From IMG/VR virus record IMGVR_UViG_3300045741_000093, positions 1 through 39,067 of that record: a stretch of DNA of 39,067 nucleotides. One strand, given 5' to 3'. Below, in pieces: positions 1-39,067 of this stretch. The position numbers were made by a program, and so were the translations under genes. Position 1 is the stretch's first letter. Each line of letters starts with the position of its first letter. This DNA is from a virus. A model generated the notes under the pieces. It was not told the origin of the DNA. It was given only the letters and a program-made list of their open reading frames with translations, and did no database searches.

Positions 1-145
1 GGCCTGAACGTTGTCGGCCGGGGTCCATGAACTTTCGAGCATGTCGAGCCGGCAGGCGGCGGTCATGGTGAGGCCCGTCCCGGCGGCCGTGATGTTGCCG
101 ACGATCACGCGAACCCCGCGCGGATCATCTTGGAATGAGCGCACT
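1..145. repeat. Terminal direct repeat, left copy
   Basis: Bases 1-145 match bases 38923-39067 with a single mismatch (A at 127, G at 39049). Both copies lie inside the SNF2 helicase reading frame, and joining them restores one uninterrupted gene. The mismatch is a synonymous Asp codon change (GAT versus GAC). This fits the overlapping ends of a circular assembly, or a short terminal redundancy, better than an attachment site. Confidence 0.95.
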
Positions 146-1194
146 GTCAACTCACGCTGGCGCTCGCTTGTGCCGCCGACGATTGTCTCAGCCCGTATGC
201 CGTGCTGGTTCAGGTGGTCAGCGACAAGCTGGATCGCCTTGCGGTGATGCGCCATGATGACGAGCTTGTCGATTGTGCCGGACTTCAGTTCTTCGGTGAT
301 GAGCTTGGCGTAGCCGGGCGCTTTAGCCTCGGCAATCAGCGCTCGAAGCGTGGCGATGTGCGTGCCGTCCTCGAACGCCAGCCGCCCCTCGGTCTCGATG
401 CTCTGGATGATGCGCTCGGACAGGCCCAGATACTGCTTCAGGTATTCCGTGACCGAGCAGCTGTCACCGTCAACCGGCAACACGTCTAAACGGATAGGCG
501 GCAGCGACGAGCCCACGTCGTCGAACGTCCGCATCAAGGACATATCGCGAAGCATGGCCTGAAGCTCTGGCAAAGCCTCCTTGCGCACGGAGTTGGCGAC
601 GCTAAACGTGCCGACGCGCTGCTTGAAGAACCGCTTCTGGAACGCGGTAAAGTCGAGCTTGGTCTGGCCGGACAGACGTAGCGGAATCCACAGGTCAGCC
701 GGATCGTTCTTGATCGGCGTCCCTGTCAGGCACCACACCCGCGAGGCAAAGCCAGCGATGCCGCCGATGCCGTCACCCTTCTCGCCGACAATGGCCTTTG
801 TGCGCTTGGTTTCCGGGTTCTTCAGGTAGTGGCTCTCGTCGATGATGAGCGCGTCGAAGTAGTCACTCGCGATGTCGCCGGCCCAGTTGACCGCCTGCTC
901 GTAGCTCATCACGAGCACATCCACCTTGCCGCGCTGCCAGGCGACTAGGTCAAACACGCTATCCGCCTTGACCACGCGGGCGTTATCCCGCCCCCACAGC
1001 CTGATCTGATACGGCCAGACCTGACGAACGCCAGCCGGGCAGATGACGATTGACCGCTCGGCCTTCACCAACTCGCGGGCGCGGATGGCCTGCGCGGTCT
1101 TGCCAAGACCGGGCTCGTCGAAGATAGACGCTCGGTAGTTGGCCGCGAGAAACGCTGCGCCTTCGATCTGGTATTGTTCAAGTTTCTCGGTCAT
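1..1194 (-). CDS. SNF2-family DNA helicase (N-terminal part; continues at 39067)
   Basis: This is a superfamily 2 ATPase of the SNF2 type, expected to translocate on DNA during phage replication or recombination. Read from the ATG at 1194, the protein shows a Q-motif-like start (QYQIEGAAFL, residues 7-16), Walker A DEPGLGKT (26-33), Walker B DESH (119-122) and motif III LTGTP (156-160). The frame is open to base 1 and continues at the other end of the window, where it contributes motif VI (QAVRRIRR). Joined across the repeat, 1194-146 plus 39067-38752 gives 454 residues, a usual length for phage SNF2 helicases. The start overlaps the end of the zinc-ribbon gene by 17 bases. SNF2, DUF2800, DUF2815 and PolA genes form a recurring phage replication set, and all are present here in order. 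Confidence 0.93.
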   Translation of the reverse strand, partial: MTEKLEQYQIEGAAFLAANYRASIFDEPGLGKTAQAIRARELVKAERSIVICPAGVRQVWPYQIRLWGRDNARVVKADSVFDLVAWQRGKVDVLVMSYEQAVNWAGDIASDYFDALIIDESHYLKNPETKRTKAIVGEKGDGIGGIAGFASRVWCLTGTPIKNDPADLWIPLRLSGQTKLDFTAFQKRFFKQRVGTFSVANSVRKEALPELQAMLRDMSLMRTFDDVGSSLPPIRLDVLPVDGDSCSVTEYLKQYLGLSERIIQSIETEGRLAFEDGTHIATLRALIAEAKAPGYAKLITEELKSGTIDKLVIMAHHRKAIQLVADHLNQHGIRAETIVGGTSERQRELTVRSFQDDPRGVRVIVGNITAAGTGLTMTAACRLDMLESSWTPADNVQA

Positions 1195-1420
1195 CTACCA
1201 CCTTAAACGTTTGGTTCTTAACGATCACATCGTAGATCGATGTGTCTATAGTCTGCTCAGCCGTTGTGAACTTTTCAGAACACGTTGCGCATGTGCGCTG
1301 CCTGAATTTTACACCTTTATGTGACCGACTATCGGTCACTCTGTTCAATCTGCTACCACACACCGGACAGGCAAGGGTCACTTGATCTGCGGCCTGCGAT
1401 ACGTTCCAACAGCTGCTCAT
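1178..1420 (-). CDS. NrdR-like zinc-ribbon protein, 80 aa
   Basis: A small predicted zinc-binding protein. Two CxxC pairs (C18/C21 and C44/C47) frame DSR (30-32), RQR (40-42) and FTTAE (51-55). This is the order seen in the N-terminal DNA-binding zinc ribbon of NrdR, the repressor of ribonucleotide reductase genes. The ATP-cone domain that follows in cellular NrdR is absent, leaving only about 25 further residues. The start at 1420 is chosen because its ATG overlaps the stop of the resolvase gene (ATGA), implying translational coupling; a longer in-frame extension to 1483 would lie wholly inside that gene. It could bind host nrd promoters or phage DNA. Ogr/Delta-type activators are an alternative family, but the FTT-E signature fits NrdR better. 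Confidence 0.7.
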   Translation of the reverse strand: MSSCWNVSQAADQVTLACPVCGSRLNRVTDSRSHKGVKFRQRTCATCSEKFTTAEQTIDTSIYDVIVKNQTFKVVDDRET

Positions 1421-1854
1421 GTTTCCACCCTCATGCACACGTAGCCGGGCCAAATGCTCATATCCACCACCGTCACGCGGCATCTGTCACGCGCAATGCC
1501 TTCACAAAGCTCAACATGCAGGCCCCGCATTTTCTTGTCGTCCACGACGATCCCGAGCCCGTGCTGCACCGGCTTGTCCGGGCACTTCAAGCTGTCCGAC
1601 AGCAGCTTGATGCGGTTGTCTATGTCGCCGCGAACCTCCGGGGACAGATCGATCCACAGCCCGTAAGGGCGATCCCCGAGCCGTGGCAGGTTATCACCCC
1701 TGCCATGGGTCTCTTTGACTTCGCGCAGCCAGAACCGATAGCCCGCCGTCTTCATGGTGAGATGCGATCCCCGTCGGGCGGCGAACGCGCGGTTCACAGA
1801 AGGTGGAAGAGGCAGGTCCAGCGTAATGATGTGTTGGAACGGCCGCTTCGTCAT
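1417..1854 (-). CDS. rusA: RusA-family Holliday junction resolvase
   Basis: A predicted endonuclease that resolves four-way DNA junctions formed during phage replication and recombination. The 145-residue protein has the RusA hallmarks: an N-terminal beta strand ending LPLPPSVNRAF, a central DIDNRIKLLSDSL carrying the essential acidic residues, and a following GLGIVVDDK segment with the second acidic pair. Length is close to the 120-145 residues usual for the family. The ATG at 1854 overlaps the stop of the upstream HTH gene (TGATG), and the resolvase stop overlaps the next start (ATGA), so the genes are tightly coupled. An upstream GTG at 1857 is possible but less likely. Function rests on the RusA motif pattern and was not tested by search. 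Confidence 0.88.
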   Translation of the reverse strand: MTKRPFQHIITLDLPLPPSVNRAFAARRGSHLTMKTAGYRFWLREVKETHGRGDNLPRLGDRPYGLWIDLSPEVRGDIDNRIKLLSDSLKCPDKPVQHGLGIVVDDKKMRGLHVELCEGIARDRCRVTVVDMSIWPGYVCMRVET

Positions 1855-2654
1855 CACACGCCGTCCGGCTTTAGCACTGCGCCAGCGTCAAGCACGGCAT
1901 CAATTTTCGCAAGCGCTCCTGCCCTGGCATTAACCTCCGTCTTTAGGAGCTTCACCTGGTTTGGTTTCATGCCAGGCCAAGGCCGCTTTCCGTTGCGGAT
2001 GAGCGAGTAGTAGGACTTCGATAGCCCGAGAATGTCAGCCATTTCACTATCCAGAAACCCCGCTGAGATAGCGAGCTTGATGAGCGCAGGAACCGGACCG
2101 CTCGGCTCTGCCGCTTTCCGCTGGCGCACGGGTGTAGCAGCCGGAGCGGGTTCGTCATCCCAGTCAGCCTCAACTGGTTCGTCTTGAATGAGCATGGCGA
2201 GCCCCTCGCGCAGTCTGGGAGAGCGAAGCCTGTCATCTGTATACGCGTAGGCTAGAATATCAGCGATGCGAAGTGCCGGAACCGGACAGTTGTTTTGTAT
2301 AGCTGTCGCAAATGCTTCGCGAAGCGCATCAACTCGTGCTTGCCAGTCAGCAGCAGCCCGCACTCTAGATAACTCAGCGTCCAATCCCTCAACATGCTTG
2401 GACAATACACTGTGTAAGTCCGCGAGGGGGCCGTCCTCTGAAATTGCCACATCCATCTCTGTGGCAATAAACTCCGACAGCTTTCCTAGGGCGCGGGATA
2501 GCGCGGATTGCACGTTTTCGCGAGCAACCTCATTGCACTTCTGCACCACCTCAACGGGCGTGACCGCACCCAAAGACCACGCGGTCGGGTCGTCCCGCAA
2601 AGACCAATGGAATTCACTGGCCGCCTTCTCTGCAATTTGTTTGACGTTCAACAT
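1854..2654 (-). CDS. HTH DNA-binding protein, candidate early regulator
   Basis: A 266-residue protein of unknown exact role. The N-terminal two thirds is helical and acidic in places, with no recognised domain. Near residues 190-240 there is a helix-turn-helix with a Cro/CI-like look (SEMADILGLSKSYYSLIRNG), so it probably binds DNA at its C-terminal end. The start at 2654 is preceded by a strong Shine-Dalgarno AAAGGAG (2669-2663) with an 8-base gap; a GTG 18 bases upstream lies before this site and is rejected. A consensus promoter with an overlapping dyad (2672-2706) lies directly upstream, giving a leader of about 17 bases. Being the first gene behind one of five similar promoter/operators makes it a candidate autoregulated repressor. 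That role is inference. Confidence 0.75.
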   Translation of the reverse strand: MLNVKQIAEKAASEFHWSLRDDPTAWSLGAVTPVEVVQKCNEVARENVQSALSRALGKLSEFIATEMDVAISEDGPLADLHSVLSKHVEGLDAELSRVRAAADWQARVDALREAFATAIQNNCPVPALRIADILAYAYTDDRLRSPRLREGLAMLIQDEPVEADWDDEPAPAATPVRQRKAAEPSGPVPALIKLAISAGFLDSEMADILGLSKSYYSLIRNGKRPWPGMKPNQVKLLKTEVNARAGALAKIDAVLDAGAVLKPDGV

Positions 2655-2671
2655 GTAGCATTCTCCTTTCA

Positions 2672-2706
2672 CATAAAAATTTATGCGTTTACTTGCCCCG
2701 TGTCAA
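2672..2706 (-). promoter_or_regulatory. Leftward promoter with overlapping dyad operator
   Basis: On the minus strand, TTGACA (2706-2701), a 17-base spacer and TAAATT (2683-2678) precede the HTH gene. A dyad CATA-N6-TATG spans 2672-2685, centred between the fifth and sixth bases of the -10. The same arrangement recurs at four other leftward promoters. The promoter lies within the end of the small membrane gene at 2681-2797. Confidence 0.7.
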
Positions 2707-2797
2707 CGGTGCAGGTCCGCATTGCGGCTTCATCGTCCGCAGCGATCCACCAGAGGACCGCGCCAAGCGCGAAGGTCACAGTGATCCAGTGCATCAT
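2681..2797 (-). CDS. Small single-pass membrane protein, 38 aa
   Basis: A 38-residue reading frame from the ATG at 2797 to the TAA at 2683-2681. Its ATG overlaps the stop of the beta-helix gene (ATGA), and a strong Shine-Dalgarno GGAGGA lies just upstream. The N-terminal half (WITVTFALGAVLWWIAA) is hydrophobic enough to span the membrane once, followed by a short acidic and polar tail. No family is recognised. Position in the early operon suggests a host-takeover or superinfection role, but nothing in the sequence proves it. Overlap with a promoter at its 3' end is unusual but common in compact phage genomes. Confidence 0.6.
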   Translation of the reverse strand: MMHWITVTFALGAVLWWIAADDEAAMRTCTVDTGQVNA

Positions 2798-3387
2798 TTT
2801 TCCTCCGGAATACGTCCTGTGTTTTTGGCAATGCTAATAAGTACATAGCCATACTCTTTCCAGAAGCGCGTGGATCGCACGCCGTCCATGGCTGCTACGC
2901 GGCGGTCATTAAATGTTTGCCATTCGGTCAGCAGGTGCGTTTCGCATCCGCACTGCATATGCTTGTCTGTGAGAGTCACAACATAGATGAGGCCGGATAT
3001 GGTGATGGGCGTTTTGGTAGCCCGCGCGTCACCAGAGACCTGCGCGTCACCAGAGACCTGCGCGTTGTCATAGACCTGCGCGTTGCCAGAGACCCGCGCG
3101 TTGCCAGAGACCCGCGCGTTGCCATAGACCCACGCGTCACCAGAGACCCGCGCGTTGCCATAGACCCACGCGTCACCAGAGACCCGCGCGTTGTCATAGA
3201 CCCACGCGTTGTCAGAGACCCACGCGTTGCCGCAAATCGACAGATTGTTTTCGTTCTCAATCCACCCGCCGACTGTGCCGGCGGCTAAATCTCCTATCGC
3301 CACGAGTGCCCTGATGCGCTTTAGGGTCACGCCGCCGAGCATAGTGTGTGTTTCCCCGGTGAACTCGTATTTTTTGTTGTTAGACAT
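2794..3387 (-). CDS. Short-period repeat protein, predicted left-handed beta-helix
   Basis: A 197-residue early protein. Residues from about 50 to 125 are a run of six-residue repeats of the form (N/D)A-x-V-(S/Y)-(G/D), for example GDAWVYGNARVSGDAWVYG, which is the pattern of left-handed beta-helix or hexapeptide proteins. Similar repeat proteins occur in many phages, mostly with unknown function. The N-terminal 45 residues contain a small domain (TLKRIRALVAIGD) and the C-terminal 70 residues are non-repetitive, with a CGCETH segment. The ATG at 3387 has the Shine-Dalgarno AAGGAG 9 bases upstream. The gene lies directly behind hammerhead ribozyme 1, whose cleavage would leave a leader of about 61 bases. 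Confidence 0.8.
   Translation of the reverse strand: MSNNKKYEFTGETHTMLGGVTLKRIRALVAIGDLAAGTVGGWIENENNLSICGNAWVSDNAWVYDNARVSGDAWVYGNARVSGDAWVYGNARVSGNARVSGNAQVYDNAQVSGDAQVSGDARATKTPITISGLIYVVTLTDKHMQCGCETHLLTEWQTFNDRRVAAMDGVRSTRFWKEYGYVLISIAKNTGRIPEEK
3023..3238. repeat. 18-bp tandem repeat inside the beta-helix gene
   Basis: Eleven clear copies and one degenerate copy of an 18-bp unit, plus-strand form CGCGCGTTGCCAGAGACC with variants at the TTGCC/TCACC/TTGTC and CAGAG/CATAG positions. Because 18 is a multiple of three, copies can be gained or lost without frameshift, and the other frames also stay open across the array. Confidence 0.95.
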
Positions 3388-3412
3388 GCCGCTTTCTCCT
3401 TGTTACGCCCCG

Positions 3413-3475
3413 TGCTCATCAGCTGCGGTTTGGGGCACTATGCCGCAGGACGCGGGATAGGCCCCGCGTTTCGCA
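3413..3475 (-). ncRNA. Type II hammerhead ribozyme 1
   Basis: Read on the minus strand: UGC (3475-3473), GAAA (3472-3469), stem III CGCGGG/CCCGCG (3468-3463 with 3456-3451, loop GCCUAU), U (3450), C (3449), stem I CUGCGG/CCGCAG (3448-3443 with 3428-3423), CUGAUGA (3422-3416) and GCA (3415-3413). Every core position of the hammerhead consensus is present, including the G10.1-C11.1 closing pair of stem II and a GUC cleavage triplet. Predicted cleavage is between 3449 and 3448, about 61 bases before the ATG at 3387. Stem II is only 3 bp locally, but an outer helix between ACGCCC (3514-3509) and GGGCGU (3410-3405) could close it. The order of elements makes it type II (open at stem II). Confidence 0.85.
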
Positions 3476-3480
3476 ATCAG

Positions 3481-3531
3481 TAAATCAGGTAGTCCAGCGT
3501 CTTTAACTGGGCGTTTCAGTCCCCTGATCTA
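3481..3531 (-). other. Structured spacer hairpin between gene stop and ribozyme 1
   Basis: Minus-strand UAGAUCAGG (3531-3523) can pair with CCUGAUUUA (3489-3481), 9 pairs including one G-U. Inside is a smaller CCAG/CUGG helix and a second GAAAC. It begins with the stop codon of the 3532-3810 gene. It lacks a U tract, so it is not an obvious terminator, and lacks CUGANGA, so it is not itself a ribozyme. Confidence 0.5.
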
Positions 3532-3810
3532 CTACTGAGGCCAGTTAAGTCGTTCAGCTATTTTTGCCAAGCGTGGGTCATAGCAGTCTCCCCCGTATCT
3601 GAACTGGGCGTCAGCTGTACTCTCGTGCTTTTCAAGAAGCGCGATGCCTAGCGCATTAACCGCTACACACCACTCTTCTTGACCGATAGCCATGTACAGA
3701 AAAGGCATTTCGTCCTCCGGGTCATAGCACTCAGCGGCTATTTCCCTTACGTACTCTTTCACTAAAAAGGCGGTTTTACCCGCCTCTGTTACAGCAGAGC
3801 GTTTAATCAT
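3532..3810 (-). CDS. Hypothetical early protein, 92 aa
   Basis: A small acidic protein from the ATG at 3810, with GAGG 6 bases upstream as ribosome binding site. The sequence is rich in acidic residues and cysteines (ECYDPEDEM near residue 27, GGDCYDPRL near 74). The CYDP segment occurs twice about 48 residues apart, hinting at an internal duplication or a shared binding motif. No family is recognised. It is flanked by two hammerhead ribozymes: ribozyme 2 ends 21 bases upstream of its start and ribozyme 1 lies downstream. Its message would therefore be released as a single-gene RNA. Early phage proteins of this size often modulate host enzymes, which is inference only. Confidence 0.7.
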   Translation of the reverse strand: MIKRSAVTEAGKTAFLVKEYVREIAAECYDPEDEMPFLYMAIGQEEWCVAVNALGIALLEKHESTADAQFRYGGDCYDPRLAKIAERLNWPQ

Positions 3811-3830
3811 GTTGAACCTCGTGTTGTGCG

Positions 3831-3897
3831 ACCCGCCATCTTCAGGGGTGAGCCGGTCAATGCTCGCCCGACGCCCCGGCGGGGCGTTTCGGCAAGT
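3831..3897 (-). ncRNA. Type II hammerhead ribozyme 2
   Basis: Minus strand: stem II 5' arm ACUUGCC (3897-3891), GAAA (3890-3887), stem III CGCCCC/GGGGCG (3886-3881 with 3877-3872, loop GCC), U (3871), C (3870), stem I GGGCGAGC/GCUCACCC (3869-3862 with 3853-3846, one mismatch), CUGAAGA (3845-3839), U (3838), stem II 3' arm GGCGGGU (3837-3831). Stem II has 7 pairs including two G-U. The single unpaired U between CUGAAGA and stem II departs from the canonical core, where stem II follows directly. Predicted cleavage after the GUC at 3870 leaves a 59-base leader before the ATG at 3810. Confidence 0.75.
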
Positions 3898-3927
3898 GTC
3901 ACGCGATACCCGCGCCGTATCTTGTAT

Positions 3928-4284
3928 TCACTCTTGCTCTATCAGGTTGAAAATGACTTCTTCTCCGTGCATCAATGCCCGCATCTCATCGAAAGTCGCG
4001 TAATCAGCGAGATACCAGTTTTTTCCCTCTGCTGTAGCTTCGCCGTCATCATCATAGTGCATGCTTTCAGCAATACACGGGGCGCCAGTCAGTGCGAGCG
4101 GGTTCGTCATCCGCGTTTCGCTATCAAAATAGCTGTATGAGCCGTTCGATGAATGACTTTCCAGAAGGTCACACCATATCATGTTATAGGGTTCGCTTTT
4201 AATGTAGTTTTCGATTAATTCAACTCCGTTATCCGTTGCCTTTACGGATAGATTGCCGTTTGCAAGTTCTGTAATCATTAACAT
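3928..4284 (-). CDS. Hypothetical early protein, 118 aa
   Basis: A 118-residue acidic protein without a recognised domain. Aromatic and acidic residues dominate the second half (YLADYATFDEMRALMHGEE). It begins with two nearby in-frame ATGs; the one at 4284 follows GGAG with a 10-base gap, and the one at 4278 is an alternative. The gene sits between hammerhead ribozyme 3, whose cut at 4338/4337 leaves a leader of 53 bases, and ribozyme 2. Codon use is less G+C-biased than in the structural genes, as in the neighbouring early genes, which may mean recent acquisition. No function is claimed. Confidence 0.72.
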   Translation of the reverse strand: MLMITELANGNLSVKATDNGVELIENYIKSEPYNMIWCDLLESHSSNGSYSYFDSETRMTNPLALTGAPCIAESMHYDDDGEATAEGKNWYLADYATFDEMRALMHGEEVIFNLIEQE

Positions 4285-4304
4285 GATCTTTACTCCAAGG
4301 GCCT

Positions 4305-4360
4305 GCCATCGTCAGGCGAGCGGGGCCATTCGCTCGCGACCCGCTTTAGCGGGTTTCAGC
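4305..4360 (-). ncRNA. Type II hammerhead ribozyme 3, overlapping a stop codon
   Basis: Minus strand: GCU (4360-4358), GAAA (4357-4354), stem III CCCGC/GCGGG (4353-4349 with 4344-4340, loop UAAA), U (4339), C (4338), stem I GCGAGCG/CGCUCGC (4337-4331 with 4322-4316, 7 perfect pairs, 8-base loop), CUGACGA (4315-4309), U (4308), GGC (4307-4305). Stem II is short (G-U, G-C, C-G) and preceded by the same extra U as in ribozyme 2. The GAAACCCGC segment also encodes the last three codons (Glu-Thr-Arg) of the upstream gene, and the loop holds its TAA stop. Predicted cleavage follows the GUC at 4338. Confidence 0.78.
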
Positions 4361-4621
4361 TCGTGCTTGTTCTACTATCTTCAGCGCTTGCGCCGTTGTG
4401 GAGGCTTCTATATATACACAAAACGCGCCGCCACGAGTATAAACGGCCACGACACGCCCGTGCCCCCAATAGACACCACCGCGATCATAATAGCCGTCAC
4501 CTCCGCAGTGTTTGGTGTATAATTTCCCGTTAACAGGAATATCGTTTATATCGTCTCCAGCGCGCCCCATCGGCGCGCCACGTTCTGTTTTTACTCTGAC
4601 GAATGGATTAAATCTTGACAT
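4346..4621 (-). CDS. Hypothetical early protein, 91 aa
   Basis: A 91-residue basic protein, rich in glycine, tyrosine and arginine (CGGDGYYDRGGVYWGHGR near the middle), with a helical C-terminus. No family is recognised. The start is placed at the ATG at 4621, because the longer open frame begins inside the -35 box of the promoter at 4656-4684 and would precede the transcription start. A weak GGGG lies upstream as ribosome binding site. Its final codons and stop double as part of hammerhead ribozyme 3, so cleavage would cut its message just 8 bases after the stop codon. It is the first cistron of the ribozyme-punctuated group. Confidence 0.7.
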   Translation of the reverse strand: MSRFNPFVRVKTERGAPMGRAGDDINDIPVNGKLYTKHCGGDGYYDRGGVYWGHGRVVAVYTRGGAFCVYIEASTTAQALKIVEQARAETR

Positions 4622-4645
4622 TGTGAACCCCGCGTTCGTTGTTTC

Positions 4646-4684
4646 GATAAATTTATATCTAGCTGTGTTATATCTGTTTGTCAA
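4646..4684 (-). promoter_or_regulatory. Leftward promoter with dyad
   Basis: TTGACA (4684-4679), a 17-base spacer and TAGATA (4661-4656) on the minus strand, with an expected start near 4649 and a leader of about 28 bases to the ATG at 4621. A dyad GATA-N6-TATC (4646-4659) overlaps the -10. Its centre is shifted about 4 bases downstream relative to the other four leftward promoters. The flanking stretch is markedly AT-rich. Confidence 0.65.
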
Positions 4685-4700
4685 TATTTATTTTCACATT

Positions 4701-4720
4701 TTGAAAATTTTTATTTTCAA
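4701..4720. promoter_or_regulatory. Perfect 8-bp palindrome upstream of the 4656-4684 promoter
   Basis: TTGAAAAT-TTTT-ATTTTCAA is a perfect inverted repeat with a 4-base centre. It overlaps the TGA stop of the 4717-5325 gene and lies 17 bases upstream of the -35 box. It could be an operator or an AT-rich upstream element. It is too weak in G-C pairs to be a convincing terminator. Confidence 0.45.
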
Positions 4721-5325
4721 TCCCACGCGGGCGCTTCCCACGGCCAGAAGCCGTTCAATAACATGTATTTAACATCGTCAAACAGGAATGCGACACCTGC
4801 TATCGTGAGATATCTCCCGCGCGGGGCGGATAGCATAGCGCCTTCAATAGCGTGACCTCGCGGCTTGCTGTCGTGTGGCGAGACGCCCCAGGTGAACGCG
4901 CCGTTTTCATCAATACGAACGACAAGGCGGATAATCGCCTTTAATGCATCGTGCTCGCTTTGTTCGTAGCGGTGGAGTAGCTTCGTCACGGCTTTATCAA
5001 AGCGACCGGGGATAGCGAGATACGGGGTAGACGCGCCGCGATGCCAGGGCCAGCAATAGCCGTGCGTCAGCGCATCAGCTATATCGGCTGTCAATAGCTG
5101 ATGACCAGAGCACATGACGATTGCGCCGCGTCCATAGCAGGGGCGATTGCCGGCCGGCCTGTTTTCCAGCTTCAGTAATTTTACGATGCGCGCTTTCGAC
5201 ACGCCGGCCGCGCGGGCTTCATCGGCCGAGCGCCATCGGACTTGCTCTACAGGGCAGGGCGAAAAATAATCTAGCAAGGCGTCTCCATTCACGGTGGAGG
5301 GTGAAAACTTTCCATTAATTCTCAT
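4717..5325 (-). CDS. Hypothetical protein with two HNH-fold-like half motifs, 202 aa
   Basis: The first gene of the leftward operon. No family is firmly recognised. Two segments share a pattern: one near residues 76-94 (LLTADIADALTHGYCWPW) and one at the C-terminus (FLFDDVKYMLLNGFWPWE). Both resemble the piece of HNH endonucleases that precedes the catalytic core, usually HRLVW-x-x-x-x-G-x-WP, yet no HNH catalytic histidines follow. Residues 33-60 (DEARAAGVSKARIVKLLKL) look like a small helix-turn-helix. A DNA-binding remnant of a homing-type protein is one reading. The ATG at 5325 follows AGGAG with a 7-base gap and a strong promoter at 5364-5392. Confidence 0.65.
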   Translation of the reverse strand: MRINGKFSPSTVNGDALLDYFSPCPVEQVRWRSADEARAAGVSKARIVKLLKLENRPAGNRPCYGRGAIVMCSGHQLLTADIADALTHGYCWPWHRGASTPYLAIPGRFDKAVTKLLHRYEQSEHDALKAIIRLVVRIDENGAFTWGVSPHDSKPRGHAIEGAMLSAPRGRYLTIAGVAFLFDDVKYMLLNGFWPWEAPAWD

Positions 5326-5353
5326 GATGTCTCCTAGCTACTGAGTAACGGCT

Positions 5354-5392
5354 ATCTGACAGCTTTATATCAGATCTATCAGAAAAAATCAA
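5354..5392 (-). promoter_or_regulatory. Main leftward early promoter with dyad operator
   Basis: Minus strand TTGATT (5392-5387), 17-base spacer, TATAAA (5369-5364). A dyad ATCTGACA-N6-TATCAGAT (5354-5375, 7 of 8 matches) is centred between the fifth and sixth bases of the -10, as at three other leftward promoters. Expected start near 5357, giving a leader of about 32 bases to the ATG at 5325. Confidence 0.75.
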
Positions 5393-5400
5393 CACAACAA

Positions 5401-5426
5401 GACAAGCCGAATAATTCGGCTTTGTC
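5401..5426. terminator. Strong hairpin upstream of the leftward promoter
   Basis: AAGCCGAA-TAA-TTCGGCTT, extended by flanking GACA and TGTC with one bulged T. It sits between the divergent units with no clear T run on either side. It may insulate the two transcription units or be part of a structured origin region. Assignment as a terminator is tentative. Confidence 0.4.
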
Positions 5427-5978
5427 AACGGTTCATGCAACGCTTCGTCCCTTGCCGATGCGGGACGCTTTGCGCCCGCCAGGCAGGTGACGGGGCGTAA
5501 CAGCAAAGGGCGCAATCTATGGCCGTTCACAGGTATGACAAAACGCAAGTTTACGGGATTGCAGGGCGAAAAGGCGGGGGAGTGACGTTCGGGCGGATTA
5601 GCTGAATTGACGATATGGCGGGGCCTTCGAAAACTATTCAATGAAATCAATGACTTAGCTGAATTGCAAACTATTATTATTATTATTTTCAAACCTGAAC
5701 GGCCCGTTCAACCCGCCAAATCAGGGCTTCAGGGCATTGCGGGCGGCGCACCCGGCCGATTTGGTGCGAAAACGCGGCGTTCACAACATTCGAGATCGGG
5801 GGTAGGGGGAGCCCCCAAACGATTTGCACAGCGCCGCGCGGGTCTAACTCCACAGTTTTCGGGTCCATCTGAACTTGTAAACCATTGTTTTCTATTTTCG
5901 CTCCGAATATGAACTAGCAAACTTGTGTTATAGCGGCACAAAACGAACCGGAATCTCGTGTTTTCCCGCAGCCGGGGC
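5427..5978. other. Gene-free divergent region with several inverted repeats
   Basis: No convincing gene is seen in these 552 bases. It holds a hairpin CGTCCC/GGGACG (5446-5467), a longer TTGCGCCC/GGGCGCAA pairing (5470-5515), a direct 12-bp repeat TTAGCTGAATTG (near 5598 and 5655), a short ATT microsatellite around 5672-5688, and GGGG-GAGC-CCCC near 5805. A weak rightward promoter-like pair TTGTTT (5885) and TATGAA (5908), 17 bases apart, is also present. Open frames here have no ribosome binding site and no protein-like composition. Position suggests a replication origin, packaging site or regulatory RNA, but nothing decides between these. Confidence 0.5.
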
Positions 5979-6008
5979 TTGACAGTCAGCCGCCCCGCAT
6001 GGCACTAT
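5979..6008 (+). promoter_or_regulatory. Candidate rightward promoter for the late genes
   Basis: TTGACA (5979-5984) followed after 18 bases by CACTAT (6003-6008). The -35 is perfect, the -10 weak. Transcription would start near 6015, leaving the Shine-Dalgarno AAAGGAG (6015-6021) at the very 5' end. The ATG dyad seen over the leftward promoters is not present. Confidence 0.45.
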
Positions 6009-6027
6009 GGCAACAAAGGAGACCACC

Positions 6028-6873
6028 ATGCCCCGGAAGGGAGTTGACCCAGGATTGGCGCGTTCACTGCCCGGCCCGCTCGGCTCGGGGGCGGGACATC
6101 TGCCTGCGCCGCTACCAGCCGGAGTTCTGCCGCCCGAAGACAGCCGCATGTGGCAGTTCGTGCCGCGTGCTGTGCAGCAGGGCGAGGCGTTCATCCAGGA
6201 CGACACGCGGGATTGGTTCGACGACCGAGATCGGAAGATTGTAATCTGCCGGGACTACCAGGATCACCCGCGCTGGATCGTGAACCCTGGGGTGCGGGCG
6301 CGGATGCACAACGCGCAGATCATCGCTGAAATTCACATGCTGGCGCGGATCACAGCGGGTAAGTCGGATGTACCGGCGTGGGTGCCGGCGCGGATGAGCG
6401 TCAAGCAGCAGCAGAGCGACCTGGCGTACCGGCTGACCAAGGCCACCCGTGAGGTGTTCATCAAGGAAGGCAAGGAGGCGCTGGAGGCATTTGCCGACAA
6501 AGCTCCCGGCCAGTTCATCAAGTTCGTAGGGGCAACATTCATTCCGAAGCAGATCGAAGCGAACGTGACCCAGTCGGCCGGGCAGACCATGGACCCGGAG
6601 ACAGCAGACGCGCTGCTAGCGGCAATCTCGGAAGAGTTGAAGCGGCGGCAGGACGAGGCCAAGGAGATCGCCGTGGTTCGCCCACTCGACTATGACGCGC
6701 CTGCCGAGATTGTTGACATGGTGAAGCAGTCGGCCGATACGTTCCACATGGCGACCGAACCAGGCTACTCACCGGGTAGTTCGAAGGCTGGGCACCCGGT
6801 AAGCCTGTCGATAGGGTTGACAAAGGTTGTTGATTTAGAAGCAGATATTCAGTCGGAGGTTGAATGGGAATGA
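6028..6873 (+). CDS. Putative small terminase / DNA packaging protein, 281 aa
   Basis: The first gene of the rightward unit, six reading frames ahead of the large terminase. The protein is 281 residues with a proline- and glycine-rich N-terminus, a central helical section (residues about 95-180) and a polar C-terminus. No catalytic motif is visible. Phage gene order and a predicted helical oligomer-like middle suggest the DNA-recognition subunit of terminase, but I cannot confirm this from motifs. The ATG at 6028 is preceded by AAAGGAG with a 6-base gap; the in-frame ATG at 6007 has no ribosome binding site and lies in the promoter. Its stop overlaps the next start (ATGA). Confidence 0.55.
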   Translation: MPRKGVDPGLARSLPGPLGSGAGHLPAPLPAGVLPPEDSRMWQFVPRAVQQGEAFIQDDTRDWFDDRDRKIVICRDYQDHPRWIVNPGVRARMHNAQIIAEIHMLARITAGKSDVPAWVPARMSVKQQQSDLAYRLTKATREVFIKEGKEALEAFADKAPGQFIKFVGATFIPKQIEANVTQSAGQTMDPETADALLAAISEELKRRQDEAKEIAVVRPLDYDAPAEIVDMVKQSADTFHMATEPGYSPGSSKAGHPVSLSIGLTKVVDLEADIQSEVEWE

Positions 6874-6995
6874 TGGACCACCTGAAGAAGTATGCGGTGC
6901 TCTACGGGCTCGCGGTGTGGACGGTGATCGGAATGTTTACCATGGGCGGCCGGACGGTCGGGGCGAGCAGCGAATACGCACGGGTGCTGCGATGA
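6870..6995 (+). CDS. Small membrane protein, 41 aa
   Basis: A short frame from the ATG at 6870, which overlaps the stop of the preceding gene (ATGA), to TGA at 6993-6995. GGAGG at 6855-6859 gives a ribosome binding site 10 bases away. Residues 9-26 (VLYGLAVWTVIGMFTMGG) form one likely membrane segment, with a basic N-terminus. ATGs at 6864 and 6873 are alternative starts. The next gene again starts with an ATGA overlap, so the chain of couplings supports it being real. No family is recognised. Confidence 0.6.
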   Translation: MMDHLKKYAVLYGLAVWTVIGMFTMGGRTVGASSEYARVLR

Positions 6996-7192
6996 GCGAT
7001 CCGGCGGATGCGCTGACCGAGATGCTGGTGCGGGCGGTGACCGGCGCTCCGGCCCACTTGCTTGCGGATGCGGTAGAGAAGTTCCAGCGCATTCTGGAGA
7101 ACGAACGCCGTCGAGCGCGGGCGGAACTGATACGCCTAGTGTGGCAAGAAGACACTGCGCTTGCGCAAAGATTGGAAGGGAAACTGGGATGA
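6992..7192 (+). CDS. Hypothetical helical protein, 66 aa
   Basis: A 66-residue protein starting at the ATG at 6992 (ATGA overlap with the preceding stop). It is predicted mostly helical, with a basic RRRARAELI stretch following an acidic helix, and looks like a small coiled-coil or adaptor protein. No family is recognised. It is coupled to the next gene by another ATGA overlap at 7189. A role in packaging or regulation is possible from position alone. Confidence 0.65.
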   Translation: MSDPADALTEMLVRAVTGAPAHLLADAVEKFQRILENERRRARAELIRLVWQEDTALAQRLEGKLG

Positions 7193-7707
7193 GTGATGCA
7201 CTGACGAAGCTGCGGGCGGACCCGCGACTGAAGAAGCCGGAAGGTCGGGTGATTGACCGCACGGACCGGATCGAGGCCACGAACTCGGCGGATGCGCGAA
7301 AGGCGCGGCAGATCGTCCGTGAACTGCGCACCGGCTCGCTGCCGCTGATCGCGCAGGCCATCGCCAAGGTCACGAGCGATCTCGGCGTGAAGCACGCGCT
7401 GCAGGAAGCGTTTGAACGTTTCGCTGTCGCCAACGATAACTATATGCGCGAAGAAATTAAACCGCGCGATCGGCTGATTGAGTGGATGGGCGTCGGGCAT
7501 GGCGTCATGCCGCCGCTGCCACCGGGCTCGCCGGAGTACAAGGTCGAACTCGCGGAAGCGTGGAACGCGCTGCTTGCCCTGGTCAACGAGGCCACGAAGG
7601 TCGGCATCCACAAGCCGCACCGAGAACACCCGATCATGCTGAAAGTTGATCTGGAGACCGCCAGCACTCCGGCTATCATCCTGCCTGGCAGCGCGGAGTG
7701 GGACTGA
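7189..7707 (+). CDS. Hypothetical protein, 172 aa
   Basis: A 172-residue protein from the ATG at 7189, whose start overlaps the previous stop. The N-terminal 30 residues are charged (RADPRLKKPEGRVIDRTDRI). The middle is helical, and a proline-rich turn (VMPPLPPGSPEYK) precedes a final helix and strand. I recognise no domain or catalytic motif. It lies between packaging genes and the MazZ-like enzyme, and its stop overlaps the start of that enzyme (TGATG), so it is translated in the same coupled block. It might be an accessory packaging or DNA-metabolism protein. Confidence 0.65.
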   Translation: MSDALTKLRADPRLKKPEGRVIDRTDRIEATNSADARKARQIVRELRTGSLPLIAQAIAKVTSDLGVKHALQEAFERFAVANDNYMREEIKPRDRLIEWMGVGHGVMPPLPPGSPEYKVELAEAWNALLALVNEATKVGIHKPHREHPIMLKVDLETASTPAIILPGSAEWD

Positions 7708-8018
7708 TGGAGGGCAGGAAACTCGACGATGGCAAAGACCCGTGGCACCTGCTCCCGACAGACGCGGTGCGCGGCATTGTGCGAGTTCTGGCCTTTGGTG
7801 CCGTTAAGTACAGCCCGAGAAACTGGGAGAAAGGAATGGATTGGAGCCGCTGTTATGCGGCAGCCATTCGACACCTGACGGCTTGGTGGGAAGGCGAAAC
7901 TAGAGACCCGGAAACCGGATTTTCACATCTGTGGCACGCCGGGTGCTGTGTGCTGTTTCTGATTGCGTTCGAGATGCGAGGCACAGGGCGAGACGACAGG
8001 GCCAGAGCAGATGACTGA
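7707..8018 (+). CDS. MazZ-like dATP/dGTP diphosphohydrolase
   Basis: A 103-residue protein matching the phage family of MazG-fold dATP/dGTP pyrophosphohydrolases (formerly DUF5664), which cut dATP or dGTP to the monophosphate and pyrophosphate. Family features seen: the opening KLDDGKDPWHLLP, the GAVKYSPRNWEKG segment, the RHLTAWWEGE helix and SHLWHAGCC, with the acidic and histidine residues expected to hold metal. In 2-aminoadenine phages the related MazZ supplies dGMP to PurZ, but no PurZ-like gene is visible here, so it may simply shape the nucleotide pool. The start at 7707 overlaps the previous stop (TGATG); an in-frame start at 7698 is less likely. The gene overlaps terminase by 8 bases. 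Confidence 0.8.
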   Translation: MEGRKLDDGKDPWHLLPTDAVRGIVRVLAFGAVKYSPRNWEKGMDWSRCYAAAIRHLTAWWEGETRDPETGFSHLWHAGCCVLFLIAFEMRGTGRDDRARADD

Positions 8019-9462
8019 CCTACGCACCCTGACTGACGACGATCTCCAGGCGCTTCTCCAGCGCATCAACGCGGCCAAGCAGGAGCAGGCCAAGCTGACG
8101 AAGCTGGAGGACTACCGGCCTTACCCGAAGCAGATGCTGTTCCATGAACTCGGTAGCCGTTACCGCGAGCGCCTGTTCGCCGCCGGCAACCAGCTCGGGA
8201 AGACGTACTCCGGCGCGGCCGAGCTTGCCTACCACTTGACCGGCCGCTACCCGCCCGGCTGGAAGGGGCGTGTGTGGACGCGGCCGACATCATGGCTCGC
8301 CGGATCGGAAAGCGGCGAGTTGACACGAGATGGTATGCAGCGCCTGCTCGTCGGCCCGCCGTCGATTGAGGAAGCCTGGGGGACCGGGCTTATCCCGCGC
8401 GAGTGCTTCGCTCAAAAGCCGAAGCGCCGCGCCGGCATCAAGGACGCCATCGACGCGGTCGTGGTCAACCACATCCACGGCGGCCAGTCGGTGGTCCGCT
8501 TCAAGAGCTTCGATCAGGGCCGGTCGAAGTGGCAGGCCGACACGGCGGACGGCGTGTGGCTCGACGAAGAGCCACCCTACGATGTGTATGAAGAGGCCGT
8601 GACCCGCACGAACGCCACAGGCGGCATGGTGTATATTACGTTCACACCACTGAAGGGCATGTCCCAAGTGGTGATGAAGTTCTTCCAAAGCCCCGGCAAT
8701 GACCGTATCGTCGTGCAGATGTCTATCGAAGACGTGGGGCATTACTCGAACGAGCAGAAACAGCGCATCATCTCATCGTATGATGACGCCACCCGAGACG
8801 CCCGCACCAAGGGCATCCCGGTCCTCGGCTCGGGGCGGGTGTTTAATCTGCCGGACGACATGGTCAAGATCGACCCTATCCGCATCCCCGATCACTGGGC
8901 GCGCGTCGGCGGCATGGACTTTGGGTGGGACCACCCGTTTGCCGGGGTCGAGCTTTGCTGGGACCGCGACACCGATACGATCTATGTGACCCGCGAGTAT
9001 CGGGAGACCAAGCAGACGCCCCTCGTCCACGCCGCCACGCTGAAGCAGTGGGGCGGGCTCCTGCCGTGGATGTGGCCGCATGACGGGAACCAGCATGATA
9101 AGGGCTCGGGGGTTCAACTCGCCAAACAATACCGTTCTGCCGGGTTGCTGGTGCATCCATCTCATGTTACGTTCGAAGATGGGTCAGTCGGGGTGGAAGC
9201 TGGCATTATGGAGATGTTGACAAGAATGAACGAGGGGCGCTGGAAAGTTTTCAGCACTTGCACAATGTGGCTGAACGAGTTCAATCTGTACCACCGGAAA
9301 GATGGTTTGATTGTGAAGCTAAATGATGACTTGATCTCGGCCAGCCGATACGCCATGATGGGGCGGAGGTTCGCCCGTTCGCCGAACCGGCGTGTTTCAT
9401 GGACAGGCGACTTTCGCCCGCCCATGGTGACAGCGGCGGGGACTGGCGAAGTCAAGCTGTAA
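8011..9462 (+). CDS. terL: Terminase large subunit
   Basis: The ATP-driven motor and nuclease that packages phage DNA into the prohead and cuts it. The 483-residue protein has Walker A AAGNQLGKT (about 57-65), Walker B VWLDEEP (182-188) and the RNase H-like nuclease with its first acidic residue in GGMDFGWDHP (D303) and a second in MWPHDGNQH (D358). This fits the T7-like Terminase_6 type. The ATG at 8011 lies inside the end of the MazZ-like gene. It is followed at once by the portal block, the usual phage order. Confidence 0.95.
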   Translation: MTDLRTLTDDDLQALLQRINAAKQEQAKLTKLEDYRPYPKQMLFHELGSRYRERLFAAGNQLGKTYSGAAELAYHLTGRYPPGWKGRVWTRPTSWLAGSESGELTRDGMQRLLVGPPSIEEAWGTGLIPRECFAQKPKRRAGIKDAIDAVVVNHIHGGQSVVRFKSFDQGRSKWQADTADGVWLDEEPPYDVYEEAVTRTNATGGMVYITFTPLKGMSQVVMKFFQSPGNDRIVVQMSIEDVGHYSNEQKQRIISSYDDATRDARTKGIPVLGSGRVFNLPDDMVKIDPIRIPDHWARVGGMDFGWDHPFAGVELCWDRDTDTIYVTREYRETKQTPLVHAATLKQWGGLLPWMWPHDGNQHDKGSGVQLAKQYRSAGLLVHPSHVTFEDGSVGVEAGIMEMLTRMNEGRWKVFSTCTMWLNEFNLYHRKDGLIVKLNDDLISASRYAMMGRRFARSPNRRVSWTGDFRPPMVTAAGTGEVKL

Positions 9463-9473
9463 GGGAGATTGCT

Positions 9474-9677
9474 ATGACAGGATTATTTGGGGGTGGGGCA
9501 AAAGCCGCTGCCCCTCCGCCGGTGGTTCAACCGTCGCCGGCTCCGCAGGTGGATGACGCCACCGCCAAGATCAACTTGGAAGACGCAGCAGCGCGCCGCC
9601 AGGGCCGGAAGACAACGATCCTGACCAGCGACAGCGGTCTGCCGAACCTCGGAACAACTAGCCGCGTGGGGCAGTAA
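9474..9677 (+). CDS. Small portal-adjacent virion protein, 67 aa
   Basis: A 67-residue protein with a glycine-, alanine- and proline-rich start (GLFGGGAKAAAPPP) and a basic end (RRQGRKTTILTSDSGL). Small proteins with the same layout, and a TILTS near the C-terminus, are common next to podophage portal genes. T7 gp7.3, a tail assembly protein, has a comparable basic tail, so a head-tail or tail-assembly role is plausible. The ATG at 9474 has GGGAG 7 bases upstream. Confidence 0.6.
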   Translation: MTGLFGGGAKAAAPPPVVQPSPAPQVDDATAKINLEDAAARRQGRKTTILTSDSGLPNLGTTSRVGQ

Positions 9678-9680
9678 GCT

Positions 9681-11342
9681 ATGGATGATGACCGCGCCAA
9701 GACACTGAGCGAGCGTCTTAAGAAGCTCCAAGCAGATCGTGTGAACTTCAACACGACCTGGGAGAAAATCGCGCGTGTCGTGCTCCCCACATCTGTCGGG
9801 TTTACCACAACCTACGCTCCGGGCACGAACCTGAACCAGGACGTGTTCGATAGCACGGCGCAGTTGGCGCTCCCGCGCTTCGCCGCTGCTATTGACACGC
9901 TGGTCACGCCGCAGACCAGCAAATGGCACATGCTTGCGCCGAAGAACCGAGCGCTGAACAAATCGTCCAACGTTCGCAATTTTCTGTCCAATCTGAACGA
10001 TCTCCTGTTCGCCGTGCGCTATGCGCCGCGCGCAAACTTTGCGAGCCGCGCCTACGAGACCTACATGAGCCTCGGGGCCTTCGGTAACGGCGTGCTTTAT
10101 GTCCATGACGCCAGGCCCGGCATCCGCTATGTCTCCGTTCACCTGTCCGAGATTTGGTTCGACGAAGACCACAATGGCGTGATCGACACTGCCTATTGGG
10201 TCCACGAGTACACGCAGCGGCAAGCAGTGCAGAAGTGGGGCGACAAGCTCCCGAAGTGCATCAAGGATGATGCTGACAAGAACCCGCTGAAGAAAGTGAA
10301 GTTCTGCAAAGCTGTGTTCCCGCGCGCCGAGCGCGACACCCGCCGCCGTGACGCCAAGAACATGCCGTTCGCTTCCGTGGTGTTCTATGTCGGGGATGAG
10401 ACGACGATTGTCGAAGAGAGTGGATACCGCACATTCCCGTTCGCCGTGGCGCGATATGTAACAGCTCCTCGTGAAATCTATGCGCGCGGCCCGGCGCAGG
10501 ATGCGCTCTCTGACATCCTGACCCTTCAGGAGATGGTCAAGACGAGCTTGCGCTACGGCCAGCTTGTGACCGATCCACCGTGGATGGCGGTTGACGCGGA
10601 TAGTCTCGACCCGTTCGCCGTGCGGCCGGGGGCAATCAACTACGGCTATCTGTCGCCGGACGGGCAGGACCGCATCAAACCGCTGCGCCCGCAGGGCGAT
10701 ACCGGCTTCACGCTCGAATTGCTGGACCAGCGGCGGCAGGCGATCAACGGCGCATTCTTGGTCAATCTATTTCAGGTGCTCGTCCAGAACGGCTCTGACC
10801 GGAAGACCGCGACCGAGGTCATGCAACTCGTCCAAGAGAAGGGCGCACTGCTCGGGCCTATCGGCGGGCGGTTGCGCACCGAGTTCTTGGGCGCGATTAT
10901 TGAGCGCGAGATTGATATATTGGCCCACGCCGGGGCGATCTCACCCGACAAATTGCCGGATGAACTCCGCCACGACGGCGGGCTCGACATCGAATACGAC
11001 AGCCCCCTGACGCGGGCGATCAAGGCGGAAGAGGGTGTCGGCATCCTGCGCACGCTGGAGTTTGCAGGGCAGATGGCGCAGTTCGACCAGGGCGTGATGA
11101 AGAAGATCAACACCGGCCGCGCGCTGGAGCGCATGGCCGACATCAACGGCGCGCCGCCGGACATTCTGTTCGACGAGGCGGAGATGCAGCAGAAGGCGCA
11201 GGAAGATCAGCAAGCTGCTGCGGCTCAGCAAGCGGTTGTGGCCGCACCTGGCATTGCTTCTGCGGCCAAGGATTTTGCGCAGGCACAGATGTTGTCCGCC
11301 AAAGCGCAGACGTTAACCCCAGGCGCATCAGGAGGAATATAA
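9681..11342 (+). CDS. Portal protein (T7 gp8-like head-tail connector)
   Basis: Forms the dodecameric portal through which DNA enters and leaves the capsid and to which the tail attaches. The 553-residue length and the sequence, including the N-terminal DRVNFNTTWEKIARVVLPTS and the TPQTSKWHML region followed by a long helical middle and an alanine/glutamine-rich C-terminal barrel (QQKAQEDQQAAAAQQ), match the T7-type head-tail connector family. It begins three bases after the previous stop. Gene order (terminase, portal, scaffold, capsid, gp11, gp12) supports the call strongly. Confidence 0.93.
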   Translation: MDDDRAKTLSERLKKLQADRVNFNTTWEKIARVVLPTSVGFTTTYAPGTNLNQDVFDSTAQLALPRFAAAIDTLVTPQTSKWHMLAPKNRALNKSSNVRNFLSNLNDLLFAVRYAPRANFASRAYETYMSLGAFGNGVLYVHDARPGIRYVSVHLSEIWFDEDHNGVIDTAYWVHEYTQRQAVQKWGDKLPKCIKDDADKNPLKKVKFCKAVFPRAERDTRRRDAKNMPFASVVFYVGDETTIVEESGYRTFPFAVARYVTAPREIYARGPAQDALSDILTLQEMVKTSLRYGQLVTDPPWMAVDADSLDPFAVRPGAINYGYLSPDGQDRIKPLRPQGDTGFTLELLDQRRQAINGAFLVNLFQVLVQNGSDRKTATEVMQLVQEKGALLGPIGGRLRTEFLGAIIEREIDILAHAGAISPDKLPDELRHDGGLDIEYDSPLTRAIKAEEGVGILRTLEFAGQMAQFDQGVMKKINTGRALERMADINGAPPDILFDEAEMQQKAQEDQQAAAAQQAVVAAPGIASAAKDFAQAQMLSAKAQTLTPGASGGI

Positions 11343-11344
11343 AA

Positions 11345-11596
11345 ATGGCTACGATTGGACGAAGCAAAAGCGACTACGGTACGGCTGAAGATTATTTTCC
11401 TATCACGCCGAATGACGCAGCAGATTTGAGCGTAGATACGCGGGAAATCGTGGTTGCTGTCGGCGGCAATCTAGCGTTGATGAAAGTTGACGGGACAACC
11501 GTTGTATTGACGTTGCCAGCCGGGCGGTTTGCGTTTCGTGTCCGGCGCGTTTTGGCGACGGGAACGACAGCTAGCGGAATAACGGGGGTTGTGTGA
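11345..11596 (+). CDS. Spike base protein-like, RCAP_Rcc01079 type, 83 aa
   Basis: An 83-residue beta-rich protein. The pattern of a DAADL segment, a short strand-rich VAVGGNLALMKVDG, then VLTLPAGRF and FRVRRVLATGTTASG matches the small spike base proteins first named in the Rhodobacter capsulatus gene transfer agent. Such proteins are found on capsid vertices, where they seat head spikes that hold carbohydrate-binding subunits. Its stop overlaps the start of a lectin-like protein, so the two likely form a head spike pair. The ATG at 11345 follows GGAGG with a short gap. The family call is from memory of the motif and needs a profile search. Confidence 0.7.
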   Translation: MATIGRSKSDYGTAEDYFPITPNDAADLSVDTREIVVAVGGNLALMKVDGTTVVLTLPAGRFAFRVRRVLATGTTASGITGVV

Positions 11597-12462
11597 TGTC
11601 GGTAGGCATTGGCGTTGGCCTGTCATTCTTCGGTAGCCTTTTGACCACCAACATCCTCCCGCTTGACGGGCTTTCCGTAACGGCGGCGTTCAGCCTGCGC
11701 AAGGTACGCACGGCACACACCGGTGCAGCCATTCGCGTGCGGCGGTCATCCGATAACTTTGAGCAAGACATCGGCTTCACGTCAACCGGTGGTCTCGACA
11801 CAACAGGTCTTTTGGCGTTCGTCGGGGCGGGTAGCGGTTTTGTAACCGTATGGTATGGTCAGGTAGGTCAGATAAACGCCACGCAAGCCACGGCGGAAAA
11901 TCAGCCGCGCATCGTCAATGCGGGCGTTGTTGAGCAACAGAACGGCAGGCCAAGCCTATGGTTTGATGGCGTGAATGACAACTTGATGGTCTCTTCATCA
12001 ACTATGCTACAAAACAACCCGCAGGTTATATCATCGGTTGTAAATCTACAGGGTATTGGCGCAAACAGCGTTGTCTCTAATGACAGCCCCGGACAATACG
12101 GCCGTGGGTTTGGTAATGCTGGCGGTAGCGGAAACGCTCAGATCATGTTCAATGATGGGTGGTCGGCTGGCACTGTGTGGCCAGTGAACAGTTTGCAGAT
12201 TGCAACCGCGTCTTGGTCAACTTTGAACGTGGAACTTTACCTTCAAGGTATGAGGAATATCAATCGAGGATCACGCGAGACAGGAAACCTAGCAGCAGGC
12301 AATTATATCTGCATCGGGTCTGGACAACCTTCAACACTCTATAGCCCTGCTAAATACATATCCGAAATCATCATAACAAGTGAGAATTGGAATAACCGCC
12401 CAAGCAGTCAAGTCACTCTAGAGAAGAATCAGGGTGCGTATTTTGGAGTTTCTATTGCATGA
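11596..12462 (+). CDS. AbfB/LamG-like carbohydrate-binding spike protein
   Basis: A 288-residue protein resembling the alpha-L-arabinofuranosidase B catalytic-type fold used as a binding module in phages. Diagnostic stretches are FSLRKVRTAHTGAAIRVRRS, GAGSGFVTVWYGQVGQ and a QPRIVNAGVVEQQNG-RPSLWFDGVND run, followed by a ConA-like lectin sandwich. It probably binds host or environmental glycans. Coupled to the spike base protein by a TGATG overlap and placed between portal and scaffold, it is best read as a head spike rather than a tail protein. Catalytic activity cannot be judged from sequence alone. Confidence 0.7.
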   Translation: MSVGIGVGLSFFGSLLTTNILPLDGLSVTAAFSLRKVRTAHTGAAIRVRRSSDNFEQDIGFTSTGGLDTTGLLAFVGAGSGFVTVWYGQVGQINATQATAENQPRIVNAGVVEQQNGRPSLWFDGVNDNLMVSSSTMLQNNPQVISSVVNLQGIGANSVVSNDSPGQYGRGFGNAGGSGNAQIMFNDGWSAGTVWPVNSLQIATASWSTLNVELYLQGMRNINRGSRETGNLAAGNYICIGSGQPSTLYSPAKYISEIIITSENWNNRPSSQVTLEKNQGAYFGVSIA

Positions 12463-12743
12463 TAAGCCCGAAAACAAAAGCTCGGGTCCGTCAGCAGGCG
12501 CTGCGCGCTATGTGCATTGGGCCCGACGGAAAGCTGACTAAGAATGCTCAGTTGATTCTCGCCTACTTGCGGCGCGAATGCAACGGAGACGGGCGATACG
12601 GGCCACCTGTGTCGTCAGTGACAGGAACTATTGATCCGCTCGCGATGGCGCGGGCGGCCGGGCGGCGCGAAATTTTTGACCTTCTCGCTCGAGTGCTGAG
12701 CGTTACGATCGAAGACCGCCATAACTTGGAGGAAAACTTATGA
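12459..12743 (+). CDS. Bbp19-like phage protein, 94 aa
   Basis: A 94-residue basic protein. The layout of a helical start (VRQQALRAMCIGPDGKLT), a central loop and the DPLAMARAAGRREIFDLLARVL end resembles the small Bbp19-type proteins found beside podophage portal and scaffold genes, whose role is unknown. The ATG at 12459 overlaps the preceding stop, and its own end overlaps the scaffold start, so translation is coupled on both sides. Confidence 0.6.
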   Translation: MISPKTKARVRQQALRAMCIGPDGKLTKNAQLILAYLRRECNGDGRYGPPVSSVTGTIDPLAMARAAGRREIFDLLARVLSVTIEDRHNLEENL

Positions 12744-13717
12744 CTATTCATCAGCGTGTGTTTGAAAGCGCAGGAGTTCTACGGGCGCCAGAAACTGGAG
12801 CAGGCTCCAGCGGCGGTGATGCAGGCGCTGGGGCTACTGGCGGTGCCGGTGCAGCTGGTGCGGGGGCTACGTCTGTGTTTGGCGGCCAGACCGGCCAGAC
12901 CGGCCAGACCGGCCAGACCGGCCAGACCGGCCAGCAGCAACAGGCGGACGGGTGGTTCTCGAAGCTCTCGCCCGAGGACAAAGCGTGGGCGGAAAGCAAA
13001 GGTTGGAAGGCCGACACCGATCCGTTCGCCATCCTTCAAAGCTACCAAAACCTAGAGAAGTTGTTCGGCGCGGACAAAACAGGCCGCACTGTCATGCTTC
13101 CTAAAGACGCGAACGACAAGGCGGCTATTGACGCAATCTACGATAAGCTCGGGCGGCCGAAGTCGCCGGACGACTATCAGATCGACTTGCCTGACGGTGC
13201 CGATCCTGGGTTCGCGAACGCTGCGCGGGGCTGGTTCCACAAAGCCGGGCTGACCGCCGACCAAGCGAAGGCTGTCACCGAGAGCTACAAGGCGCTCGAA
13301 TTGGACGCGGTACAGCGCGTGCAAACTGAGCACGCACAACAGGTCGAGGGGCTCGAGAAAGAGTGGGGTGCGCAATTCGACCAGAAGGTCGAAGTCTCGA
13401 AAGCCGCGCTAAAGGCAGCGGGCATCACCGAAGCGCAAGCTAAAGCTGTTGAAAGTGCGCTTGGCCCCGCCGCTGCTGCAAAGATGTTTGAGTTCTTCGG
13501 ACGAAACTACGTGGAAGCAGAGCCCCCTAACAACGAGACGCGGACAGCAGCGGGCTTCAGCACGCTGTCTCCGGCAGCGGCGAACCAAAAGATGGATCAG
13601 CTTCGAGGAGACCCAAACTTCATGGCGCGCTACTCACACGCCGATCCAAAAGTACGCGCGCAGGCAATCGAAGAGATGGACGCACTTGCAAAGCTTGCAG
13701 TGAACGCCAAAATCTGA
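12740..13717 (+). CDS. Capsid scaffolding protein
   Basis: A 325-residue protein directly ahead of the major capsid gene, the standard place for the scaffold that shapes the prohead and is then removed. It has an N-terminal low-complexity region (about residues 20-68) rich in glycine and alanine and with a run of Gly-Gln-Thr repeats. A conserved domain with PDDYQIDLPDG and WFHKAGLTADQAKAV follows, then long charged helices and a C-terminal QKMDQLRGDPNFMARY segment typical of phage scaffolds that bind coat protein. It ends 45 bases before a strong terminator. The ATG at 12740 overlaps the upstream stop. Confidence 0.85.
   Translation: MTIHQRVFESAGVLRAPETGAGSSGGDAGAGATGGAGAAGAGATSVFGGQTGQTGQTGQTGQTGQQQQADGWFSKLSPEDKAWAESKGWKADTDPFAILQSYQNLEKLFGADKTGRTVMLPKDANDKAAIDAIYDKLGRPKSPDDYQIDLPDGADPGFANAARGWFHKAGLTADQAKAVTESYKALELDAVQRVQTEHAQQVEGLEKEWGAQFDQKVEVSKAALKAAGITEAQAKAVESALGPAAAAKMFEFFGRNYVEAEPPNNETRTAAGFSTLSPAAANQKMDQLRGDPNFMARYSHADPKVRAQAIEEMDALAKLAVNAKI
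12884..12934. repeat. 9-bp tandem repeat in the scaffold gene
   Basis: Five full copies and one partial copy of GGCCAGACC encode Gly-Gln-Thr repeats in the low-complexity N-terminal arm of the scaffold. The perfect DNA identity of copies indicates recent slippage. Confidence 0.95.
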
Positions 13718-13761
13718 TATATACGACATGCCCTCCAAGGGCGTTTCCTCCTTGAAACTAA

Positions 13762-13793
13762 CGGGCCAGGTTCAAACCTCGGCCCGCTTTTTC
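13762..13793 (+). terminator. Intrinsic terminator between scaffold and capsid genes
   Basis: A hairpin with an outer CGGGCC/GGCCCG stem and an inner AGGTT/AACCT stem, joined by one bulged C, followed by CTTTTTC. It would reduce readthrough from upstream genes and lies just before a new promoter, so capsid synthesis is set separately. Confidence 0.85.
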
Positions 13794-13799
13794 ATTTAG

Positions 13800-13828
13800 T
13801 TGACAACTTGCGAACGCAGTATTACAAC
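13800..13828 (+). promoter_or_regulatory. Promoter for the major capsid gene
   Basis: TTGACA (13800-13805), 17-base spacer, TACAAC (13823-13828). It follows the terminator directly and drives the capsid gene through a leader of about 127 bases. No dyad of the leftward operator type is present. Confidence 0.65.
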
Positions 13829-13834
13829 GGAGAA

Positions 13835-13961
13835 CAGCGTCGGGGTTGACGGCCGCCAAAGGCACAAGCCCATAACCCGACAGCCCCGACAAATGTCGGC
13901 CCGGCATGTGCTGGATAACCGCGACACCAAGGAAACCTCAACCCCTCGCGGGAGTTCAATC
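13835..13961 (+). promoter_or_regulatory. Structured leader of the capsid mRNA
   Basis: No gene here. GGGGTTGA (13842-13849) can pair perfectly with TCAACCCC (13938-13945), just before the ribosome binding site GGGAG (13950-13954). The same first segment can pair instead, within GTCGGGGTT, with AACCCGAC (13874-13881). Further hairpins are CCGAC/GTCGG (13886-13899), CCGGC/GCTGG (about 13901-13914) and CGCGA/TCGCG (13920-13950). Mutually exclusive pairings near a ribosome binding site suggest translational control. Confidence 0.5.
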
Positions 13962-14903
13962 ATGTCTTACACCGTCCAGCAACATCACGTTCTTCAGTTC
14001 TCACGCAACGTCGAGCAACTTCTTCAGCAGCAGGGGATGAAGCTTCCCGGCCTCTGTCAGCAAGGAACATACACTGGTAAGTCCGGCTCCGTCGTTGACC
14101 AGATCGGTACTATCGGCGTCATCCGTGACCGCGCCCGCCACACCGACACCCCGCACCTCTCAGTGCCCGGTGATCGTCGGTGGGTCTACCCACACTCGCT
14201 CACCTCGTCCACGCTGATCGACAACATCGACGTGGCGCGGATGCTCATCGACCTGAAGTCGGCTTATACCGCCGCCATCTCCGAAGCGATCGGCCGTGCA
14301 GCCGACGACGAAATCGGATCGGCGTTCTTCGGCGCTTCGGCTGTCGGTGAACAGGGCCTCACCACGGTCTCGTTCCCCGGCACGCAGCAGGTTGGCGTCA
14401 ACGTCGGCGGCGCAAACTCCGGCATGAACGTGCCGAAGCTCCGCACCGCCAAGCGCCTGCTCATGGCGGCCGGCGTGGACATTTCGCGGGAGAAAATCTA
14501 CTGCGCAATCTCGTCCGTCGAGCATGACAACCTGCTCGGCGAACTTCAGGTCACGAATATGGACTATAACACCAAGCCGGTTCTCGAAGATGGCCGTATC
14601 ACGTCGTTCATGGGGTTCAACTTCGTCCACGTCGAGTGGCAGGCCACGATGACGGACGGCGTCAGCGCGCAGTACCCGCTGTCGCTGGCAACGATTGCGC
14701 CCGGCGGCTTGGCGTCCACGACCCGGTATATCCCGGTCTGGATCGAGAGCGGGATGCACTTCGGCCGCTGGGGCAACCTGGACGCCCGCGTGGACCCGCG
14801 CCCCGACAAGAACTACAACACGCAGGTGTGGGCCGAGATGAACGCCGGTGCCACCCGCACGCAGGAGAAGAAGATCGTTCAGATTGCCTGCAACAGCGCT
14901 TAA
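13962..14903 (+). CDS. Major capsid protein
   Basis: The main shell protein, 313 residues, expected to have the HK97 fold. The sequence is typical of the podophage capsid type with an N-terminal helical arm (VLQFSRNVEQLLQQQGMKL), a conserved RRWVYPHSL segment, a spine-helix region around ARMLIDLKSAYTAAISEAIG, and a C-terminal DPRPDKNYNTQVWAEMNAGATR. Position after scaffold, and a dedicated promoter and terminator, fit a highly expressed coat gene. The ATG at 13962 follows GGGAG with a 7-base gap; the open frame extends upstream, but only through the structured leader. Confidence 0.9.
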   Translation: MSYTVQQHHVLQFSRNVEQLLQQQGMKLPGLCQQGTYTGKSGSVVDQIGTIGVIRDRARHTDTPHLSVPGDRRWVYPHSLTSSTLIDNIDVARMLIDLKSAYTAAISEAIGRAADDEIGSAFFGASAVGEQGLTTVSFPGTQQVGVNVGGANSGMNVPKLRTAKRLLMAAGVDISREKIYCAISSVEHDNLLGELQVTNMDYNTKPVLEDGRITSFMGFNFVHVEWQATMTDGVSAQYPLSLATIAPGGLASTTRYIPVWIESGMHFGRWGNLDARVDPRPDKNYNTQVWAEMNAGATRTQEKKIVQIACNSA

Positions 14904-14956
14904 GCCATTAAAGTCCGAGCTTAACTTCTGCTAATCTAATTTTTGGAGTCACCGTA

Positions 14957-15421
14957 ATGGCAAAATATCTTTCAAACGAACAGCAGTTCACCGGCGCAAC
15001 CCCACCAACCCCTCCCGGCGATGAGGCCCTTGGCGGGCGCAAGCGGGTTTATCGAGCTACCGTTAATCTCGACGCCCCAAAACTCTCGCCGTCACAAAGC
15101 GGCACGAGTGTTACCATAGCTGACACAGTGTCACTATGTAGAGTTCCAGCGGGTATGCGTTTTATTGAAGGCCGTATCACTTCGTCCGTATCACTCGGCA
15201 CTAGCACCGTGGCCATAGGAAACGCGGTTTCACCTGGTAAGTATCGCGCAGCGGCGGTGTTCACTGCTGTGGATACGCCCACTCTCTTCGGCACCGCTGT
15301 CGCTATGGCTGCTGCTGCGGCCACCGCCGAAGAGGAAGTTCTGTTGACTGTCGCGACCGCGAACCTTCCGACCACGGCGGGCGCGAAGCTGGTTATTGAC
15401 TTGGAGTTCGCTGGGCCGTAA
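14957..15421 (+). CDS. Putative capsid decoration protein, 154 aa
   Basis: A 154-residue protein, threonine-, serine- and alanine-rich and predicted mostly beta, following the capsid gene with its own GGAG 9 bases before the ATG. An alternation of short strands (SGTSVTIADTVSLCRVPAGM, GRITSSVSLGTSTVAIG) resembles small trimeric capsid-surface proteins. Its place between capsid and the first tail gene and its own downstream terminator agree with a virion role, but the family is not recognised, so the function is a guess. Confidence 0.6.
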   Translation: MAKYLSNEQQFTGATPPTPPGDEALGGRKRVYRATVNLDAPKLSPSQSGTSVTIADTVSLCRVPAGMRFIEGRITSSVSLGTSTVAIGNAVSPGKYRAAAVFTAVDTPTLFGTAVAMAAAAATAEEEVLLTVATANLPTTAGAKLVIDLEFAGP

Positions 15422-15445
15422 GGTTCGATGTAGAGCTATCTCTGC

Positions 15446-15473
15446 AAAGGCCGGGGCATTTGCTCCGGCCTTT
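15446..15473 (+). terminator. Intrinsic terminator after the decoration gene
   Basis: AAAGGCCGG paired with CCGGCCTTT, 9 pairs with a 10-base loop, the last Ts forming a short T run. It separates capsid genes from tail genes. No clear new promoter is seen downstream, so it is probably leaky. Confidence 0.8.
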
Positions 15474-15493
15474 CATGCTTCTGGGAGTGCGGC

Positions 15494-16099
15494 ATGCTGT
15501 CGAGAACACAAGTCATCAACAACGGGCTGCGGATTATCTCTGCAAACCTGATCGCGGACCCCGACGAAGACACCGAGAGCGCGCGTCAGGCGAAGGAGGT
15601 GTATGACCAGGTTGTGCGCGGGGAGCTTGAGAATCACGCTTGGTTCTTTGCAAAACAGCAAACTGCATTGCCGGAAAACCTCACCGCCCCGATCTTCAAG
15701 TTCGCCCACGCCTACAACCTCCCGTCCGACTTCGTTCGTCTGGTGGAACTCGACGGGCGATGGGTATTTTCCGTCACCCGGCATGTGGATGTAAACCCTG
15801 TCCCGGTCTATGAGATGCAGGGCAGGGCCATACTGACCGACCTGACCGCGCCGCTGAACATTGCCTACCTGCGGGACGTGTCGAGCGATCCCACGATATG
15901 GACGCCGCTCTTCGGCAACGCTGTATCGGCGGCGCTCGCTGTGGTGCTTGCAATGCCCCTGACCAAATCTGAAGGCATGGTCTCGCTCGCGGAGAAACTG
16001 TATCAGAAGGAATTGGCGCGCGCCAAGAAGTCCAATGCGATCCAGATGCCGCCGCAGAACATGCCTGACAACTCGTGGATTACAGCGAGGCTATACTGA
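15494..16099 (+). CDS. Tail tubular protein A (T7 gp11-like adaptor)
   Basis: A 201-residue adaptor that links the portal to the tail nozzle in short-tailed phages. The N-terminal LSRTQVINNGLRIIS helix, the VRGELENHAWFFAKQQ segment and the YNLPSDFVRLVEL strand are typical of T7 gp11-type proteins, and length agrees with T7 gp11. It is followed with a TGATG overlap by the gp12-like nozzle, the usual order. The ATG at 15494 follows GGGAG. Confidence 0.9.
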   Translation: MLSRTQVINNGLRIISANLIADPDEDTESARQAKEVYDQVVRGELENHAWFFAKQQTALPENLTAPIFKFAHAYNLPSDFVRLVELDGRWVFSVTRHVDVNPVPVYEMQGRAILTDLTAPLNIAYLRDVSSDPTIWTPLFGNAVSAALAVVLAMPLTKSEGMVSLAEKLYQKELARAKKSNAIQMPPQNMPDNSWITARLY

Positions 16100-18351
16100 T
16101 GCCGAGAGCAAAACCGATATTCACGTCGTTCAACGGCGGCGAACTCTCTCCGCTGCTGGACGGGCGCGTGGACCAGGACAAATACTTCACTGGGTGCAAG
16201 ACGCTGACGAACTTCATCCCGACTGTGCAAGGCCCGGCACGGCGGCGCGGCGGAACGCGGCACATTGGCTTGGCGAAGTTCGGCGCAAAGCGGGCGTGGC
16301 TGGCCGACTTTGTGTTCTCTGCCGGACAGGCTTACATCCTGGAGTTCGGCGACTTGTATTTGCGGTTCTGGGCGAACCGGGGGCGGCTTCTGAACGACGC
16401 GGTGCCATACGAGATCGCCACCCCGTATTCCGAAGCTGACCTTGTCACTGCGGAGGGGACGTTCGCGTTGCGAACGCTTCAGTCGTCCGACGTGATGTGG
16501 ATCGTGCATTCGGAAGGCAAATATCCGCCGTATCGGCTGTCTCGGCGTGGGGCGACGGACTGGACGCTGGCACCGGAAGAGTTTACAGATGGCCCGTTCC
16601 GCGACGTGAATACGGACAGCGCGTTGACGATGCAGGCCAGCGCGGTCAGTGGGATAGTCACGATCACGGCCAGTTCCGCGCTGTTCAAGCCGGGCCACGT
16701 CGGATCGTTGCTGATCCTGAACAGTTTTAATCCCTCCACGGTACCGCCGTATCAGACATACAAGAGTGTAGGAGTCGGCAACCAAGTGCGCAACGCAGGA
16801 AATGTTTACGAGGCGCAGAACGCATTCACCTACACCTCCGGCGATCAGACGCAGCGCTATGTCCCGACCCATACCGATGGCGACGCTTTTGACGGCGCGG
16901 TGAAGTGGCGCTATCTGCACTCGGGCTACGGCTGGGGCAAGATACTCTCGGTCACAAGCAATGGGCTGGCGTGTCAGCTTCAAGTAACGTCTCGCCTGCC
17001 CGACGAGGTGGTGTCCGCCAGCACACGGCGCTGGGCGTTCAGCGAGTTCTCATCCATCTATGGCTGGCCCACCGGCATCGCGTTCTTCAAGGAGCGGCTG
17101 ACCTACACGCGCGGCAAGCAGGTGTTCCACAGCATCGTCGGAGCGTTCACCAACTTCGCCCGCAAGGACGCCGGGGCCGTGACCAGTGAGACTGCCATGT
17201 CGCTCTCCTTGGCGGCCGACAAGCTCGATAATATCCGCTGGCTTGCGCAATCGCGCACGCTTGTGATCGGCTCGGCTCGCGCCGAACTGGCGCTCGGGGA
17301 GCAGACGACACAGCAGGTTTACAGCGCGACGAATGTGCAGAACGTCCCGCAGACCGAATATGGTTCTCGACTACTTCGCCCGCTTCGCGTTGGCGAGAGC
17401 GTGTTGTTCGTCGAACGGGCGGGCCACCGCATCCGCGACATGAAGTTCGACTTCACCATTGACCGCTACAAGGCCGAGGACATCACGGTCCTGTCAGAGC
17501 ACATCTTCGACGGATCGGAAGTCCTCGGTGACACGGAGCAGGAGCAGCGCGACATCGTGGACTGGGCGTATCAGCAGCAGCGCGATAGCCTCGTGTGGTG
17601 CGTGCTCTCTGACGGAACCCTGGCGTCTCTCGTGTTCAACCGCGAGCGTGGCGTCATCGCATGGACGCCTCACTATATTGGCGGAGACGCGGTCGTAGAG
17701 GCCGTGCAGAGTATTCCGTCGCCGGACGGCCGCACTGACGACGCTTGGTTCATTGTTCGGCGCACGGTAAACGGGCAGCCGCAGCGCAGCATTGAGTACA
17801 TGACGGACTACCGTCTTGTGAAGAAAGGCGCGGCCGAAGCGGTGCATGTCGATTGCAGCGTCACCTACCGGGGAGCACCCGCGAACGTCATCACGGGGCT
17901 TGCGCATATGGAAGGCAAGACCGTCAGCATTTGCGTGGACGGATCAAACCACCCTGACAAGACGGTGGTCGGCGGCCAGGTAACGCTCGACCGCACCGGG
18001 TCTCTCGTCCATGTCGGCTATCGGTTCGTGTCGCGGATGCAGACGATGCGGCTGGAGGTGCAGGGCGGGGGCGGCACATCGCAGACAGCGAGAAAGGGCA
18101 TCGCCGAAGTCTGGCTGCGCCTCCAGTCAACAGTTGGCGGGCGCGTCGGCCCGAACTTTGAGCGCATGGACGAGATAAGAACCTTGGACCCGCGAAAGCC
18201 GGTGGGAACTCCGCCAACGCTTTACAGTGGGGACTACACGCTCCAGTTCCCCGGCGGCTTCGAGACAGACGCCTATGTGTGCTTCGAGCAGCGGATGCCG
18301 CTGCCCGCCACTCTCGTGGCAATCATATTGCGGGTGCAGATTAATGATTGA
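16099..18351 (+). CDS. Tail tubular protein B (T7 gp12-like nozzle)
   Basis: A 750-residue protein forming the tail nozzle below the adaptor. The opening IFTSFNGGELSPLLDGRVD and the ARRRGGTRHIG segment are hallmark sequences of the gp12/nozzle family, and EFSSIYGWPTGIAFFKERL with TYTRGKQVFHS lies in the middle. Length is near that of T7 gp12 (about 790). The start at 16099 overlaps the previous stop, and the end overlaps the gp13-like gene by 8 bases. Confidence 0.93.
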   Translation: MPRAKPIFTSFNGGELSPLLDGRVDQDKYFTGCKTLTNFIPTVQGPARRRGGTRHIGLAKFGAKRAWLADFVFSAGQAYILEFGDLYLRFWANRGRLLNDAVPYEIATPYSEADLVTAEGTFALRTLQSSDVMWIVHSEGKYPPYRLSRRGATDWTLAPEEFTDGPFRDVNTDSALTMQASAVSGIVTITASSALFKPGHVGSLLILNSFNPSTVPPYQTYKSVGVGNQVRNAGNVYEAQNAFTYTSGDQTQRYVPTHTDGDAFDGAVKWRYLHSGYGWGKILSVTSNGLACQLQVTSRLPDEVVSASTRRWAFSEFSSIYGWPTGIAFFKERLTYTRGKQVFHSIVGAFTNFARKDAGAVTSETAMSLSLAADKLDNIRWLAQSRTLVIGSARAELALGEQTTQQVYSATNVQNVPQTEYGSRLLRPLRVGESVLFVERAGHRIRDMKFDFTIDRYKAEDITVLSEHIFDGSEVLGDTEQEQRDIVDWAYQQQRDSLVWCVLSDGTLASLVFNRERGVIAWTPHYIGGDAVVEAVQSIPSPDGRTDDAWFIVRRTVNGQPQRSIEYMTDYRLVKKGAAEAVHVDCSVTYRGAPANVITGLAHMEGKTVSICVDGSNHPDKTVVGGQVTLDRTGSLVHVGYRFVSRMQTMRLEVQGGGGTSQTARKGIAEVWLRLQSTVGGRVGPNFERMDEIRTLDPRKPVGTPPTLYSGDYTLQFPGGFETDAYVCFEQRMPLPATLVAIILRVQIND

Positions 18352-18772
18352 GTTTTCACAGGATGTGCGCCCGTTCATGGCGCTGGAGCTAGAACCTCAC
18401 AGTGGGCAGGAGCGGCAAGCCCCGCTCACCGCTACGAATCTGTTCCGCTTGGTCTCCGGTGGCCCCGCCTGGGCCGTGCGACTAGACAATAGACTAGTTG
18501 CGGTGGGAGGACATAATCCGGTGTGGCCGGGACGCACCGTTTTGTGGGGGTATCTCGGGGCGGACTGCGGGCCGGCATTGCCAGCTATGACGCGAGAAGT
18601 TCTCCGGCAGATCAAGGAATTGGAGGTTGAGTTTCCGCGCATCGAAGCGTATGCTGAACGCCACCACAAAGCGGGGCATCGCTGGCTGCGCCTTCTCGGC
18701 TTCAAGCACGAGGGCGTGATGCGGAAGTTCTGCAACGGGGTTGACTATTCAATGTATGCACGGGTGACATGA
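18344..18772 (+). CDS. Internal virion protein, gp13/GNAT-like, 142 aa
   Basis: A 142-residue protein with an N-acetyltransferase-like fold signature: FRLVSGGPAWAVRLDNRLVAV at its start is split here by strands, and the end HRWLRLLGFKHEGVMRKF is typical of GNAT enzymes. T7-like phages carry such a protein, related to T7 gp13, between the nozzle and core genes, where it acts in assembly of the internal core rather than as a known enzyme. The ATG at 18344 overlaps the nozzle gene, and its stop overlaps the next start (ATGA). Confidence 0.75.
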   Translation: MIEFSQDVRPFMALELEPHSGQERQAPLTATNLFRLVSGGPAWAVRLDNRLVAVGGHNPVWPGRTVLWGYLGADCGPALPAMTREVLRQIKELEVEFPRIEAYAERHHKAGHRWLRLLGFKHEGVMRKFCNGVDYSMYARVT

Positions 18773-19248
18773 TGGCTTTTCTTGTTCCAGTTTTCTCTGT
18801 CGCGCTCGGGGTTGTGGGGGCGATCCAGCAAGGCGAGGCCGCAAGCCAGGCGGCCGAGGCGCAGCAGCGGGCCGCAGAGTACAATGCGCAGGTCCAAGAG
18901 GCGCAGGCAAAGGTTGCGCAGGATCAGGGCGCGGCCAAGGCCACTGAAATATCCATGCGCACGCGCCAGCGGCTTGCCGCATCCCGCGCGGCCGGCTTGG
19001 AAAGCGGGCTTGAGCTGGACGGCAGCGTCAGCGATGTGCTCGACACTGTGCAGAAGCAGGGCGCGCTTGACCAGTTGACCGCGCTCTACGACAGCAATCT
19101 TCGTGCGCAGGGGCTGCGGCAGAGCGCTGCTGCATCCCGTGCAGAAGGCGAAAACGCACTGCTCGCCGGAGAGGCAAGGTCAACGGCTGCGTATATCGGT
19201 GCTGGCACGTCGTTGTTGTCCGGGTTCTCAAAGCTATACCAGGGGTAA
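18769..19248 (+). CDS. Internal core protein, gp14-like, 159 aa
   Basis: A 159-residue protein with a hydrophobic N-terminal segment (VPVFSVALGVVGAI) followed by a long alanine/glutamine-rich helix and a second hydrophobic stretch near the end (AAYIGAGTSLLSGFSKLY). This layout matches T7 gp14, which is ejected into the host and forms a channel in the outer membrane. It is followed by the two giant proteins expected to complete the ejectosome. The ATG at 18769 is favoured by an ATGA overlap. Confidence 0.75.
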   Translation: MMAFLVPVFSVALGVVGAIQQGEAASQAAEAQQRAAEYNAQVQEAQAKVAQDQGAAKATEISMRTRQRLAASRAAGLESGLELDGSVSDVLDTVQKQGALDQLTALYDSNLRAQGLRQSAAASRAEGENALLAGEARSTAAYIGAGTSLLSGFSKLYQG

Positions 19249-19254
19249 CGCAAT

Positions 19255-22200
19255 ATGGCTCGACTTCCGATTGACATCATGACTGCCGGGAATAGAAGTG
19301 AACTCCCGACCGGACAGTTCATTGTTGAGAAAGCTACGTCGGACACCTTCGGTGGGCAGATCGCGGCGGGGCAGGCAGACATCGGCCGGGCGATCAGCGG
19401 GCTTGGGGACGCCGGTCTTGCGCTGGCGGCCAAGATCAACGCGAACCAGAAGCAGCTTCAGCAGTTCGGCTACGAAGATCAGTTCGTCAAAATCCAGGAG
19501 CAGGATAACACCGACTACGAGCAGCGGTATCGCGGGATCAACGGGACGGCTGACGGCTGGTGGCAGGGCTCGCGCACGGCAACTCAGACCCGCATGAACG
19601 AGTGGCTGAAGACGCTGCCGGAGCAGGCCCGCGCCGAGTACCAGGTCAAGGTAGATCGGTTCATCGCCGGGCGCACATCGCAGGCATTCAAGGATCAGTT
19701 TCAACAGCAAGACACGAATACCAAGCAGACGCTCACTGAAGAGCAGCGCAAGGCCGGGCTTCAGGTTCAAGAGAACCCGTTGACCTACGAGCAGTTCGTA
19801 AAGCAGCAGACCGATCTCATTGACAAGTCCACGCTACTACCGGTCGAAAAAGAACGGCTGAAGGCCGAAGCTCGCAACGGGCTTGCCTACACGGCCGAAC
19901 TTGCGCGTGCGCAGAAAGACCCGGAAGGCGTGGCGAAGCGTCCAACGCCAACGTTCTCCCCGGATGTGGACTCGGCGGTGGACAAAGCCGCAGCAGCCAA
20001 CGGGCTTGATCCGGCCATGATGCGGCGGTTTGCGCAGATCGAAAGCGGCGGCAGCCCAGGAGCCGCAACCGGCTCCTACAAGGGGCTGTTTCAGATGTCA
20101 GATGCTGAGTTTGCCAAGTATGGCGGCGGAAATATCTGGAGTGCCGAGGACAACGCCGCTGCTGCGGCCCGTAAAATAAAAGCTGAAGCGGCAGATTTTA
20201 AGACGAAATACGGACGTGACCCCACTGCCACTGACCTCTACATGCAGCACCAGCAGGGCGTCGCCGGCTACGCGGCACACATGGCGAACCCGAACGCTCC
20301 GGCGTGGCAGAACATGCTGTCCACGGCGGAGGGTAAAGAGAAAGGTGAAAGCTGGGCAAAAGCTGCAATCTGGGGAAACATTCCGGCAGATGTTAAAGCT
20401 CAGTTTCCAGGGGGCGTGGACACTGTCACCAGCGCTGCGTTCGTCAACGTGTGGCGACGCAAAGTGGATGGCTATGCCAGCGCCACCGTAGCTTCCGCTG
20501 CGCTAACACCTGAGCAAGCTGCGTCCGTGCAAGAAACTGCGCGGCGGCAGATGAGCGCGCAGGAGCAGCAGCGCGCGGCACAATACGAGGCGGATCAAAC
20601 AGCAAAACGAAATCAACTCTATATCGACTTGAAAGAGGGGCCAGCTCCTGAGTCATCATACCGCGCGGCACGACAATCTGGTCTGCTATCGGATTTTGGC
20701 GATATAGAGAAAGCTGAGCGCGTCCTTAAAGATCGAAATAAGGGAGAAGAGGATTACGGGCGCGGCTTGTCGCTCATGCAGGGCGGGCGCGTGGTCGCGA
20801 ACCCCTACGACAAGGACCACCGCGACGGCGTGCAGGCGTTCTATGACCGGGCGGTAAAAGGTGGGGCTGACCCAGCGGGGGTGGCAGCGGCAGTGTTTGA
20901 CCGCACGGGCATCGTGCCGCCGTCTTTCGCCACGGCGATGCGCGGGGCGATCGTATCAGAAGACCCGGCGCGCGTCAGCGCAGGGCTTGCCACGGCCGCC
21001 AACATGATGCGGCAGAACCCGAATGCCTTTGCTGGCGTCGATGGCGGGGCTGACCTGGAGAAGAACGCCAACGAGTACCGGCGGCTCACCGAGCAGATGG
21101 GCCTGTCGTCCGATCAGGCCGTCAAGCGCATTCTGGCAGACGCGCGGGATACGACCCGGCTCGACCCCGTCAGGCAGGAGCAGCTTCAACAGTTCAGAAA
21201 GCAGAGCTTGTCGCAGGACCAGATCGACGCGCGGCTGCGCTCCAGCTTCTCGTCGTGGAGCCCGTTCAGCAGTGCGCCGTTCAGTGTGCAGCTTCCAACA
21301 GGCCCGCAGCGCACGGCTATGGCGTCTATATACTCCGAGTTCGCGACTGAAGGGTTTGAAAACTTTAGAGACCCAGATAAAGCTCTAGCGTTCGCGGACA
21401 TGCGAGTTCAGCAACAGTTTGGTGTGCAAAACGGGGTGCTCATGCGCTACCCTCCTGCGAAAGCAGGACTTCCGAAACTCGCCGGCACGGGCGGAGACGG
21501 GTTTGGTTGGATCAGTGAGCAGGCGGCTGGCGTCGTCAAAGACCAACTCGGCGTTAAGATCGATCCATCACAAATTGTGCTTGTCCCTGTTGAGCGCGAT
21601 GGAGTCAGCACACGGGCGGCGTTCAACGGTCAGCCCGCAACGGTAACACGTGATGATAGCGGACGACTGCAGCAACGCACCACGTTTCAGTCTGTGCCGT
21701 ATATGATAACGGTGATGCCAAAAACACCGGATCAAGATATGCTAGCGGTGAATGGAGCGTTCTTTCCAGACGTTGACACTTATATTGCTGATAAAAATAA
21801 AAGTATTATGGCGAGTAATGCTGCGGCAGAAGCAGCATCGCCTTCAGTATTCTATGACGAAGCCGGTATGGGTGTTACGCTTCAGCCCTATCAGCAGAAG
21901 CTCGCAGAGACTCCAGAACAGCAGTCCCGGCGTGAACAGATTGCCAAGGCGGCGGAGCTGCACGCGTCGCAGGATAAAGAGCGAAGTGATCGTCAATCGT
22001 TTCAGAGCGGCACAGATCGTGAAGTAAAACAGCGGCAGGATACTATCGCACGGTTGAACGACCGAATGAAGGAACTGGAAACGGCTGACAACCCCTACAT
22101 TGCGCAGCAGAACCGCAATCTTATTGATGGCGAGATCATGCGATTACAAGGCGAGATCATGCAACTTCAGAAAGCTGCGGACACGAGGAAACGGAGATGA
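19255..22200 (+). CDS. Internal virion protein with lytic transglycosylase domain, 981 aa
   Basis: A large ejected core protein. Residues about 236-380 form a lytic transglycosylase: the catalytic glutamate lies in IESGG (E263), followed by YKGLFQMS (275-282) and a helix with LYMQHQQGVAGYAAHM. It should open peptidoglycan during DNA entry. Long helical regions (residues 60-210 and 880-980) flank it. In T7 the transglycosylase sits in gp16; here it is in the upstream gene, at the gp15 position. The end overlaps the next gene (ATGA). Confidence 0.85.
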   Translation: MARLPIDIMTAGNRSELPTGQFIVEKATSDTFGGQIAAGQADIGRAISGLGDAGLALAAKINANQKQLQQFGYEDQFVKIQEQDNTDYEQRYRGINGTADGWWQGSRTATQTRMNEWLKTLPEQARAEYQVKVDRFIAGRTSQAFKDQFQQQDTNTKQTLTEEQRKAGLQVQENPLTYEQFVKQQTDLIDKSTLLPVEKERLKAEARNGLAYTAELARAQKDPEGVAKRPTPTFSPDVDSAVDKAAAANGLDPAMMRRFAQIESGGSPGAATGSYKGLFQMSDAEFAKYGGGNIWSAEDNAAAAARKIKAEAADFKTKYGRDPTATDLYMQHQQGVAGYAAHMANPNAPAWQNMLSTAEGKEKGESWAKAAIWGNIPADVKAQFPGGVDTVTSAAFVNVWRRKVDGYASATVASAALTPEQAASVQETARRQMSAQEQQRAAQYEADQTAKRNQLYIDLKEGPAPESSYRAARQSGLLSDFGDIEKAERVLKDRNKGEEDYGRGLSLMQGGRVVANPYDKDHRDGVQAFYDRAVKGGADPAGVAAAVFDRTGIVPPSFATAMRGAIVSEDPARVSAGLATAANMMRQNPNAFAGVDGGADLEKNANEYRRLTEQMGLSSDQAVKRILADARDTTRLDPVRQEQLQQFRKQSLSQDQIDARLRSSFSSWSPFSSAPFSVQLPTGPQRTAMASIYSEFATEGFENFRDPDKALAFADMRVQQQFGVQNGVLMRYPPAKAGLPKLAGTGGDGFGWISEQAAGVVKDQLGVKIDPSQIVLVPVERDGVSTRAAFNGQPATVTRDDSGRLQQRTTFQSVPYMITVMPKTPDQDMLAVNGAFFPDVDTYIADKNKSIMASNAAAEAASPSVFYDEAGMGVTLQPYQQKLAETPEQQSRREQIAKAAELHASQDKERSDRQSFQSGTDREVKQRQDTIARLNDRMKELETADNPYIAQQNRNLIDGEIMRLQGEIMQLQKAADTRKRR

Positions 22201-25200
22201 CGTTCAAGACCTTTGAGCAACTTGACCAAGAAGCAGGGCAAAACTCGCTATACTTTGACTACACCAAAATTCCGGCGCGGCCAGATACAGCAGGTTATGA
22301 TACGCCCGAAACGCTGGCAAAGGCGCAAGAGATCACAGACAGGTCCGTCGTGGCCGCTGCGTTCCGGCAGGACAACATCGTCGGGTCGATAATGTCACGG
22401 AAAGATTTGGGGGTTGATAACGAAGACGACGGCGCATTCGATCCCGTTGCCTACATCAAGGAGCACAACCTGGCGGGCTATGAAGATAGCTTCATGGGGG
22501 TGCTGAACTTGCGCAGGGCCGATGCAGTCAAGTCACAGATCGAGATGGAGCAGCGCGATAGAGAAACACTTCAGGCGGCTGGGGCGGCTGGAACGTTCGC
22601 GCAGATAGCGGCGGGTGTGTTTGACGCCCCCGCGCTCATCCCAGGCTCGGTTGTGGTTCGGGGGGCCAAGGGGGCGTGGTCTGTTGGCCGATCGGTTCTC
22701 ATGGCTGGGGCGTCTGCTGCGGCGACACAAACTGTGACCGAGGGGTTCCTGCACGCATCGCAGCAAACGCGCTCGTCTGAAGAGAGCCTTGTCAACATCG
22801 GCACAGCGGCGATTATGGGTTCACTTCTCGGCGGGGGTGTTGCGGCTGTGCTAGGGAAGAACGAGCGCATCACCACTGCCAAGGCGCTCGAAAACATCGC
22901 GAACATTCAGTCAGGAGCCAAGCCAAATGAGTTCGTTCCTGCGCAGGTTCTGGAGCAGCGTGCTCCTGTTGCTGGCGGCGCTGACACTGCAGACGGCGCG
23001 TTCTTTGTTGACCCTGTACAGAAAGCTCGCACGCGGGAAGAGCTTGCGGTTGAAGGTTTGGCGGCGAGCAAAGTTACTGAAGCTACCGCGTGGCTCAACC
23101 CCGTGCTACGGGCAACGCAACGGTATACGGCGTCAGCGCGGCAGATAGGAAACAATTTATACGAGAACACGATATACCGCGCGATGCACTCCGCTGGCGA
23201 AACAACCGGCGTGTCAGTTGAAGCAGCAACGCGCACCCGCGTAACGGCGTTGCAGGCCGAGGCGGGAGCGGCAGCAGAGACTGCATATAAAGAGATGCGC
23301 ACGCAGGGCGTTCGTATGAGCCGTGATGACTTCTACGAGGAAGTTGGCCGCGCCATGCGCAACAATGATGTGAGTGACAATCAATTCGTCTCGCGGGCGG
23401 CGCAGAGTTACCGTAAGCTGTTCGACGACTTCACGAAGGATGCGCTGAAGCTCGGGCTGCTGGAGGAAGGCGATCTTGATGTGAAAACGGCGACCAGCTA
23501 TTTCAGTCGCGTCTATAACCGTGACCGGCTCCTGGCGTCCGAGCCCGAGTTCATGGATGTGATCGGCCGGCACTTCGCCGACCACATGTCACAAGTCTAC
23601 GAGGTAGAGAAGTCCGCCTACGATGTGGCTACAGCCAAGTTTAGGCAACAAGCGGATGATCTGGCGCAGCAGGGGCCAGCGCGGTCTGCGCGCATCGACC
23701 AGTTGATGAACGAAGGGAAGATGCTGGACCAGCAATACACTCACTTGAATGATCTTGTGGACGAATTAACAGATGCTCGTGGGCGTGTTCGTGCTGGAGA
23801 CGGCCCCAGCCGTGAGGCTGCGCAGGAAGAAGTGCGCCGTATTCTGGAGCAGGGTGGGGAGCCACTTCAAGAATACCTAGCGCGGCGCGCCGACTTGCGT
23901 GGGCGGATGCGCAATCTGCGGGAGCGAAACCCCGATGCAAAAGCCGCCAAGTTTGAGCAGTTGACCGAGCGTATTGACGACGTTCAGACACAGGTCGAAC
24001 GTTCCCTGTCAGCGTTCGGCCGCCGTGCCAAGAACCTGTTGAACCGGATAGAGGCCGATCCCGTGGCGAAGGCCGGAGAGAAGATCGCGAGCGTCGAGAA
24101 GGAAGCGATGAAGGTCCAGCAACTCATCGAGCGGACGCAAGACCGGCTCGCGCGAGTGGCAGAGCGGGAAGGCGGGATAGAGCAGGCTGCGCCTGCACTT
24201 GATCGACTGAAGGCGCAAGAGCAACGGATGGCCGGGCTCGTGGAGAAGTTGGCAGAGCGAGACGCCGGGCTAGATGCTGCGCAAGCACTTGTGCGTGAGA
24301 TTGAAGGCGTCTTACAGTCAGCAACAGAAGCTGCAGCGGAAACGAATATACGGCGCGGCGAGCGCGTTGCACGGATGAAAGAGCGGGCTGCAAAGCTGTC
24401 GCCCGAAGAGGTGAAGGCGCGGGCTGACGCCAGGCTGAGTGAACTCACCGCGCGGGAGAGCAAGCGAAACGAAGCCTTTTACGCGAAGTGGGGCGTGCGG
24501 CAGGCGCTCGGCCGAGAGACTAACGAAGCTTACGACTTCGAGGCGGCGGGCAAGGCTGCAGCCAAGGAAATTTATGACAAGCTCACAGGGAAGGTGCAAC
24601 AGCGAGACGACATCCCATCGTTTGTCACGAAGATCACCAGTGGCCCGATGAAAGACAGAACGTTCATGGTACCAGATGAACTGCTCGCCGGACGCGGATG
24701 GCTGAAGGACGATGTGCGCGAAGTAGCGAACCGATACTCGCGGGCTATGGCCGGTGAGATTGAGTTGACGCGCCGGTTTGGTCGCGCAGACATGCGTGAT
24801 CAGTTGTCGCAGATTGCGCAAGAGTATTCTGATCTCCGCAACGCCGTCGGCAGTGCTCAATCCGTGGCGGAGGTGAACACTTTGCTCGGGCGCAGCAAGT
24901 ACAGAGAAAGCCTTTCCTTGGACAAGGTGAAGTTGGAAGCGCAGAAGCTGCTGTCACAAGACGAAGCCTCGGCGATCACTGATACCAAAGCCGGGCGCGA
25001 TCTCATTCGCGGAACCTATAACCAGAGTGTGAACAACACCAACTTCGCGAGCGTGTCGCGCTCGCTCATGCACTTCAACTATCTGCGGCAGATGGGTGGC
25101 GTGCTGCTCGCCAACGTGACCGACTTCTACCGGCCCGCCATGGTCCACGGCATCATGCCATATCTGCGGACCCTGCCGGACGCGCTGGCGCAGATGTTTG

Positions 25201-26384
25201 ACGCCGGAAGCAAAGGGCTGAAACTATCTATACAAGAAGCCAAGTTGGCTGGGCTTGTGACAGAACGCATCACGCACGCTCTTCAGTCCGCGAATGGAGA
25301 TATTGCTGACCCATTCTTGACCCGCACAACACAGATCGAACGGTTCATGCAGAAGGCGACAGGTCTGGCATCTCGCTGGAACTTAATCGATGCGTTCACT
25401 GATGCGCAGCAAGCAATTGCATCCACTCTGTCGCAACATCGTATCTTGGAGGCAGTGCTTGGTAATGCCGGAAAGGACGGCTCGTTCATCGGCAAGGTGT
25501 CGGACGGCGAGCGCCTGCTTCGGATGCTAGGCATCGACAAGGAGACGCAGCAGGACATCGCCAAATTATTCGAGGCGCACGGGCAGGTCGTGGATGGGAT
25601 CAGGGTAGCCAACACGGAGCGGTGGCTTCAGCACGCCAACGAGACTGGCATGGCCGCCGAGATTGCCCGCACTGAAAATGCCGTCCGAGTTTACCGCGCC
25701 GCGATGAACACAGATGTGAATAGCATTGTAGCACGGCGCGGGCTTGGAGACGCCCCGCTATTTGCTAACCACCCCGTTGGCAAGATGCTTATTCAGTTCT
25801 CTGGCTATACTCTAGGTGCACACAGCCGCGTCATGATTCGAGGGCTTCAGGAAGGGCAGGCTAGGTTAATCGGTGGCCTTGTTACTATGACTATGCTGGG
25901 CGGGCTTACGTCCTATCTGGCGGCGTGGCGCGGCGGGCGTGAACGTTGGGAGAAGTATGTCAAGGAGACGGCCGCGAACCCGGCGCTCCTGATCGGTGAG
26001 GGGCTGGATCGTTCAGGGTTCTTCCCTGTGCTGTTCGACATTGCGAACCGGGTAGAGCGCGTGTCCGGTGCGGTGGGCTACGACTATCGGTTCAACCCGG
26101 TGAAGTCGTCAATCGCCGCCCTTGGTGGGAAGGGGGCCATCGGTATAACCTCAACGCGTGCGTCGGACAGCGCAGCGGCGTTTGGCGCAGTGCTCGGCCC
26201 AACGGCTGGGCTTATTGATAGCGGGGTTGCGGCTGGGCGTGTTTTAGCAGATACAACCTCTGGTAAGACCCCGCCTAAACATGATGTCAATCAGGCTATT
26301 GCCACACTACCATTTCAGAGCTATTATGGTATGAGAGAACTGTTGCAGGTGTTAACTGGCAACTCCAACTATATGAGGCACTGA
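22197..26384 (+). CDS. Giant internal virion protein, gp16-like, 1395 aa
   Basis: The longest gene. The 1395-residue protein has a hydrophobic glycine/alanine-rich region near residues 125-230 (AAGAAGTFAQIAAGVFDAPA and a GSLLGGGVAAVLG stretch), long coiled-coil segments from about 470 to 770 dominated by Arg, Glu, Gln and Ala, and a more globular C-terminal part with a second hydrophobic stretch near 1215-1245. Size, position and layout fit the T7 gp16-type ejected channel protein. No transglycosylase motif is seen here; that lies in the preceding gene. The ATG at 22197 overlaps the previous stop. Confidence 0.8.
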   Translation: MTFKTFEQLDQEAGQNSLYFDYTKIPARPDTAGYDTPETLAKAQEITDRSVVAAAFRQDNIVGSIMSRKDLGVDNEDDGAFDPVAYIKEHNLAGYEDSFMGVLNLRRADAVKSQIEMEQRDRETLQAAGAAGTFAQIAAGVFDAPALIPGSVVVRGAKGAWSVGRSVLMAGASAAATQTVTEGFLHASQQTRSSEESLVNIGTAAIMGSLLGGGVAAVLGKNERITTAKALENIANIQSGAKPNEFVPAQVLEQRAPVAGGADTADGAFFVDPVQKARTREELAVEGLAASKVTEATAWLNPVLRATQRYTASARQIGNNLYENTIYRAMHSAGETTGVSVEAATRTRVTALQAEAGAAAETAYKEMRTQGVRMSRDDFYEEVGRAMRNNDVSDNQFVSRAAQSYRKLFDDFTKDALKLGLLEEGDLDVKTATSYFSRVYNRDRLLASEPEFMDVIGRHFADHMSQVYEVEKSAYDVATAKFRQQADDLAQQGPARSARIDQLMNEGKMLDQQYTHLNDLVDELTDARGRVRAGDGPSREAAQEEVRRILEQGGEPLQEYLARRADLRGRMRNLRERNPDAKAAKFEQLTERIDDVQTQVERSLSAFGRRAKNLLNRIEADPVAKAGEKIASVEKEAMKVQQLIERTQDRLARVAEREGGIEQAAPALDRLKAQEQRMAGLVEKLAERDAGLDAAQALVREIEGVLQSATEAAAETNIRRGERVARMKERAAKLSPEEVKARADARLSELTARESKRNEAFYAKWGVRQALGRETNEAYDFEAAGKAAAKEIYDKLTGKVQQRDDIPSFVTKITSGPMKDRTFMVPDELLAGRGWLKDDVREVANRYSRAMAGEIELTRRFGRADMRDQLSQIAQEYSDLRNAVGSAQSVAEVNTLLGRSKYRESLSLDKVKLEAQKLLSQDEASAITDTKAGRDLIRGTYNQSVNNTNFASVSRSLMHFNYLRQMGGVLLANVTDFYRPAMVHGIMPYLRTLPDALAQMFDAGSKGLKLSIQEAKLAGLVTERITHALQSANGDIADPFLTRTTQIERFMQKATGLASRWNLIDAFTDAQQAIASTLSQHRILEAVLGNAGKDGSFIGKVSDGERLLRMLGIDKETQQDIAKLFEAHGQVVDGIRVANTERWLQHANETGMAAEIARTENAVRVYRAAMNTDVNSIVARRGLGDAPLFANHPVGKMLIQFSGYTLGAHSRVMIRGLQEGQARLIGGLVTMTMLGGLTSYLAAWRGGRERWEKYVKETAANPALLIGEGLDRSGFFPVLFDIANRVERVSGAVGYDYRFNPVKSSIAALGGKGAIGITSTRASDSAAAFGAVLGPTAGLIDSGVAAGRVLADTTSGKTPPKHDVNQAIATLPFQSYYGMRELLQVLTGNSNYMRH

Positions 26385-26385
26385 T

Positions 26386-28005
26386 ATGCCGGTAGAAGCA
26401 GGCACTTCTGAGTTCACATATCTCGGCGACGGCGTCACCAAGACATTTCCGTTTCCCGCTCGCTTTTTTACTGCTGCGGACATCACCGCGTGGGTTGACG
26501 GCATTCAACAAGCGCCGTCGAGCTACTCAGTGGCTGGTGCCGGCGTAAGTACAGGAGGGGCTGTGACGTTCACTGTAGCTCCGGTATCCGGGGCTAAAGT
26601 AACATTGATCAACGACCCACAGATAATTCAACCGGTTGATTTTGTTACCGGGCAGACGGTACTTGAAGGAATTCTCGATAACGCGCTTGACCGTCTGACA
26701 GTGATTGCGCAACGTTTAGCGAAGAAATATAACAGCGCACTTCGGCTGTCGTCGGTGGGCGGGGACACTGTTGCTGAGATAGCTGCAACTCCCGCTGAAC
26801 GGGCACAAAAGATTCTGTCTTTCGACACCGCTGGTAACCCGGTAGCGATCACCAACAACGCGGTTGCCGCCAAAGCCTCGGAAGACGCGGCGAACGCGGC
26901 GAAGGTTGCTGCTCAAGCGGCGCAGACGGCGGCCGAAAACGCGCGCGACCAGACATTGAGCGCCTATGATAGTTTCGATGATCGATATTTGGGGGCGAAA
27001 GCTGCAAACCCCACTGTCGATAATGACGGCAATGCACTTGTGGGCGGCGCGCTTTACTATGATACAGTTGCTCAAAGAATGCGCCTATGGACTGGTTCTC
27101 AGTGGATTGATGCTTACGTTGCCGGGAGTGCATCTGGTATTTTGTTGACGCCTGTTGGAAACATTACGGCAACAGATGTGCAAACTGGAATATCACAAAT
27201 CGATTCTGCGCTTGGATTGCGAGTGCGTGCAGATATAGGAACTCAGGGGCTGACGTCTGCACAAAAGGCTAACGTGTTTTCAAACCTCGATTTAGGAACA
27301 TCTGCGCGTGCTGATGCAGCGTTTCTTGTGCCGACCGGCGCGATTATGCCTTTTGCTATGGCTACGCCCCCAACGGGTTGGCTCAAGGCCAACGGGGCCG
27401 CTATATCAAGAACAAATTATTCATTATTATTTAATGCTCTTGTAACAAGCAGCGGGTTTACATCAAAAACTTTTAGTGTTTCCATAGGAAATCCAGCTAT
27501 ATTTACATATAGTGGGCATGGATTTATAGGTGGAGAAAGATTGCGCCTATCTACAACAGGTGGATTGCCGGCTGGATTATTGATAACAACAGATTACTTT
27601 GTTGAAGTAATAAATACAAATACATTTTATTTGCTTTCTAGTATTGGAGGCTCTCGTGTAAATACGTCTGGCACTCAGTCGGGGTCACATTCATTTCTAC
27701 AGAGCTATTTTGGTCTTGGGGACGGGTCTACAACTTTTAATCTTCCAGATTTGCGTGGGGAATTTTTGCGTGGATGGGATGATGGGCGGGGCGTAGATAG
27801 TTCGCGATTATTTGGATCTTTTCAAAATCATGATTTTTTGTCACATTCACATAGTTCTCCTTTAGGCAGCTTTTTAGGGGGAAATGGGGCAAACCAATTT
27901 GGGAGTGCTGGCCAAATATTTGGCTATTCTTTAACGACGAATGCAACAGGTGGCACAGAAACCCGCCCACGCAACATCGCGTTGCTCGCCTGTATTAAAT
28001 ATTAA
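26386..28005 (+). CDS. Tail fibre protein with T7-type N-terminus and collar-type tip
   Basis: A 539-residue receptor-binding fibre. Residues 1-150 match the T7 gp17 N-terminal attachment domain (FTYLGDGVTKTFPFPARFF; LDRLTVIAQRLAKKYNSALR). An alanine-rich coiled coil follows (about 160-190). From about 316 there is a phage tail collar-type domain (VPTGAIMPFAMATPPTGWL) ending with LPDLRGEFLRGWDDGRGVD near 453. Base composition changes sharply: from about 27400 on, the DNA becomes AT-rich while the attachment half stays GC-rich. This indicates that the tip was exchanged. The start is 2 bases from the upstream stop. Confidence 0.88.
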   Translation: MPVEAGTSEFTYLGDGVTKTFPFPARFFTAADITAWVDGIQQAPSSYSVAGAGVSTGGAVTFTVAPVSGAKVTLINDPQIIQPVDFVTGQTVLEGILDNALDRLTVIAQRLAKKYNSALRLSSVGGDTVAEIAATPAERAQKILSFDTAGNPVAITNNAVAAKASEDAANAAKVAAQAAQTAAENARDQTLSAYDSFDDRYLGAKAANPTVDNDGNALVGGALYYDTVAQRMRLWTGSQWIDAYVAGSASGILLTPVGNITATDVQTGISQIDSALGLRVRADIGTQGLTSAQKANVFSNLDLGTSARADAAFLVPTGAIMPFAMATPPTGWLKANGAAISRTNYSLLFNALVTSSGFTSKTFSVSIGNPAIFTYSGHGFIGGERLRLSTTGGLPAGLLITTDYFVEVINTNTFYLLSSIGGSRVNTSGTQSGSHSFLQSYFGLGDGSTTFNLPDLRGEFLRGWDDGRGVDSSRLFGSFQNHDFLSHSHSSPLGSFLGGNGANQFGSAGQIFGYSLTTNATGGTETRPRNIALLACIKY

Positions 28006-28014
28006 GGAGAAAAC

Positions 28015-28503
28015 ATGATCATTTATAGCTATGATATACAGGGAGAATTTATCGCTCCTATTGAACTTAGCGATAGTGATCGCGATCCGATGCAACTTGA
28101 TCAATATCTTATTCCAGCAAAGTGCACGCTAATTACTCCACCAGATGCGCAGGCAGGCTTTGCGCGCGTTTTTGATGGGTTAGCATGGGCGCAGATTGAG
28201 GATCATCGCGGCGAAACATGGTATGATGCGCAAGGTAATCATATTGAAATTACTGAGATTGGTGCCATTCCAAATGGGCTATTGCAAACCAAACCTCCTA
28301 AGCCACCTCAACAATTATGGAATGCTTTACGATCAGAACGTAATGAAAAATTAATGAATTGCGACTGGACGCAGCTTCCTGATGTGCCAATTCCTACTGC
28401 AAAAAAAGCAGAATGGGCATCATATCGGCAACTATTACGTGACTTTCCTCAGAATATTACTGACCCATCAAACTACACGTGGCCAAGCGAGCCTATAAAA
28501 TAA
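28015..28503 (+). CDS. Tail fibre assembly chaperone, 162 aa
   Basis: A 162-residue protein placed right after the fibre with the layout of phage fibre chaperones: an N-terminal domain that contacts the fibre (GEFIAPIELSDSDRDPM), a proline-rich linker (TKPPKPPQQ) and a helical C-terminus with RNEKLMNCDWTQLPD, the signature of the phage tail assembly chaperone-like family. It is AT-rich like the fibre tip, so fibre tip and chaperone probably moved together. The ATG at 28015 follows AAGGAG. Confidence 0.82.
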   Translation: MIIYSYDIQGEFIAPIELSDSDRDPMQLDQYLIPAKCTLITPPDAQAGFARVFDGLAWAQIEDHRGETWYDAQGNHIEITEIGAIPNGLLQTKPPKPPQQLWNALRSERNEKLMNCDWTQLPDVPIPTAKKAEWASYRQLLRDFPQNITDPSNYTWPSEPIK

Positions 28504-28538
28504 TCGATCTATTATAGCTAATCAGAAAGGGAACGAAT

Positions 28539-29381
28539 ATGTCAATCAAACTGAATTCTATGTTTTTTGACCATGTGCGGGTATCTATTTTGGGTGGCCG
28601 CATGTCTCAAGATTTTGTGGACGGCTGCAATGCTTTGGCGGAAGCCTTTCCTGATCTGAGTAATATGAATGAACAATTCGCATATGTTCTCGCCACTGCA
28701 TATCATGAAACGGCTCAAACGATGAAGCCGATCATTGAGCGCGGCGGGCGGTCATACTTTGAAAAGTATGAGGGGCGCGCTTCTTTAGGAAACACACAAC
28801 AGGGCGATGGCTACAAGTATCGCGGACGGGGTTTTGTTCAGATTACGGGTAGGCGTAACTATGAGTTATATGCGATTGCCGACAATCCTGATCTGGCTCT
28901 TGACCCTAAGATAGCAGCACACATTGCGTGCGAGGGCATGTTAAAAGGTGCTTTTACTGGTAAGTCTCTCAAAGATTACTTCGGGGGTGGGAAGTGTGAT
29001 CCTGTTAATGCGCGCAGGATTATCAACGGAACGGATCGTGCAAAACTGATTGCAGGCTATTGGTCTGTATTCAAAGAGGCTCTCGAGGAAGTAGATGAAG
29101 GGCAGGAATCGCGCCCCGTCACAACCGGAAAGCCTGTTACACAATCAACCACAGTTATTGCAGCTGGCACAGCTGGTATTGCGTCTGTCACATCTGTAGT
29201 TAATGCGGTGAACGACGGGCTAAAGCCTGTTCAAGATGCAGTGAGCGCAAGCAAAGACCTTCAGCAATCCATTACAGGGTTACTGGGACAGCCTGCTGTA
29301 GTCGTTGGGCTTATCGTGATTGCTGCTGCCGTATGGATTATCCGCGAGCGAGCACGTCATTCAAGAGAGGACGGCGTATGA
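28539..29381 (+). CDS. Endolysin, GH19-like with C-terminal membrane segment
   Basis: A 280-residue cell-wall hydrolase. The N-terminal 190 residues match the chitinase-like family 19 lysins: ATAYHETAQTMKPIIE with the catalytic glutamate, YKYRGRGFVQITGRRNYE, and ARRIINGTDRA. A Thr/Ser/Val-rich linker follows and then one strong membrane segment (about 249-268, QPAVVVGLIVIAAAVWII) with a basic tail. A C-terminal anchor is unusual and suggests that the enzyme is held at the membrane or delivered as a tail-anchored protein. The ATG at 28539 follows AAAGGGA; the stop overlaps the spanin start. Confidence 0.85.
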   Translation: MSIKLNSMFFDHVRVSILGGRMSQDFVDGCNALAEAFPDLSNMNEQFAYVLATAYHETAQTMKPIIERGGRSYFEKYEGRASLGNTQQGDGYKYRGRGFVQITGRRNYELYAIADNPDLALDPKIAAHIACEGMLKGAFTGKSLKDYFGGGKCDPVNARRIINGTDRAKLIAGYWSVFKEALEEVDEGQESRPVTTGKPVTQSTTVIAAGTAGIASVTSVVNAVNDGLKPVQDAVSASKDLQQSITGLLGQPAVVVGLIVIAAAVWIIRERARHSREDGV

Positions 29382-29599
29382 TCCCGTTTATCCCCGTCAA
29401 AACCTTGGCGGTTGTTGCGGCTATTCTGGCAGTGCTATACGCTGCGTCACGTCTCGTGGAATACGGGAGAGTTTCTGCGACTGCTGAAATTACGCGCTCG
29501 AACGAGACAGCGGCAGGCACAGCCGACAAGGCCGAACACGATGTGTTGGATTGCCCTCTTGGGCGCTGGAACAGGGAGGCGCGCAAATGCGAGCGTTAG
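29378..29599 (+). CDS. Inner-membrane spanin (Rz-like), 73 aa
   Basis: A 73-residue protein with an N-terminal membrane segment (VKTLAVVAAILAVLYAASRL) and a short periplasmic part containing two cysteines (DCPLGRWNREARKC). In Rz/Rz1 pairs the inner-membrane member is anchored like this and joins the outer-membrane lipoprotein to fuse membranes at lysis. It is shorter than most Rz proteins. It overlaps the endolysin (ATGA), and the o-spanin gene starts within its end. Confidence 0.75.
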   Translation: MIPFIPVKTLAVVAAILAVLYAASRLVEYGRVSATAEITRSNETAAGTADKAEHDVLDCPLGRWNREARKCER

Positions 29600-29766
29600 C
29601 AATTTTATGTATCATACTATTAGCTGGATGCCAAAGCGCGGCACCTGTGGATCGCCCTTGCGGGGTTATTCGGGACAGCCTATTGTCCGTTCAGGCAAAG
29701 ACGCTTGAAGGACAGCGGCGAATTGATGTGCATTATGAGCGGGGGAAAGCTGCAGGGTGCTGGTGA
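29587..29766 (+). CDS. Outer-membrane spanin lipoprotein (Rz1-like), 59 aa
   Basis: A 59-residue lipoprotein. The signal peptide (RALAILCIILLAGC) ends in a lipobox LAGC, so processing would leave a lipid-bound cysteine and a mature protein of about 45 residues. The gene starts inside the Rz-like gene in another frame, the classic overlapping Rz/Rz1 arrangement, and its stop overlaps the next start (TGATG). Confidence 0.82.
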   Translation: MRALAILCIILLAGCQSAAPVDRPCGVIRDSLLSVQAKTLEGQRRIDVHYERGKAAGCW

Positions 29767-29987
29767 TGGAAGAAGAAAGCGTGAAAATAAGAGAACGGCT
29801 CACCGCTCTTGAGACTGACTTTGAGCATATGCAGACAGCTGTCGATGAGATGTCAAAGAAGGTAACTGCTGTTCATGATCTGCTTATGCAAGCCAGAGGA
29901 GCAAAATGGGCCGTAATTGGCCTTGCTATGCTGGGCGGGGCCATCACTGGCAAACTAATTTCAGTTTTTCAATTATTCAGCAAATAA
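29766..29987 (+). CDS. XhlA-like holin-associated protein, 73 aa
   Basis: A 73-residue protein with an N-terminal acidic coiled-coil helix (residues 5-45) and one C-terminal membrane segment (AKWAVIGLAMLGGAITGKLI). This layout is the XhlA hemolysin-type family, which helps holins damage the membrane or acts as a holin. It stands at the end of the lysis block. The start at 29766 overlaps the o-spanin stop (TGATG). Confidence 0.75.
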   Translation: MEEESVKIRERLTALETDFEHMQTAVDEMSKKVTAVHDLLMQARGAKWAVIGLAMLGGAITGKLISVFQLFSK

Positions 29988-30020
29988 GCTCCCACCAACA
30001 CAACTAAGAGAGAATTTAGC

Positions 30021-30350
30021 ATGGCGATTACTGCACAGATTCTTAAAAGCGACGGACCTGGCAGCGCCGGGGGAACCGTACTCGGCACGCAAACTATCGC
30101 GGCTCCTGTAAACTGGACCCGTCTGACGAACCTAGACAACATGATCCCGGCTGGCGGTGCGTTTCTAAAAATCTTGTCGGACGCCGAAGCGTTCCGTTGG
30201 CAGACGGTGGACCCCGTCAGCAGTCAAGACACCGCGCAGGCTGACCGCCCGCCCCGCGACAACGGCGTCTACGAACCGTCATGGGGGACTGGGTCCGAAA
30301 CCACCGACTACGTCCACAAGGGCACGCAAGTCTGGGTGAAGCAGGCGTAA
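30021..30350 (+). CDS. Hypothetical protein at the end of the late unit, 109 aa
   Basis: A 109-residue protein without recognised domain, beta-rich, with QAERP-like polar middle (QDTAQADRPPRDNGVYEPSW). Its composition is GC-rich again, unlike the fibre and lysis genes before it. The ATG at 30021 follows AAGAGAG. It is the last rightward gene, a few bases ahead of the stop of the convergent primase-polymerase gene, and may be a minor virion or post-lysis protein. Confidence 0.6.
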   Translation: MAITAQILKSDGPGSAGGTVLGTQTIAAPVNWTRLTNLDNMIPAGGAFLKILSDAEAFRWQTVDPVSSQDTAQADRPPRDNGVYEPSWGTGSETTDYVHKGTQVWVKQA

Positions 30351-30355
30351 CCGCT

Positions 30356-32353
30356 TCACCCCAGTTCAACGAACATCCGGGCGCTTTGTGCGCCCGGTTC
30401 TGTTTTGGCAACTACACGCAGGGTCTCCCCTGAATCTGTCTGTGCTGGCTGTGACAACCGAAGCTCAATCAGGGCTTTGACGTGACGCAAGTCGCCGGAT
30501 GCCGGCACCTTATCACGGAAGTAGTTATCAGTCGCGGTGAGCACTTTGGCTGCGTCATAAGTAGCAAGGTGCATTGTCGCGTTTGCAGCCATGTGCGCCG
30601 CGAGGATCGTGGCGATAAACTTTGCCTCGCCAGCCATGGTCGCCGAGGGCTCCATGATCCGCAGAGCGTAGCTCGTGTCTCCGCAGGGCAGCGGGAAGCT
30701 CTGTTTCTCCAACCATAGTGGCTTCGTCTCCAAGGCTGACAGGTTCTGCTTGGCGTCGTCGATGCGGACGTAGCGGGCCTTGTAGCCGTCGCCGAACCCG
30801 TAGAGCGCTGCGTCTGCTTCATCCGCTGCATAGATCGTGCTGGCGATACGCACGGCATTCACGATGTTACCCGCACCGCGCACGGCGTCAGACGAACCCG
30901 CCTGCCGCACAGACTTTGGAGTGTGGTGCAACGCTAAGACGGCGATATTCGCCAGTCTAGCTAAGCCGTTTAGTGCGTCCATCACTTCGCCCATGGCCGT
31001 GTTGTCGTTCTCTTCCTCGTGGTGCAGCGACACCAGCGGGTCGAGCACCATCGCGTCGAAGCCCTCGCGCTTCGTCAGTCGGGCAAGCTCCTGAATGTCG
31101 GCCATGGCGAACGAGTGGTCCCGGTTCATGAGGCGAAAGCGAAGCTCGCGGCCGGGCCATAGCAGGACGTGCTTCTCGATCTCGCGCGGGTCCAGATCAT
31201 AGACGGCGCAGGCCGCATAGAGACGAGCTTCCATCTCATGGCGGCTATCTTCCAGGTTGTAGACGATGGTCTTGAACGGCCGGTTGACGTTGAACCCGGC
31301 GAAGCTGCGTCCAGCCGCGCCGTGGGCGGCGAGTGCCAAAGAGAAGCCGGACTTGCCAACACCGCCTGGCCCCGCCAAGACGGCGGCCTCGTTGCGTAGA
31401 AGCAGTCGGTGCATGATCCACTCCCTCGCCGGTATCTGGTCGATAGGCGTCATGGTCCGGCTGGCGAAGACCTTGTCGAACTTCCCGACCGAGCTAGGTG
31501 GCGGGGCCGGCGGCAGCACGACGGCGTCACCCCAATCACTGGCAGCGGCCGTGACACCTCCCGATCCTTGCCGACGCTGTGCGTAATTCTCCGCGTTCCG
31601 AACAATTCCTAATAGTTCGTCTCGGTTCCATGGAGGTAGGCATCTTTCGTTCCAGTGCTCGGCCATGAGATCGGCCGCGCGCTCGGCCGAGACACCGATC
31701 TCAATCACGCGGGCCGCCACAGCGTAGGTCGTGTTGTTGCCGCCGCGCCCCTCAACGGCGACCGGCGCGTCCTTCAGCAGGTAGTGGATTGCGAAAACGA
31801 TGTCGTCCGGCTCATCCACTGACACGGCCGGGCCGTGCTCGCGCTGCTTCGGGTCGCCGCACATTAAGACAAAGCCAGGGGGAACTTCTACCGGGGCTCT
31901 GTCGTTAGTGACGTGATAGGTTCCGGTGTAGCCCTTCTTGCCGCCGGGGTCGGCGAAGAACGAACCGGGGCCGATGACGTAGCCGCCGGCCGAGCGAATG
32001 TCGATGCCGGGGGCAATGCGGTCCACCGAGTTCTGCACGTCAGGCCCGTGCAGATACAAGTGTATTCCGCCGCCCGGCGTCTTCACGGTCAGGGTGTCGG
32101 GGATGTCGAGATCGAGCAAAGCAGCGAAGCCGTTCTTTGCCGCGTCAACGTCAACGATAAGCGTGCCCTCACCAGCAGCGACGGCGTAGTTGTAGTTTGG
32201 CTCGAACGCCCACCACGACCTGATCTTCGCCGGGTCAGTGGTTGCTTCGAGCTTCCAGGCTAGGCCCCTCGGTGGCACCTTATCCCCCGGTGTGATCGGG
32301 AAGATGCGGAACCCTCGGCCCGCCCACGCGATAGCGGCATCAAGTATCGTCAT
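30356..32353 (-). CDS. Primase-polymerase fused to RepA-type helicase
   Basis: A 665-residue replication protein. The N-terminal part is a primase-polymerase (Prim-Pol) domain: AWAGRGFRIFPITPGDKVPP, the metal-binding LIVDVDAAKNG and PGGGIHLYLHGPD. The middle to C-terminal part is a RecA-like ATPase of the RepA/AAA type with Walker A GPGGVGKSG (about 328-336) and Walker B DAMVLDPLVSLHH (about 433-445), then ALHHTPK. It should prime and unwind phage DNA. The ATG at 32353 is preferred because it follows the methyltransferase stop; an ATG at 32365 is possible. Its 3' end contains the terminator hairpin of the late unit. Confidence 0.9.
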   Translation of the reverse strand: MTILDAAIAWAGRGFRIFPITPGDKVPPRGLAWKLEATTDPAKIRSWWAFEPNYNYAVAAGEGTLIVDVDAAKNGFAALLDLDIPDTLTVKTPGGGIHLYLHGPDVQNSVDRIAPGIDIRSAGGYVIGPGSFFADPGGKKGYTGTYHVTNDRAPVEVPPGFVLMCGDPKQREHGPAVSVDEPDDIVFAIHYLLKDAPVAVEGRGGNNTTYAVAARVIEIGVSAERAADLMAEHWNERCLPPWNRDELLGIVRNAENYAQRRQGSGGVTAAASDWGDAVVLPPAPPPSSVGKFDKVFASRTMTPIDQIPAREWIMHRLLLRNEAAVLAGPGGVGKSGFSLALAAHGAAGRSFAGFNVNRPFKTIVYNLEDSRHEMEARLYAACAVYDLDPREIEKHVLLWPGRELRFRLMNRDHSFAMADIQELARLTKREGFDAMVLDPLVSLHHEEENDNTAMGEVMDALNGLARLANIAVLALHHTPKSVRQAGSSDAVRGAGNIVNAVRIASTIYAADEADAALYGFGDGYKARYVRIDDAKQNLSALETKPLWLEKQSFPLPCGDTSYALRIMEPSATMAGEAKFIATILAAHMAANATMHLATYDAAKVLTATDNYFRDKVPASGDLRHVKALIELRLSQPAQTDSGETLRVVAKTEPGAQSARMFVELG
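30377..30406 (+). terminator. Intrinsic terminator of the late unit, inside the primase gene
   Basis: CCGGGCGC paired with GCGCCCGG, 8 pairs with loop TTTGT, followed by TTCTGTTTT. It lies about 27 bases beyond the last rightward gene and overlaps the final codons of the opposing gene. Confidence 0.85.
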
Positions 32354-32355
32354 GT

Positions 32356-33288
32356 TCAGTCCCATTGCACGCTGTTGGCGGCAATGCGCTGCCTGGCCAG
32401 TTCAGCGTAGTCCGCGTTCAGTTCCACCCCCACAAACGCACGGCCGTGGCGCTGCGCCACAAGCCCAGTGGTCCCCGCGCCAAAGAATGGATCTAGCACG
32501 GTGCCGCCAACCGGGCATCCAGCGAGAATACAGGGTTCTATAAGCTCAGGAGGGTACGTAGCAAAGTGCGCCCCCTTGAACGGCTTGCTGGTGACGGTCC
32601 AAACACTGCGGCAGTTGCGCATTCCATCATGAACCTTGTATTCCGGCGAACTTGAATCAACACTAATCCGTGCCACGCGCTCGGCGCTGCCCTTCGCGCC
32701 TTTCACCCCGGCAGGGATGACGCCAATCTCCTTTATTGCCTCGCTGTCGAAGTGATACCGTTCGTTTTTAGTCAGCAAAAAAATATACTCATGTGCCTTG
32801 GTGCAGCGATCCTTGACACTCTCTGGCATGGGGTTTGGTTTATGCCACACAATATCTTGGCGCAGATACCAGCCATCGGCTCGCAGGGCAAAAGCCAGCA
32901 TCCACGGAATACCTATCAGGTCTTTATGTTTTATATCAGACCCACTAAACGTGGACGCCATTCGGTTTCTGGCGGAGCCTTTGGGGACCAGTGTACCTAT
33001 ACTATCTCCACGTGTTGTATCTGGCGTTGCTTTGCCGTCGCGATAACTGGCGTATGAGTCCCCTATATTTAACCATAGGGTTCCATCATTACGTAGCACA
33101 CGGCGCACCTCATGAAACACCTTCACCAACTCTGTAATAAATTCGTGGGGTGTCTGCTCATGCCCAATCTGCCCCTCCACACCATAGTCACGTAGCCCAA
33201 AATATGGAGGGCTGGTCACGCAACAGTGAACTGACTGGTCAGCCATACCCGCCAATATTTTTCGGCAATCTCCAATTATCACTGACAT
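32356..33288 (-). CDS. DNA methyltransferase, beta-class, SPPY type
   Basis: A 310-residue enzyme that would methylate adenine or cytosine amino groups. The catalytic motif IV SPPYFGLRDYG comes first (residues about 25-35) and the S-adenosylmethionine motif I (DPFFGAGTTG) late (about 268-277), giving the beta-class order; NIGDSYASY and the VWTVTSKPF segment are typical of phage and type II members. SPPY points to N4-cytosine or N6-adenine specificity. The start at 33288 follows one base after the upstream stop. No partner restriction nuclease is seen, so it likely protects phage DNA or modifies gene control. Confidence 0.9.
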   Translation of the reverse strand: MSVIIGDCRKILAGMADQSVHCCVTSPPYFGLRDYGVEGQIGHEQTPHEFITELVKVFHEVRRVLRNDGTLWLNIGDSYASYRDGKATPDTTRGDSIGTLVPKGSARNRMASTFSGSDIKHKDLIGIPWMLAFALRADGWYLRQDIVWHKPNPMPESVKDRCTKAHEYIFLLTKNERYHFDSEAIKEIGVIPAGVKGAKGSAERVARISVDSSSPEYKVHDGMRNCRSVWTVTSKPFKGAHFATYPPELIEPCILAGCPVGGTVLDPFFGAGTTGLVAQRHGRAFVGVELNADYAELARQRIAANSVQWD

Positions 33289-33289
33289 C

Positions 33290-33535
33290 TCACCGGCTCC
33301 GCTTGACGGCTCTATAGCTGTGGCGAAGCTCGCCAAGCGCAAGCACGTAACCCTGGCGCTTCAGGGTCTGACGAGCCTCCCCGATGGCGCGCGAGCACCG
33401 GCTGTGGAGTTGATCCACCGAAAGCCCGTCTTGGTGGGGCTGCCGGCACACGATACGGTAAATTTCATCGAGCGGGAAGTCGCGGGGCTCGGCCTTCATC
33501 CGCTCGACCAGGTCCATGTAGGTCTTATGTCGCAT
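33290..33535 (-). CDS. Hypothetical protein, 81 aa
   Basis: An 81-residue basic, helical protein behind its own promoter and operator. The start at 33535 is preceded by AAGGAG with a 7-base gap; frames reaching further upstream run through the promoter. A middle helix pair (LDEIYRIVCRQPHQ; CSRAIGEARQTLKRQG) could be a DNA-binding fold, but I recognise no family. It directly precedes the methyltransferase, with one base between genes. Confidence 0.65.
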   Translation of the reverse strand: MRHKTYMDLVERMKAEPRDFPLDEIYRIVCRQPHQDGLSVDQLHSRCSRAIGEARQTLKRQGYVLALGELRHSYRAVKRSR

Positions 33536-33552
33536 GTCATGTCTCCTTAATT

Positions 33553-33588
33553 GCATAGATTTATATGCGAACTTCGGCCGCGTGTCAA
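33553..33588 (-). promoter_or_regulatory. Leftward promoter with dyad operator
   Basis: Minus strand TTGACA (33588-33583), 17-base spacer, TATAAA (33565-33560). A perfect dyad GCATA-N6-TATGC (33553-33568) covers the -10, centred between its fifth and sixth bases. Expected start near 33553, 18 bases before the ATG at 33535. The -35 overlaps the stop of the 33585-33758 gene. Confidence 0.78.
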
Positions 33589-33758
33589 CGCCCGAGGCAG
33601 TGGTGCTTTGCAAGAAGAACTCGAATAAACACACGACCTCGTTTAGCTCTGAACATCTGACACACCGGATAGTTGCCTAGGCCGAGCGCCGGCTTATCCC
33701 GCTGGTAAATAAAGAAGTCCTGCACGCTATCGAAGTGCCCTTCAAACACAATTCTCAT
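33585..33758 (-). CDS. Small protein of unknown function, 57 aa
   Basis: A 57-residue frame with a strong Shine-Dalgarno AGGAGG 8 bases before its ATG at 33758, which overlaps the DNA polymerase stop (ATGA). It is basic and beta-rich (FIYQRDKPALGLGNY; GRVFIRVLLA), with the ending KHHCLGR. No family is recognised. The good ribosome binding site and coupling make it a likely real gene, even though it is short and ends inside a promoter. Confidence 0.65.
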   Translation of the reverse strand: MRIVFEGHFDSVQDFFIYQRDKPALGLGNYPVCQMFRAKRGRVFIRVLLAKHHCLGR

Positions 33759-35920
33759 TTTACGTACCTCCTATCCCGCCAAGCTGCGCTGGTCAGCGGG
33801 AACCCCCTCGCCCACGGCGGCAGGATCGCCATGAGCCGCTGCACCTCGGCCACATCCCCCTGACCGATGGGAACCTCGAACACGCCTTCGTCGTGGACGT
33901 GCAGGACAACGGGGTAGCCGGCACGCTCACACGCCATCATGCCATGCGCCAGCAAATCGCGGCACAGTGCCTGCACAACGTTTTCCCACTCCAGCCCGCC
34001 GTAAAGCGACACGTCACCCCACGCATTGCGGCGGCTGTCCCAGCCCTCGACGATCACCTGACGGCGGGTGCGCTCGTATGTGTCACCGTAGGCGTCCGTC
34101 AGTTCCTCCTTCGTCTCTTTGACGCGGGGGCGGAAGTAGGACAGCGGCCGACCGGACGGCAGGTAGATGTAGAGGAAGCTCTGGTTCCGCGCGCAGTAAA
34201 CACGGACGCGGCCGTTAAACAGCAGGATCATCTCGCCGGGGTTCGAGACAGCTTCGATCACGGCGTCCTGCAAATCCCACCAGCCCTGCACGATGCGCGG
34301 GTGGCCGGAACGCCAACCGTCAACAACATAGCGGAAGGCGGTCCACTGGTCTTGCGACAGGCCGAACTTGGCGCTGCGCTCGTACTTCGCAGCAGCGGCG
34401 TCCCACCCTTCCACGGTCGCGGCGGGCTTCACCGCTGCCAGGAGGTTGTCCGGCTTGACCCCGTAGTTCGCGCCCATATTCATGAACGCACCCACCGCAC
34501 CCTGGTAGCCGAGTGACAGTTCCTGCACCTTGCCGATCTGGCGCTTCGGCCCCTTGCCGATGCTCTCGACAGGCTCGCCGAACGACTTGCTGTAGGCGAG
34601 CTTGTACAGGTCCGGCCCGGTGCCAGCGTCGTAGGCAAGGAAGGCTTCGATCTTCCAGTGCTCGTCGTTCAGCCACGCGGACCCGCGCCCTTCGACGTTC
34701 GAGTAGTCGCAGCCGATGAGTTCATGGCCGTCCGCCGCAACGATCATGGCGCGCGTGCATTTGCCTACGGCCTTCATCGGCACCAAGCCGATCAACTCGC
34801 ACCAATCCACCGCGTCTTTCGGAGAGCCCGCATCCCGGAGGATCGTCAGCATCTGCTCGACGAGCGGGCCGTCTTCATCCGGGTCGATGCGCTCTAGATT
34901 GTGAGGCTGGTAAAGCTGCCCGGCCCACCGGCCAGTCGATGCTTTATGGTAGGTGAGCAACCCGCGCGCTCGCTCGTCGAAGCCAACGCACCGCAGCCCC
35001 GCGCCATACTTCGCCAGACTTGTTGCCTTGGCCCCGAGCCGCCGCAACCCTACAGCCGCCTCGGCCGGGCCGTCTTCGAAGAGCCTAGCGTGCGCAATGA
35101 TGTCTTCCACCTCACCCTTTCCGAGGCTTGTCACTGGGATGCCACGGCCGTTCAGCCAGTCCTTCAGGCGCTGGACTTGCGTCGTCTTCGGGACTGCGCC
35201 CTCGGTGATGCGGTCGATCTCGACATCGACGCGGCGCTTGGCCTCGTCCAGAAAAGCATCAGCTCGGCGCATCAGTTGCGTGTCGAGCCGGAAGCCCCGC
35301 ATGTTCACGACCAAGTCAAAGTGATAGATGTCGCGCTCGCTGTCCGACATCTGCGGAAGGGTGCTGTCAACATCGCACTCGGCTTCCACGTCATCGGCGC
35401 AATAGGTGTCGAACTCATTGAACTTTTCCGGGTAGTCTTCCGGTTCATGCCAGTACAAGCGGTTCGGGTCTTCATGCTTCGCGGGTTTTCGCGGGACGCA
35501 GAAGAAGCCGATCAACGCTTTGCCGGCAGGGTTCTTCTTATGCTTGACGCGCATCAGTGTGGTGACGCCGTCGAGCGACCCGAGCAGCGACATGATGTGC
35601 GCGCGGGCCATGGTGCAGTCCATCTGGTGCGGTGACAGCTTGCCCCACCCCATCCGCGCTTCGCAGACATAGGTCCAGATCGCAAGCTCGAATAGCGCGT
35701 TGTGCGCGCACACCGTTGCGCCGGACGCAACAGCGTGGATTAGCTCGACTGGAGGCGGGTCGCCCCGCCTCCAGCCATTCACAGGGCCACGGCCCCACTC
35801 GTCTTCAGTGCACCACCTGGCCAGTAGCACTTCAGTCGTCGGGTCCATGGCATATCGCACGGACCCGGCGGTCTTGATCGGCACGGCCGAGCGTGTCTCG
35901 AAGTCGAGATGAACCTTCAC
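33755..35920 (-). CDS. Family A DNA polymerase
   Basis: The 721-residue replicative polymerase. The exonuclease half has motif I in HLDFETRS, motif II around CAHNALFELAIW and motif III in YCADDVEAECD. The polymerase half has motif A IGCDYSNVEGRGSAWL, motif B around QIGKVQELSLGYQGAVG and motif C LHVHDEGVFEV with the metal-binding Asp. It starts with GTG at 35920 (GGGAG 9 bases upstream), close after the ssDNA-binding protein gene. The sequence type is that of phages with DUF2800/DUF2815/SNF2 replication genes, not T7 itself. Confidence 0.95.
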   Translation of the reverse strand: MKVHLDFETRSAVPIKTAGSVRYAMDPTTEVLLARWCTEDEWGRGPVNGWRRGDPPPVELIHAVASGATVCAHNALFELAIWTYVCEARMGWGKLSPHQMDCTMARAHIMSLLGSLDGVTTLMRVKHKKNPAGKALIGFFCVPRKPAKHEDPNRLYWHEPEDYPEKFNEFDTYCADDVEAECDVDSTLPQMSDSERDIYHFDLVVNMRGFRLDTQLMRRADAFLDEAKRRVDVEIDRITEGAVPKTTQVQRLKDWLNGRGIPVTSLGKGEVEDIIAHARLFEDGPAEAAVGLRRLGAKATSLAKYGAGLRCVGFDERARGLLTYHKASTGRWAGQLYQPHNLERIDPDEDGPLVEQMLTILRDAGSPKDAVDWCELIGLVPMKAVGKCTRAMIVAADGHELIGCDYSNVEGRGSAWLNDEHWKIEAFLAYDAGTGPDLYKLAYSKSFGEPVESIGKGPKRQIGKVQELSLGYQGAVGAFMNMGANYGVKPDNLLAAVKPAATVEGWDAAAAKYERSAKFGLSQDQWTAFRYVVDGWRSGHPRIVQGWWDLQDAVIEAVSNPGEMILLFNGRVRVYCARNQSFLYIYLPSGRPLSYFRPRVKETKEELTDAYGDTYERTRRQVIVEGWDSRRNAWGDVSLYGGLEWENVVQALCRDLLAHGMMACERAGYPVVLHVHDEGVFEVPIGQGDVAEVQRLMAILPPWARGFPLTSAAWRDRRYVK

Positions 35921-35924
35921 GGTG

Positions 35925-36698
35925 TCACTCCCACGGGGCGGTGGAAGCCGCCGTGCTCGGAGCGTCCCAATCGTTCTGCGTCAAGCCCGCGCTCTGCATG
36001 ATCGCGTTGGCGTTCGGGTCTTCGATCGCCACTGCTCCGGCGAAGTCTTCCGGCGTGCCGCCGCCGCCCGCGCCGCCGAACGGCTTGTCATCCGCCAGCT
36101 TCATGATGGACTGGAGCCCGAAGAACACGCCCGGGTTGCCCGCGCTGGTGGACTTGATGATCGCCAGCTTCATCATGGCCCAGCACCCGGCGTAGAGCAC
36201 CTTGTCCAGTTCTTCAGGCAGCACTGCAACCACGCGGCCCCCAACGTTCTGGAAGCACGGGACCGCCTGCGTGGACTTCGCCGTCAGGAAAGGGAAGCCC
36301 GGCACATATCCGGCCACCGTCTTCTTGATCGGTTCGAACCCGCCGTCTGCGACCGCGACCTTCAAACCCTGGTCCTTCATCGGGTGGTTCTTGTCACGCG
36401 GGTTCAGCATCACGGACGGATCGCTGACGGACGGATAGTTCATTCGCACCGCCGCCTTCAGAGCTTCCATGATCACGGAAACGTTCTTATGAGTGAACAG
36501 GCCACTGGCCTGATATTTTGGTGTTGCGCCGGCCGTCATCGGCTTGGCCGGCTTCGACAAACTCGGCCACGACAACCGTACCGCGCCCGAGAACACCAGC
36601 CCGCCTTCTCCGATGCGCGGCGGGTTGCCAGCAATCAGGCGGTCATAGAGTTCCGGCACGAGGCCAATTTGCATACGAGGGTCAATCTGGTTCGACAT
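35925..36698 (-). CDS. ssDNA-binding protein, DUF2815 type
   Basis: A 257-residue protein of the DUF2815 family, seen beside PolA and DUF2800 genes in phages and thought to bind single-stranded DNA. Typical sequences are GAVRLSWPSLSKPAKP, a YQASGLFTHK segment and a glycine-rich and acidic C-terminus ending DAPSTAASTAPWE, like the acidic tails of single-stranded DNA-binding proteins. The ATG at 36698 follows GGAG with a 6-base gap; an ATG at 36710 is less well placed. The polymerase gene starts 4 bases after its stop. Confidence 0.85.
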   Translation of the reverse strand: MSNQIDPRMQIGLVPELYDRLIAGNPPRIGEGGLVFSGAVRLSWPSLSKPAKPMTAGATPKYQASGLFTHKNVSVIMEALKAAVRMNYPSVSDPSVMLNPRDKNHPMKDQGLKVAVADGGFEPIKKTVAGYVPGFPFLTAKSTQAVPCFQNVGGRVVAVLPEELDKVLYAGCWAMMKLAIIKSTSAGNPGVFFGLQSIMKLADDKPFGGAGGGGTPEDFAGAVAIEDPNANAIMQSAGLTQNDWDAPSTAASTAPWE

Positions 36699-36711
36699 CT
36701 TGTTCTCCATT

Positions 36712-37947
36712 TCAGAGCGTCACTGCCGAGGCGAAGCCGGCCTCGGCGACGGCAAGGGGATTGACCGCGTCCCCCTTCGCGCTATCCGGGACCAGCTTCA
36801 GCCCCGAACTCTCCTTGACGACGAACTCGGCCATCGCCTTGACGCTGTCTTTACCCGCCGTCTGCTTCACCAGCTTCTCGGCTTGCGCAACAGACAGAAG
36901 TTTGCGCGGGGCGAAGTCATCCTCGTCCAGCAGTGTGTTGGTGGCGAACCATGCCTTGGCCGCGTCCTCGTCTGAGAACTTCCGGCGCGCCTGCTTCGGG
37001 ACCAACTTGAAACCGGGCAGCGGGTGCCCCGCCATCGCCAGCGCCGAAGCCTGTTCCTCCACTGCATCGATCCACGACTGAAGCAGCGGCAGCACTGACA
37101 GCGTGGCGGCGAGCTTCGTCAGGTCGTGGCGCATCTGCTCCGGCGAGGGGAGCGTCAGCACCACGTCGGTCTCGGCCGGAGCCTCGGTCCCCGCCCACGA
37201 CATGACTTCGCGAGATACCTCCGGCAGCGTGGCGAACAGTGCCGGGCAGACGTGCGCCGCCGGGCACCAGTGGCACTGCTCATCACCGGGAATGAGCGGC
37301 GGGTCTTCCGTCTTGGCCGCCGCCACCGCCGCGTCCACGTCGTCGCTGAAGGCGATCAGGTCGGATGGGCTGTAGATCGCAGTGCGGATCGGCTCACCGA
37401 CTTGGCAGCGCGGCTGAATGATCGTGGCATCCACGCGCTCGACGAGGTGTTCAGTGATGCCGAACAAAACACACGAAGCATAGAGCTTCATCTGCGGCGT
37501 GTTCTCGTTCACATACCTACCGCGCCCGTGCTTGTAGTCGATGACGATCAGCAGCTTTAGCGAAGGGATGTAGATCACGACATCAGCGGACCCGCCGACA
37601 TCCTCCCCGAGGGTGAACATGCGCTCGACCCAGTATACGGCGTCCGGGTGCTTGTTCAGTATGTCGTTGACGTGGTCGAGCGCGACCTGCACGGCCTCGA
37701 CATCGTCGGCCTCGAACTCCGGCCAGCCAGGCTGAAGCGCCTCACCTGCGAAGTCTAGGACTGTCTCGCGGCGCTCGCGCACCGCCAACTCGAACAGCGC
37801 GTGGGCGCGCGTGCCCGCCGCCATGTGCTCGTTCTCGGCCTGCGGCGGCAGCGTGGCGCACAGTCGGGCGCTGCCGGGGCAGCGGAGCCAGCGGTGCGCC
37901 GTGGAGCCGCCGAACGTCAGGTGCTGTTTGACGGTCGGCTGTTCCAT
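36712..37947 (-). CDS. DUF2800 PD-(D/E)XK-type nuclease
   Basis: A 411-residue protein of the DUF2800 family, related to Cas4/RecB-type nucleases and linked with phage recombination. It shows the opening GGSTAHRWLRCPGSARLC, the acidic GSADVVIYIPSLKLLIVIDYKHGRG with the catalytic D and DxK residues, and a cysteine cluster CHWCPAAHVC that may bind an iron-sulphur cluster. The C-terminus is helical. The start at 37947 overlaps the previous stop (TGATG). It is followed by the ssDNA-binding protein, as in many phages. Confidence 0.85.
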   Translation of the reverse strand: MEQPTVKQHLTFGGSTAHRWLRCPGSARLCATLPPQAENEHMAAGTRAHALFELAVRERRETVLDFAGEALQPGWPEFEADDVEAVQVALDHVNDILNKHPDAVYWVERMFTLGEDVGGSADVVIYIPSLKLLIVIDYKHGRGRYVNENTPQMKLYASCVLFGITEHLVERVDATIIQPRCQVGEPIRTAIYSPSDLIAFSDDVDAAVAAAKTEDPPLIPGDEQCHWCPAAHVCPALFATLPEVSREVMSWAGTEAPAETDVVLTLPSPEQMRHDLTKLAATLSVLPLLQSWIDAVEEQASALAMAGHPLPGFKLVPKQARRKFSDEDAAKAWFATNTLLDEDDFAPRKLLSVAQAEKLVKQTAGKDSVKAMAEFVVKESSGLKLVPDSAKGDAVNPLAVAEAGFASAVTL

Positions 37948-38135
37948 CACGCGGCCTCATAAAGCTTGTCGATGGCGTCGAGCAAATCAGACAAGCGAAG
38001 TTTATCTGCGCTTTCTACCCCGTAGCTAGCTAAAACGTGTGTCGTCTCCTCTGCTCCTACAGTAGTTTCTAGCTCTTTTAACCAGTCACGTAGAGGTTTT
38101 GTAGCATCACCGTGTTCTGAATCTATGGCTACCAT
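37947..38135 (-). CDS. Hypothetical protein, 62 aa
   Basis: A 62-residue acidic, helical protein. The start is at the ATG at 38135 with AAGG about 9 bases upstream; a GTG at 38174 lies within a large hairpin and is rejected. The C-terminal helix (LRLSDLLDAIDKLYEAA) is amphipathic. No family is recognised. It overlaps the DUF2800 gene (TGATG), so it is probably translated with it. Confidence 0.6.
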   Translation of the reverse strand: MVAIDSEHGDATKPLRDWLKELETTVGAEETTHVLASYGVESADKLRLSDLLDAIDKLYEAA

Positions 38136-38166
38136 GCTGCTAGTCCTTATATTAGAGTTTTTGAAA

Positions 38167-38213
38167 GCTGGCACGAGCTCCCGTAAAAAGCTGGATACGC
38201 TCCTCGTGCCAGC
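38167..38213 (-). terminator. Long hairpin with an 11-bp stem between early genes
   Basis: GCTGGCACGAG pairs perfectly with CTCGTGCCAGC around a 25-base loop that contains a further CGTA/TACG pairing; on the minus strand it is followed by TTTC. It lies after the stop of the 38222-38677 gene. It may be a partial terminator, an mRNA-stabilising element or a protein-binding site. It has no hammerhead core. Confidence 0.55.
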
Positions 38214-38221
38214 ACCACGCC

Positions 38222-38677
38222 TTACAGCGCGATCTCGCCCCGGCCAATGGCCTGTAGATCGGCGAGCAGCTTCGCACGCTGCGGCTCGGCCGTCAGCTTC
38301 AGCGTGCCGGGCGAGCCGTCAGCCTTCTGGAAGTGCTCGGCGATATACTTCTTGACCTTGTCTGGGCCTCCGTTTCCGACCTTTGAGACGGCCGCGTTGC
38401 CAGCGGCAATCAGGTCAGCCTCGGTCGGAACTGCTGCCGGCTGCTCAGAAGGGGGTGCCGTCACAGCCGCCGATGCGGGTGCACTAACCCGGGCAGTAGC
38501 TACCGAAGTGTCGGCAGACTGGGCGACTTGCGTAGGGGTCGGGACTTCGGCCGCCTTGGTCGTGCGAGCGGTCGCCGGTTTCGTGGTTGTCACTGTCACG
38601 GCCTCGCCGTTCAGAGCGGCGGCGATGCGGCTCAGGTCGGCGGGATCGTTCGTCTCGATGTTCAATATGATCTTCAT
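38222..38677 (-). CDS. Hypothetical two-domain protein with Ala/Pro/Thr linker, 151 aa
   Basis: A 151-residue protein. The first 28 residues form a small strand-helix unit (KIILNIETNDPADLSRIAAAL). The next 65 are a low-complexity linker rich in Ala, Thr, Pro and Val. The last 60 (AGNAAVSKVGNGGPDKVKKY and a short helix) are a conserved-looking compact domain. The start at 38677 follows GGAG with an 8-base gap; a longer frame up to 38710 would begin in the operator. No function is known to me. It is the first gene behind one of the five promoter/operators and precedes the replication genes. Confidence 0.7.
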   Translation of the reverse strand: MKIILNIETNDPADLSRIAAALNGEAVTVTTTKPATARTTKAAEVPTPTQVAQSADTSVATARVSAPASAAVTAPPSEQPAAVPTEADLIAAGNAAVSKVGNGGPDKVKKYIAEHFQKADGSPGTLKLTAEPQRAKLLADLQAIGRGEIAL

Positions 38678-38705
38678 GTTCGTCTCCGTTGAAGCGGTGG
38701 TTCCG

Positions 38706-38742
38706 CGCATATCTTTCTATGCGTTTTAGCTTGCGCTGTCAA
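38706..38742 (-). promoter_or_regulatory. Leftward promoter with perfect dyad operator
   Basis: Minus strand TTGACA (38742-38737), 17-base spacer, TAGAAA (38719-38714). CGCATA-N6-TATGCG (38706-38723) is a perfect 6-bp dyad centred between the fifth and sixth bases of the -10. A second inverted repeat, TAGCTTG-ACAGCG-CAAGCTA, covers the -35 on the minus strand. Expected start near 38707, giving a leader of about 30 bases. Confidence 0.8.
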
Positions 38743-38751
38743 GCTAAAAAT

Positions 38752-39067
38752 TCAATCTTTTTGCGCCATCGCCTCGGCCAAGTTATCTTTGGCTGTGATC
38801 GAGACGATGGTGTTTGCTTTACGAGTGACGATCTTCGCCACGCTGTCGTCGAAACTGTTGTTCAGCATGACGAAGCGCGCGAGCGTCGGGCGGGTCTGGC
38901 CCTTGCGCCGGATGCGTCGCACGGCCTGAACGTTGTCGGCCGGGGTCCATGAACTTTCGAGCATGTCGAGCCGGCAGGCGGCGGTCATGGTGAGGCCCGT
39001 CCCGGCGGCCGTGATGTTGCCGACGATCACGCGAACCCCGCGCGGATCGTCTTGGAATGAGCGCACT
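38752..39067 (-). CDS. SNF2-family helicase (C-terminal part; continues from base 146)
   Basis: The C-terminal 104 codons of the helicase begun at 1194, split by the window ends. It contains motif V-like GNITAAGTGLTMT and motif VI QAVRRIRRKGQ with the arginine finger. The frame is open at 39067 and ends with TGA at 38754-38752, ahead of the next promoter. See the N-terminal part for the whole-protein call. Confidence 0.93.
   Translation of the reverse strand, partial: VRSFQDDPRGVRVIVGNITAAGTGLTMTAACRLDMLESSWTPADNVQAVRRIRRKGQTRPTLARFVMLNNSFDDSVAKIVTRKANTIVSITAKDNLAEAMAQKD
38923..39067. repeat. Terminal direct repeat, right copy
   Basis: Second copy of the 145-base repeat, identical to 1-145 except G at 39049 in place of A at 127. 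Both alleles encode the same residues in the helicase. Confidence 0.95.

Follow-up and report, generated by a model that had tools for sequence, protein, structure and literature searches.

Clusters of hammerhead ribozymes in phage DNA are already known, having first been described in 2011, when Perreault et al. reported prophages in which clustered hammerheads flank single genes or short blocks of genes and proposed that they process transcripts into single-gene mRNAs (PMC3088659). The hammerhead triple around ardA in A. tumefaciens was cleaved in E. coli, other prophage clusters were found in A. caulinodans and C. scindens, and cleavage of arrays analogous to the one considered here was demonstrated both in vitro and in E. 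coli; 4 of the 18 consensus hammerheads assayed in that work failed to cleave (PMC3088659). The same study identified a pseudoknot between loop I and the 3' tail as typical of type II hammerheads, and described HHphage of the haloviruses HF1/HF2, which adjoins an early-region gene and for which a 5' end was mapped no more than 3 nt from the predicted cut (PMC3088659). The clustered pattern was reiterated in a 2017 review (PMC6155905). The preliminary description of the present locus had taken a tandem operon-punctuating array to be previously unreported, which does not hold in view of these clusters; the useful additions are the variable array size and the exchange of cassettes at the ribozyme edges.

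The window analysed here is the whole of a 39,067-bp virus record. It encodes a terminase large subunit and a head-tail adaptor of podovirus type (PHROG search), together with a primase-type protein and a DUF2800 nuclease (Pfam search), and the source phage is podovirus-like. No DNA relatives of positions 1-20000 were found in named phages. Additionally, a homologue of the sRNA mmgR/suhB (RF00519) is located at 13723-13800 on the plus strand, between the genes at 12740-13717 and 13800-14903, and at least three relatives carry one too (L010 13457-13533, L007 14896-14971, and L008 14842-14915), with scores in window and relatives of 44.5-59.9 bits, over the gathering score. Its presence suggests an alphaproteobacterial host, and the phage-borne copy of this host regulatory sRNA may serve as a mimic or sponge.

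Four accessory genes run in one direction on the minus strand from 4621 to 2794, with a hammerhead in each of the three gaps (Table 1). The stop codon of the last gene overlaps the next start (ATGA at 2797-2794, by sequence reading). The beta-solenoid repeat region of this last gene doubles as a DNA repeat that is 84-88% self-similar, so the repeat number may vary by recombination. The promoter-like box upstream of the run scored under the threshold of a consensus promoter scan, and direct reading finds TTGACA at a comparable place in two related contigs, G007 and G014. For cargo genes 1 and 2, viral contigs yielded no relatives.

Table 1 Features of the accessory-gene run and its flanks, in the order of transcription
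Feature	Position	Strand	Remarks
Upstream flanking gene	4717..5325	-	Conserved: G007 80% identical, G014 about 34%
Promoter-like TTGACA-17-TAGATA, upstream of the four-gene run	4656..4684	-	Sequence reading; suggestive only
Accessory gene 1	4346..4621	-	91 aa; no PHROG/Pfam match
Type II hammerhead C, first in transcript	4297..4361	-	RF02276 33.4 bits, E 8.6e-7; predicted cut 4338/4337
Accessory gene 2	3928..4284	-	118 aa; no PHROG/Pfam match; ATG 53 nt past predicted cut of copy C
Type II hammerhead B	3827..3894	-	RF02276 24.7 bits, E 1.7e-4; predicted cut 3870/3869
Accessory gene 3	3532..3810	-	92 aa; no PHROG/Pfam match; ATG 59 nt past predicted cut of copy B
Type II hammerhead A	3408..3476	-	RF02276 27.7 bits, E 2.7e-5; predicted cut 3449/3448
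Accessory gene 4, YdcK-like beta-solenoid repeat protein	2794..3387	-	197 aa; PF18836 64.7 bits; PHROG 7964/5070; ATG 61 nt past predicted cut of copy A
Downstream flanking gene	1854..2654	-	Conserved: 58% identical in G007 and G014

Each gap, read on the minus strand, consists of GAAA, hairpin III, UC, hairpin I, and CUGANGA inside a stem II of only 3 bp; in all three copies, stems I and III are closed by loops, and stem II is open and bears the 5' and 3' ends. This is the anatomy and strand claimed in the preliminary description, as established by sequence reading, Infernal, and a structural descriptor, and the predicted cuts fall exactly where that description had put them, at the same distances from the next ATG. 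Stem II is GCA/UGC in copy A and includes a G-U pair in copy C. Copies B and C have an additional U between A9 and stem II (position 10.1), which is also found in alphaproteobacterial copies that score higher with the Rfam model. The earlier placement of all three elements within spacers needs refining for copy C, which at 4357-4309 is not fully confined to its spacer: its 5' part is formed by the last codons of gene 4346-4621, where GAA ACC CGC UAA provides GAAA, the 5' half of stem III, and the loop, with the UAA stop lying within that loop. The upstream stop codon precedes copy A by 55 nt. A feature missed at first is the pseudoknot, which is possible between loop I and the 3' tail in every window copy with 4-5 bp (GCCCC/GGGGC in A, GACC/GGUC in B, and GGCC/GGCC in C), the tail beginning 1 nt past stem II. 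Standard pairs occupy 41 of the 42 stem positions inspected in the three copies; stem I of copy B contains one C-A mismatch. The native fold of copy B is the minimum free energy (MFE) structure of its core stretch; for copy A, an MFE structure without the pseudoknot competes (-28.4 vs -21.3 kcal/mol for the native fold).

Infernal matched all three copies to RF02276 (E values in Table 1 are for this genome), in each case below the gathering score of 37 bits, which is a curation limit and not a structural feature. Copy C was absent from the scan of the whole window with cmscan and from that of positions 2600-7500, each of which listed two copies, presumably owing to the search filters; its stretch scanned alone was matched with an E value of 9.4e-6 over all Rfam families. 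The structural descriptor gave three matches in the window, against 0.015 per dinucleotide shuffle (200 shuffles, with at most one match in any).

The head-tail adaptor, used as the query, retrieved 13 related contigs, to which a 17-base leader pattern added two more, G014 and G015. The corresponding locus of G007, whose adaptor is 94% identical, carries two hammerheads, and that of G014 carries four between five genes, the first of which scores 37.6 bits and thus exceeds the Rfam cut-off; the size of the array at one locus is therefore two in G007, three in the window, and four in G014. One hammerhead each is present in G015 and in G002, a short contig whose edge holds the element and matches G007 at that place. 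Four weaker candidates were set aside, all below 15 bits and without a descriptor match: G010 5806 (14.8 bits), G002 473 (13.5 bits), G014 6757-6852 (12.5 bits), and G015 5742 (12.2 bits).

In the ten copies from four phage records (three from the window and seven from relatives), the catalytic core, with CUGANGA, GAAA including the A15.1-U16.1 pair, UC, and H17 at the cut, is complete, in line with the constancy expected earlier, and the predicted cut lies 53-63 nt before the ATG. Among nine distinct ribozymes, 121 of the 126 stem pairs inspected are standard (114 Watson-Crick and 7 G-U), most stem positions show two to four types of standard pair, and a pseudoknot of 4-7 bp is available in all nine, with differing sequences. 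Note that these pairs were counted by structural position, a MAFFT alignment having misplaced copies B, C, and G014_1. Pairing is held by compensatory changes and not by DNA identity alone, which indicates that selection acts on the RNA fold. The covariation within one genome on which the preliminary description relied is thus real, but part of the differences reflects two sub-lineages of leaders and not only point changes.

Beyond this group, the Rfam search found no hammerhead in the distant relatives L007, L008, L011, and L013, which shows that phages of the wider group can do without the device, and no other ribozyme class appeared among the Rfam matches of distant relatives. At positions 5436-5575 of L008, a tRNA match of 33.5 bits, above the cut-off, is overlapped by two sub-threshold YrlA (Y RNA-like) matches. 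No type II hammerhead was found in three named but distant phages whose adaptor protein is related, BcepC6B among them, and no DNA relatives of hammerhead A were found in named phages. A strong type II hammerhead was detected in 2 of 385 alphaproteobacterial genomes and in 8 of 317 genomes of the order to which one of those two belongs; the survey filters were strict, and these counts are lower bounds. At least one locus in the survey of that order (L160) has two hammerheads about 1.2 kb apart. A 3'-leader pattern with 16 specified bases gave more than 100 matches in bacterial genomes; none of those fetched fit the hammerhead descriptor, and the pattern matches were therefore taken as chance.

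The flanking genes stay, but the four cargo proteins encoded in the window have no match among those of G007 and G014. What hammerhead A of the window has in common with G007 and G014 is the module alone: its alignment with their copies covers about 92-104 bp at 76-80% identity, the homology starting at the ribozyme and stopping just past the next ATG. Within G007, the 95% identity of copies 1 and 2 extends over the ribozyme as far as the start codon, and the genes beyond the ATG are unrelated. In G014, copies 2 and 3 are unrelated before the 5' edge of the ribozyme and 86% identical after it; for copies 3 and 4, the common part precedes the ribozyme and does not include what follows. Such abrupt changes in homology point to recombination or duplication, the junctions lying at the module edges or close to them, and, as the homology blocks span the region from the ribozyme 5' edge to the next start codon or just beyond it, the ribozyme together with the RBS behaves as a portable leader.

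In an independent alphaproteobacterial genome, G061, the same pattern is seen: the stretches L154 1310-1568 and L156 1-259 are 98.5% identical through the upstream gene and the type II hammerhead, and the genes are unrelated from 10 nt past the CUGAUGA core. Cargo proteins with an 11-residue ARRAYDEATAP-like repeat in variable number are encoded at L010 3532-4128 and L022 5061-5429 and 5520-5888; these genes are duplicated in tandem along with their hammerhead leaders, and the C-terminal remnant of one copy sits upstream of the first hammerhead of G007. The ribozyme-RBS leaders may tentatively be viewed as a plug-in system, a possibility for which the odds are somewhat short of even, in which an incoming gene brings, or lands between, self-cutting leaders that separate its message from those of the neighbours, and homology among leaders allows cassettes to be gained, lost, or duplicated, with arrays of two, three, or four at one locus as the outcome. 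No report of cassette exchange at ribozyme edges was found in the literature searched, outside which subscription journals largely lay.

The three type II hammerheads probably punctuate a four-gene accessory operon, their predicted cuts yielding single-gene mRNAs, with the ribozyme and RBS acting as a portable leader. In the nascent RNA, presumably one polycistronic transcript, each copy would fold in the order stem II, GAAA, hairpin III, UC, hairpin I, and CUGANGA, and the fold would be locked by the pseudoknot of loop I with the bases directly past stem II. Cutting after C17, if it takes place in the cell, would give the upstream message a 3' end made up of the GC-rich hairpin III and a 2',3'-cyclic phosphate, whereas the downstream message would start with hairpin I bearing a 5'-OH, 53-61 nt ahead of the start codon. 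In bacteria, 5'-OH and structured ends slow RNA decay. Since both new ends would be structured and the 5' end would lack the monophosphate sensed by RNase E, each gene is likely to be carried on its own mRNA, with separate stability and translation, on the supposition that the ends are protected. The ribozyme and RBS leader would persist while the surrounding cargo genes are swapped.

The punctuation of the operon, as already proposed in the preliminary description, is supported by the matches in all gaps, the shuffle control, the cores and cut-to-ATG distances kept in the ten copies, the compensatory pairs, the pseudoknots, the orthologous arrays, the absence of any intrinsic terminator-like site from the minus strand of the run, and the published cleavage of analogous arrays (PMC3088659). 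Counted against it were the sub-threshold Rfam scores, the competing fold of copy A, the four inactive hammerheads among those assayed in the published work, and the hammerhead-free distant relatives. The first two of these would also fit chance or decayed hammerhead-like hairpins, for instance processing or terminator hairpins; such an origin is nevertheless very improbable, given the rarity of descriptor matches in shuffled sequence, the intact cores in every copy, the pseudoknots, the orthologous array in which one copy exceeds the gathering score, and the lack of T-run terminators on the minus strand within the run.

Active ribozymes might instead serve chiefly in translational or otherwise regulated control, folding in competition with ribosomes that finish the upstream gene or load at the next RBS, so that cleavage would report the state of translation or of salt/Mg2+ and not separate the genes constitutively. 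The stop codon within hairpin III of copy C, the stops that precede stem II by a few bases in alphaproteobacterial copies and several relatives, the proximity of the pseudoknot tail to the Shine-Dalgarno sequence, and the suggestion of regulated cleavage in phages (PMC3088659) are in keeping with this. However, the combination of canonical cores with strong hairpins and pseudoknots has the look of fast, constitutive cleavage, ligand-sized insertions are lacking, and the stop positions differ, as seen for copy A, which makes control of this kind unlikely as the chief function. It is quite unlikely, too, that the ribozyme-leader modules are kept mainly as recombination joints for the shuffling of accessory genes, with cleavage secondary: homology breakpoints do fall at module edges in G007, G014, and window copy A, and the identity in G061 that stops 10 nt past the ribozyme core follows a like pattern, but the compensatory changes bespeak selection on the RNA fold, and window copy A is too diverged from copies B and C for them to act as mutual homology.

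The role of hammerheads in phages has been a question since 2011, and sister arrays of two, three, and four copies around exchanged genes, with conserved flanks, bring it within reach of a test, namely whether the cuts insulate the individual cargo genes and whether accessory genes are exchanged through the ribozyme leaders as joints. With HHphage of HF1/HF2, the present elements share the position just upstream of a phage gene in a polycistronic transcript (PMC3088659), here a presumed one, but HHphage is a single copy with a variant core in an archaeal virus. The permuted architecture, catalytic core, and loop I/tail pseudoknot are those of RF02276 (Hammerhead_II), from which the window copies differ in their scores of 24.7-33.4 bits against the cut-off of 37 and, in two of them, in the additional U between A9 and 10.1. 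As in the clusters of Perreault et al. (2011), several hammerheads on the same strand of phage DNA lie close together around single genes or short gene blocks, and the identities of these genes vary. Unlike those clusters, the present array places one hammerhead, always of type II, in each gap of a four-gene run with other cargo genes, and it has sister arrays of different size at one locus, in which homology ends at the module edges.

Follow-up and report, generated by a model that had tools for sequence, protein, structure and literature searches.

Three predicted type II hammerhead ribozymes in successive intergenic gaps of a podovirus-like phage, and a possible role in cutting its early message

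The element at 3413-3475 raises the question of whether a hammerhead ribozyme is present between two phage genes and, if so, what a self-cutting RNA would do there. The window, by which we mean the whole stretch of DNA that was analyzed, is a 39,067-base virus record that encodes a T7-type portal, a terminase, a phage DNA polymerase, a primase/helicase, and an exonuclease. Its minus strand holds a series of small genes at 5325-2681, which we infer from their position to be early. Within this series, the minus-strand order is A-HHR0-B-HHR2-C-HHR1-D, with three candidate hammerheads, one in each successive intergenic gap:

4346..4621, minus strand: gene A, 91 aa, from the ORF list and sequence; no Pfam or PHROG match
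4295..4361, minus strand: HHR0, candidate type II hammerhead between A and B; RF02276 33.4 bits (match 4361-4297), below cut-off
3928..4284, minus strand: gene B, 118 aa, start 8 nt after GGAG (4296-4293); no family match
3825..3894, minus strand: HHR2, candidate type II hammerhead between B and C; RF02276 24.7 bits (match 3894-3827), below cut-off
3532..3810, minus strand: gene C, 92 aa, start preceded by GAGG (3820-3817); no family match
3413..3475, minus strand: HHR1, candidate type II hammerhead between C and D, from sequence, Rfam RF02276, and a strict descriptor
2794..3387, minus strand: gene D, 197 aa, beta-solenoid/bactofilin-like repeat protein (PF18836 2.6e-18, PF04519 6.1e-7)
2681..2797, minus strand: small ORF, 38 aa, from sequence, overlapping D's stop, no hammerhead intervening

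A search for intrinsic terminators in the minus-strand gaps between genes A and D returned none. Gene D contains an 18-bp tandem repeat (11.7 copies, window 3021-3231) that matches its beta-solenoid repeats. As judged by eye, the 38-aa ORF resembles MRWI..ALG proteins that are located after a hammerhead in two related contigs, L010 and L019.

Read 5' to 3' on the minus strand, 3475..3413 is UGC-GAA-ACGCGGGGCCUAUCCCGCGU-C-CUGCGGCAUAGUGCCCCAAACCGCAG-CUGAUGA-GCA, which divides, together with the adjoining tail and ribosome-binding site, as follows:

3475-3473/3415-3413, minus strand: stem II
3472-3470, minus strand: GAA (G12-A14)
3469-3450, minus strand: stem III
3449, minus strand: C17, with the predicted cut between 3449 and 3448
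3448-3423, minus strand: stem I
3422-3416, minus strand: CUGAUGA
3407..3411, minus strand: 3' tail GGGGC, complementary to GCCCC of loop I (3436-3432) over five Watson-Crick pairs
3396..3400, minus strand: ribosome-binding site AGGAG of gene D, from sequence, 8 nt 5' of the ATG (3387)

The preliminary description had called this element a fully canonical hammerhead. The core letters that it listed (CUGAUGA, GAAA, an A-U pair at 15.1/16.1, C17, and G10.1-C11.1) are all correct on the minus strand, the strand itself having gone unstated; A15.1-U16.1 is 3469/3450, and stem II is UGC/GCA, a helix of 3 bp that includes G10.1-C11.1. The 14-nt loop of stem I is present as quoted, as is a nearby ribosome-binding site (3400-3396). 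Both stems I and III had been given as 6 bp, which is right for stem I, whereas stem III consists of eight pairs including one G-U. Since stem II is open and hairpins close stems I and III, the element is of type II.

The other two elements can be divided in the same way:

4357-4355, minus strand: GAA of HHR0
4354-4339, minus strand: stem III of HHR0
4338, minus strand: C17 of HHR0, with the predicted cut between 4338 and 4337
4337-4316, minus strand: stem I of HHR0
4315-4309, minus strand: CUGACGA of HHR0
4327-4324/4303-4300, minus strand: pseudoknot GGCC/GGCC of HHR0
3890-3888, minus strand: GAA of HHR2
3887-3871, minus strand: stem III of HHR2
3870, minus strand: C17 of HHR2, with the predicted cut between 3870 and 3869
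3869-3846, minus strand: stem I of HHR2, with one C-A mismatch
3845-3839, minus strand: CUGAAGA of HHR2
3858-3855/3833-3830, minus strand: pseudoknot GACC/GGUC of HHR2

All three have the core CUGANGA, GAAA, an H (not G) at position 17, and A15.1-U16.1. Stems I and III are closed by loops and stem II is open in each, with the single mismatch in stem I of HHR2, and the pseudoknot between loop I and the 3' tail, for which about four or more pairs are expected, has five Watson-Crick pairs in HHR1 and four in each of HHR0 and HHR2. None reaches the Rfam gathering score of 37 bits for Hammerhead_II (RF02276), HHR1 scoring 27.7 bits. That cut-off is a curator's listing threshold and no defining property, so membership rests on core, topology, and pseudoknot. 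The strict descriptor matched twice in the window (HHR0 and HHR1) versus no match in 300 dinucleotide shuffles; HHR2 fails it because of the C-A mismatch. A covariance model, R1, was built from 28 hammerheads with HHR0 included and HHR2 left out, and it scores HHR2 at 41 bits (E 9.9e-9). Its match to HHR1 is weak (17.3 bits, E 0.039, positions 5-54) because the tail of HHR1 differs, and the homologues of HHR1 in L010 score 13.2 bits (E 0.51). Compensatory helix changes are seen both for the HHR1 group (6 rows) and for HHR0 in a gapless alignment, A2 (28 rows), in which HHR0, itself a row, agrees with the phage type II consensus. Taken together, HHR0, HHR1, and HHR2 appear to be type II hammerhead ribozymes that would cleave themselves.

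Relatives of HHR1 were found in a few contigs. L010, whose portal is 94% identical, has two copies of the element with the same core, ahead of two unrelated genes; L019 has three HHR1-type elements and one of HHR0 type, and L020 has one of HHR1 type. Across the six aligned rows of this group, five pairs are altered on both sides compared with a shuffled mean of 1.3, and 94.0% of cells are paired versus 88.6% after shuffling. A pattern search added two more HHR1-type elements, in L340 and L341, which have different pseudoknot letters. R1 was run over 17 sources; at E up to 1 its matches are confined to the window, L005, the contig represented by L010 and L018, L019, and L020, and it finds no hammerhead in the remaining portal relatives, whose DNA is largely fragmentary. 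Since most portal relatives show no hammerhead in the DNA that was scanned, the trait would be dispensable in the wider group. When applied to 13 whole records, R1 matched two at E up to 0.1. Searches with protein B, with protein E (2654-1854), and, in genome contigs, with the portal alignment gave no relatives, although E-like proteins are present in L010 and L019. The pattern CTGATGATGGCAGG, intended for HHR0 relatives, proved to correspond to the 3' half of the consensus of phage type II hammerheads, and the pattern match in L339 is a chance one that reads as coding sequence. An alignment, A4, was left out of the counts because MAFFT had misaligned stem I in three of its rows.

A larger class set was assembled from two viral-contig pattern scans and the relatives, giving 231 hammerheads (208 distinct) at 120 loci, a few of which are pieces of one contig. 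The 208 hammerheads and the 28 rows of A2 were picked by a descriptor that requires stems I and III, so that the full pairing of these stems in A2 holds by construction, and the conserved core letters were part of the search patterns; the pseudoknot and the placement of stops and starts were not selection criteria. A2 comprises 28 of 38 hammerheads of one geometry, after rows at least 88% alike were dropped. With a stem-blind pattern, stems I and III form in 69 of 81 distinct matches in viral loci (L142-L220), compared with 14 of 1620 when arms are swapped, and in 80 of 129 matches in genome loci (L221-L338), compared with 20 of 2580.

The preliminary description proposed that the loop of stem I could make tertiary contacts, and this is borne out by the pseudoknot with the tail, which recurs in the homologues. 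The pairing is kept with altered letters as GCCGCCC/GGGCGGC in L010 and L019, GGCGCCC/GGGCGCC in L341, and GCGGCCC/GGGCCGC in L340, and is weaker in L020, with four pairs. In 143 of the 208 distinct hammerheads, loop I and the tail have at least four Watson-Crick pairs, compared with 50.5 on average and 66 at most under permutation. Within the 28 gapless rows of A2, both sides have changed in three of the four pairs of the pseudoknot, and 78.6% of cells are paired. Such a pseudoknot was reported and tested for type II hammerheads by Perreault et al. (2011, PMC3088659).

An outer helix, ACGCCC/GGGCGU, had also been suggested to close stem II. The letters are present (3514-3509 with 3410-3405), but homologues showed no such pairing: in L010, L019, and L020 the longest complements to the tail within the upstream 70 nt are only 4-6 nt and, by length, no better than loop I in most. 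The 3' strand of this helix (3410-3405) overlaps the pseudoknot tail (3411-3407) at 3410-3407, and as the same tail bases would be used, the two pairings compete. The GGGCGU strand is, as far as the sequences allow, better explained as the partner of loop I in the pseudoknot. The competition between cleavage and translation that had been tied to the outer helix is possible through the pseudoknot instead. HHR0 is the clearer case for it, since the UAA stop of gene A (4348-4346) lies inside its stem III loop, 8 nt 5' of the predicted cut.

In one respect "fully canonical" overstated the case. When pseudoknots are left out, the minimum-energy fold of HHR1 is another hairpin (GGGGCCUAU with AUAGUGCCCC) at -32.4 kcal/mol versus -21.7 kcal/mol for the hammerhead. 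With this gap of ∼11 kcal/mol, HHR1 is an unfavorable folding case compared with the class, in which the median gap to the hammerhead fold is 1.5 kcal/mol (207 members, pseudoknots likewise ignored). The HHR1-type relatives in L005 and L019 have gaps of ∼14-17 kcal/mol, and the fold favored there includes the pseudoknot helix itself as a nested stem.

The position of the ribozymes relative to genes was counted in the class. On viral contigs, with ORFs of at least 40 codons, a stop codon lies within 10 nt 5' of G12 in 131 of the 195 hammerheads with enough upstream DNA, compared with 104 of 1963 random positions and 13 of 194 antisense ones. Among the 199 with enough downstream DNA, 176 are followed within 80 nt by a ribosome-binding site and start, compared with 495 of 2013 random positions and 29 of 200 antisense ones. 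Genome contigs give a similar picture: the stop is at most 10 nt before the ribozyme in 67 of 93 (34 of 885 at random positions), and 71 of 89 have a ribosome-binding site and start downstream (175 of 907 at random positions). We considered whether a conserved A before GCC was a mere stop-codon end; this was ruled out, as the A is also present in 50 of 64 hammerheads with a distant stop. No locus among the 120 has hammerheads on both strands, and a locus can hold up to nine. One codirectional ORF fills at least 75% of the distance in 51 of the 93 spacings of 100-1500 nt between hammerheads. Of 186 class members, 159 have an upstream ORF that ends ahead of the cut and 11 gave no ORF; in the other 16 an ORF crosses the cut site, and these count against a role in separating genes. 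In the window, the distance from stop codon to G12 is 37 nt for HHR2 and 59 nt for HHR1, which is looser than in the class.

Sequence, structure, conservation, covariation, and placement together make it likely, in our judgment, that the three type II hammerheads punctuate the leftward early transcript and cut the A-B-C-D message into single-gene mRNAs with hairpin ends. Each ribozyme would fold in its intergenic gap into three helices and the pseudoknot between loop I and tail, and would cut itself directly 3' of C17 as transcription proceeds. The upstream mRNA would then end in stem III, past its own stop codon, and the downstream mRNA would carry the stem I hairpin at its start, ahead of the ribosome-binding site. 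A type II hammerhead has its open end at stem II and its cut site between the other two stems, so that both products would terminate in closed hairpins, and with a stop before the cut and a ribosome-binding site after it, two complete genes would be separated. Hammerhead cleavage leaves a 2',3'-cyclic phosphate on the upstream product and a 5'-hydroxyl on the downstream one, and the mRNAs released here would be expected to carry these ends, with possible effects on their stability and translation. The tight stop-ribozyme-RBS spacing in two collections makes the idea directly testable: it predicts one 5'-hydroxyl end per gap, single-gene mRNAs, and retention of the stop codon on the upstream piece, and cutting may depend on translation of the upstream gene.

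There is a familiar parallel in T7, in which RNase III sites between the early genes cut the early message and leave hairpin ends; a protein enzyme does the cutting there, whereas the message of the window would be cut by its own RNA. Type II hammerheads were already proposed in 2011 to cut long phage transcripts (Perreault et al., PMC3088659), so that neither this class of ribozyme nor the notion of message cutting is new; the novelty lies in this example and in the measured stop-cut-start layout. The type II set of that study (RF02276) has in common with the window the core, the open stem II, the hairpins on stems I and III, the pseudoknot between loop I and tail, and the occurrence of several copies flanking single phage genes (PMC3088659). 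The window differs in belonging to an uncharacterized podovirus-like phage in which all copies fall below the Rfam cut-off, and in the stop-ribozyme-RBS spacing being measured here, the term "stop codon" being absent from the main text of PMC3088659. Triple arrays described in Agrobacterium tumefaciens, Azorhizobium caulinodans, and Clostridium scindens are, like ours, clustered in one operon; all three cleave in vitro, and the A. tumefaciens set also cleaves in E. coli (PMC3088659). The A. tumefaciens array flanks ardA, whereas genes A, B, and C of the window match no family and cleavage there is predicted. The HHphage of haloviruses HF1/HF2, which is 13 nt from the start of the early gene that follows it, resembles the window in this placement and differs in that one copy is described, in an archaeal virus, with a core variant (PMC3088659). 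A 2017 review notes that prokaryotic hammerheads flank small non-conserved ORFs and calls their roles an open question (PMC6155905). Among the open-access papers we searched, none was found that measures stop-to-ribozyme spacing.

The content of the genes between hammerheads suggests a different reason for their persistence, namely that the ribozyme and leader repeats are retained mainly as shared boundaries at which accessory genes are swapped by recombination, with RNA cutting secondary. Clustering sorts the 195 downstream proteins into 109 groups, and the window, L010, and L019 differ in the genes that they carry from protein X (5325-4717) to protein E. Within contigs, 15 hammerhead pairs have cores that are alike at 85% or more, and 14 of these pairs precede nonhomologous proteins, as does the identical-core pair of L010. 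Such pairs, however, are 15 of 226; within-contig pairs are mostly unlike (median core identity 0.62) and thus offer little homology for recombination, although their pairing is kept, and plain boundary repeats would require neither core nor pseudoknot. Gene turnover beside the hammerheads fits a role as cassette borders, and we regard swapping as the main reason for their presence as unlikely.

About as hard to sustain, and slightly less probable still, is a switch acting on translation, in which the fold or pseudoknot beside the ribosome-binding site controls initiation downstream and ribosomes terminating upstream time the folding and cutting. The pseudoknot tail ends 3 nt (HHR0) or 6 nt (HHR1) before the ribosome-binding site, in many class members the stop runs into stem II or directly adjoins it (in 37 a UAG shares G11.3), and the stem III loop of HHR0 holds the stop of gene A. 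This close placement may merely reflect compact phage genomes, and HHR1 and HHR2 in the window have their stops well upstream, at the distances given above. We know of no ligand or protein site for such a switch. 

A broader scheme we put forward as speculative and rather doubtful as a whole: phage type II hammerheads might be a general stop-cut-start mark, running from a stop codon to the next ribosome-binding site, that doubles as a cassette border. A terminating ribosome would keep the ribozyme open until the gene has been read, the cut would free a hairpin-ended single-gene mRNA, and, the border being self-contained, unrelated genes could be inserted or swapped without disturbing the expression of their neighbors.

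It is improbable that the elements are inactive hairpins resembling hammerheads, for which the scores below the Rfam cut-off and the unfavorable minimum-energy fold of HHR1 would speak; a complete core and covarying helices and pseudoknot, three times in a row, argue against it. Least credible of all is the release of RNA circles or free small RNAs by paired hammerheads with later ligation, for although successive hammerheads do flank short segments, and four contigs have two of them 23-27 nt apart, the segments in the window are coding genes with ribosome-binding sites, and a search for spliced or circular products by Perreault et al. was negative (PMC3088659). The back-to-back pairs precede one gene each, at L103 (-) 599-669, L143 (-) 965-1039, L167 (+) 174-249, and L184 (-) 895-970 (offsets counted along the hammerhead strand); cutting by both members of a pair would free an RNA of ∼70-80 nt.

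Several further features were seen in the window and its relatives. A match to the suhB/mmgR sRNA (RF00519) lies at 13723-13800 on the plus strand, in the gap after the ORF 12740-13717, and scores 47.5 bits, above the gathering score. The same family exceeds that score in six of eight relatives scanned (L004 7328-7405, L006 6384-6461, L007 14896-14971, L008 14842-14915, L010 13457-13533, and L015 14896-14971). This sRNA is alphaproteobacterial, which may indicate an alphaproteobacterial host or an sRNA borrowed from a host. L008 also has a tRNA match above the gathering score at 5436-5575, adjoined by Y-RNA-like (YrlA) matches below theirs. An alanine/arginine-rich repeat protein of ARRAYDEATA type is encoded once in L010 (4167-3532, minus strand) and twice in L019 (5927-5520 and 5468-5061, minus strand), and each of these gene copies has its own hammerhead leader.

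Follow-up and report, generated by a model that had tools for sequence, protein, structure and literature searches.

A candidate type II hammerhead ribozyme, R3, lies at the junction of two viral genes, ORFs A and B, and the stop codon of ORF A falls in the loop of its stem III. The reading that we favour, with slightly better than even confidence, is that R3 separates the messages of the two genes at this operon junction and that a ribosome terminating on ORF A delays its cleavage rather than blocking it. In similar viral DNA a stop just before the ribozyme is usual, and the stop in the loop of R3 is a rare but recurring exception. Hammerheads between phage genes and their cleavage are already known; a rule for stop codons around them was not found in the open-licence literature searched.

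The window, the whole stretch of DNA analysed here, comprises 39,067 bases and is a complete virus record from IMG/VR. ORFs A, B, C and D follow one another on the minus strand, with one candidate type II hammerhead in each gap (R3, R2 and R1; Table 1). The nearest terminases among the phage records searched are those of Rhizobium phages (56-57% identity). A suhB/mmgR small RNA is found at 13723-13800 on the plus strand (RF00519, 47.5 bits), and this RNA and the terminase hint at a rhizobial host. No relatives of ORF A or ORF B were found in viral_contigs or in phages, and the DNA of the gene block matched phages solely beneath the repeat region of ORF D. The beta-solenoid of ORF D is encoded by near-perfect short DNA repeats (3020-3240, minus strand), and similar repeats occur in Streptococcus and other phages. 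No sigma-70-like promoter was found on the minus strand between 2700 and 5500.

Table 1. Features of the gene block that contains R3, with positions in the window
Feature	Positions	Strand	Remarks
ORF A	4346..4618	-	90 codons with ATG as start; final residues R-A-E-T-R
TAA stop of ORF A	4346..4348	-	three of the four bases of the UAAA loop of R3 stem III
R3, candidate type II hammerhead	4297..4361	-	RF02276 33.4 bits (cut-off 37) and own descriptor
R3 stem II 5' arm, GCU	4358..4360	-	serves as Ala codon in ORF A; paired to GGC (4307-4305), G-U beside core
R3 stem I hairpin	4316..4337	-	7 bp, loop AAUGGCCC
R3 core CUGACGA	4309..4315	-	followed by inserted U at 4308 (after A9)
GGAG, Shine-Dalgarno-like	4293..4296	-	directly behind R3, 8 nt 5' of ORF B ATG
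ORF B	3928..4284	-	118 aa; next gene 3' of R3; no relative found
R2, candidate type II hammerhead	3827..3894	-	junction of ORFs B and C; RF02276 24.7 bits
ORF C	3532..3810	-	92 aa; no relative found in phages
R1, candidate type II hammerhead	3408..3476	-	junction of ORFs C and D; RF02276 27.7 bits
ORF D	2794..3387	-	197 aa; YdcK-like beta-solenoid protein; PF18836 2.6e-18

The core of R3 is that of a type II hammerhead, with CUGACGA (C3-U-G-A-N-G-A9), GAA (G12-A-A14), the pair A4354-U4339 (A15.1-U16.1) and C4338 (H17). Stems I and III are closed by loops and stem II is open, as in RF02276 and in the hammerheads reported by Perreault et al. in 2011 (PMC3088659), which also lie between phage genes with several in a gene block. 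Stem III has 6 bp, ACCCGC (4354-4349) with GCGGGU (4344-4339), and its loop is UAAA (4348-4345). C17 is nucleotide 4338 and the predicted cut is between 4338 and 4337. R3 differs from the type II hammerhead in its score below the cut-off, the U inserted after A9, a U at position 11.1 and the upstream stop in the stem III loop. It has the highest RF02276 score of the three, all of which are under the curated 37. Since its 33.4 bits is less than this gathering cut-off, R3 is treated as a candidate type II hammerhead and not as a member of RF02276. Rfam at default settings reported none of R3, R2 and R1 in the window, and an Rfam search of 3,201 bases with E values up to 1 listed R1 and R2 with R3 absent. 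A strict type II descriptor run on the window found R3 and R1 and missed R2, which has a mismatch in stem I. When the window was dinucleotide-shuffled 100 times, the same descriptor gave 1 match in total, so chance is an unlikely source of the R3 ribozyme shape. A strong hairpin between the ORF C stop and R1 (3475-3536, minus strand, -19.0 kcal/mol) has GAAAC followed by a CCAG/CUGG stem and is perhaps a decayed hammerhead.

The last codons of ORF A, GAA ACC CGC TAA, are part of R3. The Glu codon GAA is G12-A13-A14 of the core (4357-4355), and the Thr and Arg codons ACC CGC make up the whole 5' arm of stem III. The initial annotation had described this overlap of core and stem III arm with a coding end, and a TAA stop in the stem III loop; both are borne out, on the minus strand, which it had omitted. 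Eight nucleotides (AGCGGGUC) separate the TAA from the predicted cut, which is 3' of it. As a real gene, ORF A is weakly supported by its sequence. Its codon usage is the best of the six frames yet negative (-0.095 versus -0.194 to -0.521), a search against Pfam and PHROG gave no match at E 0.1, and an alternative TTG start would extend it to 4346-4684. At position -6 relative to G12, where many hammerheads have a stop, R3 has CGA. This suggests that an earlier stop of ORF A has been lost and that the TAA in the loop has taken over.

To survey the position of upstream stops, viral contigs and bacterial and archaeal genomes were scanned with patterns for type II hammerheads, and the matches were passed through a structural descriptor. 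The set holds at least 320 non-redundant hammerheads in 208 loci and is not a random sample. The survey criteria gave 0 matches in three passes over base-shuffled loci, and among the accepted hammerheads at least L255 4472 is likely to be a false positive. Contigs L017, L103, L139 and L027 carry 7 to 9 or more hammerheads each, on a single strand per locus. Twenty-two of the 320 were too close to a contig end and were left out. For 260 of the remaining 298, an ORF of at least 60 aa on the same strand ends nearby, and 38 have none; the longest such ORF was taken as the upstream one, which biases the counts towards ORFs that run on.

Among the matches listed, the upstream stop lies at least 5 nt before G12 in 238 of 260 hammerheads, inside stem III in 7 and past the cut in 15. 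The stops form a sharp peak, with 181 of 260 at -11 to -5 and 59 at -6 alone, among the matches listed. On the opposite strand such an ORF exists for 145 of the 298 hammerheads, and among the matches listed its ends have no comparable peak. None of the 15 ORFs that end past the cut is judged convincing. In ten, a competing ORF has its end 5-9 nt before G12. That leaves five, in L055, L103, L122, L213 and L336, of which the longest, in L055, has a TTG start and an implausible GC content by codon position (0.53, 0.88, 0.77). Upstream frames thus seem to end ahead of the cut, much as they do in many group I introns. In bacterial group I introns, in-frame stops near the 5' splice site exclude ribosomes, according to passages of PMC3073962 and PMC3984707; hammerheads differ in that the stop belongs to the end of the gene itself, either ahead of the ribozyme or within it.

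The stops inside stem III are those of R3 in the window, L081 5163, L139 5152, L139 1998, L331 2248, L390 13607 and L357 10140. Six of these seven (the window, L081, L139 twice, L331 and L390) share one frame, with the ending E-T-x-stop. R3 has R-A-E-T-R, L081 has K-A-E-T-P, both L139 cases have K-A-E-T-A-R, L331 2248 has K-T-E-T-A-R and L390 13607 has E-T-E-T-R-G. The ORF at L357 10140 is in another frame with a GTG start and is doubtful. A seventh E-T-x-stop case, L331 2782, belongs to an ORF of 49 codons, under the 60-aa limit. Each of two ORFs in L331 starts just behind a hammerhead and terminates in the stem III loop of the following one, and one of the two ORFs has a weak match to YodL. 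The stop-in-loop hammerheads of L081 and L139 (both) score above the Rfam cut-off. A scan for stem III of the L139/L331 type returned 2 contigs, both already in the set; the exact stem III loop of R3 was found nowhere else, and a search for annotated phages similar to L139 or L081 gave none of use.

Could these positions reflect nothing but the crowding of phage genes, with stops abutting or entering whatever lies downstream and no selection related to ribosomes? We consider this very unlikely. The upstream stop often touches stem II, as tight packing predicts, and no stop is possible in GAAAC or in stem II, so that stem III is the next place where a frame lacking the stop at -5 can end. Against this, read-in ORFs stop in stem III beyond expectation: 7 of 22 do so, versus 14 of 223 other hammerheads with an in-frame stop in stem III (Fisher p = 9e-4), a post hoc comparison in which one genome supplies two of the 7 cases and L357 is doubtful. 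A hand-picked version of the test (7 of 10, p = 1.7e-6) was discarded. The 14 of 223, with the upstream stop 5-30 nt before G12, were also considered as in-frame backup stops; this idea was rejected, there being no clear excess.

Annotated Streptomyces phages also argue against packing. Our own descriptor found 37 hammerheads in Hank144 (L550; the same phage as L103), R4 (L551), Marav (L552) and Amethyst (L553), all on the coding strand and in one gene block per phage (9, 9, 12 and 7, respectively). An annotated CDS ends inside 0 of the 37, whereas 45 of the 70 other gene junctions in these phages overlap; the four phages are related, so the result covers about one lineage. Eight of the 37 hammerheads are wholly within an annotated CDS, which is taken as over-annotation, and three annotated starts lie inside hammerheads. 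These spanning CDSs and internal starts, if real, would break the rule that the stop comes before the cut.

In the favoured reading, R3 would cut between A and B while the polycistronic RNA is being made. The A product would keep its own stop and have the stem III hairpin at its 3' end, and the B product would begin with a 5'-OH and carry the stem I hairpin and a ribosome-binding site. As frames are closed before the cut, each product would hold a whole cistron. The frame of ORF A would run four codons into R3 before the TAA in the stem III loop closes it, and a terminating ribosome would cover the core and the cut for the duration of termination. If the leading edge of a ribosome is placed some 12 nt 3' of the first A-site nucleotide, a ribosome that terminates at the TAA would lie over the core, open stem III and extend roughly to the scissile phosphate. 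The anatomy of R3, its position, the reading frame and the recurrence elsewhere are seen in the sequences; that the block is transcribed, that R3 cleaves, that ribosomes affect it and that a stop was lost earlier are inferred.

The initial annotation had proposed that a ribosome finishing the upstream gene covers the core and that translation could thereby delay the cleavage of the message being translated, or block it. The geometry holds; as a special property of R3 the core cover does not, since the stop lies 5-12 nt before G12 in 187 of 260 hammerheads among the matches listed, and a stop that abuts stem II places the terminating ribosome over part of the core. What sets R3 apart, by position, is that the cut itself would be covered. 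The claim that translation blocks or delays cleavage is probably overstated as it stands. Judging from the arrangement, a delay of R3 cleavage is likely and blocking is possible. With the ribosome over the cut during termination, translation of A would delay cleavage of uncut transcripts and would not normally prevent it. The ORF A stop is 5' of the cut, so the upstream cistron would be whole after cleavage, and ribosomes that arrive after the cut would be irrelevant.

A stronger version, that heavy translation of A unfolds R3, keeps the A-B message and couples B to it, and that poor translation leads to the cut, seems to us quite improbable. It would draw on the position of the ribosome over the cut, on the same stop-in-loop arrangement in four other contigs, and on the T4 td group I intron, for which PMC3073962 reports in part of its text a splicing defect from ribosome occupancy. 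There the end of the I-TevI ORF encodes the ribozyme core ("core creep"), as the end of ORF A does in R3, and ribosome occupancy interferes with the ribozyme; td, however, is self-splicing with the ORF inside the intron, and R3 is predicted to be self-cleaving. The stop comes before the core in 238 of 260 hammerheads among the matches listed and also at R2 and R1 (40 nt 5' of G12 for ORF B and 62 nt for ORF C), so that such a switch would be peculiar to R3, and both cistrons stay intact on cleavage. Equally improbable in our view is a broader proposal, in which phage stops are fences at hammerheads and, in the minority with the stop in the stem III loop, termination times the cut and so determines whether both cistrons stay on one message.

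A different concern is whether R3 is a sound ribozyme. Its stem II is only GGC/GCU, with the inserted U and a core-side G-U pair at 10.1-11.1, which is usually G-C. Among the matches listed, position 11.1 is C in 296 of 298 hammerheads and U in two, R3 and an AT-rich match that is probably false, and R3 is the only credible hammerhead with U11.1 among them. Weakness or decay is thus a serious rival, and R3 may be weak or decaying. That it is a decaying hammerhead, with stem II weakened by U11.1 and the inserted U and with ORF A simply reading in, we regard as unlikely. The sub-cut-off score is in keeping with decay, and the pseudoknot between loop I and the 3' tail, common but not universal in type II hammerheads, is not above chance in R3 (4 bp possible; 4 bp or more in 85% of shuffled tails). 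At -28.8 kcal/mol, versus -24.1 for the pseudoknot-free hammerhead state, the minimum free energy fold retains stems I and III and loses the open stem II, and the folding z is only -1.44. Against decay, the core, stem I and stem III of R3 are intact and it scores above R2 and R1. Perreault et al. disqualified matches with a stem II mismatch beside the core unless activity had been measured, and a U10.1-U11.1 mismatch is reported there as tolerated (PMC3088659, in part of the text). A U inserted after A9 is frequent, in 186 of 320 hammerheads among the matches listed, although two of the search patterns demanded it. The inserted U was also considered as the mark of a new ribozyme class, an idea that was dropped because RF02276 scores such hammerheads above the cut-off (L081 5100-5167, 56.1 bits).

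Perreault et al. reported that hammerheads occur in clusters flanking phage genes, that these cleave in vitro and that one set also does so in E. coli. They proposed that the hammerheads cut RNA into separate cistrons, and called the functions of phage hammerheads unclear (PMC3088659, in part of the text). The words "stop codon", "ribosome" and "translation" do not occur in its main text. Within the open-licence literature, the scope of our search, this paper was the sole match for type II hammerheads and phage, and no description came up of stops set against a hammerhead or inside one. A paper on the inhibition of phages by aminoglycosides (PMC9239200) recalls, in a passage of its text, that aminoglycosides bind a hammerhead ribozyme, and phages with hammerhead arrays are a possible test case for this effect. 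The rule that frames close before the cut, in a minority inside the ribozyme, would tie translation to self-cleavage in a concrete way, and it can be tested in the cultured Streptomyces phages R4, Hank144, Marav and Amethyst.
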